Shown here: one piece after another, positions 1 to 64,000 of the stretch
How the letters are laid out: every line of letters begins with the position of its first letter
Position numbering within the stretch: position 1 is the first letter of the stretch
Assembly: GCA_020055645.1 (NCBI GenBank)
Contig: CM034546.1
Span: forward strand, 34,224,001 to 34,288,000
Direction of reading: 5' to 3'
Origin: Tomocerus qinae
Lineage: Eukaryota; Arthropoda; Collembola; Entomobryomorpha; Tomoceridae
DNA length: 64,000 nucleotides
Made by a program: the position numbers and the translations under genes
Notes under the pieces: generated by a model
What the model was told of the DNA's origin: nothing
The model's database searches: none
Seen by the model: the letters and a program-made list of their open reading frames with translations, nothing else

Positions 1-3000
1 TTCTTTTATTATTAATTCTAGTGCAATTTTTACATTACTATTGATTGTCCGTTCATAGTCATCTAATCGTTCATCAACGATTTTTTCCAATTTGTTCTTT
101 TCAAGGTAGCTTTTCAGATCAATTTTTCCACCATTCAAAGCTGCAACGGCTAATTGAAGAGCTAAAGGAAGATTTCCCAATGAGCGAGACAAATCTTTAA
201 GTTGCGAATTCGTTCTTCCTATTGAAGCAAGTAATGTTGATGTTAAGAATTCCAGACTTTCTTCTTCGCTGAAAATGCCCAGTTCCAGATCAGACATTTT
301 CCCGAATCCAATCCTTTTCGCCCCCCATTCACGACTCCTTGAAGTGATGATACAATAAAAGTTTTTTTCGTCTTTAGGAAGGACGTTGATAATTCCCTCT
401 TCTCCTTTGTAATTTTCTGCATTGTCGTAGATCCAAAGACATTTAAATGCAGTCAGTGCATCAAAACATTTTCTCGAATAATCTTGAACTTTGACCAACT
501 TGTCTAAATGTTTAATCTCCAAATCTCGGGCCAGATTTTCAAAAGAGGTGAGTAAACTGCCTTCCCCGCAGTCGATCCAAATTATATGGTCGTATTTTTG
601 TTCGTAAGTGTTTGCATACCATTTGGCAGTGAGAGTTTTACCGACTCCTCCCATCCCCGAATATTTTGACGCTGCTTGGGATTCGCTGATGACGAGCATT
701 CTGTTCTCGTCCTTCAAAATGCGGTCTTGTAACTCTTGAATTAGGAGTTTCCCTTCGAATTTTCTTTCCAGAAGGGATTTTATTAGCACTTTTTTATCTG
801 GCCACCACTTTTTTATTTTCGGGTGGAGAACCGGATTTCGGGTTTGAATTGGTAATGACTTATGTGGAAGAGAATGTCTGACACTGGTTTCTTGAACTTC
901 TTGGGCACAACGCTCATTGCTCGTCTTGCGTAATATTTCTAGAAATGTATCTCTGATTTTCCTCCAATCCTTTTTTTGTAGTGTAGACAGCAGTTTGCGG
1001 TTTCGTTTAATTGAAGTACTTTCAACTTCCTGTGAATGATATTTAAATAACCGATTTACAAACCTGAAGGTTATGTTTATTAAAATTTGTGATTGTGACC
1101 TTAAAGTAAGATGATAATAAACAAAAAGTATGGCAAAATGGCAACTACACAATTGGTTTAATTGGCATGTATTATTCCTTCTAAACTGGAAATAATTGGA
1201 TTAATTAATGAATGTAATTATCTTGCGGCGATGGAAATAATTGGAGAAATTCTATTTAGTTGGATTCCTTTCATAATTATAATTATATTATGAGTGCAGC
1301 GTGAATTCCCTCTCAAGTCCTTGAGACTCGTCAAATGCATGCCAGGTTTTATAATACCGGTACGTGATATTTTATAGCTTTTATGTCAATGTAGTCTACT
1401 ACGTGCATATTTATGATAGTCTCAGGAAGGTTGATTTGAATTGTAAAAGTCTCGTATTATAGGCAAATGGCAATTTAAATTAGCAAATTTTAAGCAATTT
1501 CTAAAAAATATCAATCTAAAACCTTTCCTTCTTACTTATAATCTGCAAAAATTAATTTTTCAACAGGTCATTTAAAATTTAACATTTAGCAATCATATAG
1601 TCAAAGCAAGCGTAAAAATTCCAATTTTTTACACGTAAAATATAACTCGGAAGCCATTTCATCGATTGGAATGCATTTTTAATGAAACTCTCGGAGTACA
1701 ATTAGATGATCAAATATTGAAGTCCGACGAACAAAAAAAGAATTCCGTTTGAATAAATAACCTAACATTTCTTATCTTCGTCTATATTAAGTTATGTCAA
1801 AAAAACAGGCAAAAATAGTGAACGAATGCTAGAAAGTAACTATTCTGCTAAAAACTATTTTTAAAGCTTTTGTTTCCTATCGCTGCAAACGTTGAAGTCG
1901 TTTTTATATAGCAATCGATGGACTTTAATAATTCCCCACCCTTCGGTGCAGTCTAACCAAAACCTTTTGATGATGTATCTTAATCTTTCGAAATAGACTA
2001 AATTCGTCTACTTGCAGTGCTCATTGAACAAAAAAAGAACTTTTTGCCTATCATGTAAAAAGGTAGAAGTACAATCTTAAAAAAGCATTCCGTTTTCTCC
2101 TTTTTACCTTTTTCGATGTAGCAACGCGCCCCATTTATTTCCACTTTACATAATGTAGACTAAGCAGTACGTTTTTATACTTTTTTTTGCAAAAAAAGAG
2201 TATATTTTTGTCCACTATTGTCTCCTTGTTGCTACATTGGATAACTAATGCAAATGGCGGAATTGTACCATTTTCAAATATGCATGTTTAATTATTATTT
2301 CACAAATTAAAACAACAAAACTCGAGCAACAGCATATAATAAATTAGATTAGGGCGTATTTTGCTTAAATTTAAAAATTTCTTTTCAGGAAATGGAAAAT
2401 ATGTTATTTAATATCAAAATTTCAAGTTAAAGAAATGTGATGAATTGTGTACTTTTATCCTAAAACATCTCAGGTTAAATGAGTTTTCGTAAAGACTTGT
2501 ATCCAAATCAAATAGCGGTTTGGCTTTTACAGAAGTCAAATTTTATTTATTCTTATTTTTAGTTTTCACTCAGCTAACCTGGCCGGAGGCGCGTTGAATT
2601 TTTCATCCAACCATTTAATTTAACATTATATATAATTAATGGCCAAATTTCGATACAATTACAAATTGTCTGTTTGCCAACATTTATTTATTCCGGAAAC
2701 GTAAGACCAAGGCCCAAAGTATCTTAGCTATTACCATACTTCGGCCACTTCACTTAAAATGTATAGCGTTACCGCAATTTCTGTATCCTATACCACCTTA
2801 ATTTTGACGAGGCATATCTCCTAATGCGGGTCAAGCGGATTGCTATGGCGGGTCTCAAATTTAGATAAATACTGATGCAACTATATACCAATATACCCTT
2901 GGTATTCTAATGTTATATTAATGTCCAATATCCATCCGCCCTTGTAAGATATCCGCGGTCAAATTGGGCCACAAAATTTTCAATATCTCACAAATTAATA

Positions 3001-4746
3001 AAATTTTCTTCTGGAATTCGATACTTAAGCTCATCTAATATTATGACAGGTGCAGTACTATTTTCAAGGCTTAGCCCTAAAAAGGGGACGAAAATAGACT
3101 TTTGTTCCGCAAAATGCTTCAGTTACTTGTTTCTTTTGTCCACTAGGACTGTAATCAATGTAATATACATAATATATATAATAAATAGCTGATGTCTACT
3201 GTTCCTCACAGTTGCACAAAATGCATGGCCCCCAATAAATTCCAAACGATATTATGCAGATTCAAACGAGATATACACCTATGGAAACATCGAGCGATCA
3301 CTTAGAAATGAGCTGAATATCAATACTAACGAAAAACTAGAATTATGTAAAACGTTGCTTGGACGAAAATATATGAATTACTTTAAATGACAAAATGCCA
3401 TTTGATCTTTAATAACGTTTCAATTATTAGATTCAGATCAACGAGGCTAACGGGAACGAAAAAACCATGCGATTTTGAGTAATATGAGTAAAACCCAAAT
3501 GTTTTCAAGTGCATAAGTAAGAACACCTTCTTCTTGGGCGTACAGGTCTGTCTAGTGGTCTAAACAGCCGCTTCTCAGGCTGATGTCTGGAGTTCGAATC
3601 TCTGGAGCGCCTCAGGTCTATAAGGTAGTAGTCTGGAGCTGGGAAAAGCTGTCTTTGCCGTATATTCGTTATTAGCATTGATTTGCCTATCTTGGTGACA
3701 ATATGATTATCTATCAATGCCCTGTCTGTAGTGTATGGATTGTTCTGTTGGTCTGTATACGTGCTACGAGTTCTACCTAGCACAAGTCTGGACAATGGGA
3801 TGCACATGAGGTGATAAGGTGGATTGAAGTAGACTGCTGTAAGTGATTTGTCTGTGGTCACTGGTGGTCGGCTTACATGTCCCGGTCCCTCTCTGCCTGC
3901 TCGCCAGATTGAGTTGCGGGACAGTGTTGAGTCGTTCCGTCTCATGGTTCAGTACTCTTCACTAAGTCTCTTCGTGTAAGTCTGTACACTTAGTAAAGTT
4001 GTTCCGGGAGCCACTGCAAGTAAGCCCTCGCGGCTTGAGCGGTAGCATAGCTCTACTAATCAATAGTAGTAGTTGTGCTCTCCCCCTAACACACAAGAAC
4101 ACCTTCTTCTGAAATGTCACCCACAAAGAAGACATTTCTTTCAATGCGATTTTGTAAGGAAAGTGACCTGCTCATTTCATGTCTGAATTTATGAACGTCT
4201 ATATTTCATTTTTCCATCTCGTGTTGTAATCACACTTCCTATTTAATATCTTGTCTTGTCTATCGACTATCAAGTACGGCTTCTCCAGCATCAAAGCCGT
4301 TCTCTGACTAGGTATCAGGAAGCACTTCCTATCATTTTATGAAGAATATATTTGTGGATTTAATGAACCTAATTATTCCGATATGGATAAAAATTGATAG
4401 AAAAACCAACAATTTCATTCTATATGAATTGGTCTGGAAATATTCTAAAATGAAATGAAAGAGTTTGGAAGTTTGAAAGCAGACTGAATTTCTCAAAATA
4501 TTTTGTTTTGACAATAGTTTTTTACACTTCTCTTTAAATAGATAGGAAGGGCTCTCTGATATCTAGTGAGACGGTGCTGGGTGGGGGACGACCCTGTACT
4601 AATAATAAAAAAGTAAGTGAACTTACAATTTCGTCGCCTTCCTCCTCTGAGATGATGCCCTCTTGAATCAAATACAGCACCACTAATGTCAAATTCGTCA
4701 GATTCTGTGCCAAGAAAACAAGATTTTTTCTAATTTCGTCTTCCAT
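1..4746 (-). CDS. CARD/NB-ARC (Apaf-1/CED-4-like) STAND ATPase, 5' part
   Basis: Two exons are visible: 4627-4746 (40 codons from the ATG at 4746) and 1-1029, which runs off the window. Donor GTAAG at 4626 and an acceptor at 1030 join in phase 0 across a 3.6-kb intron. Residues 1 to about 85 resemble a CARD: exon 1 gives the first helices (LVVLYLIQEGIISEEEGDEI), exon 2 the rest (NRKLLSTLQKKDW, RDTFLEIL). The NB-ARC follows: P-loop GMGGVGKT near residues 165-172, Walker B LWIYDNAE near 237-245, CIITSRSREW, and the GNLPLAL motif near 325. By family knowledge such proteins bind ATP/dATP, oligomerise and recruit partners through the CARD, as in apoptosome or NLR-type signalling. The C-terminal sensor repeats lie beyond the window, so apoptotic versus immune role is undecided. 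An exon-1 copy lies at 17.86 kb. Confidence 0.85.
1030..3518. other. Intron 1 of the CARD/NB-ARC gene, proximal part
   Basis: No coding exon recognised. The stretch is AT-rich with a decayed hAT-type MITE near 2026-2215. The phase-0 join of the flanking exons reconstitutes a CARD, so no exon is needed here, although one cannot be excluded. Confidence 0.5.
2026..2215. mobile_element. Decayed copy of the 8.5-kb hAT MITE
   Basis: The core matching CCCATTT(A)TTTCCACTTTACAT and the surrounding ACCTTTTT-rich arms match the intact element at 8473-8739. The ends (TGAACAAAAAAAG...TTTTTGTCCA) are degraded and no target duplication can be seen. Older than the 8.5-kb copy. Confidence 0.55.
3535..4094 (+). 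mobile_element. tRNA-derived SINE with 16-bp target duplication
   Basis: The head looks like a tRNA: A-box-like TCTAGTGGTCTAAAC, a CAGCC...GGCTG stem, and a B-box-like GGAGTTCGAATCTCTGG. A body of about 480 bp unrelated to tRNA follows and ends in CCCCCTAACACAC. The element is flanked by exact direct repeats AAGAACACCTTCTTCT at 3519-3534 and 4095-4110, the mark of LINE-driven target-primed insertion. No LINE partner is in the window. Reading frames across it are shadows. It sits in intron 1 of the CARD/NB-ARC gene. Confidence 0.8.
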
Positions 4747-6485
4747 TGTATTAATTAAAGATAAATCTAACGGAAACAGGTTCAGAGAATGTAACAATAA
4801 AAGCGTTTGTAAACCAACAACGTGGTGCAGGTTCTAAAGATGGCCGAAGGTCAATGACCGATGAGTTGGCATTTGGGAGTAGTGGGATGTCTTTGGTGGA
4901 GAATTGATAACAAACGGGAATATAGTTATAATACTCCCTTTACCTTTTGATGGAGTCATTGCAATATATTTAATACATTTACTACTGCCAGCTGAATTGT
5001 CGTAAATACAATCGTTGTTATCAATTGCTGATAAAGTAGGTTTTGGTTTTGCCCATCATACTTTATTATAACCGCTTTGGAAAATGTGTACGTTTAAAAA
5101 AGTGGGAGCTTTTTAGGTAATTAAAAAGTACCGTTTGAAACCTAAACTATAAGATGCAATTTGATACACCATAAATTACATAGCCTTTTAGAGTGCTCAA
5201 TTAGTCTGTATCCTATTCTATATCATAAGCTGTAGTTAGTTTTCATTCAAATTCAAAGAAGTATAGCATCAATTAGATAGAATTAATTTCGTAATATTTA
5301 CATTTATCGAAAAAATAAAGTCATGAGATGAATAGCTAAAACAAAAAATACATTTATTTTCAATAATTATGCATTATTCTGAGTCCGTTACATATCTACA
5401 ATTTTTGAATTGTCATCCATTTTGCCATCATTAAACATTTCCCGTTTGAAGTTGTTTTAAAGAGAAAAAACCAACCATTTCTTTCATTTTTGAAACGAAT
5501 AAATCCACTATGAATCATTTTTTATTTTATTACTCAATATTTTCTTTTATATTTCTCCACTCACTAAATGAGCCATTCTGTGTCTCATTTTTAATTCCAA
5601 TTCAAAATAAGAGAAGACATGTAAATGTTAGACCATTGATTTGGAGCTCGAAACCTTTAGGGGTATTATATTACATGACAACTATTTTTGATACACTATA
5701 AAGTAATATAAATATAGACTTGAAGTTGAAGTATAATCTGAATATTATAACTAGCACACTTTTATTCTACTATAATGTGATATTTACATATATATATATT
5801 AATTTTAGGAAAATGTCAAAAGCAATTATATAAGGAAGAAATGACTCTAATATTATAGCAGAAAAGTTTTGCAGTTAAAATTTGGATAAAATTCAGCCAA
5901 GTTAATGCACGAAATACAATTTTATATAATACGAATATTGATATTTATGATGCAAAAAATGCGATTGAGATAGTAAAATTAAAGAAATGACTGAGTCCCA
6001 ATAATGGTTAAATAGCGTTAAATAGCGTTAAATATAGAAGATGGGACAATTAACAAAGTTGAATAAGTTGAATAAATTTATATTACCATTCCCATTTATT
6101 TCTTATCTTTTTCCACAACATAATACAATGCATATTGATATTCCTAGTCCTATATTACTAACGCCTTTTTACAATAAGTGGAATATAGAATAACATGCCT
6201 ACGTCTATTTTGTTATAAGTGAGCATATGCTCTGAACGTCAAAGTCATTCTATTAATGTAAACATGTTCAAAATGTTTGCAACTTATTTTATTCATTTAG
6301 TGGTAATGTACCAAAAGGAAACACATGATAAAAAGGATGATTATTCATAGATATAATTAGTGCTGATAACAACATATTAGCTATTAGTAATTTGCGGTCA
6401 CTGATAATACTGATTTATAACAGATTAATAATACATTCATAATATAATACATTACATCAATCACATATTACATACATATATGATT
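4747..6485. other. Upstream region of the CARD/NB-ARC gene; intergenic
   Basis: About 4750-5130 is the 5' flank and leader of the CARD gene. It is recognisable, inverted, at 17430-17858, so the duplication took promoter and exon together. From 5130 to 6485 I see only AT-rich DNA with chance frames. Confidence 0.5.
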
Positions 6486-8220
<1,735 letters not shown>

Positions 8221-8472
8221 TATTCACTATATTGATTTAAAATGTAGAAATCTAGAATGACTACTCTTTGAAAATGTTAGAAATGATTGTAATCTACTAA
8301 GAGACTGCCGAAGAACTATTGTTGCTGCAGAGTTGCATATTTTGTATTTAAGAAAAGATGGACTAGGACTAATCATATCTGAAGGAAAACCTTGGTGAAT
8401 TGAGTTTTAAACCAAAGTATCTACACACGAGTTACATTATGACAAAAAGTCCTTATGTATGAGGAAAGACAT

Positions 8473-8739
8473 CAGGGAACAAAAAAGGACCTTTTTTGCC
8501 TTTTACCTTTTTAGCCTTTTACCTTTTTTGCCTTTTTATAAAAACGGTAGGAGGAAGACTTATAAAAAGCAGTCCTGGTCCTTTTTGCCTTTTATCCTTT
8601 TATGATGTATCAGCGTACCCCATTTACTTCCACTTTACATGTAAATGAGGTAAAAAAGGTAAAAAGGACTGAGTTTTTAGAAAAAGTAGCACTTTTTACC
8701 TTTTTTGTAAAAAAGAGTACCTACCTTTTTTGTTCCCTG
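8473..8739. mobile_element. hAT-type MITE with 8-bp target duplication
   Basis: Terminal inverted repeats CAGGGAACAAAAAAGG and CCTTTTTTGTTCCCTG are perfect over 16 bp. They are flanked by AAAGACAT at 8465-8472 and 8740-8747. CAGGG ends with an 8-bp duplication are typical of hAT. The interior is 267-bp poly-pyrimidine/purine DNA without coding capacity. A degraded relative lies near 2.0-2.2 kb. Confidence 0.85.
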
Positions 8740-8747
8740 AAAGACAT

Positions 8748-9177
8748 ATAATTATAATTCAGATAGAGATAATTAAATATAGTGAGCATGATAAACAGTA
8801 TTATGCCATTAGTCAACCTTAAAATAAAAACTAGTCTTCGCATCGATTCCTTTACAAGTATCATTACGTAAAACATACATGTATTGTTGTATATAGGTAT
8901 ACGAGTAACTCAGACCGACTCAGACTTATTCCGGTATACATTGAAAATATATTATAACATTGGCGTAACTGCATCATAATACTAACTTGATACGTTTCAA
9001 ATATTTGTATTGTAGATATTGTTAATTGCTCTACTATCGCGAAATTCACTATATATGAGGGCTATACCGTGTAATAAACGTATAATAAATAAACATTATG
9101 TGGTTGCGTATAAGTATTGTTCAAATAAATCTATTCAAAAGCATCATTGTGTACTAGATATAAACACCGTTGCTATA
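8748..9177. other. Intergenic, nothing recognised
   Basis: AT-rich with short chance frames only. Confidence 0.4.
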
Positions 9178-9450
9178 TTTAACCCTTGCAATATTGCCAA
9201 CCATAAAAACTGCCGCGCGGAGTACCAACTGTGGTACAATTGTACCACCAAAGTCCTTGGTTACTACATACGACTTCGTTTCCTTTTTTCCGCCATGAAA
9301 ATAAAAAAATCGTCAAAATAACTTCAAATAATATTTATGGATTGGAAAACAATATTCGTGACAGGTATCTGAAGCTGGACGCCATTCGTTTTGTATATGG
9401 TAACAAATGAAGGCGCTGTGGTACACTTGTATCCATAGTTTGTATTGCAG
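9178..9450. repeat. Dispersed repeat, copy A (with 18-bp palindrome)
   Basis: It shares an ordered series of blocks with 13390-13655: the ACCAACTGTGG block, the TTGGTTACTAC block, TTCCTTTTTT...CATGAAAAT, and GGAAAACA(A/G)TATTCGTG. It contains a perfect palindrome GTGGTACAATTGTACCAC at 9231-9248 and a second decayed one near 9417. It begins TTAACCCTTGCAA, and copy B ends TTGCAAGGGTTGAA, which suggests TTAA-targeting (piggyBac-like) ends. That class call is weak. Confidence 0.5.
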
Positions 9451-9611
9451 GTGGTGAATGGTTTCAGATGCCAACGCTAATTCTGACCAAAAACTCAATA
9501 GTGGTTTTCATTCGTTCATTTCAATGGTTTTATTTTTGCTATATACACCCTCATTATTGCTTTTGTATTATTGGAAAAGATTAAAATGTTTTCTTTTCAT
9601 TATTTACTTTG

Positions 9612-11561
9612 GACAGAAATTATTTGAAATAGGAAAATGAAAAAAAGTAGGTCTTCAGTGGACATTTTTAGTTCTGTTTTTCTGTGCACTTTTTTATTGT
9701 TAACTGACATCTTTGGTGAAAAAAATTCATTTTTCAGTATTTCAGGGCCTATGTGAAATAACACCAAAAAATCGGAATATGAAATAGCTCCGAAACTACC
9801 GGTCCGATTTGGATGAAACTTGGAACAGAAGTCAGCAATCGCAGTATCTCGGGGTGTTTTTTGAATTTGTGAAAAATTCGAATTTCTTCCCTTTCAAAAT
9901 TACGAAAAAAATTTCGAAATAAGCAGTATTTCATATAAGGAATTGTTTCATAAAAATTCTGCCCGATTAAAAATAAAGCCCTTATAAAGTTATGCTTTAT
10001 AGAGGAAAAAAATATTTCAAAATTGCTGACCTCCACAAGATGTCAGAGGTCAAATTTTATTTTTCGTCAAAATATGCTTATGTAAGGTGTCATTCACCAG
10101 CTAAAGTTATAGTACAGACCAAATAAGTATTTATTTTGGCAACCTAGGGCTTCATACAGAGGTCAAAGGTCATAACTGTGAAAATGGAAATGTCTGAGCA
10201 CAAGCTATACGGCGGTAGTGCATCTGGCATTTTAGTACTTACTAGCCATAACCCATTTTTAACATAGGCTTGTGCCTGCTTCAGTGCCTACATAATACAT
10301 GGCAAAGTTTATTTTGCCTTCCTGTCAATTAAACACTTGTGACTTCTAATGCAATCTAATGTAATTGGTGTATTACATCGTAGTGATATGTCTATTGTTA
10401 ATAGAAAGCTGAGGATAAGAACATTTAGTACATCGAAGTGAAGAAGATGATATGAATAATTGTCAAATATCATAATAAAAATCATAGAACTTTCTTAATA
10501 ATTACCCACAATGCGACTTGTGAATGCGAATAGTACTTTTGTCACTAACACTTTAACACTTTGTTTTCCAAAAGGAACTTGTTGGGCTTTAAAACATTTC
10601 AAGTTTCACTCATTAATATCCCTGATTCAGGGCCGCAGCCAGAGAAAAATTTCAGGAGGGGCACCGAGAAAAAAACAGCTGAAAATTTTTGCGATTTTTT
10701 GCGATTTTAAACAAAAATTTCATTTTTCTCAATTACGGAGGAGGGGCACCGGCCCCGGTGCCCGCCCCTTCGCTGCGGCCCTGCCCTGATTCATAAATTA
10801 TGTTGATAAAGAAGCCAACTGATATCGATATGGACTAACAAATTGGCAGGAAGGCAAAATAAACTTTGCCATGTATTATGTAGGCACTGAAGCAGACACA
10901 AGCCTATGTTAAAAATGGGTTATGGCTAGTAAGTACTAAAATGCCAGATGCACTACCGCCGTATAGCTTGTGCCTCAGACATTTCCATTTTCACAGTTAT
11001 GACCTTTGACCTCTGTATGAAGCCCTAGGTTGCCAAAATAAATACTTATTTGGTCTGTACTATAACTTTAGCTGGTGAATGACACCTTACATAAGCATAT
11101 TTTGACGAAAAATAAAATTTGACCTCTGACATCTTGTGGAGGTCAGCAATTTTGAAATATTTTTTTTCCTCTATAAAGCATAACTTTATAAGGGCTTTAT
11201 TTTTAATCGGGCAGAATTTTTATGAAACAATTCCTTATATGAAAAACTGCCTATTTCGAAATTTTTTTCGTAATTTTGAAAGGGAAGAAATTCGAATTTT
11301 TCACAAATTCAAAAAACACCTCGAGATACTGCGATTGTTGACTTCTGTTCCAAGTTTCATCCAAATCGGACCGGTAGTTTCGGAGCTATTTCATATTCCG
11401 ATTTTTTGGTGTTATTTCACATAGGCCCTGAAGTACTGAAAAATGAATTTTTTTCACCAAAGATGTCAGTTAACAATAAAAAAGTGCACAGAAAAACAGA
11501 ACTAAAAATGTCCACTGAAGACCTACTTTTTTTCATTTTCCTATTTCAAATAATTTCTGTC
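9612..11561. mobile_element. Foldback DNA element with ~720-bp arms
   Basis: Arms 9612-10330 and 10840-11561 are close inverted copies of each other around a unique loop of about 510 bp. Outer ends are GACAGAAATTATTTG and its complement, flanked by TTTG at 9608-9611 and 11562-11565 (candidate 4-bp duplication). Mirror-image reading frames in the arms (9749-10036 and 11119-11424) come from the symmetry and match no family I know. The loop holds a later hAT MITE. High arm identity suggests a recent origin or repair between arms. Confidence 0.8.
10628..10783. mobile_element. 156-bp hAT MITE inside the foldback loop
   Basis: Ends CAGGGCCGCAGC and GCTGCGGCCCTG are inverted repeats. They are flanked by the 8-bp duplication CCCTGATT at 10620-10627 and 10784-10791. 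It is GC-rich compared with its surroundings. It inserted after the foldback loop existed. Confidence 0.85.
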
Positions 11562-11569
11562 TTTGTGGT

Positions 11570-11790
11570 TTAAAAATTAAAATTTTGTTCACAATGTGGC
11601 CTAAAAATTAAAATGTTCGAACTTTAGTGCATATTACCATCCAAAAATTTATTTTTCAAAGTTTTGAACATTGTGGTCTGAAAATTAAATTTTCGAAATT
11701 TTGTGCATATTACCGTCAAAATATTTTTTCGAAGTCTTGAGTTTATTGCCGTCCAAAAAAAATTCCGAAGTTTTGTGTATATTGTAATTT
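11570..11790. repeat. Degenerate tandem repeat
   Basis: About four blurred copies of a unit of roughly 50-60 bp with the theme AAAAATTAAAATTTTCGAA / TTTTGTGCATATTACCGTC. It lies between the foldback element and X1. No function seen. Confidence 0.45.
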
Positions 11791-11796
11791 AAAAGT

Positions 11797-12715
11797 TACA
11801 GGTGAAAAACCTGGAGAAATATACGGGGAGAATACCAGAAAAACTCGAAAACAAGGCATTACTATTTAGATACCAAGATATAAATTAAATTCGTAAATTT
11901 ACAATTTCCTTCAAAAACTCTCCCCGTGCGTTCACAGCTAATTCACTTGCAACTGGCTCTTCGAAAAACAAAGCAATTTATAAGACAAAATTAGTAATTC
12001 CACTCCTAAAGCGGGGATGGAAAATATTTTAGCCAATGGGAACACCAATCAAAGTTGCCATTTAGTGTTCTTTGGGAACACCTTTGCAATCGTTAATACA
12101 ACATTGTATTCGCTCAGTAATTGAAACAACTCCAAGTTATTTTCTGTAAATCAAAATCCAGGTTAAATTGTCGTATCCATTGTAACTAAGCAACAATTAA
12201 GAGTATAAACCTTTCCGCATTAACAACATTTAACGGTAAAAAATATATTTAGATATGTCCAAGAAGCAAAAACTGTATAAGGAGGGTCCAATAGAGAACT
12301 TCCAGTAAGGGATTTTGAAAGTTTATAAGGGACGTTTTTCACTAATTTTATCCCCAAATATCCAATTTTGTGTGGTTGGGAAAGGAATAAATGCAGAACG
12401 ATTACTTGGATGCTGGAGTGGGATAATCAGTGTTGAGGCATTATAGCAAAGGTAGAGATAAGTGACTTTTCTCAGAAAAAAATCCCTTATAAATCTTCAG
12501 AAATTCGCTACCGGACTCTCCTTATACAGCGCTATGACTACAGTTTATGCTTCTTGGATATGTTAGTGATTGTTGTGTGAAAAAATCGCCATAATGTTCA
12601 AAAGTAACTGTGAAATTAGAATTTTCTGCTATTTATACGGAAAAGTTTTCTTGCCTTTAAATGTAGGATCATCTCGTTTCAATGTTTAACTTTCCAGGAA
12701 TTTATTATTGTCTAC
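11797..12715 (+). mobile_element. X-family DNA element, copy X1 (one-ended)
   Basis: It aligns by eye with X2 (14312-14960) from the AACCTGGA(G/A)AAATATACGG block through GTTGCCATTTAGTGTTC, GGGAACACC and AACTCCAAGTTATTTTCTG to TGTGAA(G/A)AAATCGCC. The right-hand inverted repeat of X2 is missing, so this copy is truncated. A separate MITE (12258-12558) interrupts it. No coding capacity. Confidence 0.7.
12258..12558. mobile_element. 301-bp MITE nested in X1
   Basis: Ends TCCAAGAAGCAAAAACTG and CAGTTTATGCTTCTTGGA are inverted repeats flanked by TATG on both sides (12254-12257, 12559-12562). The matching position in X2 is uninterrupted, an independent empty site that proves insertion. Confidence 0.8.
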
Positions 12716-13389
12716 CAAATAAAATCGTCATGCTTTGCTAAACAAAAGCACATCTAAATTTTCAATTTAATCTTTTGTACCCTCGTTTTTCGACAGCTGG
12801 AAGCAGTTTTAACAAACAAAAAAATCGCATTATTGTTCTTACTGTTGAAAAAAGTCTAATTTAGAAACCCTCAAATGTTTTTGTTACCATTTTTAGTTTC
12901 CACTAACAGGATCAATTTTAAATAGAAACGTTTATTGCGGCTATAAAATTACCTATTAAAAGCAAGCAGAATAGAATGCACAATTTATAGGTTGAATATG
13001 TTAACCCATAATTTGACAATCAATACTCTATTATTACTCGTTATTTAAGAGCAGAAATTCATGCTTGAAAAGCATAAAGATTTATTTTGGTCTGTGTTTT
13101 ACAACCATTACAAATATTTCAACAAGATTTCTATAAAAGTGGCAATATGGCAATCAACAGTAACACGAAGATTAAATAACATATTTTTTCGGCTGCTATG
13201 TGCGACCCGTTAGACATATTTTGTCAACAATCAATAGGGATCGTTACAAGCCCATAGGCTACGTTTTTGCCAAGTTTGGTCAAATTCCGCCAATTCCTTC
13301 GGGAGTTATCGTGGGGACGAACTTGGTGTAGTTTCATCGCGCAGACGGAAAGACTATGCGATTCTATATAGCTCGTCAGGCGTGCTAAA
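12716..13389. other. Intergenic, nothing firm
   Basis: AT-rich. On the minus strand 13224-13433 reads as a short frame around a phrase of the kind often seen in invertebrate repeats (ACTCCCGAAGGAATTGG...); I treat it as transposon-derived, not as a gene. Confidence 0.4.
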
Positions 13390-13655
13390 ACTGGATTACC
13401 AACTGTGGTAAAATTGTACATTGTACAACACAAGTCATTGGTTACTACAACAACAACGGCGAAAAAGACTTCATTCCCATTCCTTTTTTTGCTATGAAAA
13501 TGAAAAAAAGCGTCAAAATAATTTTAAATAATTTTTATAAATTGGAAAACAGTATTCGTGGCAGGTTATTCGGCTTACATGAAACAGAAACAGTAGCAAA
13601 TGTAGTCCAACTGTGGTACAATTGTACCACAGTAGGCATTTGCAAGGGTTGAATG
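13390..13655. repeat. Dispersed repeat, copy B
   Basis: Homologue of 9178-9450. It carries the same perfect palindrome GTGGTACAATTGTACCAC at 13613-13630 and a decayed one near 13403, spaced about as in copy A. It ends TTTGCAAGGGTT, the complement of the copy A start. Confidence 0.5.
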
Positions 13656-14311
13656 GCATGAATATGAAGCAACAACTATTATACAACAGTTACATGGAAC
13701 CTATTTTATAATAGAAATTGTTGCTTAAGTAATATAAAGTAGTAAAGTATAATGGTTCTCCATTTTTATTGTCTGCTATATTTATCTGTCATGTTTTCAA
13801 GTACTTTATTGTTTCCCAACAGTTCTCTTATCTTTGACTATATTGCAATGTAACCATCCCAAAACTAATAATAGTGTCTAATTTGTTGTGCATATGGCTA
13901 AAAAATCATTTCAAGCATTGTCATTAATTAATAATCAGGCTAACTTTGATTTTTAGTCATTCTAAAATCTCATACCAGTAGGAAAGGCAAAAGCATGTAG
14001 AAATTATTGTAAAAATAAGAAGGCCGTATAATTATGTCATTGTACTTGTTATCTCTTTAATATAGGAATATATTATCTTTTGGAATATTCGCTCACAGAG
14101 TGGAAAAGAATGTAAATATCATACACTAAAGTTTATATCATAGGCATGACATCAAAACTTCATATGCTTACTGCTTTATACTACGTGTTAAACTCACGAG
14201 AACCTTATAGCGCAAATACTATCATCATGTGTACGCAATTCATTCGCTATTATAATATTTTAATATTTTACTGTCTCTAATTGAGATTGCCAAAAGACAC
14301 AACAACATAAT
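13656..14311. other. Intergenic, nothing recognised
   Basis: AT-rich, no coding signal or repeat recognised. Confidence 0.4.
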
Positions 14312-15640
14312 TCAATAAAATAAAATATAACAGGCAAAAACCTGGAAAAATATACGGTGAGAATGCCAGAAAAACTCGAAAACAAGATATATTAGCTACC
14401 AATATAATTAAAGCTCGTAATTTTACAATTTTCCTCAAAATATCTCCCCGTGCATTTACTGCTAATTCACTTGCAACTAACTTTTTTTAAAACACAAAGC
14501 ATTTTATAGGAAAAATATAATAGTGATTCAATTAACTTCTGATGCAGGGATGGAAAATATTTTAGAAAAAGGGAACACCAGTCAAAGTTGCCATTTAGTG
14601 TTCTGTGGGAACACCTCTGAAATCGTACATACAAAATAGTATTCGCTAAGTAATTGTAACGACTCCAAGTTATTTTCTGAAAATCAAAACCAGGTTAAAT
14701 TGTTGTATCCATAGTAATTAAGCAACAATTAAGAGTATAAATCTTTCCATATTAACAACATTTAGCAGTAAAATATATTTAGATATAACTGCGCTTTAAT
14801 TGTCAACTAAATGTCCAAAGTGCAATAAAAATATTGTTAGTGTGAAGAAATCGCCACAATGTACAAAGTAACTGTGAATAAGAATGTTCTGCTTTTTAAA
14901 TGGAAAAGTTAGAGTCTTAAAATATTATAGGATCTTCTCATTTCAATATTTACATTTCCATAAAATTTATATTTGGAGTTATTAGCACGTAAAGTCTAGT
15001 TGATACTAGTGTGTATCTAGTATTTTAGGCAAGTTGTATGGTTTTTGCAAGGAAATTAACTGTAAACGCACGGGGAGATATTTTGAGGAAAATTGTAAAA
15101 TTACGAACTTTAATTATATTGGTAGCTAATATATCTTGTTTTCGAGTTTTTCTGGCATTCTCACCGTATATTTTTCCAGGTTTTTGCCTGTTATATTTTT
15201 TATTTTATTGTTTTTCTTGATAAAGCTGGTTATAACTATCATATTATAACTACGAACTACAAAAGTTTTAACCAGATTATGAATATTTCGAAATTATTTA
15301 TGTACGTTACAATACAGCAATACAGCGCACGACAATGTACAGTACTAGAGTAAACCTCTATTTTATATTATGTCCCTATTTCCGAAATATTTATCCCTGC
15401 CTAGGTTATAATCAAAGAGCTTGGACGTTGTCATGTCAAGCTCCTTTGTTATATTGTAAATTTTACATATATGGAAAACTGATACATAATATGTTATTTG
15501 AGCTACGTGTTTATTTTGATTTTATTAATATAAAATTATTAATATATTATGTATGTAATAAGATAATATTATTTTTATTGGGGGCTGCCGCCCCCAAACC
15601 CCCGCTTGAGGGGAGATAAATAGTTGGTATCCTTGAAGTT
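14312..15640 (+). mobile_element. X-family DNA element, copy X2
   Basis: Left repeat about 14312-14480 and its inverted copy at 15045-15215 are nearly identical for about 165 bp (theme AACAGGCAAAAACCTGGAAA, then TATACGGTGAGAATGCCAG). A tail to about 15640 follows, with GGGGGCTGCCGCCCCCAAAC and GCTTGAGGGGA, which also occurs in X3 and X4. So the family has a foldback head plus a tail. No open frame of its own; the frame at 15038-15220 is only the right repeat. Confidence 0.7.
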
Positions 15641-16879
15641 AGTAAAACACAGCACCAGCCAGCAAACCGTAAATGTTTGTATTAGTATTTAGTAGTAATG
15701 AACATTATAGATATGCATGCCCATAACAATTTGACATTTTCGATGCCTGGAATCGCACTCAATGCTAATTTTTTTCCATCCCATTTTCCTCATTGTTTAT
15801 TTTACAATCCGTGTAAGTACCCTCAAGCCTAATTATTTTCCATCTCTGGAATTGGGAATACTACGTAACAGGAATAATGCATCTTTAAATCCGACATTAT
15901 TATCATTATTGAGATGATGCCTGCCAATGCCAATTCAGTGCACTCAGTACTCCGTTCCCGTATCTACGGAGATTGAATTAGGAAATGGAATGCTTCACTG
16001 TGTATTCCTAGTTCCATGATCATGAGTCCATCCACTCCATCCAGTACCCAATTGACTATGACTATGATGCATTGCACTAAGTAGCCAAGGAGATAAATTG
16101 GTGACCAAACAATTTCAAAATTCATTCTTCCGGTTCCTACGGCTAAAGTTGACACCGGACAGGTGATTTTGACCTGGAGCACACCCCGCAGAGAATGGCT
16201 CTACATTTTCGGTATCTTGCATTATTTCACAGAAGCTGCTAGTTTACGAGCAATCGGTGTCAATAGATTTTGACCTTTCAGTTAAATGCAGTATAAGTGG
16301 TGAAACCACACATTGCCCTTCGGGCAATGCGCTGTCTGCTTTGCAGTTTCTCCCCGTATAAAAAAACGAATTTAAAATTAAAATAGTGAAATATAGAAGA
16401 ATGCATTATAAGGTAACATTATGCATGTATTTTAAATAGATGATTTTGGAGAATTGATGCAGATCTTTCATGACAGCAACTTGTTCCAATACATCAGGTA
16501 ATTATTTAAAATTGCAGCTTCAGACAGTTAAAGGCCTTGTGCTATGTAGGTAATCACATTTGTTTTAAAACTCAACAATCTACCACAAATACCTGAGATT
16601 TTTATAACTCATGTTTAATAACAGATGTGAATACAGATTACTGCAAATAATAAAGTAATGTATATTATTAATGATTCAATTTTCATCGGTTTTGGGGCCA
16701 ACGGAGACTAGTTGATTTATTTTGACAGAAATAATCACTGATAATATGATAATTCAATATCTATCTAGACATCATTTTGATTTTACTCTATCCGTTTGAT
16801 TAACAATGTCATAATTAGAGTTTTTAGTTATTTGAATGCAAAATCGAACGTAGTTTCAATCTTTTAAAATCCTTTTAAT
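15641..16879. other. Intergenic
   Basis: No gene recognised. A short perfect stem CATTGCCCTTCGGGCAATG lies at 16311-16329. The minus-strand frame 15964-16182 has no recognisable homology and I left it out. Confidence 0.4.
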
Positions 16880-17035
16880 TCCGAATTCTTACAATAAATC
16901 AACATCAGTTTTATTGAGCACATGAAGAAATAACAAAACTACCCTATAAATATAAATTGATATGACAAGGAATTGGCTTCCATCATAGGAAAATAATAAA
17001 TTTGAAATAATCTCTATATTGTAATCACCGTTCTA
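16880..17035 (-). pseudogene. Fossil fragment of Dicer 3' UTR
   Basis: Blocks such as TGACAAGGAATTGGCTTCCAT and the following TAAATTTGA(A/G)ATAAT match, in order and orientation, the region just 3' of the Dicer stop codon (43910-44058). The matching piece that follows in Dicer resumes at 18133, after an inserted copy of the CARD exon region. Diverged, non-functional. Confidence 0.6.
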
Positions 17036-17429
17036 GATAGAACAATATATTTACCTGTCTATATATATATATATATATTGTAATTATATTTTGAAATGTA
17101 TATGTATATTTAATGTATATTTTCGCGTGAATATCATAGTGGAATAAAAGTGCATTATAAAAGTTGTAATACTCAGGTTATACTTCAATTCTATATTTAT
17201 ATCACCTTAGCATATATTTATATTACTAATATTTACTAATACCTAATGTATTACGAGGTTTCGAGCGTAATGTCCTTCATGTACTTTTAAAAGGGGAAAT
17301 GTTGATCGATCCATATTCAGTGGATGGTAATTAAGTAGTTTTCCATTAACAGCAGTATGATATATTGACATAAAATAAGATACAAACTACTTGAGTGAAC
17401 AATACTGAACAATCTAAAAGGTTTATAAA

Positions 17430-18080
17430 CGAAGATGTGTCTGATTACAAAATAACTTAGACTTCAAAAGGCTGGAAATTACCTGGAAAGTTCCCACTTT
17501 TTACGAATTTTTCCCAAGTGGTTATCAAAGTGTGATGGGCAAAACCGAAGCCATATAAACATATTTTATCTTCAATTGATAACGACTGTATTTACGACGA
17601 TCCATTGTAGCAGAAGAATATCGCGTGCATTATATATTTTACCATGACTCGTCCATCAAAAGGTAAAGGGAAAACGTGAACTATATTCCAGTATATCATC
17701 AATTCTCCACCAATGAAATCCATTACTCACAAATGCCAGCTCATCGGTCATCGAACTTCAGCCATTTTTAGTCTGCACTGCACGCCGTTGATCTACTTAC
17801 GCTGGTTTTGTTACATTCTCTGAACATGCTTTTGTTATATTTATCTTCAATCAACACAATGGAAGAGGAAAATACCCGAATTGACACAAAATCTGACGAC
17901 TTTGACATTAATCTGCATTTGATTCAACACGGCATCCACGCAAAGGATGAAGGAGAGGAAATTAAAAGTTCATTTACTTTTTAATTATTACTACAGACAT
18001 GAACATGGTCATCATTTAGATCGTCCCTCAAGCACAAGAGCCATCTTCCCACTAAGTATCAGAAAGTACTTCCTATCCAT
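17430..18080 (+). pseudogene. Inverted duplicate of CARD/NB-ARC promoter and exon 1
   Basis: It matches the reverse complement of about 4530-5130: GATGGGCAAAACC, AATTGATAACGA, CATCAAAAGGTAAAGGG, ATCAATTCTCCACCAA, CAAATGCCA(G/A)CTCATCGGTCA, then the start at 17859 (MEEENTRIDTK...). Compared with the parent exon it has small deletions, and the donor GAAATT|GTAAGT has become GAAATTAAAAGT, so the splice site is gone and the frame stops shortly after. No NB-ARC follows. A dead copy that moved with its upstream region. Confidence 0.75.
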
Positions 18081-18132
18081 TTATAGAGAATCTCTGTGAG
18101 AAGTTAATGAGTCTAATCTCGTAGTTTATCAA

Positions 18133-18259
18133 AAGGAATATATAAATCACATTGTCCTCCATTAAAAGTTTATTGAGGAATGTAACAATGGTTTCATTTG
18201 TGATTATTTCAATGTCAAAGTGAACAATTAGCAGCTGTGTTTATTTTTGATTGCGCTAA
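18133..18259 (-). pseudogene. Fossil fragment of the last Dicer exon
   Basis: It aligns with 44075-44195: AAATCACATT(G/A)TCC, CATTAAA, GAGGAATGT, GTTTCATTTGT, TTAGCAGCTG. Read on the minus strand it covers the last codons of the Dicer dsRNA-binding domain (parent [15 protein letters not shown]) and its stop. In this copy those codons are broken by stops. With 16880-17035 it forms one former copy of the Dicer 3' end, split by the CARD-exon duplicate. Confidence 0.7.
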
Positions 18260-19199
18260 TTTTAGTACTTTGTACTATGACCTAGAACCTTTGTATGATT
18301 TAACACAATATTTATTTTGAATTTTTGATCGACTTTATTTATTACCAGTATTGAATACCATTTTTCTTTATTTGTTATTTTCTCCTTTAACCTTATAGAG
18401 GGGCCATGAACCTATGGGAAATATGACACATTCAAACTTATCGTCACGGTATGGATACAGGTTTGGATGTCTGATTCCTTTTATTTTAAAATAAATTTGT
18501 TTATTTTATACCAACAATATAAGTCAAAATTTATCTCGTACACTAATATGATTTTATAGAATTGAATAAAAATCGGGGTTTCACCTAAACTTCAGCATCG
18601 ATTAAAATGAGACGGAACTCTTATTCCTTGAATACCCTATCAAATATGGATCAGACATGATCTAGACATCACGGTCCACCTCCACCACATTTAGAAGATT
18701 TGGTGGAATTGGTAGAACCGACTTTTGGGAGTGTGGGGGCATGGGGATAACCGGGATAAGATACTTTTGCTTGGTTAGTCGGTATTCGGTATTCTTACAA
18801 TTATGGTAGAATCTCTCAGCACTTAAATAGGAATCTCAACGACTCGTGACATCAGGGTTATAAATGTATTTGTATAAATTTTAAACTGAAAAAACTGCCT
18901 TCGAAAGTAGTCATTTAAATATACCTTATGGCCTATGGAGTTAACAGTACGCCAATTACTATTTTAGTAGTTTGAATGCGAAGTCTAATGTTACATGATT
19001 TTACCTTTTTATTTCCTTATAATAATTCAATATTGGTACAAAATACAAATTAAATGAAAATGACTAAAATACAAATGGTTAGGCACTTTTCAATCTTGTC
19101 ATTATTATCAGCTGCTTCTTAGAATACAATTTAGCCGATAAATAGAAGTTGGATTCCAAAGTTAGAGTTAGAGCAGCATGGAATAAATATGTCCATAAT
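18260..19199. other. Intergenic; probable 3' flank of the peptide gene
   Basis: AT-rich. An AATAAA on the minus strand near 19.01 kb could end the peptide-gene transcript. Nothing else recognised. Confidence 0.4.
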
Positions 19200-20475
19200 T
19201 TACCAGCCTGGAGGCTTACTGAAAACGGGTGGCGGTTTCCACCATAGGTCACCAGCTGTTTAATATTTTCACGTTGTTATTGATTAATAGTTTAAATGCA
19301 TTTTTTGCTACTTTATAATTTATACTTCATGAATCATGAATGATTTTTACTTAATTATTTTTAGTGGAATCAGCGTTAAAAGTAATTTTTTTTATAAAAA
19401 CCTTGCAAATTGAATGGCGATATTAATAAGATTAAATTTTGAAATGAAATTCACAAAAACTCAACTTTTACCGAAAATGCAGGTTGTACAAAACTAATTA
19501 TTTTCAAAATATCAAATATTTTTTTTAATGTTTTTGTAGCCCAAAAATCGTTATAGATTTTCAATAGTTTGAAGAATTTGAATGATTTTAACTTTGCGTA
19601 GATTTCATCGGTAGACTTTGGGTTTTAAATAAATAGCAGTAAGTTTCTCTATAAATATAATTTCGAAAAATTTAAAGTGTGAAATAATGAATGGTTTTCA
19701 TTTCTACTTACAGCGGCCTTTTGATCCGTCACCCTCTGATATTACAGGTCGATCTACATATTATGGATAAGACAAATATTAAAGCATATTTATAGTTTAA
19801 TTAAATTTATAAGTGAGCAAAATCGCATTTCTTAAAAATATCCAAGATTTCAGGAAAATGTTATTAAATAAAAATTGTCCACATCTTGGACCAGACACCA
19901 TAACGTGCTAATAATACAAGGTTTGGGAGAATAATAATTTTTCTTACGATTGACTCGTGGCAAGTGTCCGTGTGGCCCCATACCCCAACCTGTTTCCTTT
20001 CCTGTATTAAAGTATATAATTTAAATGTTGTATTAATAACTTGTGACAATTTTTATATGCTATATTATTGCAATTCCTGTTTTCACACAACATTTTAAAT
20101 TTTCTATTTATAGTTTACCAACTATTTGAAAAAATTCCTAACTATTGATTCATCTGCTTCAAACTTTTTGATAGTTCGTGTTCACCATACGAAATTGCGA
20201 GCATAAATGCTTTATGATGATGAAATTGTCAACGCGTATTTAAAAACCGTTTAGAAAATTAACTGTAACTTACTGAAAATAACTTCTGGGTTTGGAGATC
20301 GTTTATTTCTCAAACCTACATCGTCAATGGCTCTTCTCCTGCGAACTAAAATACGTTCTATCACATCATCATCGATGTCTTGATCCGCGTTTGAATCTTC
20401 AACCACAATTTGAGAGAAAGTTGGATGCCAATCTAGAACTAAAAACAACAGAACTAAAAAGCAAAACGACTTCAT
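19200..20475 (-). CDS. Secreted Trp/Pro-rich peptide precursor (four-exon model)
   Basis: Exons 20274-20475, 19948-20001, 19712-19735 and 19200-19255 join at GT-AG borders, all introns in phase 1, giving 111 residues and a TAA stop. Residues 1-22 form a signal peptide (MKSFCFLVLLFLVLDWHPTF). An acidic pro-segment (EDSNADQDIDDD) follows, then RRRR near 45-48 and KR near 58-59, typical convertase sites. The predicted mature part begins SPNPEVIF, continues KETGWGMGPHGHLPRVN, and ends GDLWWKPPPVFSKPPGW. It resembles no family I can name; antimicrobial peptide or neuropeptide are both possible. Exon 1 is well supported (TATA box, leader, signal peptide, donor GTAAGT). Exon 3 is a 24-base microexon and least certain; exon 2 to exon 4 also joins in frame without it. 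Confidence 0.55.
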
Positions 20476-20525
20476 GGTTCTTCCAATTTCAATCGAGGAG
20501 TAGAGACAAAGTGTTGGAGAGTTGC

Positions 20526-20536
20526 TTTATTTATAT
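20526..20536 (-). promoter_or_regulatory. TATA box of the peptide gene
   Basis: ATATAAATAAA on the minus strand, about 50 bases before the ATG at 20475. Initiation about 30 bases downstream (around 20.50 kb) would leave a short leader ending GAAGAACC before ATG. Strong TATA promoters suit inducible secreted-peptide genes. Confidence 0.6.
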
Positions 20537-21159
20537 CCATCTTCGACCTTGAAAATTGATGTACAAAGTAATAAATTGGAGTCTTTGATTGTATCATTCT
20601 GAGCATTATGCAAATAAAAATTTCTAGAAATAACGTATATAAAGCGTAATTAATATCCTAATTGCATTCTTTAGTTATTGTAATTTGCATATGACTATTA
20701 CCAAATAAATATTTTTATTCTATTTTGTATTGTCAACTGCGAAGGCCAATTTATCTCATGGACGAACTATTCAGCTGTCGAGGTCCTCTAGTGCTTTTAT
20801 AGTGTCCCCTCGCCGGGTATACATATGTTGTAGGCTAGTAGAGATATCAGCCTGTATCAGTGCATGGCATTGCGCCCTATCCAATTTCTCTTCTCAACCT
20901 ATACCAAGACCAACTCCTTCTGATCCTCCTCCACCACCCACATAAAGGCCTTCTCCCATTCTTCCACCTTTTCTTCCTGTTACCAACCTAATTTGGTTTG
21001 AAAGTTAAAATTTACATGACATCAACCCACAAATTGACCCAAATCCGGCTCAGCACAAATTTGTCTTCACTTCATTACACGAAAGTATACGGACCACTTC
21101 AAACAAACTCCATCCATTAAACAGTATATGAAATAATAAAATAATGACCGATATTTAGT
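20537..21159. other. Intergenic between peptide gene and palindrome
   Basis: No gene or repeat recognised. Confidence 0.4.
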
Positions 21160-21165
21160 ATTATA
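21160..21165 (+). repeat. Candidate target-site duplication, left (ATTATA)
   Basis: Directly abuts the outer end of the left arm and equals 38383-38388. In AT-rich DNA a chance match is possible. Confidence 0.55.
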
Positions 21166-21189
21166 AGTAGTAAGGGAAGGGGGGGGTAG

Positions 21190-21545
21190 AGCCCATGCAC
21201 GTAAAGGGACAGGGGTATACGGCCCATGCATGGGAAGGTATGTCCCTACTCCTTATACATGGATAGGTATATGTACTCAGGCCCACATGTATTTTCCCTA
21301 TGTACTCCGGCCCACATGCATTTTTCCCTATGTTCTCATGCACTGCATGCCTTCTCCCTTCATTCTCAGCCACACATGTCCCTTTCTTATGCATGGATGC
21401 AGGTATACAGCTGATGCTTGCCTGTATTTGTCCCTATGTACTCAGGCACATGTATTATCTCTATGTATTCAGACACATGCATTATGCCTATGTTCTCAGG
21501 CACATGCATTATGCCTATGTACTCAGGCACATGCATTTATTTATT
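21190..21545. repeat. ~30-bp minisatellite at outer end of left arm
   Basis: Repeats of a unit like CCTATGTACTCAGGCACATG, regular at 21420-21535 and degenerate outward. The same unit recurs at 26270-26370 in the same arm. All three frames stay open by chance and give Cys/His-rich false proteins. Confidence 0.75.
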
Positions 21546-22651
21546 TAAATTGTTTCCAATTAACCCCTTAATTAATCAAATTAATCTTATTCATTCGGTT
21601 GTTCACCAAAAGTTATAAAAAATGTTATTAAAACCAAGATTGCATTTGGTATCGCCAATTTAAAATTGATATGATGCACCACTTTAATTGCAATGAGTTT
21701 CTCAATCGGCCATCAGTTGCATCTAATCTAACTCTGGTCGATGACAACAATCATCAGCTGCTAAGCTATTTTATACTTTGGTACTGAATTTTATTCAAAA
21801 TTTAAACACAAAACTTAAATGAAACTAATTTTTACCATTTCTACTACTTACCACTACTTTTTAGGTGGTGGTATTTAACTTTAAATACCAATGAAACCAA
21901 CTTACCACTGGTAAGTGGTAAACGGTATTTTGTACCAGGGTTTATTGGGTTTTTTTTACAAAGTATACAATAATGTGCACTAAAGCTCCTTCTATATAAG
22001 CAAAACATACTAATATTGTCAGATTTCTATTCAAAAATGTAAACAAATGTATAATTAGGTGGAAACAAAATAATTAGCTCTAATACTTGTAGTAATTCTG
22101 TATCGTGAATCACGTAAATATATAGGCATCACAGTCATGATCGTGATGTCTATATACTTTTACTTACGAATCGCCAATGAATGCTTAGGGGTACATAAGT
22201 GGAAACATTATTTATACTGAATTTTAATTAACCACTAACATATTTATTACTGTACTGCTTTAAGCTCCACATTAATGAAGGAAATTCTTAAAGTCAATGT
22301 AATCAGTAAAATATAATAATGCATCGTTTTTCACTAGTTGTTATCAAACAGTATAATAATTAATATAGGTGCTCACGAAAAATACTATTAACTGTGCTAA
22401 AACATGTTAAAAATTAATTTTTTATGCTCTAATTTTTGATTTTACAGACGCAAATAATGGTAGTTTTAGGATTACATGGTTGTTGTTATTGTCAGCTGTG
22501 GTTTTCCTATATACATTATAGTATATGCTTGTATTTATGCCTATAGTTATATAAAAAACCCTTAAACCAAAAAAATCACAGGTCGAGGGTTTTTTTCCTA
22601 AAAAAACCCGGTTTTTTCGATACCTTGTTTGTACACTGTAGAGAGTCACAA

Positions 22652-22818
22652 TAAGAATGAACTCGATGTGACAAAAACAGCTGTCTTACGGTTAGTTAGT
22701 GAGTGCTATACTTTATTATTCACCAACACTAGCATTAGTAGTCAGAGTGATAATGGATATAGTACTCAGAAAAAATAACTGCAAAACGGCTGTTTTTGTC
22801 GCATCGAGTTCATTCTTA
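22652..22818. mobile_element. Small inverted-repeat element in left arm
   Basis: Ends of about 32 bp (AAGAATGAACTCGATG..., ACAAAAACAGC(T/C)GT) are inverted around a centre of about 100 bp. TA bases sit next to both ends, so a mariner-like MITE is possible. Mirror copy at about 36730-36896. Confidence 0.6.
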
Positions 22819-23007
22819 GTTTGGCTCAACCCACTGGAAAGTAAAGTTAAATCGTATTGACTAATAGAACAGCAATTGTCCATGCAGTTTGACGTACTGT
22901 TTGAATCACCCAACGTCAGACCTCTGGTTGCCCTGTGGTATGGCGACAAGCCTTCTGATTGTCTGAAATTTTTTGAAATCCAGCCTTCTGATTGGCTATT
23001 TCTATGA

Positions 23008-23735
23008 CAAAAATTCTATAGATTACCCAAATGGGGACATTTTAGCAAGTTTCAAATTTTTGCATGCTACAATGCAGTCATATCATGAATCATTTATTTT
23101 ATTGCCCAATTATTTTCATTTCAAGTAGACATTCATTCTGGAATATGATATTGAGCAATGAGAATGTTGCCTGGATACTACAGATGAACCAGGATCGGGT
23201 GATCAGGAATTAGCAGAAACGGTCTGATGTTTAGATATATTTAGTATTCAGACATCTGTCAGTAATCTGTTTGTTGAGTTATTATTTTAAAGGTCGTAAG
23301 AAGAATTTGTACGATACTAGTTTAATATTAATCACAACAATCACAACATTCTTTGTTCGATTATGCACTTTGTATTTATATATCCATAGTGTGTGTTCTT
23401 CCGATTTATACTTGTTTCTCATTGCTCAATATTGTGTTACAGAATAAAAGTCTACATTGAAAGGGAAACTGGTAGGTAATAAAAATAGATGATTCATAGT
23501 TCATGGCTTAAAATTTATAATGTAATAACTGCATAAGATGTGCATGTAAATAGCTCAATATATACATTTCTCATTTCTCATTGCTCATATTCCAGACAGA
23601 ATGAATGTCTACTTGAAATGAATACTATTAGGCAATAAAATAGATGATTCATGATATGACTGCATTGTAGCTTGCAAAAATTCCAAAACTTGCTAAAATG
23701 TCCCTTTTGGGTAATTTATTGAATTTTCGTTTTTG
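23008..23735. mobile_element. Nested foldback element in left arm
   Basis: 23008-23165 and 23590-23735 are inverted copies of each other (ATTACCCAAA, GACATTTTAGCAAG, TGCAGTCATATCATGAATCA). A third, diverged copy of the inner part lies near 23430-23515 (AGTCTACATTGAAAGGG). Mirror copy at about 35813-36540. Confidence 0.65.
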
Positions 23736-23892
23736 AATTAACTAACTTACCTTAACAAGGTAGTAAAATATCTTATAGTTAGAGGGCTCTGCTCCATTCT
23801 GTCGCTTTAAGGCAAAGAGGTTGTAAAGTAGAGCCAAAACCGTAATGCCTTTCAATGGTACAAAAATCAATCCCTATTTGTCTTCGATTATA

Positions 23893-23995
23893 CATTAGTA
23901 GGTATCGTAAAAATTTCGCGCCGTTTAACGGCGGAAGTAGGCGGATGTATTAGTAGGTATCGGTAAATTTTCGCGCCGATTCACGGCGGAGCTAT
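23893..23995. repeat. Two direct repeats each with a CGCCG/CGGCG dyad, left arm
   Basis: Two copies of a block of about 50 bp, themed ATTAGTAGGTATCG then TTTCGCGCCG, each ending in a dyad: CGCCGTTTAACGGCG and CGCCGATTCACGGCG. The first dyad is a perfect palindrome. GC-rich against an AT-rich background. Mirror copy at about 35553-35655. Confidence 0.6.
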
Positions 23996-25053
23996 CCATC
24001 AATGTTATAAAGAAAATATTCTTCACTTTAGCTCTATTCCCTTAATATTATTAGAAACTCTTTGATTTAAGGTTGACTATCAGTAATGTTAATTTCCTAT
24101 CTCAGGAAAGTGAAAATATCTGCAGTAATATTGCACGTACACGATTTTGGTGACTATTGTTGGAAAGATTGAACATTTCCTGGAACTTGTGGACCTCCGA
24201 ATTTTCAAAAACAAACCAAATGGGTCATAATTAGCGTTTCAAAGAAAAATTTTATAGAAAAAGGGCGAGGAAATTTTCTGCGACAATATTGTGATGTATT
24301 TTTATTACAATCAAATAATTTAAAAATCTGAGAGCCACATGTTCCAGATAAATCCTGGAGGATCAACACAAAATTTACCGAAATGAAATCGATCGATTAA
24401 TTTTTGATTTATGTCCACTATTCTAAAGGTCTGTAATTTGAAAAAATGTATAAGCAAAACCATCAGAGAACGACGCATAAATCTAGAGTGGTAGAGTACA
24501 CAAAACAGTTATGGAACTAGAGTTAAAGGTTACAGTGCACACTCAAAACAAACTAGATATTTGTTTTTTGTCCTAGTTCCGTCTTTCTTACATATTTTTG
24601 ATCCGTTTGAAAATATATCCGGATGTTATAAAAGTATGAATTGTCAGCTATCTAATCTGTTGTTTGTGTGCGAAGGTAAATGTAATTTTGTGTTGGCGGA
24701 ATTTTGAGTGCCAAAGGGACTACTTTATACCAGGGACGGATTTAATTTTTAGTATAGTGCAGTTAGCTTTGCTTTTGCTAGCATTGATGTACTTGTGGGA
24801 GGAGCTAAACCTCCACTATTAGTCACCCTTAATTCCTATATTATTATTCTTCCAGTTTAACCCATTAATAATAGTCTAATTCCGTGGTTTGGCTCCACAG
24901 TAAGTATTCATAGCAGAAAAAGGATTTTTTCAAATCCATTAACCAATCTAAGGGAAAATTTGAATGCCTATACTGCCAAACTATTGCGCCACGAATTGGC
25001 GCCTGTTCTCAAACTCCAATCCACCAGAGGTGGTCATGATTTAGTCATTGATT

Positions 25054-25414
25054 GGTATGAATAAGAATACGTATTTACTACCAAATAAAAAGTATAAGTA
25101 AAAGGTATAGACTTGAAGTAAAAGGTAGAAGCAAAAGCATTTGCTTCAAATCGAATGAACAAAATAATACTTTTCCTACCAAGCAATTACTTTGCAATTG
25201 TCAAATTTTTGAAGTAACTACTCAAATTAGAAGTTAATACTAGATAATATTCATACCAAAATGTAGTATTTACTTCTAATGGTAGCAAATGCTTCATGAA
25301 GTTTAACAAATACTTTTAATCTAAGATTAAGCATAAGTAGTTGCTAATATTTTTATTCATACTAAAGAAACCTATTACTTCAAGTAAAAGCTTAAGGTAG
25401 ACCTTATTCATACC
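25054..25414. mobile_element. 361-bp MITE in left arm
   Basis: Ends GGTATGAATAAG and CTTATTCATACC are perfect 12-bp inverted repeats, with weaker symmetry further in (TACTTCAAGT/ACTTGAAGTA-like blocks). Target duplication not evident. Mirror copy at 34136-34496. Confidence 0.65.
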
Positions 25415-26264
25415 ACTCGTTTTCATTGGCTGTCAACTAGCCAATAGTAAGGATTAAATTATGAGAGGTGGCATCAATCAAATATAACAAAGACTTTGGG
25501 CATATTAAGCAGTTTCATGCTTAATCTAAAAGTATATGTATATGCACAGCTAAAAGTTAACTGAATACACCCAGACGCAAACATAAAACAGGCTGCTGCA
25601 CGAAAAAGGCTGAATTGGTCACGATATCACCTTGGTACACACTTGCACTCATGTAATGTCGTAATGCACTGTCCTATGGGACAGTAATCCGTAACCATGG
25701 GATCGAATTACTGTACTGTTGTACAAGCAATGGCACAATGGAAATTCGCAAGGCAAATTTACTACAGCAGCGTTGGCAACTCATGATTTTCCGGAATTGT
25801 TTATATTACTGTGATGAGGAACCTGGTGAATTTCTCCCGTCCAAGGTTCACCCCTTAGGTGGGTTAACTAGTATTCTAAATCTTTTTTTTTTGTTCATGC
25901 AACAGAAATCCCCTACTTTATAGAACTTATAACTAATTTACTTTATAATCCTGTATTTAAATGTGTCTACATGGTGCATTTCACATTCAAGTTTTAGTTA
26001 ACAAGTCCAGTTTTGTAGCTTTTTTCAGTTATGCCATGTCTTAATCTGTTTACTAACTATTTGTTGATCCATTTAAAATTATATTCCATTCAGAATATAA
26101 TTTTAAACCAATTTAGGGAATATATAAACATGGCACATCACAGTGTTATTTTACCTGTTAGTAGAATGGATATTGATACATTGTTAAGTATATACTTATT
26201 TCATGCAATAATAAACATAAATGGAAACTGATAGTCAAACTTTACCTACACATTTTCATTAACA

Positions 26265-27245
26265 CATACATGAATAGGTATGTACCTAAATCTTGCCTGT
26301 ATTTCTCCCTATTTACTCAGGCAAACATGCAGTCTCTCTATGTTCTCAGACACTACATGCCTTCTCCAACATCAGGCAAACATATGACACACACCATTGG
26401 TCAGACATATACAAACGGACAGACACACACGAACCAACAGAAACATATACAAACGAATACTGTCAGACAGATACATAGGTAAAATAAACGCACAGCCGCA
26501 CATACAAACCGACAGAAACATACTCAAACATTCACGTACAAACAGGCACACACTCAATCGGACACGTACAGACACACGCTCAAACATTCATGTACAAACA
26601 AGAACACACTCAAATAGACACGTACAAACAGAACCACACTCACACAAACAGACAGTCACTAACAGAACAGAGAAACACATCACACACAAACTCACATACA
26701 AGCGTGCAGGCATACGGTATGGCCACATACAACACAGACGGACGCACACATAATTCGTACAGACATACAAAAATATAAACCTACTCATACAAAATACGGA
26801 CAAACTCACAAAAATATGAACAAACACAAAAATATAAACTAACACGCAAATAATACAGGCAAAAACATAAATGTGGACAATCATAAAAATACGGCCAGAC
26901 ATATATAAATACGGTCAGACATAAAAAATATAGACAAACATACAAAAATAAGATCAGACGCACAAAAATACGTATAAAACACACAAACATACGAACAAAC
27001 AATCAAACATACGAAAAAACACTCAAACATACGAACAAACACTCAAACATACGAAAAAACACTCAAAAATACGAACAAACACTCAAACATACGGACAAAC
27101 ACTCAACTATACGTACAGTACACACAAACCTACGGACAAACCCACAAAAACATTTACAAAACACACAATCATATGGACAATCACACAAAAATAAGCACAA
27201 AACAGACATAAATATGGACAAACACTTAAAATTATACAAATCAAA
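26265..27245. repeat. A/C-rich tandem array, left arm
   Basis: A short stretch of the 30-bp minisatellite (26270-26370) leads into about 870 bp of short repeats themed ACAAACACTCAAACATACGA, period about 24 bp where regular (26985-27100). The plus strand is strongly A/C biased. Long open frames in all phases are a by-product. Confidence 0.75.
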
Positions 27246-27299
27246 ACAATTTGTTGCACAAATTTTAAATGTTAAACTCGGTTATATAAATACACAATG

Positions 27300-27840
27300 T
27301 TTGAAATGAATGCGGATATCTAACTGAGGTAATGTTTCATACAAATTTTGTAGTTTATATGCAGATGTTTAATTCAAACGTTGTTATACAAATGCAGATG
27401 TTGAATAAAACATTGTAATACAAATATAGATGTTTAATACAAACTTGGTTGTACAAATGCAGATGTTTAATAAAAAATTTTAACACAAACACAGATGTTT
27501 AATAAAAATTGTAATACAAATGCAGATTTTTAATACAAACTTTGTTATATAATTGTAGATGCTTAATACAAACTTACAGTACTAATACATATGATCATTT
27601 TCTCAACTTTGTAATACAAATATAGATGTTTTATTCAAACTGTATAGTATGATTGTTTAATGCAAACACAAATGTTTAATTCGATTTGTATTAAATAAAC
27701 GGGGATGCTTAACTTTATCTGTATTAAATTAATTCGGATGTTTAATTACCATTGTATTAAATCAATGTGGATATCTAATGTTTTAAATTAATGTGGATAT
27801 CTAATTAAAAATATTTGAAATTAATGCGGATATCTAAAGA
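27300..27840. repeat. Degenerate tandem arrays themed CAGATGTTTAATACAAA and GGATATCTAA, left arm
   Basis: About ten blurred copies with a period of 25-35 bp. The theme shifts from ATACAAATGCAGATGTTTAA to TTAATG(T/C)GGATATCTAA. Three more copies of the second theme lie at 28715-28805. Mirror at about 31708-32248 and 30743-30833. Confidence 0.65.
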
Positions 27841-29287
27841 CAAAAGGTTGAGTTGAAGGTAAGCTGCCAAACTGAGCGAACATGACTTGTGGTCCGCACA
27901 CAAAAGCTAACCTGAAATCTCATATACTGGACTATGTGCGTAACATCTGTAAGGTTTATAATATTTACCTATAACGTGTATTTGCAATTTGGTCTCTAAA
28001 TTATACATTTTTAAATATTTATAAAGATTATTGTACTCGTAGACTATATGTGCAGAATGTAATTTCTTATTCAGAATGAGTGAATAAAATCCTGATGGGA
28101 CAGGTAGCTTTTGATTATGTGGATAGTAATGAGAGATAAGTATGTCTATACCAACCCACCGGCCACCAATGCTTTATGTACGGTAAGTGTCGGACCTCGT
28201 GAACGACGCGTACGATCTAGTTCTATTACTTCAAATACGTGCTATAACTGAAAATCACATGGCGTGATCTCAGTCCTCAAATCAGACCACAGTATTGCAA
28301 ACACCATCTACCAATTCAATCTTACAAGCTTCATCACGTATTTCACAGTACGTGACCTGGTTTCGTCTGTGTTGTTTGAGACTTCCAGTACTGTTGTCAC
28401 TATCTGTCTTTTAGTACTATCCTTCCAGTCTTACCTATAAATACTTCCGGGGACTATACTTAAAGAGTAGCTGGTTTAATGGTGTTCGGTTAAAGGCTGT
28501 GATCCCACGTTGAACTCAAGTAAAACAGTAACCACTTCCGACGAACTGTTTAGTGTAAATGTACATTTTCTATAAAGCTATGAGTTGGTCAACATATAGC
28601 GATAGTCAATAATATATTGTAAATGTCATGTCTGAAATTGTATGTATATTGTCAATTCTATGGGCTCCTTGTCCGAAAAGAATGTTAAAGAAATCAATCG
28701 GTACAATAGATGCAAAGTGTTTTAAATTAATGCGGATATCTAATTACAAAGGTTTTAGATTAATGAGGATATCTAAATCCAAATCTTTTAAATTAATGAG
28801 TTTATTTACTGTATTCAGTTATTTTAATGATTAACCAACTCATCCACTTTTCTTCCAAGATTGCAGAATATTATAATATGGGTAGCAATTAACTATACTA
28901 TACATTGGTTTGGATATTTTAGTATTATAAATGAATTTTGAGATATATATCTTATATTTCACTGTATCTAAATGTTTCTAAATTGTCCCCATTTTATGAT
29001 ATAATATGAGATTGGAGAGGAAACCATTTTAAACAACAGAAATGCTTGTCAAATCATGGTTGTTATTTAGTTGTGCTTATAGTTTCATGGTTGATTATAT
29101 AATTATTTATACTCTTTATCATCTAATTCGATAGCAACCAAATTTGGGGAAAGAAATAATTAAGAAAGGGGACATTTAACATTTGCACAGTGAAAATTTA
29201 AAGCAATTTAATTCTTCAACTTGGTAAAAATTGATATATAGTAATCTATACAGCGCCACGAGGGGAGGGAAAGATCCTCGATTACGC

Positions 29288-29575
29288 TTAGCGTATATAT
29301 GCCGAAGGCATACGTCTTACGCTTCGCGTATATATGCCGAAGGCATACGTCTTACCCTTCGCGTATATATGCCCAAAGCATACGTCTTACGCTTCGCGTA
29401 TATATGCCGAAGGCATACGTCTTACGCTTCGCGTATATATGCCGAAGGCATACGTCTTACGCTTCGCGTATATATGCCGAAGGCATACGTCTTACGCTTC
29501 GCGTATATATGTCGAAGGCATACGTCTTACGCTTCGCGTATATATGCCGAAGGCATACGTCCTACGCCATAGGAC
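29288..29575. repeat. 35-bp tandem repeat at inner edge of left arm
   Basis: Eight units themed GCATACGTCTTACGCTTCGC plus GTATATATGCCGAAG. Each contains a dyad (CTTCG...CGAAG) and TATATA. One unit is variant (TTACCCTTCGC, GCCCAAAGC) and the same variant occupies the mirror position on the right. The left array has about two more units than the right. Confidence 0.85.
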
Positions 29576-30029
29576 ATGGTAACATACTTTTTATTTATTG
29601 ATCATTACATACTAATTACTAATAAAAATAGTAAGGCGACACTTTTATTTTCCAGTCAAGTAGATCTACACTTGTACATGTAATTTATTCATGTACAATG
29701 TTAATTACATTTGTGGTTTTAAAGTATTTACAAATGATCAAATTTGGATTGAAGTGAATAGCAAAAATATGGGAAGTTTGATTTAAGGAATGGAAAAAAG
29801 ATTGATTTTTGGACTTCACTGAAACGTTAAAATGAGCAAATCTGAACTTGAATTGAACTGGCGTAATGTAGATATAATTAGGGAAGTATGCCTTTAACAT
29901 TATCAACAGGTATCTTTAAACACTTAATATTTTAAGCTACGTTAATTATGATTCTAAGGATTATTTGTAGTAACATTAATACATTAATTTAGTTGAGTTA
30001 CATTAATAACCAAAGCCTTCGGTTTGTCT
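29576..30029. other. Spacer at the centre of the palindrome
   Basis: Single-copy AT-rich DNA, no mirror symmetry, no gene recognised. A unique spacer of this length argues against a simple template-switch read joining an arm to itself. Confidence 0.7.
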
Positions 30030-30260
30030 TCAGCATATATACGCGAAGCGTAAGACGTATGCCTTCGGCATATATACGCGAAGCGTAAGACGTATGCCTT
30101 CGGCATATATACGCGAAGCGTAAGACGTATGCCTTCGGCATATATACGCGAAGCGTAAGACGTATGCTTTGGGCATATATACGCGAAGGGTAAGACGTAT
30201 GCCTTCGGCATATATACGCGAAGCGTAAGACGTATGCCTTCGGCATATATACGCTAAGCG
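30030..30260. repeat. 35-bp tandem repeat at inner edge of right arm
   Basis: Six units, mirror of the outer part of 29288-29575. The innermost unit is decayed (CTTCAGCATATATACG). Confidence 0.85.
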
Positions 30261-31707
30261 TAATCGAGGATCTTTCCCTCCCCTCGTGGCGCTGTATAGA
30301 TTACTATATATCAATTTTTACCAAGTTGAAGAATTAAATTGCTTTAAATTTTCACTGTGCAAATGTTAAATGTCCCCTTTCTTAATTATTTCTTTCCCCA
30401 AATTTGGTTGCTATCGAATTAGATGATAAAGAGTATAAATAATTATATAATCAACCATGAAACTATAAGCACAACTAAATAACAACCATGATTTGACAAG
30501 CATTTCTGTTGTTTAAAATGGTTTCCTCTCCAATCTCATATTATATCATAAAATGGGGACAATTTAGAAACATTTAGATACAGTGAAATATAAGATATAT
30601 ATCTCAAAATTCATTTATAATACTAAAATATCCAAACCAATGTATAGTATAGTTAATTGCTACCCATATTATAATATTCTGCAATCTTGGAAGAAAAGTG
30701 GATGAGTTGGTTAATCATTAAAATAACTGAATACAGTAAATAAACTCATTAATTTAAAAGATTTGGATTTAGATATCCTCATTAATCTAAAACCTTTTGT
30801 AATTAGATATCCGCATTAATTTAAAACACTTTGCATCTATTGTACCGATTGATTTCTTTAACATTCTTTTCGGACAAGGAGCCCATAGAATTGACAATAT
30901 ACATACAATTTCAGACATGACATTTACAATATATTATTGACTATCGCTATATGTTGACCAACTCATAGCTTTATAGAAAAAAATGTACATTTACACTAAA
31001 CAGTTCGTCGGAAGTGGTTACTGTTTTACTTGAGTTCAACGTGGGATCACAGCCTTTAACCGAACACCATTAAACCAGCTACTCTTTAAGTATAGTCCCC
31101 GGAAGTATTTATAGGTAAGACTGGAAGGATAGTACTAAAAGACAGATAGTGACAACAGTACTGGAAGTCTCAAACAACACAGACGAAACCAGGTCACGTA
31201 CTGTGAAATACGTGATGAAGCTTGTAAGATTGAATTGGTAGATGGTGTTTGCAATACTGTGGTCTGATTTGAGGACTGAGATCACGCCATGTGATTTTCA
31301 GTTATAGCACGTATTTGAAGTAATAGAACTAGATCGTACGCGTCGTTCACGAGGTCCGACACTTACCGTACATAAAGCATTGGTGGCCGGTGGGTTGGTA
31401 TAGACATACTTATCTCTCATTACTATCCACATAATCAAAAGCTACCTGTCCCATCAGGATTTTATTCACTCATTCTGAATAAGAAATTACATTCTGCACA
31501 TATAGTCTACGAGTACAATAATCTTTATAAATATTTAAAAATGTATAATTTAGAGACCAAATTGCAAATACACGTTATAGGTAAATATTATAAACCTTAC
31601 AGATGTTACGCACATAGTCCAGTATATGAGATTTCAGGTTAGCTTTTGTGTGCGGACCACAAGTCATGTTCGCTCAGTTTGGCAGCTTACCTTCAACTCA
31701 ACCTTTT

Positions 31708-32248
31708 GTCTTTAGATATCCGCATTAATTTCAAATATTTTTAATTAGATATCCACATTAATTTAAAACATTAGATATCCACATTGATTTAATACAATGG
31801 TAATTAAACATCCGAATTAATTTAATACAGATAAAGTTAAGCATCCCCGTTTATTTAATACAAATCGAATTAAACATTTGTGTTTGCATTAAACAATCAT
31901 ACTATACAGTTTGAATAAAACATCTATATTTGTATTACAAAGTTGAGAAAATGATCATATGTATTAGTACTGTAAGTTTGTATTAAGCATCTACAATTAT
32001 ATAACAAAGTTTGTATTAAAAATCTGCATTTGTATTACAATTTTTATTAAACATCTGTGTTTGTGTTAAAATTTTTTATTAAACATCTGCATTTGTACAA
32101 CCAAGTTTGTATTAAACATCTATATTTGTATTACAATGTTTTATTCAACATCTGCATTTGTATAACAACGTTTGAATTAAACATCTGCATATAAACTACA
32201 AAATTTGTATGAAACATTACCTCAGTTAGATATCCGCATTCATTTCAA
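31708..32248. repeat. Degenerate tandem arrays, right arm
   Basis: Mirror copy of 27300-27840. Confidence 0.65.
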
Positions 32249-32302
32249 ACATTGTGTATTTATATAACCGAGTTTAACATTTAAAATTTGTGCAACAAAT
32301 TG

Positions 32303-33283
32303 TTTTGATTTGTATAATTTTAAGTGTTTGTCCATATTTATGTCTGTTTTGTGCTTATTTTTGTGTGATTGTCCATATGATTGTGTGTTTTGTAAATGTT
32401 TTTGTGGGTTTGTCCGTAGGTTTGTGTGTACTGTACGTATAGTTGAGTGTTTGTCCGTATGTTTGAGTGTTTGTTCGTATTTTTGAGTGTTTTTTCGTAT
32501 GTTTGAGTGTTTGTTCGTATGTTTGAGTGTTTTTTCGTATGTTTGATTGTTTGTTCGTATGTTTGTGTGTTTTATACGTATTTTTGTGCGTCTGATCTTA
32601 TTTTTGTATGTTTGTCTATATTTTTTATGTCTGACCGTATTTATATATGTCTGGCCGTATTTTTATGATTGTCCACATTTATGTTTTTGCCTGTATTATT
32701 TGCGTGTTAGTTTATATTTTTGTGTTTGTTCATATTTTTGTGAGTTTGTCCGTATTTTGTATGAGTAGGTTTATATTTTTGTATGTCTGTACGAATTATG
32801 TGTGCGTCCGTCTGTGTTGTATGTGGCCATACCGTATGCCTGCACGCTTGTATGTGAGTTTGTGTGTGATGTGTTTCTCTGTTCTGTTAGTGACTGTCTG
32901 TTTGTGTGAGTGTGGTTCTGTTTGTACGTGTCTGTTTGAGTGTGTTCTTGTTTGTACATGAATGTTTGAGCGTGTGTCTGTACGTGTCCGATTGAGTGTG
33001 TGCCTGTTTGTACGTGAATGTTTGAGTATGTTTCTGTCGGTTTGTATGTGCGGCTGTGCGTTTATTTTACCTATGTATCTGTCTGACAGTATTCGTTTGT
33101 ATATGTTTCTGTTGGTTCGTGTGTGTCTGTCCGTTTGTATATGTCTGACCAATGGTGTGTGTCATATGTTTGCCTGATGTTGGAGAAGGCATGTAGTGTC
33201 TGAGAACATAGAGAGACTGCATGTTTGCCTGAGTAAATAGGGAGAAATACAGGCAAGATTTAGGTACATACCTATTCATGTAT
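32303..33283. repeat. G/T-rich tandem array, right arm
   Basis: Mirror copy of 26265-27245; here the plus strand is G/T biased (GTTTGAGTGTTTGTTCGTAT). Confidence 0.75.
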
Positions 33284-34135
33284 GTGTTAATGAAAATGTG
33301 TAGGTAAAGTTTGACTATCAGTTTCCATTTATGTTTATTATTGCATGAAATAAGTATATACTTAACAATGTATCAATATCCATTCTACTAACAGGTAAAA
33401 TAACACTGTGATGTGCCATGTTTATATATTCCCTAAATTGGTTTAAAATTATATTCTGAATGGAATATAATTTTAAATGGATCAACAAATAGTTAGTAAA
33501 CAGATTAAGACATGGCATAACTGAAAAAAGCTACAAAACTGGACTTGTTAACTAAAACTTGAATGTGAAATGCACCATGTAGACACATTTAAATACAGGA
33601 TTATAAAGTAAATTAGTTATAAGTTCTATAAAGTAGGGGATTTCTGTTGCATGAACAAAAAAAAAAAGATTTAGAATACTAGTTAACCCACCTAAGGGGT
33701 GAACCTTGGACGGGAGAAATTCACCAGGTTCCTCATCACAGTAATATAAACAATTCCGGAAAATCATGAGTTGCCAACGCTGCTGTAGTAAATTTGCCTT
33801 GCGAATTTCCATTGTGCCATTGCTTGTACAACAGTACAGTAATTCGATCCCATGGTTACGGATTACTGTCCCATAGGACAGTGCATTACGACATTACATG
33901 AGTGCAAGTGTGTACCAAGGTGATATCGTGACCAATTCAGCCTTTTTCGTGCAGCAGCCTGTTTTATGTTTGCGTCTGGGTGTATTCAGTTAACTTTTAG
34001 CTGTGCATATACATATACTTTTAGATTAAGCATGAAACTGCTTAATATGCCCAAAGTCTTTGTTATATTTGATTGATGCCACCTCTCATAATTTAATCCT
34101 TACTATTGGCTAGTTGACAGCCAATGAAAACGAGT

Positions 34136-34496
34136 GGTATGAATAAGGTCTACCTTAAGCTTTTACTTGAAGTAATAGGTTTCTTTAGTATGAATAAAAA
34201 TATTAGCAACTACTTATGCTTAATCTTAGATTAAAAGTATTTGTTAAACTTCATGAAGCATTTGCTACCATTAGAAGTAAATACTACATTTTGGTATGAA
34301 TATTATCTAGTATTAACTTCTAATTTGAGTAGTTACTTCAAAAATTTGACAATTGCAAAGTAATTGCTTGGTAGGAAAAGTATTATTTTGTTCATTCGAT
34401 TTGAAGCAAATGCTTTTGCTTCTACCTTTTACTTCAAGTCTATACCTTTTACTTATACTTTTTATTTGGTAGTAAATACGTATTCTTATTCATACC
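34136..34496. mobile_element. 361-bp MITE in right arm
   Basis: Mirror copy of 25054-25414. Confidence 0.65.
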
Positions 34497-35812
34497 AATC
34501 AATGACTAAATCATGACCACCTCTGGTGGATTGGAGTTTGAGAACAGGCGCCAATTCGTGGCGCAATAGTTTGGCAGTATAGGCATTCAAATTTTCCCTT
34601 AGATTGGTTAATGGATTTGAAAAAATCCTTTTTCTGCTATGAATACTTACTGTGGAGCCAAACCACGGAATTAGACTATTATTAATGGGTTAAACTGGAA
34701 GAATAATAATATAGGAATTAAGGGTGACTAATAGTGGAGGTTTAGCTCCTCCCACAAGTACATCAATGCTAGCAAAAGCAAAGCTAACTGCACTATACTA
34801 AAAATTAAATCCGTCCCTGGTATAAAGTAGTCCCTTTGGCACTCAAAATTCCGCCAACACAAAATTACATTTACCTTCGCACACAAACAACAGATTAGAT
34901 AGCTGACAATTCATACTTTTATAACATCCGGATATATTTTCAAACGGATCAAAAATATGTAAGAAAGACGGAACTAGGACAAAAAACAAATATCTAGTTT
35001 GTTTTGAGTGTGCACTGTAACCTTTAACTCTAGTTCCATAACTGTTTTGTGTACTCTACCACTCTAGATTTATGCGTCGTTCTCTGATGGTTTTGCTTAT
35101 ACATTTTTTCAAATTACAGACCTTTAGAATAGTGGACATAAATCAAAAATTAATCGATCGATTTCATTTCGGTAAATTTTGTGTTGATCCTCCAGGATTT
35201 ATCTGGAACATGTGGCTCTCAGATTTTTAAATTATTTGATTGTAATAAAAATACATCACAATATTGTCGCAGAAAATTTCCTCGCCCTTTTTCTATAAAA
35301 TTTTTCTTTGAAACGCTAATTATGACCCATTTGGTTTGTTTTTGAAAATTCGGAGGTCCACAAGTTCCAGGAAATGTTCAATCTTTCCAACAATAGTCAC
35401 CAAAATCGTGTACGTGCAATATTACTGCAGATATTTTCACTTTCCTGAGATAGGAAATTAACATTACTGATAGTCAACCTTAAATCAAAGAGTTTCTAAT
35501 AATATTAAGGGAATAGAGCTAAAGTGAAGAATATTTTCTTTATAACATTGATGGATAGCTCCGCCGTGAATCGGCGCGAAAATTTACCGATACCTACTAA
35601 TACATCCGCCTACTTCCGCCGTTAAACGGCGCGAAATTTTTACGATACCTACTAATGTATAATCGAAGACAAATAGGGATTGATTTTTGTACCATTGAAA
35701 GACATTACGGTTTTGGCTCTACTTTACAACCTCTTTGCCTTAAAGCGACAGAATGGAGCAGAGCCCTCTAACTATAAGATATTTTACTACCTTGTTAAGG
35801 TAAGTTAGTTAA

Positions 35813-36540
35813 TTCAAAAACGAAAATTCAATAAATTACCCAAAAGGGACATTTTAGCAAGTTTTGGAATTTTTGCAAGCTACAATGCAGTCATATCATG
35901 AATCATCTATTTTATTGCCTAATAGTATTCATTTCAAGTAGACATTCATTCTGTCTGGAATATGAGCAATGAGAAATGAGAAATGTATATATTGAGCTAT
36001 TTACATGCACATCTTATGCAGTTATTACATTATAAATTTTAAGCCATGAACTATGAATCATCTATTTTTATTACCTACCAGTTTCCCTTTCAATGTAGAC
36101 TTTTATTCTGTAACACAATATTGAGCAATGAGAAACAAGTATAAATCGGAAGAACACACACTATGGATATATAAATACAAAGTGCATAATCGAACAAAGA
36201 ATGTTGTGATTGTTGTGATTAATATTAAACTAGTATCGTACAAATTCTTCTTACGACCTTTAAAATAATAACTCAACAAACAGATTACTGACAGATGTCT
36301 GAATACTAAATATATCTAAACATCAGACCGTTTCTGCTAATTCCTGATCACCCGATCCTGGTTCATCTGTAGTATCCAGGCAACATTCTCATTGCTCAAT
36401 ATCATATTCCAGAATGAATGTCTACTTGAAATGAAAATAATTGGGCAATAAAATAAATGATTCATGATATGACTGCATTGTAGCATGCAAAAATTTGAAA
36501 CTTGCTAAAATGTCCCCATTTGGGTAATCTATAGAATTTT
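35813..36540. mobile_element. Nested foldback element in right arm
   Basis: Mirror copy of 23008-23735. Confidence 0.65.
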
Positions 36541-36729
36541 TGTCATAGAAATAGCCAATCAGAAGGCTGGATTTCAAAAAATTTCAGACAATCAGAAGGC
36601 TTGTCGCCATACCACAGGGCAACCAGAGGTCTGACGTTGGGTGATTCAAACAGTACGTCAAACTGCATGGACAATTGCTGTTCTATTAGTCAATACGATT
36701 TAACTTTACTTTCCAGTGGGTTGAGCCAA

Positions 36730-36896
36730 ACTAAGAATGAACTCGATGCGACAAAAACAGCCGTTTTGCAGTTATTTTTTCTGAGTACTATATCCATTAT
36801 CACTCTGACTACTAATGCTAGTGTTGGTGAATAATAAAGTATAGCACTCACTAACTAACCGTAAGACAGCTGTTTTTGTCACATCGAGTTCATTCT
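36730..36896. mobile_element. Small inverted-repeat element in right arm
   Basis: Mirror copy of 22652-22818. It was present before the arms became inverted copies, or was carried along by conversion. Confidence 0.6.
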
Positions 36897-38002
36897 TATT
36901 GTGACTCTCTACAGTGTACAAACAAGGTATCGAAAAAACCGGGTTTTTTTAGGAAAAAACCCTCGACCTGTGATTTTTTTGGTTTAAGGGTTTTTTATAT
37001 AACTATAGGCATAAATACAAGCATATACTATAATGTATATAGGAAAACCACAGCTGACAATAACAACAACCATGTAATCCTAAAACTACCATTATTTGCG
37101 TCTGTAAAATCAAAAATTAAGGCATAAAAATTTAATTTTTAACATGTTTTAGCACAGTTAACGGTATTTTTCGTGAGCACCTATATTAATTATTATACTG
37201 TTTGATAACAACTAGTGAAAAACGATGCATTATTATATTTTACTGATTACATTGACTTTAAGAATTTCCTTCATTAATGTGGAGCTTAAAGCAGTACAGT
37301 AATAAATATGTTAGTGGTTAATTAAAATTCAGTATAAATAATGTTTCCACTTATGTACCCCTAAGCATTCATTGGCGATTCGTAAGTAAAAGTATATAGA
37401 CATCACGATCATGACTGTGATGCCTATATATTTACGTGATTCACGATACAGAATTACTACAAGTATTAGAGCTAATTATTTTGTTTCCACCTAATTATAC
37501 ATTTGTTTACATTTTTGAATAGAAATCTGACAATATTAGTATGTTTTGCTTATATAGAAGGAGCTTTAGTGCACATTATTGTATACTTTGTAAAAAAAAC
37601 CCAATAAACCCTGGTACAAAATACCGTTTACCACTTACCAGTGGTAAGTTGGTTTCATTGGTATTTAAAGTTAAATACCACCACCTAAAAAGTAGTGGTA
37701 AGTAGTAGAAATGGTAAAAATTAGTTTCATTTAAGTTTTGTGTTTAAATTTTGAATAAAATTCAGTACCAAAGTATAAAATAGCTTAGCAGCTGATGATT
37801 GTTGTCATCGACCAGAGTTAGATTAGATGCAACTGATGGCCGATTGAGAAACTCATTGCAATTAAAGTGGTGCATCATATCAATTTTAAATTGGCGATAC
37901 CAAATGCAATCTTGGTTTTAATAACATTTTTTATAACTTTTGGTGAACAACCGAATGAATAAGATTAATTTGATTAATTAAGGGGTTAATTGGAAACAAT
38001 TT

Positions 38003-38358
38003 AAATAAATAAATGCATGTGCCTGAGTACATAGGCATAATGCATGTGCCTGAGAACATAGGCATAATGCATGTGTCTGAATACATAGAGATAATACATG
38101 TGCCTGAGTACATAGGGACAAATACAGGCAAGCATCAGCTGTATACCTGCATCCATGCATAAGAAAGGGACATGTGTGGCTGAGAATGAAGGGAGAAGGC
38201 ATGCAGTGCATGAGAACATAGGGAAAAATGCATGTGGGCCGGAGTACATAGGGAAAATACATGTGGGCCTGAGTACATATACCTATCCATGTATAAGGAG
38301 TAGGGACATACCTTCCCATGCATGGGCCGTATACCCCTGTCCCTTTACGTGCATGGGC
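38003..38358. repeat. ~30-bp minisatellite at outer end of right arm
   Basis: Mirror copy of 21190-21545. Confidence 0.75.
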
Positions 38359-38382
38359 TCTACCCCCCCTTCCCTTACTACT

Positions 38383-38388
38383 ATTATA
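38383..38388 (+). repeat. Candidate target-site duplication, right (ATTATA)
   Basis: Directly abuts the outer end of the right arm and equals 21160-21165. Confidence 0.55.
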
Positions 38389-38827
38389 CAAATTTTATTG
38401 TTTACTTGCAATTAGTTTTCAGCTATATCGAAGTTGTATTGAGTGAGACCTTATATTATATGTGTTAGCGGCAATAAGTGAATTCAGGCATTAAGCTTAA
38501 TGCCTAGGCATTAAGTGTAATTTTGAAACATTTTAGTTTTTCGTACTTAAAATTTGAAAGAACATTCATATTCATTATTTCGTATGTGTATGTGAATAAG
38601 GACAATTTTAGAAGTCCAAAAAGGTAAAGATGTTTACGGTGTCATGAATAAGGACCGAGTTATAGACCTTCAAAATTAGTACTACAAAATTTGATATACA
38701 TATATACGGCCTCAATACAAATGTAATAGTACAAATAATAAGCCAAACAAATAAATGGGCTATAAATATACATGAAACAAATATAACTTTTATGACTAAA
38801 TGTATTCGGATCGTTGCCACGAAAATA

Positions 38828-39148
38828 TTAGACCAAAGAAATTAATTTTTGCTGATTGAAACACGTATTTAAAATTTGAAATGTCCAGGGTTGGACAGTG
38901 CCATTAATGTAATGGTAATGGCTACTTTTGCAAAACGACTGATCATTATCATATCCACATGGCCTGACATCGGTCATAGACGGATGCATTTTGAAATAGA
39001 CTGTTCTGCCGTTATGTTTGTAATCATATTCAACTTGTGAGCATTCAAATCTTTCTGCCCTCATATTGCCAGTTGGCCCAAGTAATGACTCACAAATTTG
39101 GCCCAATATTTTCATGTCATTGTGCATGAATACCGCCATACCTTCTTT
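38828..39148 (-). CDS. Hypothetical Cys-containing exon or gene remnant
   Basis: The frame from the ATG at 39139 encodes about 103 residues of balanced composition with five cysteines (QICESL, FECSQ, RPCGYD, SFCKS, NTCFN) and segments such as MRAERFECSQVEYDYKHNG. No signal peptide precedes it. A second frame just upstream (EKDSEKIKIDEKFRPFIKRR) ends at a possible donor GTATGG. The two may be parts of one decayed or misread secreted-protein gene. I recognise no family, and it may be chance. Confidence 0.3.
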   Translation of the reverse strand, partial: KEGMAVFMHNDMKILGQICESLLGPTGNMRAERFECSQVEYDYKHNGRTVYFKMHPSMTDVRPCGYDNDQSFCKSSHYHYINGTVQPWTFQILNTCFNQQKLISLV

Positions 39149-39682
39149 TTATAAAAGGGCGGAACTTCTCGTCGATCTTGATTTTCTCTGAGTCTTTTTC
39201 AACGCTTGATGAAATGTACTCTTTCATGTATTTGATACTGCATTTCGAAAATCGAACTTAAGTCTCTCCATGAGTCAATGGATCCTTATCAGTCATCATA
39301 TGAAAGCCCATATGATACATTAAAGTATCAATTCGAACACTGCTCTAATTATTTGACTTCACAAACTATTTGGTTAGTGTGAACAGTTTATTAATGGTAT
39401 TGGTAAAACCTACCTGGTACTCAGTTAAAGATAATGAATTTGATCCGATATTATCATATTGAATAATTCAATAAATTCAATATTTAACTAGTGTTAGTTG
39501 CTATTAATAGAATTGTACGTATAACTAAACGAGGAAAAATTTGCTTAAATATTAACTATGTCTCACTCAAGTCAATAATTCTGTCGTCCACCGTAAGTCG
39601 TAAGCAATTAAGCATACACCAAATGATTACATTCTTCCATAATTTCCTATACGCACATGTATACATTAAACTACATATTATG

Positions 39683-39755
39683 TAGTTTAATGGTCAGAAT
39701 ACTTGTCCGCATTGCTGTAGTAGATGCTAGCTTCGAGACTAGCCGTGTGTGTTTA
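39683..39755 (+). other. tRNA-like segment (SINE head or tRNA pseudogene)
   Basis: A-box-like TAGTTTAATGGTCAGAATA is followed about 30 bases later by a T-arm-like GCTAG CTTCGAGA CTAGC. The acceptor stem does not close and the loop is one base too long, so it is not a working tRNA. No target duplication found. Confidence 0.35.
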
Positions 39756-41019
39756 CTTTTTAGTTCTTTTCGTCCTCATTTGACTACCTAACTTATCTAT
39801 CTATTCAAAATTATCTCTAATCATTTCTACCTCTGAGGCTATATCCATAGTGGAGATGTTTGTGTTCTCACAATAATTGTATAAGAGAAATTATTATCAT
39901 TTAACACAAAATTACCAAAATAATGGCGGAAATTAAGTTTAATAATATGAACATTCATTTTAAATAAAGAGAGAAGACTTTGAGGAATTAGATTATCAGA
40001 TTTCAATTAAATCACTACTTTCAGTAGTTCTGATCTAACCTGTTAAATACAATACGTGATGTCCTGAAACAATAAACATTCCTTTCTCCTTTACCAACAG
40101 CCCTACAACTTTACCAAATTCTGTAGGCAATGTTTTTGACAGAAGTGTCTAGGCCATTATCAAATATTCATATCGCTATATTTGTGTGTGTTTGCTCGGC
40201 AGGTTAGTACTCCTGAGAAATGAAAAGGAATGCTAGCCTGAAGTGACTACTAGCACAGTTAAATACTACTGTAGCTATATTCTGTAGCTATATATTCACA
40301 GTGTAAGTCTCAAGACAAAAGTCACACAAACAATTGCCTCGAACCTTTCGAGGTCTTAAAATTAAATGGCAGCCAGTTTGAAGCTCAATTGATGCCAAAC
40401 CAAAGTAGGACACCATATGCTAAGCCTTTTCAGTCAACTTGTAAGAGTTTATTATCGCTGGTAATTGTGGTAATGCAGTTTTCCTCCCTTTGTTTCAAGT
40501 TTCATAGATTTCAGTTTAAAAGCTAAATTCCGAGATACATATCGTCCCTTTAAGACTAAGACGAAAAAACCTCTATCTATTTTTAGGTTGGTACAGGAGC
40601 CCTACATCCATACTCTTGTTAGTAGATTTTCCTGCATTTCCCCGTTTTTTACCTGCACCAAACAAAAAATGGATATTGCCTTTATCCTTCCTTTAAGAAC
40701 GATATGCACTAGGTCTTTTTGTGGTCAAATGTAATCGTTCTCCTCCTTCAGCCATTTCAGATTTACTATTGTAGATTGCAAATATTCTACCTTTCAGTGC
40801 TAATGTTCTTGTTTCTATTTCTTTAGTACACATGTACTCATTGTAAGTGCACACGTACCAAATGCCCTTGTTTTGACCGTGGAATTATTTCGGCACGCCG
40901 TATTATTGTATCAAAGCGTGGTATTTACTGGGAAATAATTCGAAATAATTCTCCTTCCGGGGAATTATATCGATTATTATCGGTATTTGATTTTCGTATC
41001 ACAGCTAGATACTAATAAT

Positions 41020-42835
41020 AAAATTAAAAAGTAAAAACTTAAAAAAACTCATAGGGAGACGCGAGAAAAACCAGAAAACAAGGAATAATAAAGTTTCTGG
41101 ATAATCAGAATATCTCGTAAATTAAAAAACATATATACCCCAGACTACCGGTTGAAATTGTTTTTGAATCATTTTTAGCATTGTGAAATTGGAAAGTGTG
41201 AGTAGAAGAAATAGTGTGTTGTAATTTGGTCGCTATCAAGATGTCTTAAATCTCAATGGTCCCACTTCCACTAGATATACAAGGTAGAGACAAATGCAAG
41301 TCTCAAACTGTAAGTATATAGGAGTATCGTAACTCATATGACAATGTGCTAATTCTCTGCAGTCAATTAATTGATAGTAGAAGTCTAAATTTTCGATTAT
41401 CTCCATCCGGTATCTGTCAAAGCCAACCTGCGAGATTCCCTATCACTTTTAATTTTTTGTGTTGCTTTAGCTTGGGATATAATCATAATCATGATCCCTG
41501 TATAGGGAAATTTTCGCCGTGTGGCGTTACATAGCTAAGCAACAAAAAATTCTGACTGTACCCGGAATTCTAAACCCTGCCTGGGTCAAACCACTATTGT
41601 CATTTAGATTAGTTTCAGCCGACTCTAAATTTTCCGAAAGATATTCATTTTCTTTCTTATGCAGTGAGGTATTTTCATAATTTTTAATCCATTTCAGGAG
41701 AATCTTTTTGAATCAGGCCAAAGGATTTTCAATATTATAATTTACAGTATTTGTTTATTAATTTACTTTATTTATTAATTTGCGTGAAAAGATTATTTTG
41801 AAATTGTAATTTCAACCGGGAGACTGGGGTATATATGTTTTTTAATTTACGAGATATTCTGATTATCCAGAAACTTTATTATTCCTTGTTTTCTGGTTTT
41901 TCTCGCGTCTCCCTATGAGTTTTTTTAAGTTTTTACTTTTTAATTTATTTTATAGTTTTTATTGTTCATATGTAATGTAGTTGAACTATTCTATTGAACG
42001 TTATAGCGGTATAAGTGAGAATGTTTAGGGATGTTGTACATAAAACAATATTTTTCCATTCCTGAAATATTTCCCCATTTCTAAAAAAAATTTATGTCCC
42101 TGGAGTATTTTTCAATTTTGAAGAATAATTTTCAGTCCTAGAATATTCCTCAATTTCGAAAATTGATTGAGCTTATTCCAATTTCTAAAACATTCAATCC
42201 CTAGAATTTTCCCTCATTTCGGAAATGTCTATCTCTGACTGTCTATCATTTGTTCGCAAAAGTATTAATAATATACTCAATCAAATAATATCAGTATTTG
42301 GATTTATGGGGGGCTCTGCCTCCCAACCCCCGCCAGGGGAATGAAAAGTGAGTGTTGTGGTTGTAGTTGGTGGTACCAGTAATTCAATCCTTTGGGTTAG
42401 TATTATGCAACGGTATTCAGTCACCGTGTGTATTACTATGACAAGAGTGGATTGAGAGGACGTGATAATACGGATTGGAAAGAGTAGTACAGTAGTACAC
42501 TATACTATTACTGCACTACTAGCACTACTGCACTGTATCTACGGAAACTAAATTTGACAATTGAATTATGCTAACCAAACAAGGTCACAACCGAATCTTC
42601 TGGCTCTAGCGGGAGAACCGGTCCTCCGACAGAGTTGCTGAATTAAAGCACACTCCGTCGAAGAATTGTTTACTATTACTGTCTCTATAATTTTTGCCCA
42701 GAAGTTTCAAGTTTTCGAGATATCCTTTACAGAAATTTTCGAACCCCAACCCAACCTCATACATAGGGATTGACAAATCCTGAGAGCAGTTAGCCTGCCT
42801 CGAATGTCTCCCTATGAAAAATATTCTACAATATC
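41020..42835 (+). mobile_element. X-family DNA element, copy X3
   Basis: The left repeat (CTCATAGGGAGACGCGAG, then AAACCAGAAAACAAGGAAT, 41031-41165) recurs inverted at 41810-41950. A tail follows with GGGGGGCTCTGCCTCCCAAC near 42310, TTCAGTCACC, CTAGCGGGAGAACCGG and a short inverted end TGTCTCCCTATGA near 42815. It is collinear with X4. No coding capacity. Confidence 0.75.
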
Positions 42836-43521
42836 AAAATGGTTAATTTCAATATTCGAGTGCTCACTTCATTTACAAAAACAATTATATTTGACACTTT
42901 TATATCCACACATTAGAGTACTCGAACATTACATTCTACTGACCATATTAAAATTAGTGATTGTTTGCAGGCGACTTGGATGATCCTTTCACCCTAGTTA
43001 ATCACAATAAATATAAAGGAAGACGAACATTAGTAAATGAAGTTCAAAGCAAGTGACAAAGACTACGCTGTTAAACTTGTGAAAATTTGGAAGTCAATAT
43101 TCTCCCTAAATTTTTAATAAAGAAATTTTTAGTATTGTAAAATTAGGAAAGGTTATTTCACTTCAACCTCTTTTCGGTTTACGTAAACATTAATTTCGTT
43201 AATCAAAGAAAAGGATGCAAGAAAAATTTTCGGGGAGAATATAAATTCCAGAAGTTAAACAGTTAAACAAGTTTTACGATACAGTCCTTGTCGTATGGCT
43301 TCAACTTCATTTGATAATGTCCGTCTTCCTTTGCATTGTGCTTAACTACAATGAAGGAATAATCCAAGTCCCATGCAAGAAAGTTGCTATTTTGAATGTG
43401 ATCGTTGGAATGTGGAATTTGAGCATAATGGGTAGATATTAAAGTGACTGTATAACTGTTTTTGTAAATTAAGTTAGCACTCTAATATTGAAATTAACCA
43501 TTTTGATTTAGTAGAATATTT
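42820..43521. mobile_element. Foldback element abutting X3
   Basis: About 75 bp at 42820-42900 (AATATTCTAC, TCAAAATGGTTAATTTCAAT, GAGTGCTCACTT) recurs inverted at about 43440-43521. The interior of about 540 bp is non-coding. It begins where X3 ends, so one inserted beside or into the other. Confidence 0.65.
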
Positions 43522-44118
43522 TATTTTTAGTATCTAGCTGCGGTGCGGCTTCCATTGGTTTACTGACGCTTGCATCACATAAAATTGAGTACAGGGGTTG
43601 AATGAACTATAGCCACGAAGTCAAATATTTAGAGCAGTGCTACATTTATGGCTGAATGTACTAGAATCAATGTTCGAAAGTTAAAGTTGTAATTGTGTTA
43701 TTAAAATAAACATTTTCGTAGAAATCAATTTTCACTATTAATTACATACAACTGCTCTATCTAAGAAACGCATAATGTATACAGGAATATTGCTTTACCC
43801 CGGTTGGATGAATAATATATTTTTGCTAACTTTTAACTGACATTTAAAAAAATCGATTGCAAAAATTTAGACCCGGTTGCTAAAGTTGACGGAAATAAGG
43901 AAATTTTGCAATTCGTTTTGAACCATTTATTAAACACAGTAAGAAACAAGAAATAACTACAATAGAGCAAAATGCAAGGCAAATATATTTAGTGACAAGA
44001 AACGAATTGACTTCCATTAAACATGGAAAAATATTAAATTTGAGATAATATTGTAATTAATGATACGTAAATCACATTATCCTTCATTAAACTTAGAGTG
44101 AGGAATGTCAGAATAGTT
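43522..44118 (-). other. Dicer 3' UTR and downstream flank
   Basis: AATAAA on the minus strand (43926-43931), about 190 bases past the Dicer stop, is the likely polyadenylation signal. 43910-44118 is the part copied in the fossil at 16880-18259. Confidence 0.5.
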
Positions 44119-47100
44119 TCATTTGTTATTCTTCAAGCACCGAAGTGCATATTTAGCAGCTGCTTGTTTTGCATTTCGCTTGCTTGTACCGCGGCCGTAG
44201 AACGTTTTTTGATTTAACTTGACACTCACAAAAGCATAATTCTGAAAACTTGACTCACTGCTTTGTTCTCCATCACATGACCTGAAAAAATATTGAAATT
44301 ACATTTAAAAATAATTTGTTAAGAAATTAAACGATTTAGAACGGATTTTGAATGTCATCTGTAATAAATTCTGTACACATAAATAATCTGAATCATTATA
44401 TTATAACAAAGAATAAAAACGTTTTAAAAAATTTTGATACACCATTTATGATCAGATTGGAAAATTGGTCGAAGATATTTTTAATATGTATAGGTTATAA
44501 TGAAATGCTTAAAAAGTAAGGCCATACTCGAACACGATTCCTGTGTACTTCTCGTAAAGTTCACGAACTGGTGATTTGGGCGTATCCTTTCCGAATATAT
44601 CTAGAGTAATAAATTAAATAAATTAAAGATAGCCTCTTGGAATGGTAATTTAGTTTGTTAAAAGCAATTATGCCAAAATTTACCGATTTCATTTTTCATG
44701 AGTCTATAAAAAACTTTCCATGTCGTATCCAATGACATATTACTGTCAACAAATACCGCTCCAGCAAGCGATTCAAAAATATCACCCAATACCTTCGGTA
44801 CTTCAATATCTTCTGCAACCGTAACTTCCAAATCGTTTAACAGCTTAAACTGCAATAAGCAAAATAAATTGTCACTACTTTTAGATAATATTTGCCATAG
44901 AATTCTAGTTTACACACAATGAATTTCAAATCTGACTAGTGTTAGCATATAGCGTGTATTATCTATCCAGCTCTCATTGATGTGAAAATTAGTTAATAAT
45001 TTTTATATAACAAACTGCTTTAATTTTCTACTTCGTACACATTTTTGTATGACAACAAATATTCGTCACCGAGAGAGCATTAAAACTAGCAAGGAATAAA
45101 AAATATCTGTCGAAATGTCACTATTGTGGCACCAGAAGGCACTAATAGCAACTGATAATTGCACAAGTAATAAAAATAAAAGATATTCTTAAAATTTAAT
45201 TCGATCTACATACATGTCCAGTCACAGCGTGTCCATGTTCTTCTTGATATGCAGCAAATGTATCAATGGCATCTTGCAACTGTTTCGAGATCGATAGCAA
45301 AAACTTTTCAAATCCATATCTGACTGTCAAAGAGCCAAAAGTGACATTATTGACCAATGCCGATCTTAAGTCTGTAAGAGCACCTGGAGTTTTTGCTAAT
45401 CCGCATTTGTAAATGTGATCGGTGACAAGAAAATCTGTAAAATGGAAATTACTTTAAAAAAACATTATCAACACTAATTAAAAAACTAAATCATAAATGG
45501 CATATTGTTATCACCAAGGACAGCGTCCCCAAGGAATTCCAACCGCTGATAGCAATTTGTTATAGTATTCCTCAAAAACCCAGGATGTGAAAATGCTTCA
45601 ACTACCAGCCAACGATTAGTAAACCTGAAATAATGTAAGATTCACTAATGATATTTAAAAAGTAGTATATTTTTTATAAGCGACTAATCAACAAATTAGT
45701 GTCAAGTTGAGTATAATTGTATAACGTTAGGGCGATTTCCAAATTTGTTATTTTATTAAGAGTTTTTGAGTCATATTAACATTTATTATTGAGAAGATTT
45801 AATATTATATGAATCATTATTGAGTTAGTTTAATCTATGATTAATATATATTAAATTAAAACTTCAATGTGGTTCGCGCAACAAAAAATTGTTATTGTTG
45901 TATCATCATTACGGTTTCAAAAAAATTGTTATATAATAATTGTAGTAAAGTACATATATCTAAGTAATATTCAATTACTTTCAGAAATTGAATATTGGGA
46001 TATGGGATCAATTTACTAATTCAATTTGTAATGAATTACAATGATTCAAAATCATTTGCAAACATTAATACAAACAATGATTAACAAATTGCAATAATAT
46101 ACCAACAATGTTCAGATTTCAGAATTCAGAATGCGAAAAGAATTAATTTTTTGAGATTTCCTGAAAATACTAACTTGTATTGAATTAGATTCTCCAATTC
46201 GTCGATCATAGGAAGTAATTCCTCCGGTGTGGTTATAGGACTGTCCTCAGGTATGTTGATTGTTTGGGCTACAGGATTACACCGTGCATACTTGACAGAT
46301 TGGCCTGCCAGATTAGTAGCTCTCAACCCGAGCCAGTCCATACATCTCAACGCTCCGTCAATTCCAGAGCACATATAATAAGCTCCGATAAGTGCCTCTA
46401 CACAGTCGGCAATTCTTTTGTTCTCCATTCGACTATGCGTGAATGTTGTATGTGACTGTGTTTGTGACAAGTTAATATCTTCAGAGGCTCTAATTTTATT
46501 GACGAGTTCATCCACAGTCAAATTCTGAATCAAAATATTTGTTAATTTTTGTATTAATATTTAAAATTAAAATATTATTTCTGTTACCTCAATTTCAGTT
46601 ATATGGAGGTTTGAAAAGACGTCAAAATTTTTTTCAAGGACTAAAGCAGCTTGACTGATGACAGCTGGAACAGAAACACCAGGACGTAACCAGGAAGTTT
46701 CCGGATAAAAAATTCCTCCACTTAAGAAATCACCCAAATGTTTCTTTGACCCAACAATGAACAAATTACGGTTGGAAATTAAATTTATTCTCAATTTGGT
46801 CATGACTCCTTCATCGCCATCGGGAAACTCAGAAAATATGTGCGTTGAGGTGCTAAATTTCAAGAAAGAGTCTCCTATCACTTCCAGACTTTCCAGACTT
46901 AGGGCATCTTGTGCATTTGATAGTGTAATCGCCTGAAATTTAATTGTAAACATGTCTCAAATATCATCATTTAAAATTTAAACAAGAATTATTTTTACCT
47001 TCTTTCGATTCACAATGTGGATATATTTTCATGTTGTAAATTTGAGGGATAACTTAATAAGTTTTTAAAATTAATCGGCATGAATAAATTTTTGGACTGT

Positions 47101-50100
47101 ATATTAGGTCTACTCACTTCAATATTTAAAAATGGTATAGTACTATGGCTTATCAACAAAATAATAACATCATAAATTAAGTTTGTAAAGTGGCATTTCA
47201 AAATAACACTGATCTTTTGAATCTCATTATAATAACTGATTTAACTGCTAAAAAGATTAATGGCTTAATACCTCCATAACTGCATCTGCAGTAGGTCCGC
47301 AAATAACAGAGAAGCCCGTTTGCATGTCCAAACTAGGAAACTTGATGTCTTTAATGTCAAGTAAAGCTGCGATAAAAACCAAAATCAGAAAAATTAATAA
47401 TTCAGTAACCATTTTTATTAAAAAATGAAATTTAGCAAGAAAAATTTTAAAACGTACGATAAATGACATCAAGAGGGACAGAATTGTTTTCAGAGGACGG
47501 AATTTCAGGTGCATTTCCTTCCTCTGTATTTAATTTCGGTCTCAAAAAAGACCAGGATTTGTGATTGTCAATGTCTTGTATAGTGATTTTGTTAGGATGT
47601 AAGAAATCCAAATGTTTTGCTTCAAAGTCTCTTTGTCTACGGTCAGGACTGTTTATGGAGTTATTTTCTACCAGTGAAGTAGGTTCGTGTTCTAATTCTC
47701 CATTCAGTGATCCAAGTTGACCGAAATTAGCTCGAGAGAGCATCTGACGAGTTTTGTTTACAACATCCATATTGCTACCATCCATTTCATGTCTCGGTAA
47801 TTGAGATTCGGTGTTTGTAAGTTGAAATGGCTGCCCGCATCCAAGAACTACTTCCCCTCGTCCAGCTAAATTTTTAAATAAACTTTTGTTACAAATTTTA
47901 TAGTGCTGAGAGTTAATATTTATAAAAATATTACAGGCAAAAACCTTAAAAAGCTCATAGGGAGACGCAATGAAAACCAGAAAACAAGGAAAAGTAGTTT
48001 CTGGATAATTTAAATAGGGCGTAATTTAATAAACATGTGTGCCCCAGTCTACCGGTTGAAATTGCTTTTGAATCATTTTCAGCATTGTGCAATGTGAAAA
48101 TCGGTAGTACAAGTGCAGTTCTAATAATATGTGGTAGTTTTAGTATAGAATTTTAAATAACCTACCCAAACAAACGACTATAAAAACCAAGAGAGACCAT
48201 GAAAAATCCAGTAGTATACACGTTATTTTAAAATTTTACTATAGTAGTATTCTTTCATTGGCAGATCGGAGGAAAATTCTTTTAGATGGGGAGTAGTAGT
48301 AGTAGTAGTATGAATGAGTGGGGATGAGTGTTATCATTTGGTTGTTATCAAGGTGCCATAAGTCTCCTTGGCCCCATATCCACTAGTTACAAGGTGGAGA
48401 CAAAGAGATAATTAGGGTAAGGGAGTATCGTATAGGGTTATTAGAACTCATAATAATGTACTTATTTGCTGAAAAACAATTAACTGGTTGTACAAGGCTA
48501 AATTGTCTTTGATGCTATCTAGATTGTTTTCAGAATTTGCAACTACGATTTAAAAATATTTTTATGTCACAAAATATATATACAAACATTTTAGTAAAAT
48601 ATGTGCATTTTTTCTATATAGTCTGGCATTTTCCTAATTTCTACTTCATTTTAGAAGAACCTTCTTGAATCAGCTGAATTCTTTGAAGAACTTTCAATAA
48701 CGTGGAAAGACTATTTCGAATTTCTAATTTCAACCGGGAGACTGGGGCATACATGTTTATTAAATTACGCCCTATTTAAATTATCCAGAAACTACTTTTC
48801 CTTGTTTTCTGGTTTTCATTGCGTCTCCCTATGAGCTTTTTAAGGTTTTTACCTGTAATATTTTTTATTTTATAGTTTTTATTGTTTATAAATAGTTTAT
48901 ATGTAATGTAGCGCTATATTGAAAGTTAGGTAAAACATTCTCAGTGAATTAAGAATATTTTAGGTCTGTTATACGCAAAACAATATTTTTTATTCCTGGA
49001 ATATTTCTTTTTCACATTTTAAAAATTATTTTCTATCCCTGGAATATCCCATTTCTAAAATTATTTTCAATCCCTAGAATTTTTTCCCATTGCTGGAATC
49101 CGTAAAATGTATATTATCATTTATTCTCAAAATCATTAATAAAATACTCTATCGAATGATATCAGAATTTGGTTTTATGGGGGGCTCTGCCCCCCAACCC
49201 CCGTCAGGGGAATGATAGGTTGGTGTTGTGGTTGCACCCAATGGTTGCACCTAGTAATTGAAATCCTTTAAATTAGTACTAGGCGACGGGATTCAGTCAC
49301 CTTGTTTATTACTATGCCAAAGTAGAGTGAGTGGACGTAAGACACGTAATGATAGGGATTTGAAAGAATACTACACTATACTACTACTATTCACTGTATC
49401 TAGGGAAACTTAACTTGACAAATTGCATTATGATGACCAAACAATGGGACAACCGAATCTTCGGTGTCTAGCGGGAGAATCGGACCTCCGACAGAGTTGC
49501 TGAATTAACGCAACGTAGTTCGAAGAATAATTTACCCGTTTTGTATCTATAATTTTTCCCCAAAAGTTTCAGGTTTTTGAGGTACGCATGACAAGTCGTT
49601 TTGACTCAAAGGGGAAAAGGATACATAGGGATTGACAAATCCTGAGGACAGTTAGCCTGCCTCGAATGTCTCCCTATGAAAAAAACCAAATTATGACGAA
49701 TAAAATTCATTTTATATTTTAAAGCTGTATCGTTAGGCATAATTTTTGGAAGCAAATGTGTAATTAATAGTAATTATAAACTTACTATTGCAATCCAAGG
49801 CCGACTGCCAACTAAACATTTGGGCCACGGACTTTTGAATTTGGCGCCCTAACATTAATCTCATTGTACGCTGAAGGATGCTGGGCAGAAATCGTGACTG
49901 AATCAGAATAGACGCTGGTAAAGGATAAATTTTGACAAATTCAGGAACCAAATATTGGATAGAAGAACTATAACGCTGATCTTTTCTTTCTTCTTTGCTC
50001 ATCTTGGTAAGGTCTTTCTTTTTGGAATTAAAATTCAGCTGCTTTCCTAAAGCCACAGCAACTATAAATGGTCTTTCCGGATTCATTATTGTTAGGGAGT

Positions 50101-53100
50101 ACTTGTGCGAATAATATTCTGCCAATGACTTGGAATGAACATCGTTTTCGTCCAATGGAGAAGATGGGGTTATGTCACTTCTTAGTGCAGACACGCAATA
50201 ATACTAGACATAAAAATATTAATAAATCGTAAAATTAAAATAATAAAAATGAAAGAAATTAAACGAAACACAAATTAATTTTTTCCATCGTTATCAGTAA
50301 TTTTTATTTATGTACCTCAGGCTCCATTATTTCTTTATACCACGGAACAACGATGGCATCGACGTAATCCTCAACCGACCAAGGTGCTTTGCTTCTTTCA
50401 GTCTCGCCTACTGCAGTCATGTAGAATGCGTCATCAATATTTTCCAACTTTTCTAAAAGTGTCCAGTCAATATCCCAATCTCCATTCCCATCTACAATTA
50501 ATAATCAATATTATTTATTTTATTCATTATTTATTTAAAATATATAGATATATTTTTCAAACCCCGAAATAAAGCTGTAGTCAGTAAATTGTCAGTCTCA
50601 GATTTAATGACAACATTGCTTTTCATCTTCAACATTTTTGAAAATATAAAGTCCTGAAACTTCTTGATTTTTGCAATCTCCTCGCTACTTAAAGATGACC
50701 CACTTTTCAAAGTGATCATTTCAAAATCGGATTCCAAAACTCCATGACGGCCGTACAAATATCCAGGAGGAATCTTAAAAATACAAAATGTACAATTACA
50801 ATTAAATCTCAATTCAAACGAAATGACAAAAATGTTATTAAAAACATCTGATTAACATGAAAGTACAGCACAAAATTATATTATAGCTTTAAACTATAGA
50901 ATTATCATGCAAAGATAATATTTTTCTAAACATACATCTTTCAGGTCACAATTACACAAAATTGCCAGAGTATGTCTTTTGCCTTCAAAATTGTACAGCT
51001 TAAGATGCTCCGTGGAATCTTCAGTTCGTTCAATTAACGTTATGTTAACTAAATACACTGTGAAGTTTTCCATGGCCTTGATAGAACTTTGTTGCATGCA
51101 ATTTGGAATCTGCAAAGTAACAGGGATATGTATTATTATTTAATTATTTAATATAATAATTTATTAAACAAGTGCATTTATTTTTACCATTTTAGGATAC
51201 CATTTGTGGGTTTTAGTTTTTCCTACAGTTTCCACATATCCCAATTTTTCGTCCTGTTCCTTCACTTCGCTAAAAAACGTGTTGACTTTCTCTGGCAGGA
51301 CATAAGGACGGGGAAGTAGACGGTCATCCAGGGCCCCAAGCTCAAATAATCTTTTGCAAACCTTCAGGAAAGCATCTCGCTTGGCAAGATTCTTACTCGG
51401 CTTTACATCTCCCTAGAATATTACAATACAACAATTAAAAATCAATGATCAACTTAAATAATAATTTAGCAATGCAATTTGTACGTGTTTAGTTTTTAAA
51501 AGCTTTGGCATATAGCTTTCAAAAGGAAAATGATAATTTATGCTAAGAATGAAAGTATCTTAACATTTTGTACATATCGAAGTTGGTGTAGTCATTATTT
51601 TGGTAGAAATAAATTTTAAATAATTGAAAAAAGTTTGAATACTTCTATGATTTCTCTAAATATTGCATTTGATGGCAGCTGGACGTAGGCTTTATAAAGT
51701 TTTTGATGGGGAGGACCACCGGCGTCTTCCCACCAGGAAAATGGCTCGAGTTTTACAAATCGGTCACTGGATAACATCTGGCAGTAGCTAATCACAAATA
51801 ACAAAAATTAGTTAGAGAGAGGGTCAGCAAGATAAGAGCATCAAAAACAGATTTATAGTTCTACTTTAATCAAAGTATTTTTTACACTGTGCAATTGCAA
51901 GTATAAAATTTAAATGAATATGAAATACATCTTAGTCTTCATCCACATACACATTGAAAATTGGCTATAAAAATTACACAATCTTACCGGTGGACTAATT
52001 TTACAGCTCCAGTTAAAGTGATTTTAGGACTGTCGGGGTTATTGGGGTCGATAGTAAGTGAATCTTTTTCCACATCGGCGGATACTGGTTCACTATCGAC
52101 GTCATCTTCATCCAAATGTTTAGCATGTTGTCTTAAATGCTCAGCCAAATCAAAATTGAAGTTTGTATACTTATCCACAGTTGCTTCAATTGTTGAGAGG
52201 TTTTTCTCACTAGTAAGAATGGCAAATAGCGCTCCTCGTTTTCTAGCTCGTCCCATACTCTGCACAAATGATGGATAGGAGTGAACTGAGTCAAATCTAA
52301 TGACAACATTACAGTCAGGGACGTTTAATCCTTCTTCAAGTACACTCGTAGCGAAAATCAGATTGACTTCTTTTTTATGAAACCTAAAAAACAAAATTAT
52401 GACTTAAAAAGTAATTCTTCAATGGTAAAAGCATGAATATTACTATATAATTCTGTACATAATAATATCTACATATAAATATAGCAATTGTAATATAAAA
52501 TATACTTCTGAATAGTTTCTTCTTGTTTCCTGGTAGTTATACGTTGCTCTTCTAGATCGACTTGAGAATTTCTAGAATTAGCACTACCGACGACAAAAGC
52601 AGGTTTGATAAATTTGAATTTATCTCCACAATGCTCTACAGCGTCTAAGAATATCCACGTAAGGATCTGTGCGGTGAGTCTCTTCTGACAAAAGACAATG
52701 CCGCAGAGCGTGTCTGTTTTTCCATTTTCCTCCTGCCATTTCAAAAGTATACTGTAGAGGAGTTTCACTTTGGGAGATACGTATTGGTATATCTGTGCAA
52801 ATTTGTCATGTCTGTCCATTATATTATCACACTCGGCTATGACTCTAGCGAGACAGGTATCTGTGGCAGTTTGCAAATATCCAGTCATTTTATCTTCTGA
52901 ACGGGTCATCAACAAGTAACTTCGTCTGAGAATTGCACCAAGTCGAGCCCCATACATTCCGACACTCTCTTCATCAAACATTTTCTTTATATCTGTCAAA
53001 ATCTTACAATGTTCTTGCACTGGATTGCTCGAGTTATTGTACAGCTGCTCTGGTGTGCTTAACGAAGGATGATTTATTAAGGCAACTGTCTCAACCTTTT

Positions 53101-56100
53101 TGTCTTTGTAAAATACATCGCTGAAACGCTCCACTGTAAAAATAAATTTATTTATACGATCTATAATTAATGTAGCTGGATTATTCTCAGGAGGACAAGG
53201 AGCGAAGGATTTCAGCTGCACTTCCGCCTTTGTGGAATGACTAAGAACTTCCTCGTAGTTGTGGTAGGTAACAGCTTTCGAACACATCTTATCTTCTATC
53301 GCTTTCACTTCCAATGACACATCACTTTTTGAATTACCAGTGATTATTGTGGCTGTCAGTCCTAATACGCGTGGCAATTCGTATGAAGGGTCAATCTTAT
53401 TTTCTCCGTTTTCATTTTCTGCCCTTTTCTTTTCTGCTTTTTTCTGCTTGTCTGCGTAAAGCCCCATAATCTGAAACATACATTGCTAAATGCAATTGTT
53501 TTCAAGAATAAAGTACCTTGCACACATTACACTAATCATTAGTTTATAATAATAAAAATCAAAACCAAACCTCAGCCATAGGTTGATCCTTGTTGCTATG
53601 ATGACATTCGTCAAAAATTAACAAATTCACTTCTTTGAAAGTTGTGTCTCCTTGTTTTAGAGCATCAAGGAATATTTGAGCCGTCATTACAACAATCTAT
53701 GCAGAAATTATTTACAAAATCATTTCAAATAAAATTATTCACTTTTAAGAATATTAATTAATAAATCATTTTCATTTTTCTTATAATTTTTATTATATTA
53801 TAATTAAAATAGAATTTACAAGAGAAGCTTTTGGTACGCCCTTCATATTAGTGAACCCAGTTAGTTTTGTCAAGAGTTTACGCTCGTCCTTCTGGCTAAA
53901 ATCCAAAAACAGCTGTTTTTGTATATATTTTGCCTGTTGGTGAACAAGAGCCACAGTGTTGGCCAGGAAAATGATTTTTTTGCCATTTCTACAATAGAAG
54001 TGAAATTAAATTGATTTATAAAAACATTAATATCTAAAAACTAAAAGGTAATATAGTCACTTTTAACTGCTAAATATAAATTATGCTGTTTAGATATATT
54101 ACAAAAGTGCATTATAAGAAGCTGAGAAGCAACAAGTGGGTAAGCAACTTAAAAACAAAAAGGAAATATAATACATAATGTTCCTTTGATCTAACACCTA
54201 TATCCTACAGTTAAAAGCCTAAATTATTGTTCGCGTCAATCTGTAAAATATATTAAAATCAATTAGATTTTTAAGTAAATTTTCGCAGTCTGGTTGCGTA
54301 TAAAATTTCAACCAACATATTTTTGTGGTAATACAGACAATAAATAATAGGACAGAGAACTACAAGCATTCCTAACATAATTTACAATTTAATTAACATT
54401 TAAAAAATTAAGTCGTAGAGGAATGTGTAACACATTGTCTTTGTTTACTGCTCATTACTAAAAACAACATTCGTTGAATATAAATTAATAGTTTAATGTA
54501 TTATTAAAAAGTATGTACAGACAGTAAGAATAAAATTGAAAATGTAAAATGTAATTGAATTTGAACATTATCAGCAATTGTCAAGGATTTTTACAGATGC
54601 TGTCAGCTGTTGATCATAACTAAATAATTAATATAGTGTGAATTTCAGGTATAAAATAACTTACTTTATGGCATCTGGTAGATACGATTTAATCAATTGA
54701 AGTGCAATATAAGTTTTGCCACTTCCAGTGGGCAGGCAGACGATGGAATTTTCATTCTTGGCCAGTTCACAAAGTGCTATCTGAAAGTATTAATAAAACA
54801 TGGGTTGTTGAAATTGAACAACAATCACAAACTTACTCTAGCTGCAATGTAAATATATACAGAGAAGAGGGATATACAATCAGCTGTGGCGTTGTGATGC
54901 ACGTTCTGACGGGATTCATTCCAAAATCAAGTGACTTTTTCTCTTCCATTTAAGATTTAAAATTAAACAAAAAACAAGGTAATACAAAGATAAACATATA
55001 TTTTTTCTATTCCTACGCCTACGACTTTTGTCTTACGACAACTGGATCGCTATTGAGGGGAAAACGGGAAAAGTAAAAACTATTTGCCACAAAACCACAA
55101 AATCAAGGTGTTCTGTGCTGGTACTAAATTAAATAGACTCAGTGCAACTTTGTGGTCGAAGGAAATTTCCTACAAACACTGAAAAGCCAATCAAAGACTG
55201 TTGAAAATTAAATCACCATTGTGAATAATGCCTAGCTTAAACCCACTGACTGTTATGAAATATTCATTTAGAAAGTTATGAAATATCCATTTATAACTAA
55301 TCGTATTAATATGTGTTACAAAAATCTGTTCAAAACTGTTCAGTGCGACGCCAATTAAAGGCCACATATAAAAGCCACACACGGTTTCCTCGCTGCAGTT
55401 TGCGTGTTTGCATTTTTAAGGTGCAGTACCTAATTAAATTACTCAAATAGTACAACACAACCCAAAAAAGCTAAAATTTATTTATTGTCTACTTTCAGGT
55501 TAGAATAAACTGCAAAAGAAAGACCGTTTTACGTAAGTGTGCAACCAAACCACACCACTAGCACATTTAAAAACGATTGTTTTAAACGAAAAATAGCCAA
55601 AATCGCCTATGAATTATATAGGAACAGTAGAAATTGCGAAAATAAAACTACATTTAATTGGCTTGTACAAGGCTAGCAAGTCTTAACGTAAACTTTTTCA
55701 AGGTGAGTTATACCCATTTAAAATAATTGTTCCATAGATCCACACTCCACATGTCAACCTACGTCAACCATACCACTTGCCACTTCAAGGCTTTTAGGCC
55801 AGCACATGTGGCTTGCGTGGTAGAGTGTCAATCTCTATGGCGAGTGGTCACAGCTTCGATGCTTGGCGATATTGGTGTTTGGATACGGTTTTTTCCACCG
55901 CTGATGTATTTAGCAGTTACGGCTGTTACTAATTATGCATCATGCAATGGTTTTCCCGCTTCTGTAACTCCGAATGGAGAAATACCTTAACATTTCTTCG
56001 TACTACTCAACGTAACATTTAAAAGAAAGTGAGATATGTTCAACTGGTGTAATTGGTTTCTAACGAAACAAACCAGTGGTGTATGAGCTTTTTTTTTTTT

Positions 56101-56372
56101 CAAGGCAATTATATCATTAGACTACGATCTAACCATGTCAGCTGATTCGGAACATTTACCAAATAGTTAATGTCAGTTAATATTAACAGTTAAATTATAG
56201 GAAGGAATGTCAGACTGTCAGTTCCGTCAGTTAATAAATATATTATAAAGTAAAAACACAGACATCAGACAATTTAGAACGATGTCAATGGTATGATGTC
56301 AAATGTTGGATGTGATACCTGGTAGCGCCGGCCAATTTCCTGTTTCTCAACTTCTTCTTCAACGAGGGTCAT
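44119..56372 (-). CDS. Dicer ribonuclease, complete, 21 exons
   Basis: Exons (minus): 56319-56372, 54665-54780, 53820-53988, 53571-53696, 52506-53470, 51988-52383, 51643-51787, 51188-51412, 50936-51109, 50563-50773, 50316-50491, 49786-50203, 47458-47865, 47272-47366, 46588-46932, 46175-46524, 45515-45624, 45214-45434, 44684-44849, 44528-44600, 44119-44281. All introns are GT-AG; the sum is 5106 bases, 1701 residues. Order: helicase with PTGSGKT (residues 35-41), DECHH (142-146) and [14 protein letters not shown]283 (about 600-700); platform/PAZ (about 730-1060); RNase IIIa with E1240, E1243, D1247, D1381, E1384; RNase IIIb with YQRLEFLGD (E1487, D1491) and D1591, E1594; C-terminal dsRBD ([17 protein letters not shown]). 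It cuts long dsRNA or hairpins to small RNAs in the cytoplasm. Intact helicase motifs and length resemble arthropod Dicer-2 more than Dicer-1; a tree is needed. Confidence 0.95.
47921..49687 (+). mobile_element. X-family DNA element, copy X4, in Dicer intron 12
   Basis: The left repeat at 47921-48070 (TTACAGGCAAAAACC, CTCATAGGGAGACGCAATG) is inverted at 48720-48870. The tail has GGGGGGCTCTGCCCCCCAAC near 49180 and ends TGTCTCCCTATGA near 49675. It fills nearly all of the 1.92-kb intron between the PAZ exon and the next exon. The splice sites are intact, so it is tolerated. Confidence 0.75.
54781..56318 (-). other. Dicer intron 1 (1.54 kb)
   Basis: Joins [18 protein letters not shown] to [11 protein letters not shown], restoring the helicase Q-motif region. 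Minus-strand frame near 54841-54952 (MEEKKSLDF...) is not needed and was left out. It contains a weak tRNA-like repeat around 55.8 kb. Confidence 0.7.
55735..55990 (+). mobile_element. Possible tRNA-derived SINE in Dicer intron 1
   Basis: Higher GC than the rest of the intron. A-box-like TGGCTTGCGTGGTAGAGTG is followed by a B-box-like GGTCACAGCTTCGATGCT at tRNA spacing (about 55809-55865). No target duplication found. The plus-strand frame 55727-55990 overlaps it and has no recognisable homology. Confidence 0.3.
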
Positions 56373-57307
56373 TTTTGCTAAAAACAAACGAAACAAATTA
56401 TTTCATTTTTGAATTTGGTTAAATAATGGTTATATTTATAAAATTGCATAACTTATTATTTTCCTGGCAACTAATTAGAATAAAAAATTAAGAAAACCAG
56501 AAAAATGTTCAATATTATTTAAGATTTAATATAAAAACCTGAAATTTAACCTGCTATGAACTATGACTGATGTTTTTTATTTGAAAATAAAATTGCTTGT
56601 TAATTTAAGAGATGGAAAACGTTTGCTCCGAATCATGAGTTAGCAAATAAAGATTTCTCTGTTCTCTGGCTGGTGAGTTACTTACAGTCGAAGTCAGTTT
56701 TCCGTTTTTAAATAAACAGAATCGGCAAGTCTGCAAGTGTAATGCAACCTGTAAGCTTGTCTTTGGTCTTGTAAACCTGTAGCAGTGGCGCCGTGGCGCA
56801 CATGTATTTGTGCGTGTGTTATGTTGTGAAGTGCGAAACAAATTGCAAGCTGTAAAGCAATATTAAATTATGACTCATTGCCATTCAAACTCCAACGTCG
56901 AATGAACGAAAAAGGCGCCAGGGAGATGTCCTACTTTTAGCTTCGCTAACGAAAAGAATCGTATGGTTGGTAAATAAAGTAAATATTGCAGATTCAGTTT
57001 TCAGTAGTATAGTAGTAGTAGTGTAGTAGTACGCTTTTCACGCTGGAACTTTGAACTTGGAACTGAATGACTGCAACACTGACTACTGGTTTTGATTTTG
57101 TCGTGGTTCGTGGTGTACATTTTTAATTGCTGAAATCATTTATTTCAAATTTAAATTTAATGTATAAAAATAAATTTTTAAAGGTAATAATTGAACATAA
57201 CCAAATGTATGGGACTTTTTAAGGTATCAAGATTGAAAGCAGCCGGTCAAAGATTGGGGTCAGGTCGGTGAGGAGCAAGGGGTCCTGACCGGGAGGCAAA
57301 TTGGATC
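56373..57307. promoter_or_regulatory. Divergent Dicer/eIF5B promoter region
   Basis: 935 bases separate the two start codons and must hold both promoters and leaders. I see no clear TATA box for either. GC rises around 56.75-56.95 and 57.24-57.30 kb. Co-regulation is possible but not shown. Confidence 0.5.
57258..57290 (+). promoter_or_regulatory. Stem-loop just before the eIF5B start codon
   Basis: GGTCAGG and CCTGACC form a perfect 7-bp stem with a loop of about 19 bases, 17 bases before the ATG. If transcribed it would sit in the 5' leader. A regulatory role is speculative. Confidence 0.35.
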
Positions 57308-60300
57308 ATGGAGGATAAAAAGACTATTCCATCGAATAATAGTAAGTGACCACTTAGTTTTATAGTACAAATATTATGTATGTAGTGCAGGAAGGTCAAA
57401 GGTGAAAGGTCATTTCATTATATTTTGTATTTAGTATTTATAGGGTTGGGGTATACAAATGGGTAACTAGGAGTTGAGCTAAATGTTAATTGTGCATTAA
57501 TTTAATTTTTAATAGCAGGTACTGTAACCGCAAAGAAGACCGGAGCTCAGAAAAAAAGAGAGCAAAAGCTGAAAAGACTTCAGCTGGAAGAAGCAGCTGA
57601 TGCTCCTGTAGAATCTATTGAAAATGAAGCAAGAATCTTGCTACCACCTGACAGCAGTAACCAAGATGATGCTCCTAAACGTGAAACAGATGCGAAGAAA
57701 AAGAAAAAGAAGGGTACCAAAGCGGAAGAGAAACCTAAAGAAGTTCCACGAAAAGGACCAAGTACTAAGCAAATTGAAGCAATCAAAGAGGCTCTGAGAA
57801 AACAAAAGGAAGAGGAGGAAGCTTTGTTAAGAGCAGAAGAGGAAAAGGAAAGACTGCTAGAGGAAGCAGAAAACGCCCGTCTTGAAAAGGTACATTTTTT
57901 CGTATTTATCATGCGAAATGACATTTTTAATATTTATGGACATTAAGTAATATTCTAAAATGGTAATTTAAGTTGACTTCTGCAATTCGCATGTCATATT
58001 TAAGAATAAATCTAAATTTCAAAATTGTTATTTATAATGAAATGTTTTAATAGTTGCGATTAGAACAAGAAAAGAAAGACAAAAAGAAACAAAAGGCAAA
58101 GGAAAAGAAAGATCGTCTGAAAGCTGAGGGAAAACTCCTAAGTAAGGAAGAAAAGCAAAAGCGCCAACGAGCGCAGGCAATGTTAGACGCATTAAAAGCG
58201 CAAGGTATTCCAGTTCCTGATGTTAATGACAGAAATAAATCTCGTCCTGGTACAAGACTTCGTAAGAAAAATGTACTTCAATCCCAGAAAAGCTCTGAAG
58301 ATATTACTTCTCAAGAATTGGAAAGTGACGGGTTAAATAAGTCAGAATCTGCCGAGGCAGTCCAAAAGACCGATAAGGAAGGGGAGCCGGGGAAGATTAA
58401 AGAAGAATGGGATGAAGAGTCTAGTGAAGAGGATCTGAGTAAACGAGAGTCTGAATCTTTAAAGGAAAATGTTTCTCCTGTTTCCGAAAAGACTGATAAC
58501 GATATCCAAAAGGCTGAATCTCCACAAGAAGATAGTGAAGAAGAGGAAGAAGAGAGCTCTGAAGATAGTGAGAGTAATGACGAGGTCCAAATTACTGAAG
58601 GAGCTACTAAGAAAGAAAAAGCAGTGGTCCGAATCACGGTAATTTTATCTAATTTATTATTTAACAAGCTATAAATGTCAAACAGATGATGGATATAATT
58701 TTTTATTTGTTTAAGAAAAATTCTGTAGAAAATGATGTTACTGTATGCAATCAGAACAAGCACTCATTAAATGTCGTATTTTTATTATTTAGAAAAGAAG
58801 AGAGGAAAATGATAAAAAGCGAAGTCTGAAGAATTTAAGGTGTCCAGTGGTTTGTGTTTTAGGTCATGTTGACACAGGTGATGATAAACGGGAATTTTTG
58901 CTAGAATTAATCAATTTTGTAATAGTTATATTATTTAGCTGTGATTGATTTTTTGTTAAATTGTGAATTATTTATTTGTAGGCAAAACAAAAATCCTAGA
59001 CAAGCTTCGCAGGACCAATGTTCAAGATGGCGAAGCAGGTGGTATTACTCAACAAATTGGAGCAACCAATGTCCCTATAGAAGCATTAAAGGAATCTACA
59101 AAAATGGTCAAAAATGTAATAAATTATTGAGCAAAATTTTACTTACATTGAAATAGATTTAAACTCAGAGAGTTGTTTGTAAAGTATATCAGATTTAGGA
59201 AGATATGTCTATACATGGTCACTTTAGTATAAGCGGAGCCAAGTTCTCAACCGCTTAGTAATAATAATAATTTTAATAATATTTAAATTTCATTTGGTAA
59301 AATGTTTATTTACTTAGATTGCATCACTTGAATTGAAATTACCAGGACTATTAATTATTGACACTCCTGGACACGAGTCATTCAGCAATTTACGTTCTCG
59401 AGGATCGTCGTTGTGTGATATAGCAATTTTAGTTGTTGATATTATGCATGGCTTAGAACCGCAGACTATTGAATCGTTGAATCTTTTGAAGAATAAGAAA
59501 ACTCCTTTTGTTGTAGCGCTAAACAAAATTGATAGGTAAAAACATATTAATTAAAATAAAATTAACATATCAAATAATTGAAATACCTAGCCATATAACC
59601 ATGTAGATTAAGTAATCAATAATTAATCAATATTTCATATATTGTTTGTCTTAGATTGTATGATTGGGTGTCAAATAGTAAAAGAGATATTCGGGATGTC
59701 ATCAAATGCCAACCGAAAAACACTTTTGCTGAGTTTGAGAAAAGGAGCAATGAAGTTATTGTACAATTCGCAGAACAGGTAAGAAGGAAATTATATTTTT
59801 GTCCTTTTTCAATCTTTTAAATTTTGTTTTTATTAACATTGGACGTTTTAATTTGGTAGGGAATGAACGTCTGTTTATTTGATCAAAATCCCGATCCTAA
59901 ATCGTATGTGTCTATGGTCCCTACGAGTGCTCACACTGGAGAAGGCATGGGAAACATGATGGCATTGATCATTGAATTGTCTCAATCGATGCTAGCAAAG
60001 CGACTGATGTACTCTAATGAGCTCCAAGTAAATAGTTGTTTGAATATTTGTAGTTCTTTGACAAAGTATCTATTTTCTATAATGCCTATGTGATTGTAAG
60101 ATTGTAACCAAGTGATTATTTTGTATAGGCGACAGTCCTTGAAGTCAAAGCAATTCCTGGTTTGGGGACAACCATCGATGTGATATTGATTAACGGAAGT
60201 TTAAAAGAAGGGGAGACACTAGTCCTCGCAGGAACAGATGGTCCAATAGTTACTCAAATTCGATCACTTCTGACTCCTCAACCTATGAAAGAACTTCGTG

Positions 60301-62464
60301 TCAAAGTACTTATGTTAATAATATTTAAACTGCTTTATTAGGGTACGCAATCGCCATACAATTCTTCAATTGTGCTTTTTATGTCCTCACAGAATACTTA
60401 TATAGAGTACAAAGAAATTAAGGGCGCTATCGGAGTCAAGATTGCTGGAAAAGATTTGGAGAAGACCATTGCAGGATTAAATGTGTCAGTAGCATACCAC
60501 CCGGACGAAATTGAGATTTGTAAAGAAGAAGTATCTCGTGAATTCAAATCTGCTATAAGCTCAATTCGCCTTCAAGATAGAGGAGTCTACGTCCAAGCTT
60601 CTACTCTGGGATCTCTTGAAGCTCTTTTAGAGTTTTTAAAAACTTCATCAATTCCAGTACTATCACTTTTATTCCAATTGTTTTCTGTTATCAATTTAAA
60701 TCAAATACCTAAAGCATGAAAACTATTTTATAAATCATATTGTAAACGTCCACTAGTCAATTTAAAATTTAAAGCTACTTCCGTAGTGCCTAGAAGTGAA
60801 GTTAAAGCTTAAAGATTGATTTTATGTTTTTTAGTATTCCAATATCCGCATTGGCCCTGTTGTCAAAAAAGATGTGATGAAAGCGTCTATTATGCTGGAA
60901 CATGATAGCCAGTAAGTGTTCAATATCAAATATTATGACTTTTAATTGCTACAATTTATTCATAAATACTAATTATTATAATTTATTATTTATAGGTATG
61001 CAGTTATATTAGCTTTTGATGTCAAAATAGAGCGAGATGCTCAAGAGGTTGCAGATAATCTGGGTGTTAAAATATTTCAGGTCAATAACATTTTCATTGT
61101 ATTATATAATATAAATGGATATAAAAATATATTGTGGCAATCAAATATTAATTTTATGTGTATCAATAGGCGGATATCATTTATCATCTTTTTGACAAAT
61201 TCAATGCATACAGAGATGAATTAATTGCAAAGAAACGAGAGGAATTTAAACATCTAGCTGTATTTCCTTGCAAAATCAAAATTCTCCCTCAGGTATTTCT
61301 GTTCAATGTATTCTCCTATATTTATTGTGTCCAATCAGATATTCCTACTAATAATACATTTAGATGCGGACATATAATTTAAACCCAAAACTTTTTGTAA
61401 TGTAAACTTTCAATTACTTTTATCGGATTACATTAAAATGTCTTTATCTAAATAATATTATATTCTCTGGCAGTTTATTTTCAACACTCGGGACCCCATT
61501 GTTGTTGGCGTGATGATTGAAGCAGGCACAGTCAAGATCGGTACACCGTTATGTGTACCCAATCGTGAGGTACAGTTTTACTGACTACTTGTGTTACTTT
61601 TACGCAAATACTCTATGACCTTGAAAATGTATAGTGTGTTACCGCCGTTCACTTACTATTCTATGATTCTAAATTTAGTTGTTAGAACTTGGCCGAGTTA
61701 CGAGCATCGAAATAAATCACAAACAAATGGATAAAGCAACCAAGGGGCAAGAAGTGTGTATCAAAATTGAACCTAATCCTGGCGAAACTCCTAAAATGCT
61801 CGGTCGGCATTTTGAAGAGACGGATATTTTATACTCCAAGGTATGTTTCTATTTCTACATATGTAATTAAAAAAGTATAAGCCACCTGTACAAATATCTG
61901 AAATAAAGATTTTATTTTCCTTTGTTCCCTTTGCTAAGCAAATATAATTTTTAATTTCAAACTAAATTTATAATTCAATTTTCTTATTAAATGCATTCAA
62001 TATATATTTACTTTGTTTTGCCAAGTTTCATTTTCTACAGTAGTCATTATTTTCAATTGATAAAATGATTGTTAGTGGGCAATTCCCTTTTTATTTACAA
62101 TCTGGCATCTTTTACATTACTATTTTTAGATATTTATATAATTAAAGCAATATATTTAAAGTATCAGCTTTAAAAATTAATAAATAAATTGGTAATATTC
62201 AGACCTTAATCAATCAAAGCTGGTAAAATGGTATATTAAATAAATGCTACGAGGACATTTTTTAAGTGTTTGTAAATGTATGTAGTAAAACTAAAAATTA
62301 AATAATAACAAAAAAACTAATAATGCTATTATTAGCTTTTTTATCGCTTTTTACAGATAAGTAGAGAATCGATTGACGCGTGCAAAGACTACTTCCGAAA
62401 TGACTTGCAAAAAAGCGACTGGCAATTAATTGTGGAGATGAAGAAAACGTTTCAAATTATGTAG
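57308..62464 (+). CDS. eIF5B: Eukaryotic translation initiation factor 5B, complete, 16 exons
   Basis: Exons: 57308-57341, 57519-57889, 58054-58638, 58793-58877, 58982-59115, 59318-59535, 59655-59778, 59860-60027, 60129-60305, 60393-60656, 60835-60911, 60996-61080, 61170-61292, 61474-61569, 61679-61840, 62357-62464. All junctions are GT-AG and in frame; 2811 bases, 936 residues. Residues 1 to about 340 are Lys/Glu-rich and acidic, as in the poorly conserved N-terminus of the family, here shorter than in human. The GTPase follows: G1 GHVDTGKT (354-361, split by an intron), G2 [11 protein letters not shown]3 DTPGHE (418-423), G4 NKID (472-475). Then the beta barrel, the domain-III signature [19 protein letters not shown] (about 725-743) and the C-terminal eIF1A-binding helices. 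It joins the ribosomal subunits at initiation, in the cytoplasm. No defects seen. Confidence 0.96.
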
Positions 62465-62790
62465 CACAATTTTAAAAATGTTATAAGCTAAGTTTTATGT
62501 TATATCATTCCTTTATATAATCTTAAAAAATGTTGGCGTACAAAGTATGTGCCAATATGTAACCTGTTTCAAAGAATTTAAAACAAGTAACTTAATTTAT
62601 ATCTTTAAGTTTATTTATATAACTAAACATTTTAAGTGTTTATAATCGAAAAATGTATGTCTATGTAATAATTATAGCATAGTGAGTTCATTTAGTGGAA
62701 GAAACAAATTGATATTTTTTATGTAAGTAGTTAGGTAAAAAATGATACATTATTGAAGACTGTTACCTAATCTGATACATAATAATATTC
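62465..62790. other. 3' flanks of convergent eIF5B and protease genes
   Basis: On the minus strand AATAAA at 62610-62615 could end the protease mRNA, giving an overlap with the eIF5B 3' UTR. No clear plus-strand polyadenylation signal noticed. Confidence 0.4.
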
Positions 62791-63840
62791 TCAAGTACAA
62801 AATTGTTTTTTGCAGTTATTGTTTTCATTTCGTTTTATCCAAATCATGTAATGTGTAACATTTGTATACACGCCAACTTCGTGAGGAGGAGGATTTTTAC
62901 ATTCTGTACCGTATGATACGACTCCACAGAGAAATTGCGAGCGATTGTCTTTAGATTTACATACCATTGGTCCTCCTGAATCTCCTCTACACGCATCTGG
63001 TCCATGCGAACCACCTCCACACCTTTGCAAACCTTTGCTGGAGACGTTATGTTTTTCACACGATTGTATTTCAATAGTTGCAACTTGAAGTCTGTGAACA
63101 TCTGTTTCTGATTCGAATTTGTATCCCCATCCACTTATTTGTGCAGAATCTTACAACAATGAAAAATGTTTTTAGGTTAGTATTAATACTAAAACTGTAT
63201 TAATTAATTCTTTTGCTAATCGTGACCTAAATGGTTAAAATCTTTATCATTGCCTTCGTTTATCAACAAAATACCATTTTCCGTATATTGTTAGCACTAA
63301 CCCTCAATCTCAATTTATATGTGGTTTTTTTGGATTTCTTAATTCAACAGATTACATAACCACACAAATACATCTCAATCTGTTTTGTAATAATATATGC
63401 CTAGTAATGCATTGTAACTGTTATATTTTTAATACTTGATAATTGGGTATCCTTCAGAGGTATAATTGAAAGTGCTTCAATTCTTTTCGGTATTTTTTTC
63501 AAAGGTGTCCGCAATTTTACTAGAGCAATGTCATTGTAGGAATTTTTATCTTTTTCGTCATAATTTGGGTGTATAATAACGAGGCACGCCTTTGAGACTT
63601 GTCTTATTGAACTGTTTTCGTGGACCTCCTTAATACCTGCAGTAACCGTAACTTCCATTTTAGACGTCGCTTTCGGGAAGCAATGGGCTGCAGTGATTAT
63701 TTCGGTAAAGTAATGCGCTTTCGGGTTTCTTGAATAAATACTTCCCCCACAACGATAATCAGTACCGTCAACTACAGTTTTAATGAGTACCTGAAAGGGA
63801 ATATAATCCGAATCCATTCCTCCGCCTATTTTTCTTTTGG
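62791..63840 (-). CDS. Trypsin-like (S1 family) serine protease, 5' end unresolved
   Basis: Two exons: 63436-63840 and 62791-63149, joined in frame at GT-AG sites. The protease domain starts at a typical activation site, KRK|IGGGMDSD. It has the catalytic His in IITAAHCFP, Asp in YNDIALVKL and Ser in CRGDSGGPM. The Asp in GPDACRGDSGG, six residues before the Ser, is S1-pocket Asp189, so it should cut after Arg/Lys. SYGTEC replaces the usual SWGxGC. The tail (NENNNCKKQFCT) has two cysteines. The signal peptide and pro-segment are not found: AG at 63841 looks like an acceptor, so an earlier exon may lie upstream or past the window. An alternative start at 63868 or 63889 reads through in frame but gives no signal peptide. 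Secreted, digestive or immune role unknown. Confidence 0.85.
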
Positions 63841-64000
63841 CTAAAAAACATACAAAATTACTTGTCATAGTCAACGGTTCGGGCAGCAAAAAAGTTTAAC
63901 ACTCTTTTATTTTTTCCCCTTTAAATTTTTATTTAGCGACTGCAAACTATATTACAGTAGGTACGCAGTGCTCCAGAAACTTCAAATACATGTACAAGTT
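63841..64000. other. Window edge, upstream of the protease exon
   Basis: No signal-peptide exon recognised. Confidence 0.3.

What the first reader, a model, noticed from the sequence alone, without database searches (positions are those of the whole stretch)
21166..38382. 17.2-kb near-perfect palindrome bounded by a 6-bp direct repeat
Two arms of about 8.4 kb are inverted copies over their full length, with coordinates pairing to a near-constant sum (59545-59550). Ends are sharp: AGTAGTAAGG against its exact complement, ATTATA directly outside both, and unrelated DNA beyond. Arms this long, with only scattered substitutions and small indels, imply a very young event or arm-to-arm conversion. 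The outer duplication suggests the whole palindrome integrated as a unit, which would be an unusually large foldback element.
Basis: partly seen in the sequence, partly recalled or inferred. Interest (0 to 1): 0.9.

Follow-up and report, generated by a model that had tools for sequence, protein, structure and literature searches.

The report
Giant palindromic, gene-free Maverick-ended transposon
A 17-kilobase stretch of an animal-like genome is two mirror-image 8.3-kb copies of DNA without recognisable genes that seem to have jumped in as one piece, with the end signature of Mavericks (virus-like giant transposons), which suggests a virus-style folded-back defective genome caught in a chromosome.

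Summary
Two arms (21166-29511 and 30034-38382) are 99.8% identical inverted copies around a 522-bp spacer, flanked by a perfect 6-bp duplication ATTATA. The ends are AGTAGT...ACTACT, the commonest terminal motif of vertebrate Mavericks/Polintons, which also make 6-bp target duplications and average 16.9 kb (PMC8097293). Of 421 AGTAGT/ACTACT pairs in the window, only this one has identical hexamers outside. So 'integrated as a unit' is well supported, and a Maverick-type integrase is a more specific attribution than 'foldback element'. No Maverick gene was found: all 33 stop-free frames of 60 aa or more inside left arm plus spacer gave no Pfam match above cut-off. Older nested repeats lie at mirrored places in both arms, so the arm was probably gene-free before it was mirrored. 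I propose a non-autonomous Maverick derivative made palindromic by copy-back (snapback) replication of a protein-primed linear genome, then integrated by integrase supplied in trans. Ends and duplication are shown; Maverick ancestry and copy-back are inferred. The host genome is not held, so empty site, sister copies and an autonomous partner could not be tested.

The parts
21160..21165 (+). left copy of 6-bp target-site duplication ATTATA
21166..29511 (+). left arm (8346 bp), begins AGTAGTAAGG; one half of the palindrome
21166..21171 (+). terminal (AGT)2 motif, as at the 5' end of many vertebrate Mavericks
21270..21537 (+). subterminal region with 27-29-bp tandem repeats (arrays 21270-21338 and 21433-21537); a related stretch recurs in the same orientation inside the arm at 26292-26367
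22643..22827 (.). nested short inverted-repeat element, present at the mirrored place in the other arm (36723-36907)
23007..23730 (.). nested MITE-like inverted repeat (its two arms about 86% alike), present at the mirrored place in the other arm (35820-36543)
26402..27641 (+). stretch with several degenerate minisatellite arrays inside the arm
29282..29567 (+). 35-bp array, 8 full units, the consensus unit folding as two triloop hairpins; first 6 units identical unit for unit in the right arm
29512..30033 (.). 522-bp spacer between the arms (its left end is the rest of the left 35-bp array); no gene match
30028..30263 (-). inverted 35-bp array, about 6.7 units
30034..38382 (-). right arm (8349 bp), inverted copy of the left arm, 99.8% identical
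38377..38382 (+). terminal (ACT)2 motif
38383..38388 (+). right copy of target-site duplication ATTATA

Best explanation
A non-autonomous, palindromic derivative of a Maverick/Polinton, inserted as one piece. A linear extrachromosomal Maverick-type genome with (AGT)2 ends is replicated from its ends by a protein-primed polymerase. During strand displacement a new strand switched near the 35-bp hairpin array, folded back and copied itself to its own 5' end. The product is a linear molecule in which both ends are the same end and both halves are the same half. Both ends being functional, an integrase supplied in trans inserted it into ATTATA with a 6-bp stagger. Shown: palindrome, ends, duplication, no recognisable genes, older repeats shared by both arms, and hairpin arrays at the arm/spacer boundary. 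Inferred: Maverick ancestry (from end motif, duplication length and size only), integrase in trans, and copy-back before integration.
For: Ends AGTAGT//ACTACT plus a perfect 6-bp duplication exactly where arm identity stops. Vertebrate Mavericks: (AGT)2//(ACT)2 most common end motif, 6-bp duplications, 12,723-24,620 bp, mean 16,862 +/- 1,678 (PMC8097293, passages and one section); this element is 17,217 bp. Of 421 AGTAGT/ACTACT pairs more than 500 bp apart in the window, 1 has identical flanking hexamers, this one. The ends were fixed by arm identity before the motif was looked up. Polintons carry protein-primed PolB and a retroviral-like integrase (passages). Nested older repeats and the variant array units (1 and 3) match place for place between arms, so the whole arm was copied at once or later homogenised. 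Arm identity ends inside unit 7 of the hairpin array; four units fold better than all 200 shuffles on each strand (z -3.25 and -3.08), a single unit less clearly (z -2.09, 6 of 200 shuffles as good). Snapback genomes, symmetric and asymmetric, are a major class of defective particles in another linear-genome virus, AAV (PMC8235507, abstract and passages).
Against: No Maverick gene: 33 of 33 stop-free frames of 60 aa or more lying inside left arm plus spacer were searched, none above Pfam cut-off (the closest, Tnp_P_element 22.7 bits against cut-off 23, comes from a frame of the 35-bp repeat with no single stretch passing). Stop-free lengths are not unusual against Markov null sequences. A simple snapback of an intact Maverick should carry half its genes. 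Vertebrate Maverick inverted repeats span 46-1,447 bp, not 8.3 kb. No significant extra copy of the 35-bp unit that could have primed foldback was found in the spacer (93 of 500 shuffles as good). The end motif is documented, in what I read, for vertebrates; this host's group is unknown. No second copy of the element is known.
Confidence: 0.5

Rival explanations
1. Maverick-ended element that integrated with ordinary short inverted repeats and became palindromic in place, by conversion or break repair copying one half over the other (inverted-repeat expansion).
For: Inverted-repeat extension by copying is proposed for Galileo, and expansion of Polinton inverted repeats is mentioned there with citations to others (PMC3573991, passages and part of the reference list; the cited works not seen). 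A cluster of 5 of 7 arm differences within about 43 bp looks like a patch from another template, a possible sign of conversion.
Against: Requires inverted repeats to grow until they fill 97% of a 17-kb element while both outer ends and both duplications stay exact. Near-uniform identity over 8.3 kb shows no sign of stepwise growth, though conversion could erase it.
Confidence: 0.25
2. A giant foldback-type element of another DNA transposon superfamily; AGTAGT ends are coincidence.
For: Long inverted repeats with tandem repeats inside are the foldback look; the Galileo copies with the longest inverted repeats are non-autonomous (PMC3573991). No Maverick gene found. A 7-bp reading TATTATA exists. 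Another long inverted repeat lies at 9612-11561. A frame of the 35-bp repeat comes just under the cut-off of a P-element transposase profile, though no single stretch passes.
Against: Galileo passages speak of 7-bp sequences at its ends and inverted repeats of 18-1,250 bp; IS3EU has 6-bp duplications but TA..TA ends; Ginger has TGTNR ends and 4-5 bp. The end motif is an unlikely coincidence: AGTAGT occurs 35 times on the + strand in 64 kb, about 1 in 1,800 positions.
Confidence: 0.2
3. Assembly or library artefact (for example a missed hairpin adapter, or collapsed inverted duplicates).
For: Long palindromes are known artefact products (recalled); arm differences include five homopolymer indels of the kind made by read errors.
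Against: Different flanks on the two sides, a 522-bp spacer, unequal hairpin arrays (8.2 against 6.7 units) and a duplication at exact motif-bearing ends are not expected from a folded read.
Confidence: 0.05

Closest known systems
Maverick/Polinton (Polintoviricetes) virus-like transposons
   Same: (AGT)2//(ACT)2 ends, 6-bp target duplication, about 17 kb, terminal inverted repeats (PMC8097293)
   Different: inverted repeats fill 97% of the element (8.3 kb each against 46-1,447 bp); no polymerase, integrase, ATPase or capsid gene recognised
Snapback defective genomes of AAV (PMC8235507, abstract and passages)
   Same: self-complementary genome made of one moiety, symmetric or asymmetric
   Different: AAV replicates from terminal repeats by rolling hairpin, without a protein primer (partly recalled); here the form sits in a chromosome and has no recognised gene
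Foldback / Galileo-type elements
   Same: very long, internally repetitive inverted repeats, non-autonomous, short middle
   Different: duplication 6 bp rather than 7 (Galileo) or 9 (foldback, recalled); arms more than six times longer than the Galileo maximum in PMC3573991; terminal sequences not compared
Hairpin/palindromic derivatives of yeast protein-primed linear plasmids and adenovirus incomplete genomes
   Same: protein-primed linear replicons giving inverted dimers (recalled from older work; the listings did not show those papers)
   Different: extrachromosomal, in yeast or in virions

Membership tests
Maverick/Polinton | 6-bp target-site duplication | tested here: met
   ATTATA at exact ends
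Maverick/Polinton | (AGT)2//(ACT)2 or (AG)3//(CT)3 ends | tested here: met
   AGTAGT...ACTACT against PMC8097293
Maverick/Polinton | length 12.7-24.6 kb (vertebrate intact copies) | tested here: met
   17,217 bp (range)
Maverick/Polinton | protein-primed polymerase, integrase, ATPase, capsid genes | tested here: not met
   none in 33 of 33 frames of 60 aa or more inside left arm plus spacer; shorter or frameshifted remnants not tested. Hence not an autonomous Maverick; at most a non-autonomous derivative
Maverick/Polinton | terminal inverted repeats of 46-1,447 bp | tested here: not met
   8.35 kb; an observed range in vertebrates, not a definition
Maverick/Polinton | autonomous partner with the same termini in the genome | not testable with these tools
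   no whole genome held
Foldback / Galileo | long inverted repeats with internal tandem repeats | tested here: met
Foldback / Galileo | 7-bp (Galileo) or 9-bp (foldback, recalled) duplication | tested here: not met
   6 bp in the symmetric reading; 7 bp only with unequal ends
IS3EU / GingerRoot | 6-bp duplication with TA..TA ends | tested here: not met
   duplication length fits, ends are AG..CT
Ginger1/Ginger2 | TGTNR ends, 4-5 bp duplication | tested here: not met

The most novel reading that the evidence does not exclude
A germline-fixed snapback (defective-interfering-type) genome of a Maverick virus: the replication error of a protein-primed virus, both halves and both ends the same, kept at unit genome length and inserted by the virus's own integrase. 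If transcribed it would yield a very long double-stranded RNA of the virus's terminal half, a potential source of small RNAs against its helper.
Probability: 0.3. Interest if true: 0.78.

Novelty: new variant of a known kind. Interest (0 to 1): 0.55.

Why it matters
Maverick particles had not been observed as of PMC8097293 (abstract start), and their replication outside the chromosome is inferred from their genes (my reading). A palindromic genome with intact integration ends would be a fossil of the replication intermediate: evidence for copy-back, for integration in trans and, from its unit length, for a size limit such as packaging. It would also give a way to look for defective-interfering Mavericks: search genomes for (AGT)2//(ACT)2 palindromes with 6-bp duplications.

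Tried and rejected
Terminal, subterminal and 35-bp-unit patterns gave 0 exact matches in viral contigs. The 35-bp unit core gave 0 in genome contigs. A 17-mer of the end gave 6 bacterial or archaeal contig pieces, each agreeing with the element for only 17-18 bp, hence chance. A 2.5-kb piece of the arm (of 8.3 kb) found nothing among phages. Rfam at gathering thresholds: 0 matches in the window. The idea that a leftover copy of the 35-bp unit in the spacer served as the foldback primer was tested and not supported. Arm against the rest of the window: three weak matches only (E 0.003-0.009, 63-87 columns, 67-70% identity). Flanks against the window: the left flank had nothing better than E 0.07; the right flank had weak matches (best E 5e-4 over 32 bp, to itself inverted; 63 bp at 70% to the arm's minisatellites, E 0.001); the printed output was cut, so some right-flank rows and all rows of the joined empty-site query were not seen and that query gave no result. 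Literature: no paper in the held library contains the phrases non-autonomous or nonautonomous Polinton or Maverick, Polinton-N1, or palindromic Maverick; this says nothing about papers not held. The paper I recall as the original Polinton description and a Polinton review were not held. Searches on foldback/palindrome terms were seen as listings only, except for papers named here.
Full report
OBSERVATION. Self-comparison of the window pairs 30034-38393 with 29511-21153 in inverted order at 99.8% identity. By the alignment and the end comparison the arms are 21166-29511 and 30034-38382 with 522 bp between them. Identity stops at AGTAGT on the left and ACTACT on the right; directly outside lies ATTATA on both sides, and beyond that the flanks differ (the BLAST pairing runs some bases further only because ATTATA resembles its own complement). 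In one search the first listed difference (an A at 38382) is an offset of my own slice, not a real difference.

ARM DIFFERENCES. Leaving out the central array, the arms differ by 7 substitutions and 5 indels. The indels are all length changes in homopolymers: G8/G7, T7/T6, T10/T11, T4/T7, A3/A4. Five substitutions sit in about 43 bp at 22386-22429; a rough estimate of chance is 1.5e-8. That patch hints at copying from a different template. The two remaining substitutions in 8.3 kb mean a recent origin or continuing conversion; these cannot be told apart here.

CHANCE. In this window 575 of 782,220 inverted hexamer pairs lying 5-40 kb apart have identical hexamers directly outside, so a 6-bp duplication by chance at two fixed ends has a probability near 7e-4. 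The motif AGTAGT occurs 35 times and ACTACT 24 times on the + strand of the 64 kb; of 421 ordered pairs more than 500 bp apart one has matching flanking hexamers, and it is this element. Since the ends were fixed by arm identity, motif and duplication are largely independent support.

WHAT THE ENDS SAY. In a survey of vertebrate Mavericks the commonest terminal motif is (AGT)2 at the 5' end with (ACT)2 at the 3' end; potentially intact copies have 6-bp target duplications and measure 12,723-24,620 bp (mean 16,862, SD 1,678) with inverted repeats of 46-1,447 bp (PMC8097293: passages, its section on architecture). The element here has that motif, that duplication length, and 17,217 bp. Other superfamilies with similar duplications differ at the ends: IS3EU has 6 bp with TA..TA, GingerRoot 6 bp with mostly TA..TA, Ginger 4-5 bp with TGTNR, as stated in passages of PMC10045372 and PMC2836005.

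WHAT IS MISSING. No stop-free frame inside the arms exceeds 140 aa, and the longest ones lie in tandem repeats. All 33 frames of at least 60 aa lying inside left arm plus spacer were searched against Pfam; none passed a curated cut-off. Of 30 such frames between 29900 and 38382, six are not identical to a left frame; two of these six were searched (33555-33893 and 30001-30300), again without a match above cut-off. Frames crossing the outer ends were not searched. The nearest miss, Tnp_P_element at 22.7 bits against 23, comes from a frame of the 35-bp array in which no single stretch passes. Stop-free lengths of three stretches are matched by Markov null sequences (64, 50 and 17 of 200 as long). 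Shorter or frameshifted gene remnants cannot be excluded. The element is therefore not an autonomous Maverick.

AGE ORDER. Two older inverted-repeat elements, 23007-23730 (arms about 86% alike) and 22643-22827, sit at mirrored places in both arms. They were in the arm sequence before it was mirrored, or have been homogenised since. That argues against a one-step snapback of an intact Maverick and for a snapback of an already non-autonomous derivative.

THE CENTRE. At the inner edge of each arm lies an array of a 35-bp unit, 8.2 units on the left and 6.7 on the right. The consensus unit folds as two triloop hairpins of five and six pairs (z -2.09; 6 of 200 shuffles as good), and four units fold better than all 200 shuffles on either strand (z -3.25, -3.08). 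The first six units, including the two variant units 1 and 3, are identical in order between arms, so the array was copied, not grown twice. Arm identity ends within unit 7. This is where a polymerase might be expected to stall and switch, but I found no significant leftover unit in the spacer to act as primer (93 of 500 shuffles as good), so the switch point is suggestive only.

MECHANISM. [quoted passage not shown] Such polymerases displace one strand while copying (established for phi29 and adenovirus; recalled); a strand that folds back and copies itself gives a duplex hairpin and then a linear palindrome whose two ends are both competent (inference). Snapback genomes, symmetric or asymmetric, form a major class of defective particles in AAV, where dimers may in theory allow double-stranded RNA transcription (PMC8235507, abstract and passages). 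Similar products in yeast linear plasmids and adenovirus are recalled, not seen. The main rival is growth of the inverted repeat after integration; the Galileo paper proposes that route and mentions expansion of Polinton inverted repeats with citations.

SURROUNDINGS. The host is a eukaryote, probably an animal (inference): a Dicer-like helicase stretch at 52472-53485 (no Pfam match) and an RNase III stretch at 46129-46560 (below cut-off); a stretch I read as eIF5B (57506-57943, no Pfam match; 60342-60716, IF-2 below cut-off); a trypsin-like protease at 62794-63150; an NB-ARC protein at 1-1200 (above cut-off); and a flavin oxidoreductase fragment at 6489-7007 (below cut-off). No whole genome is held, so species, sister copies and the empty site are open.

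VERDICT. A real, precisely bounded giant palindrome with Maverick-type ends and no recognised genes, most likely integrated as a unit. New variant of a known kind; the copy-back origin is the most likely of the routes considered but is not shown.

Noticed in passing
window 9612-11561: A second, smaller foldback-like inverted repeat: arms of about 720 bp, 98.8% identical, around a 510-bp spacer, ends GACAGAAATT, with TTTG outside both ends.
   Followed up: partly
window 41011-41956 and 47924-48865: Two related MITE-like elements (inverted repeats of about 140-150 bp, about 81-84% alike between copies), one within the Dicer-like region.
   Followed up: no
window 14313-15210 and 42818-43522: Further MITE-like inverted repeats; ends of the latter read AAAATATT..AATATTTT.
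   Followed up: no
window 46129-53485, minus strand: Pieces of a Dicer-like gene (helicase part matches solved Dicers, best an entry named AncD1D2; RNase III part below Pfam cut-off) about 8 kb from the palindrome.
   Followed up: partly
window 21288-21357 and 26298-26367: The subterminal repeat of the element recurs 5 kb inside each arm in the same orientation (83% over 71 columns), hinting at an older rearrangement within the arm.
   Followed up: partly
window 22386-22429 against 37120-37163: Five of the seven arm-to-arm substitutions lie in this patch of about 43 bp, as if copied from a diverged template.
   Followed up: partly
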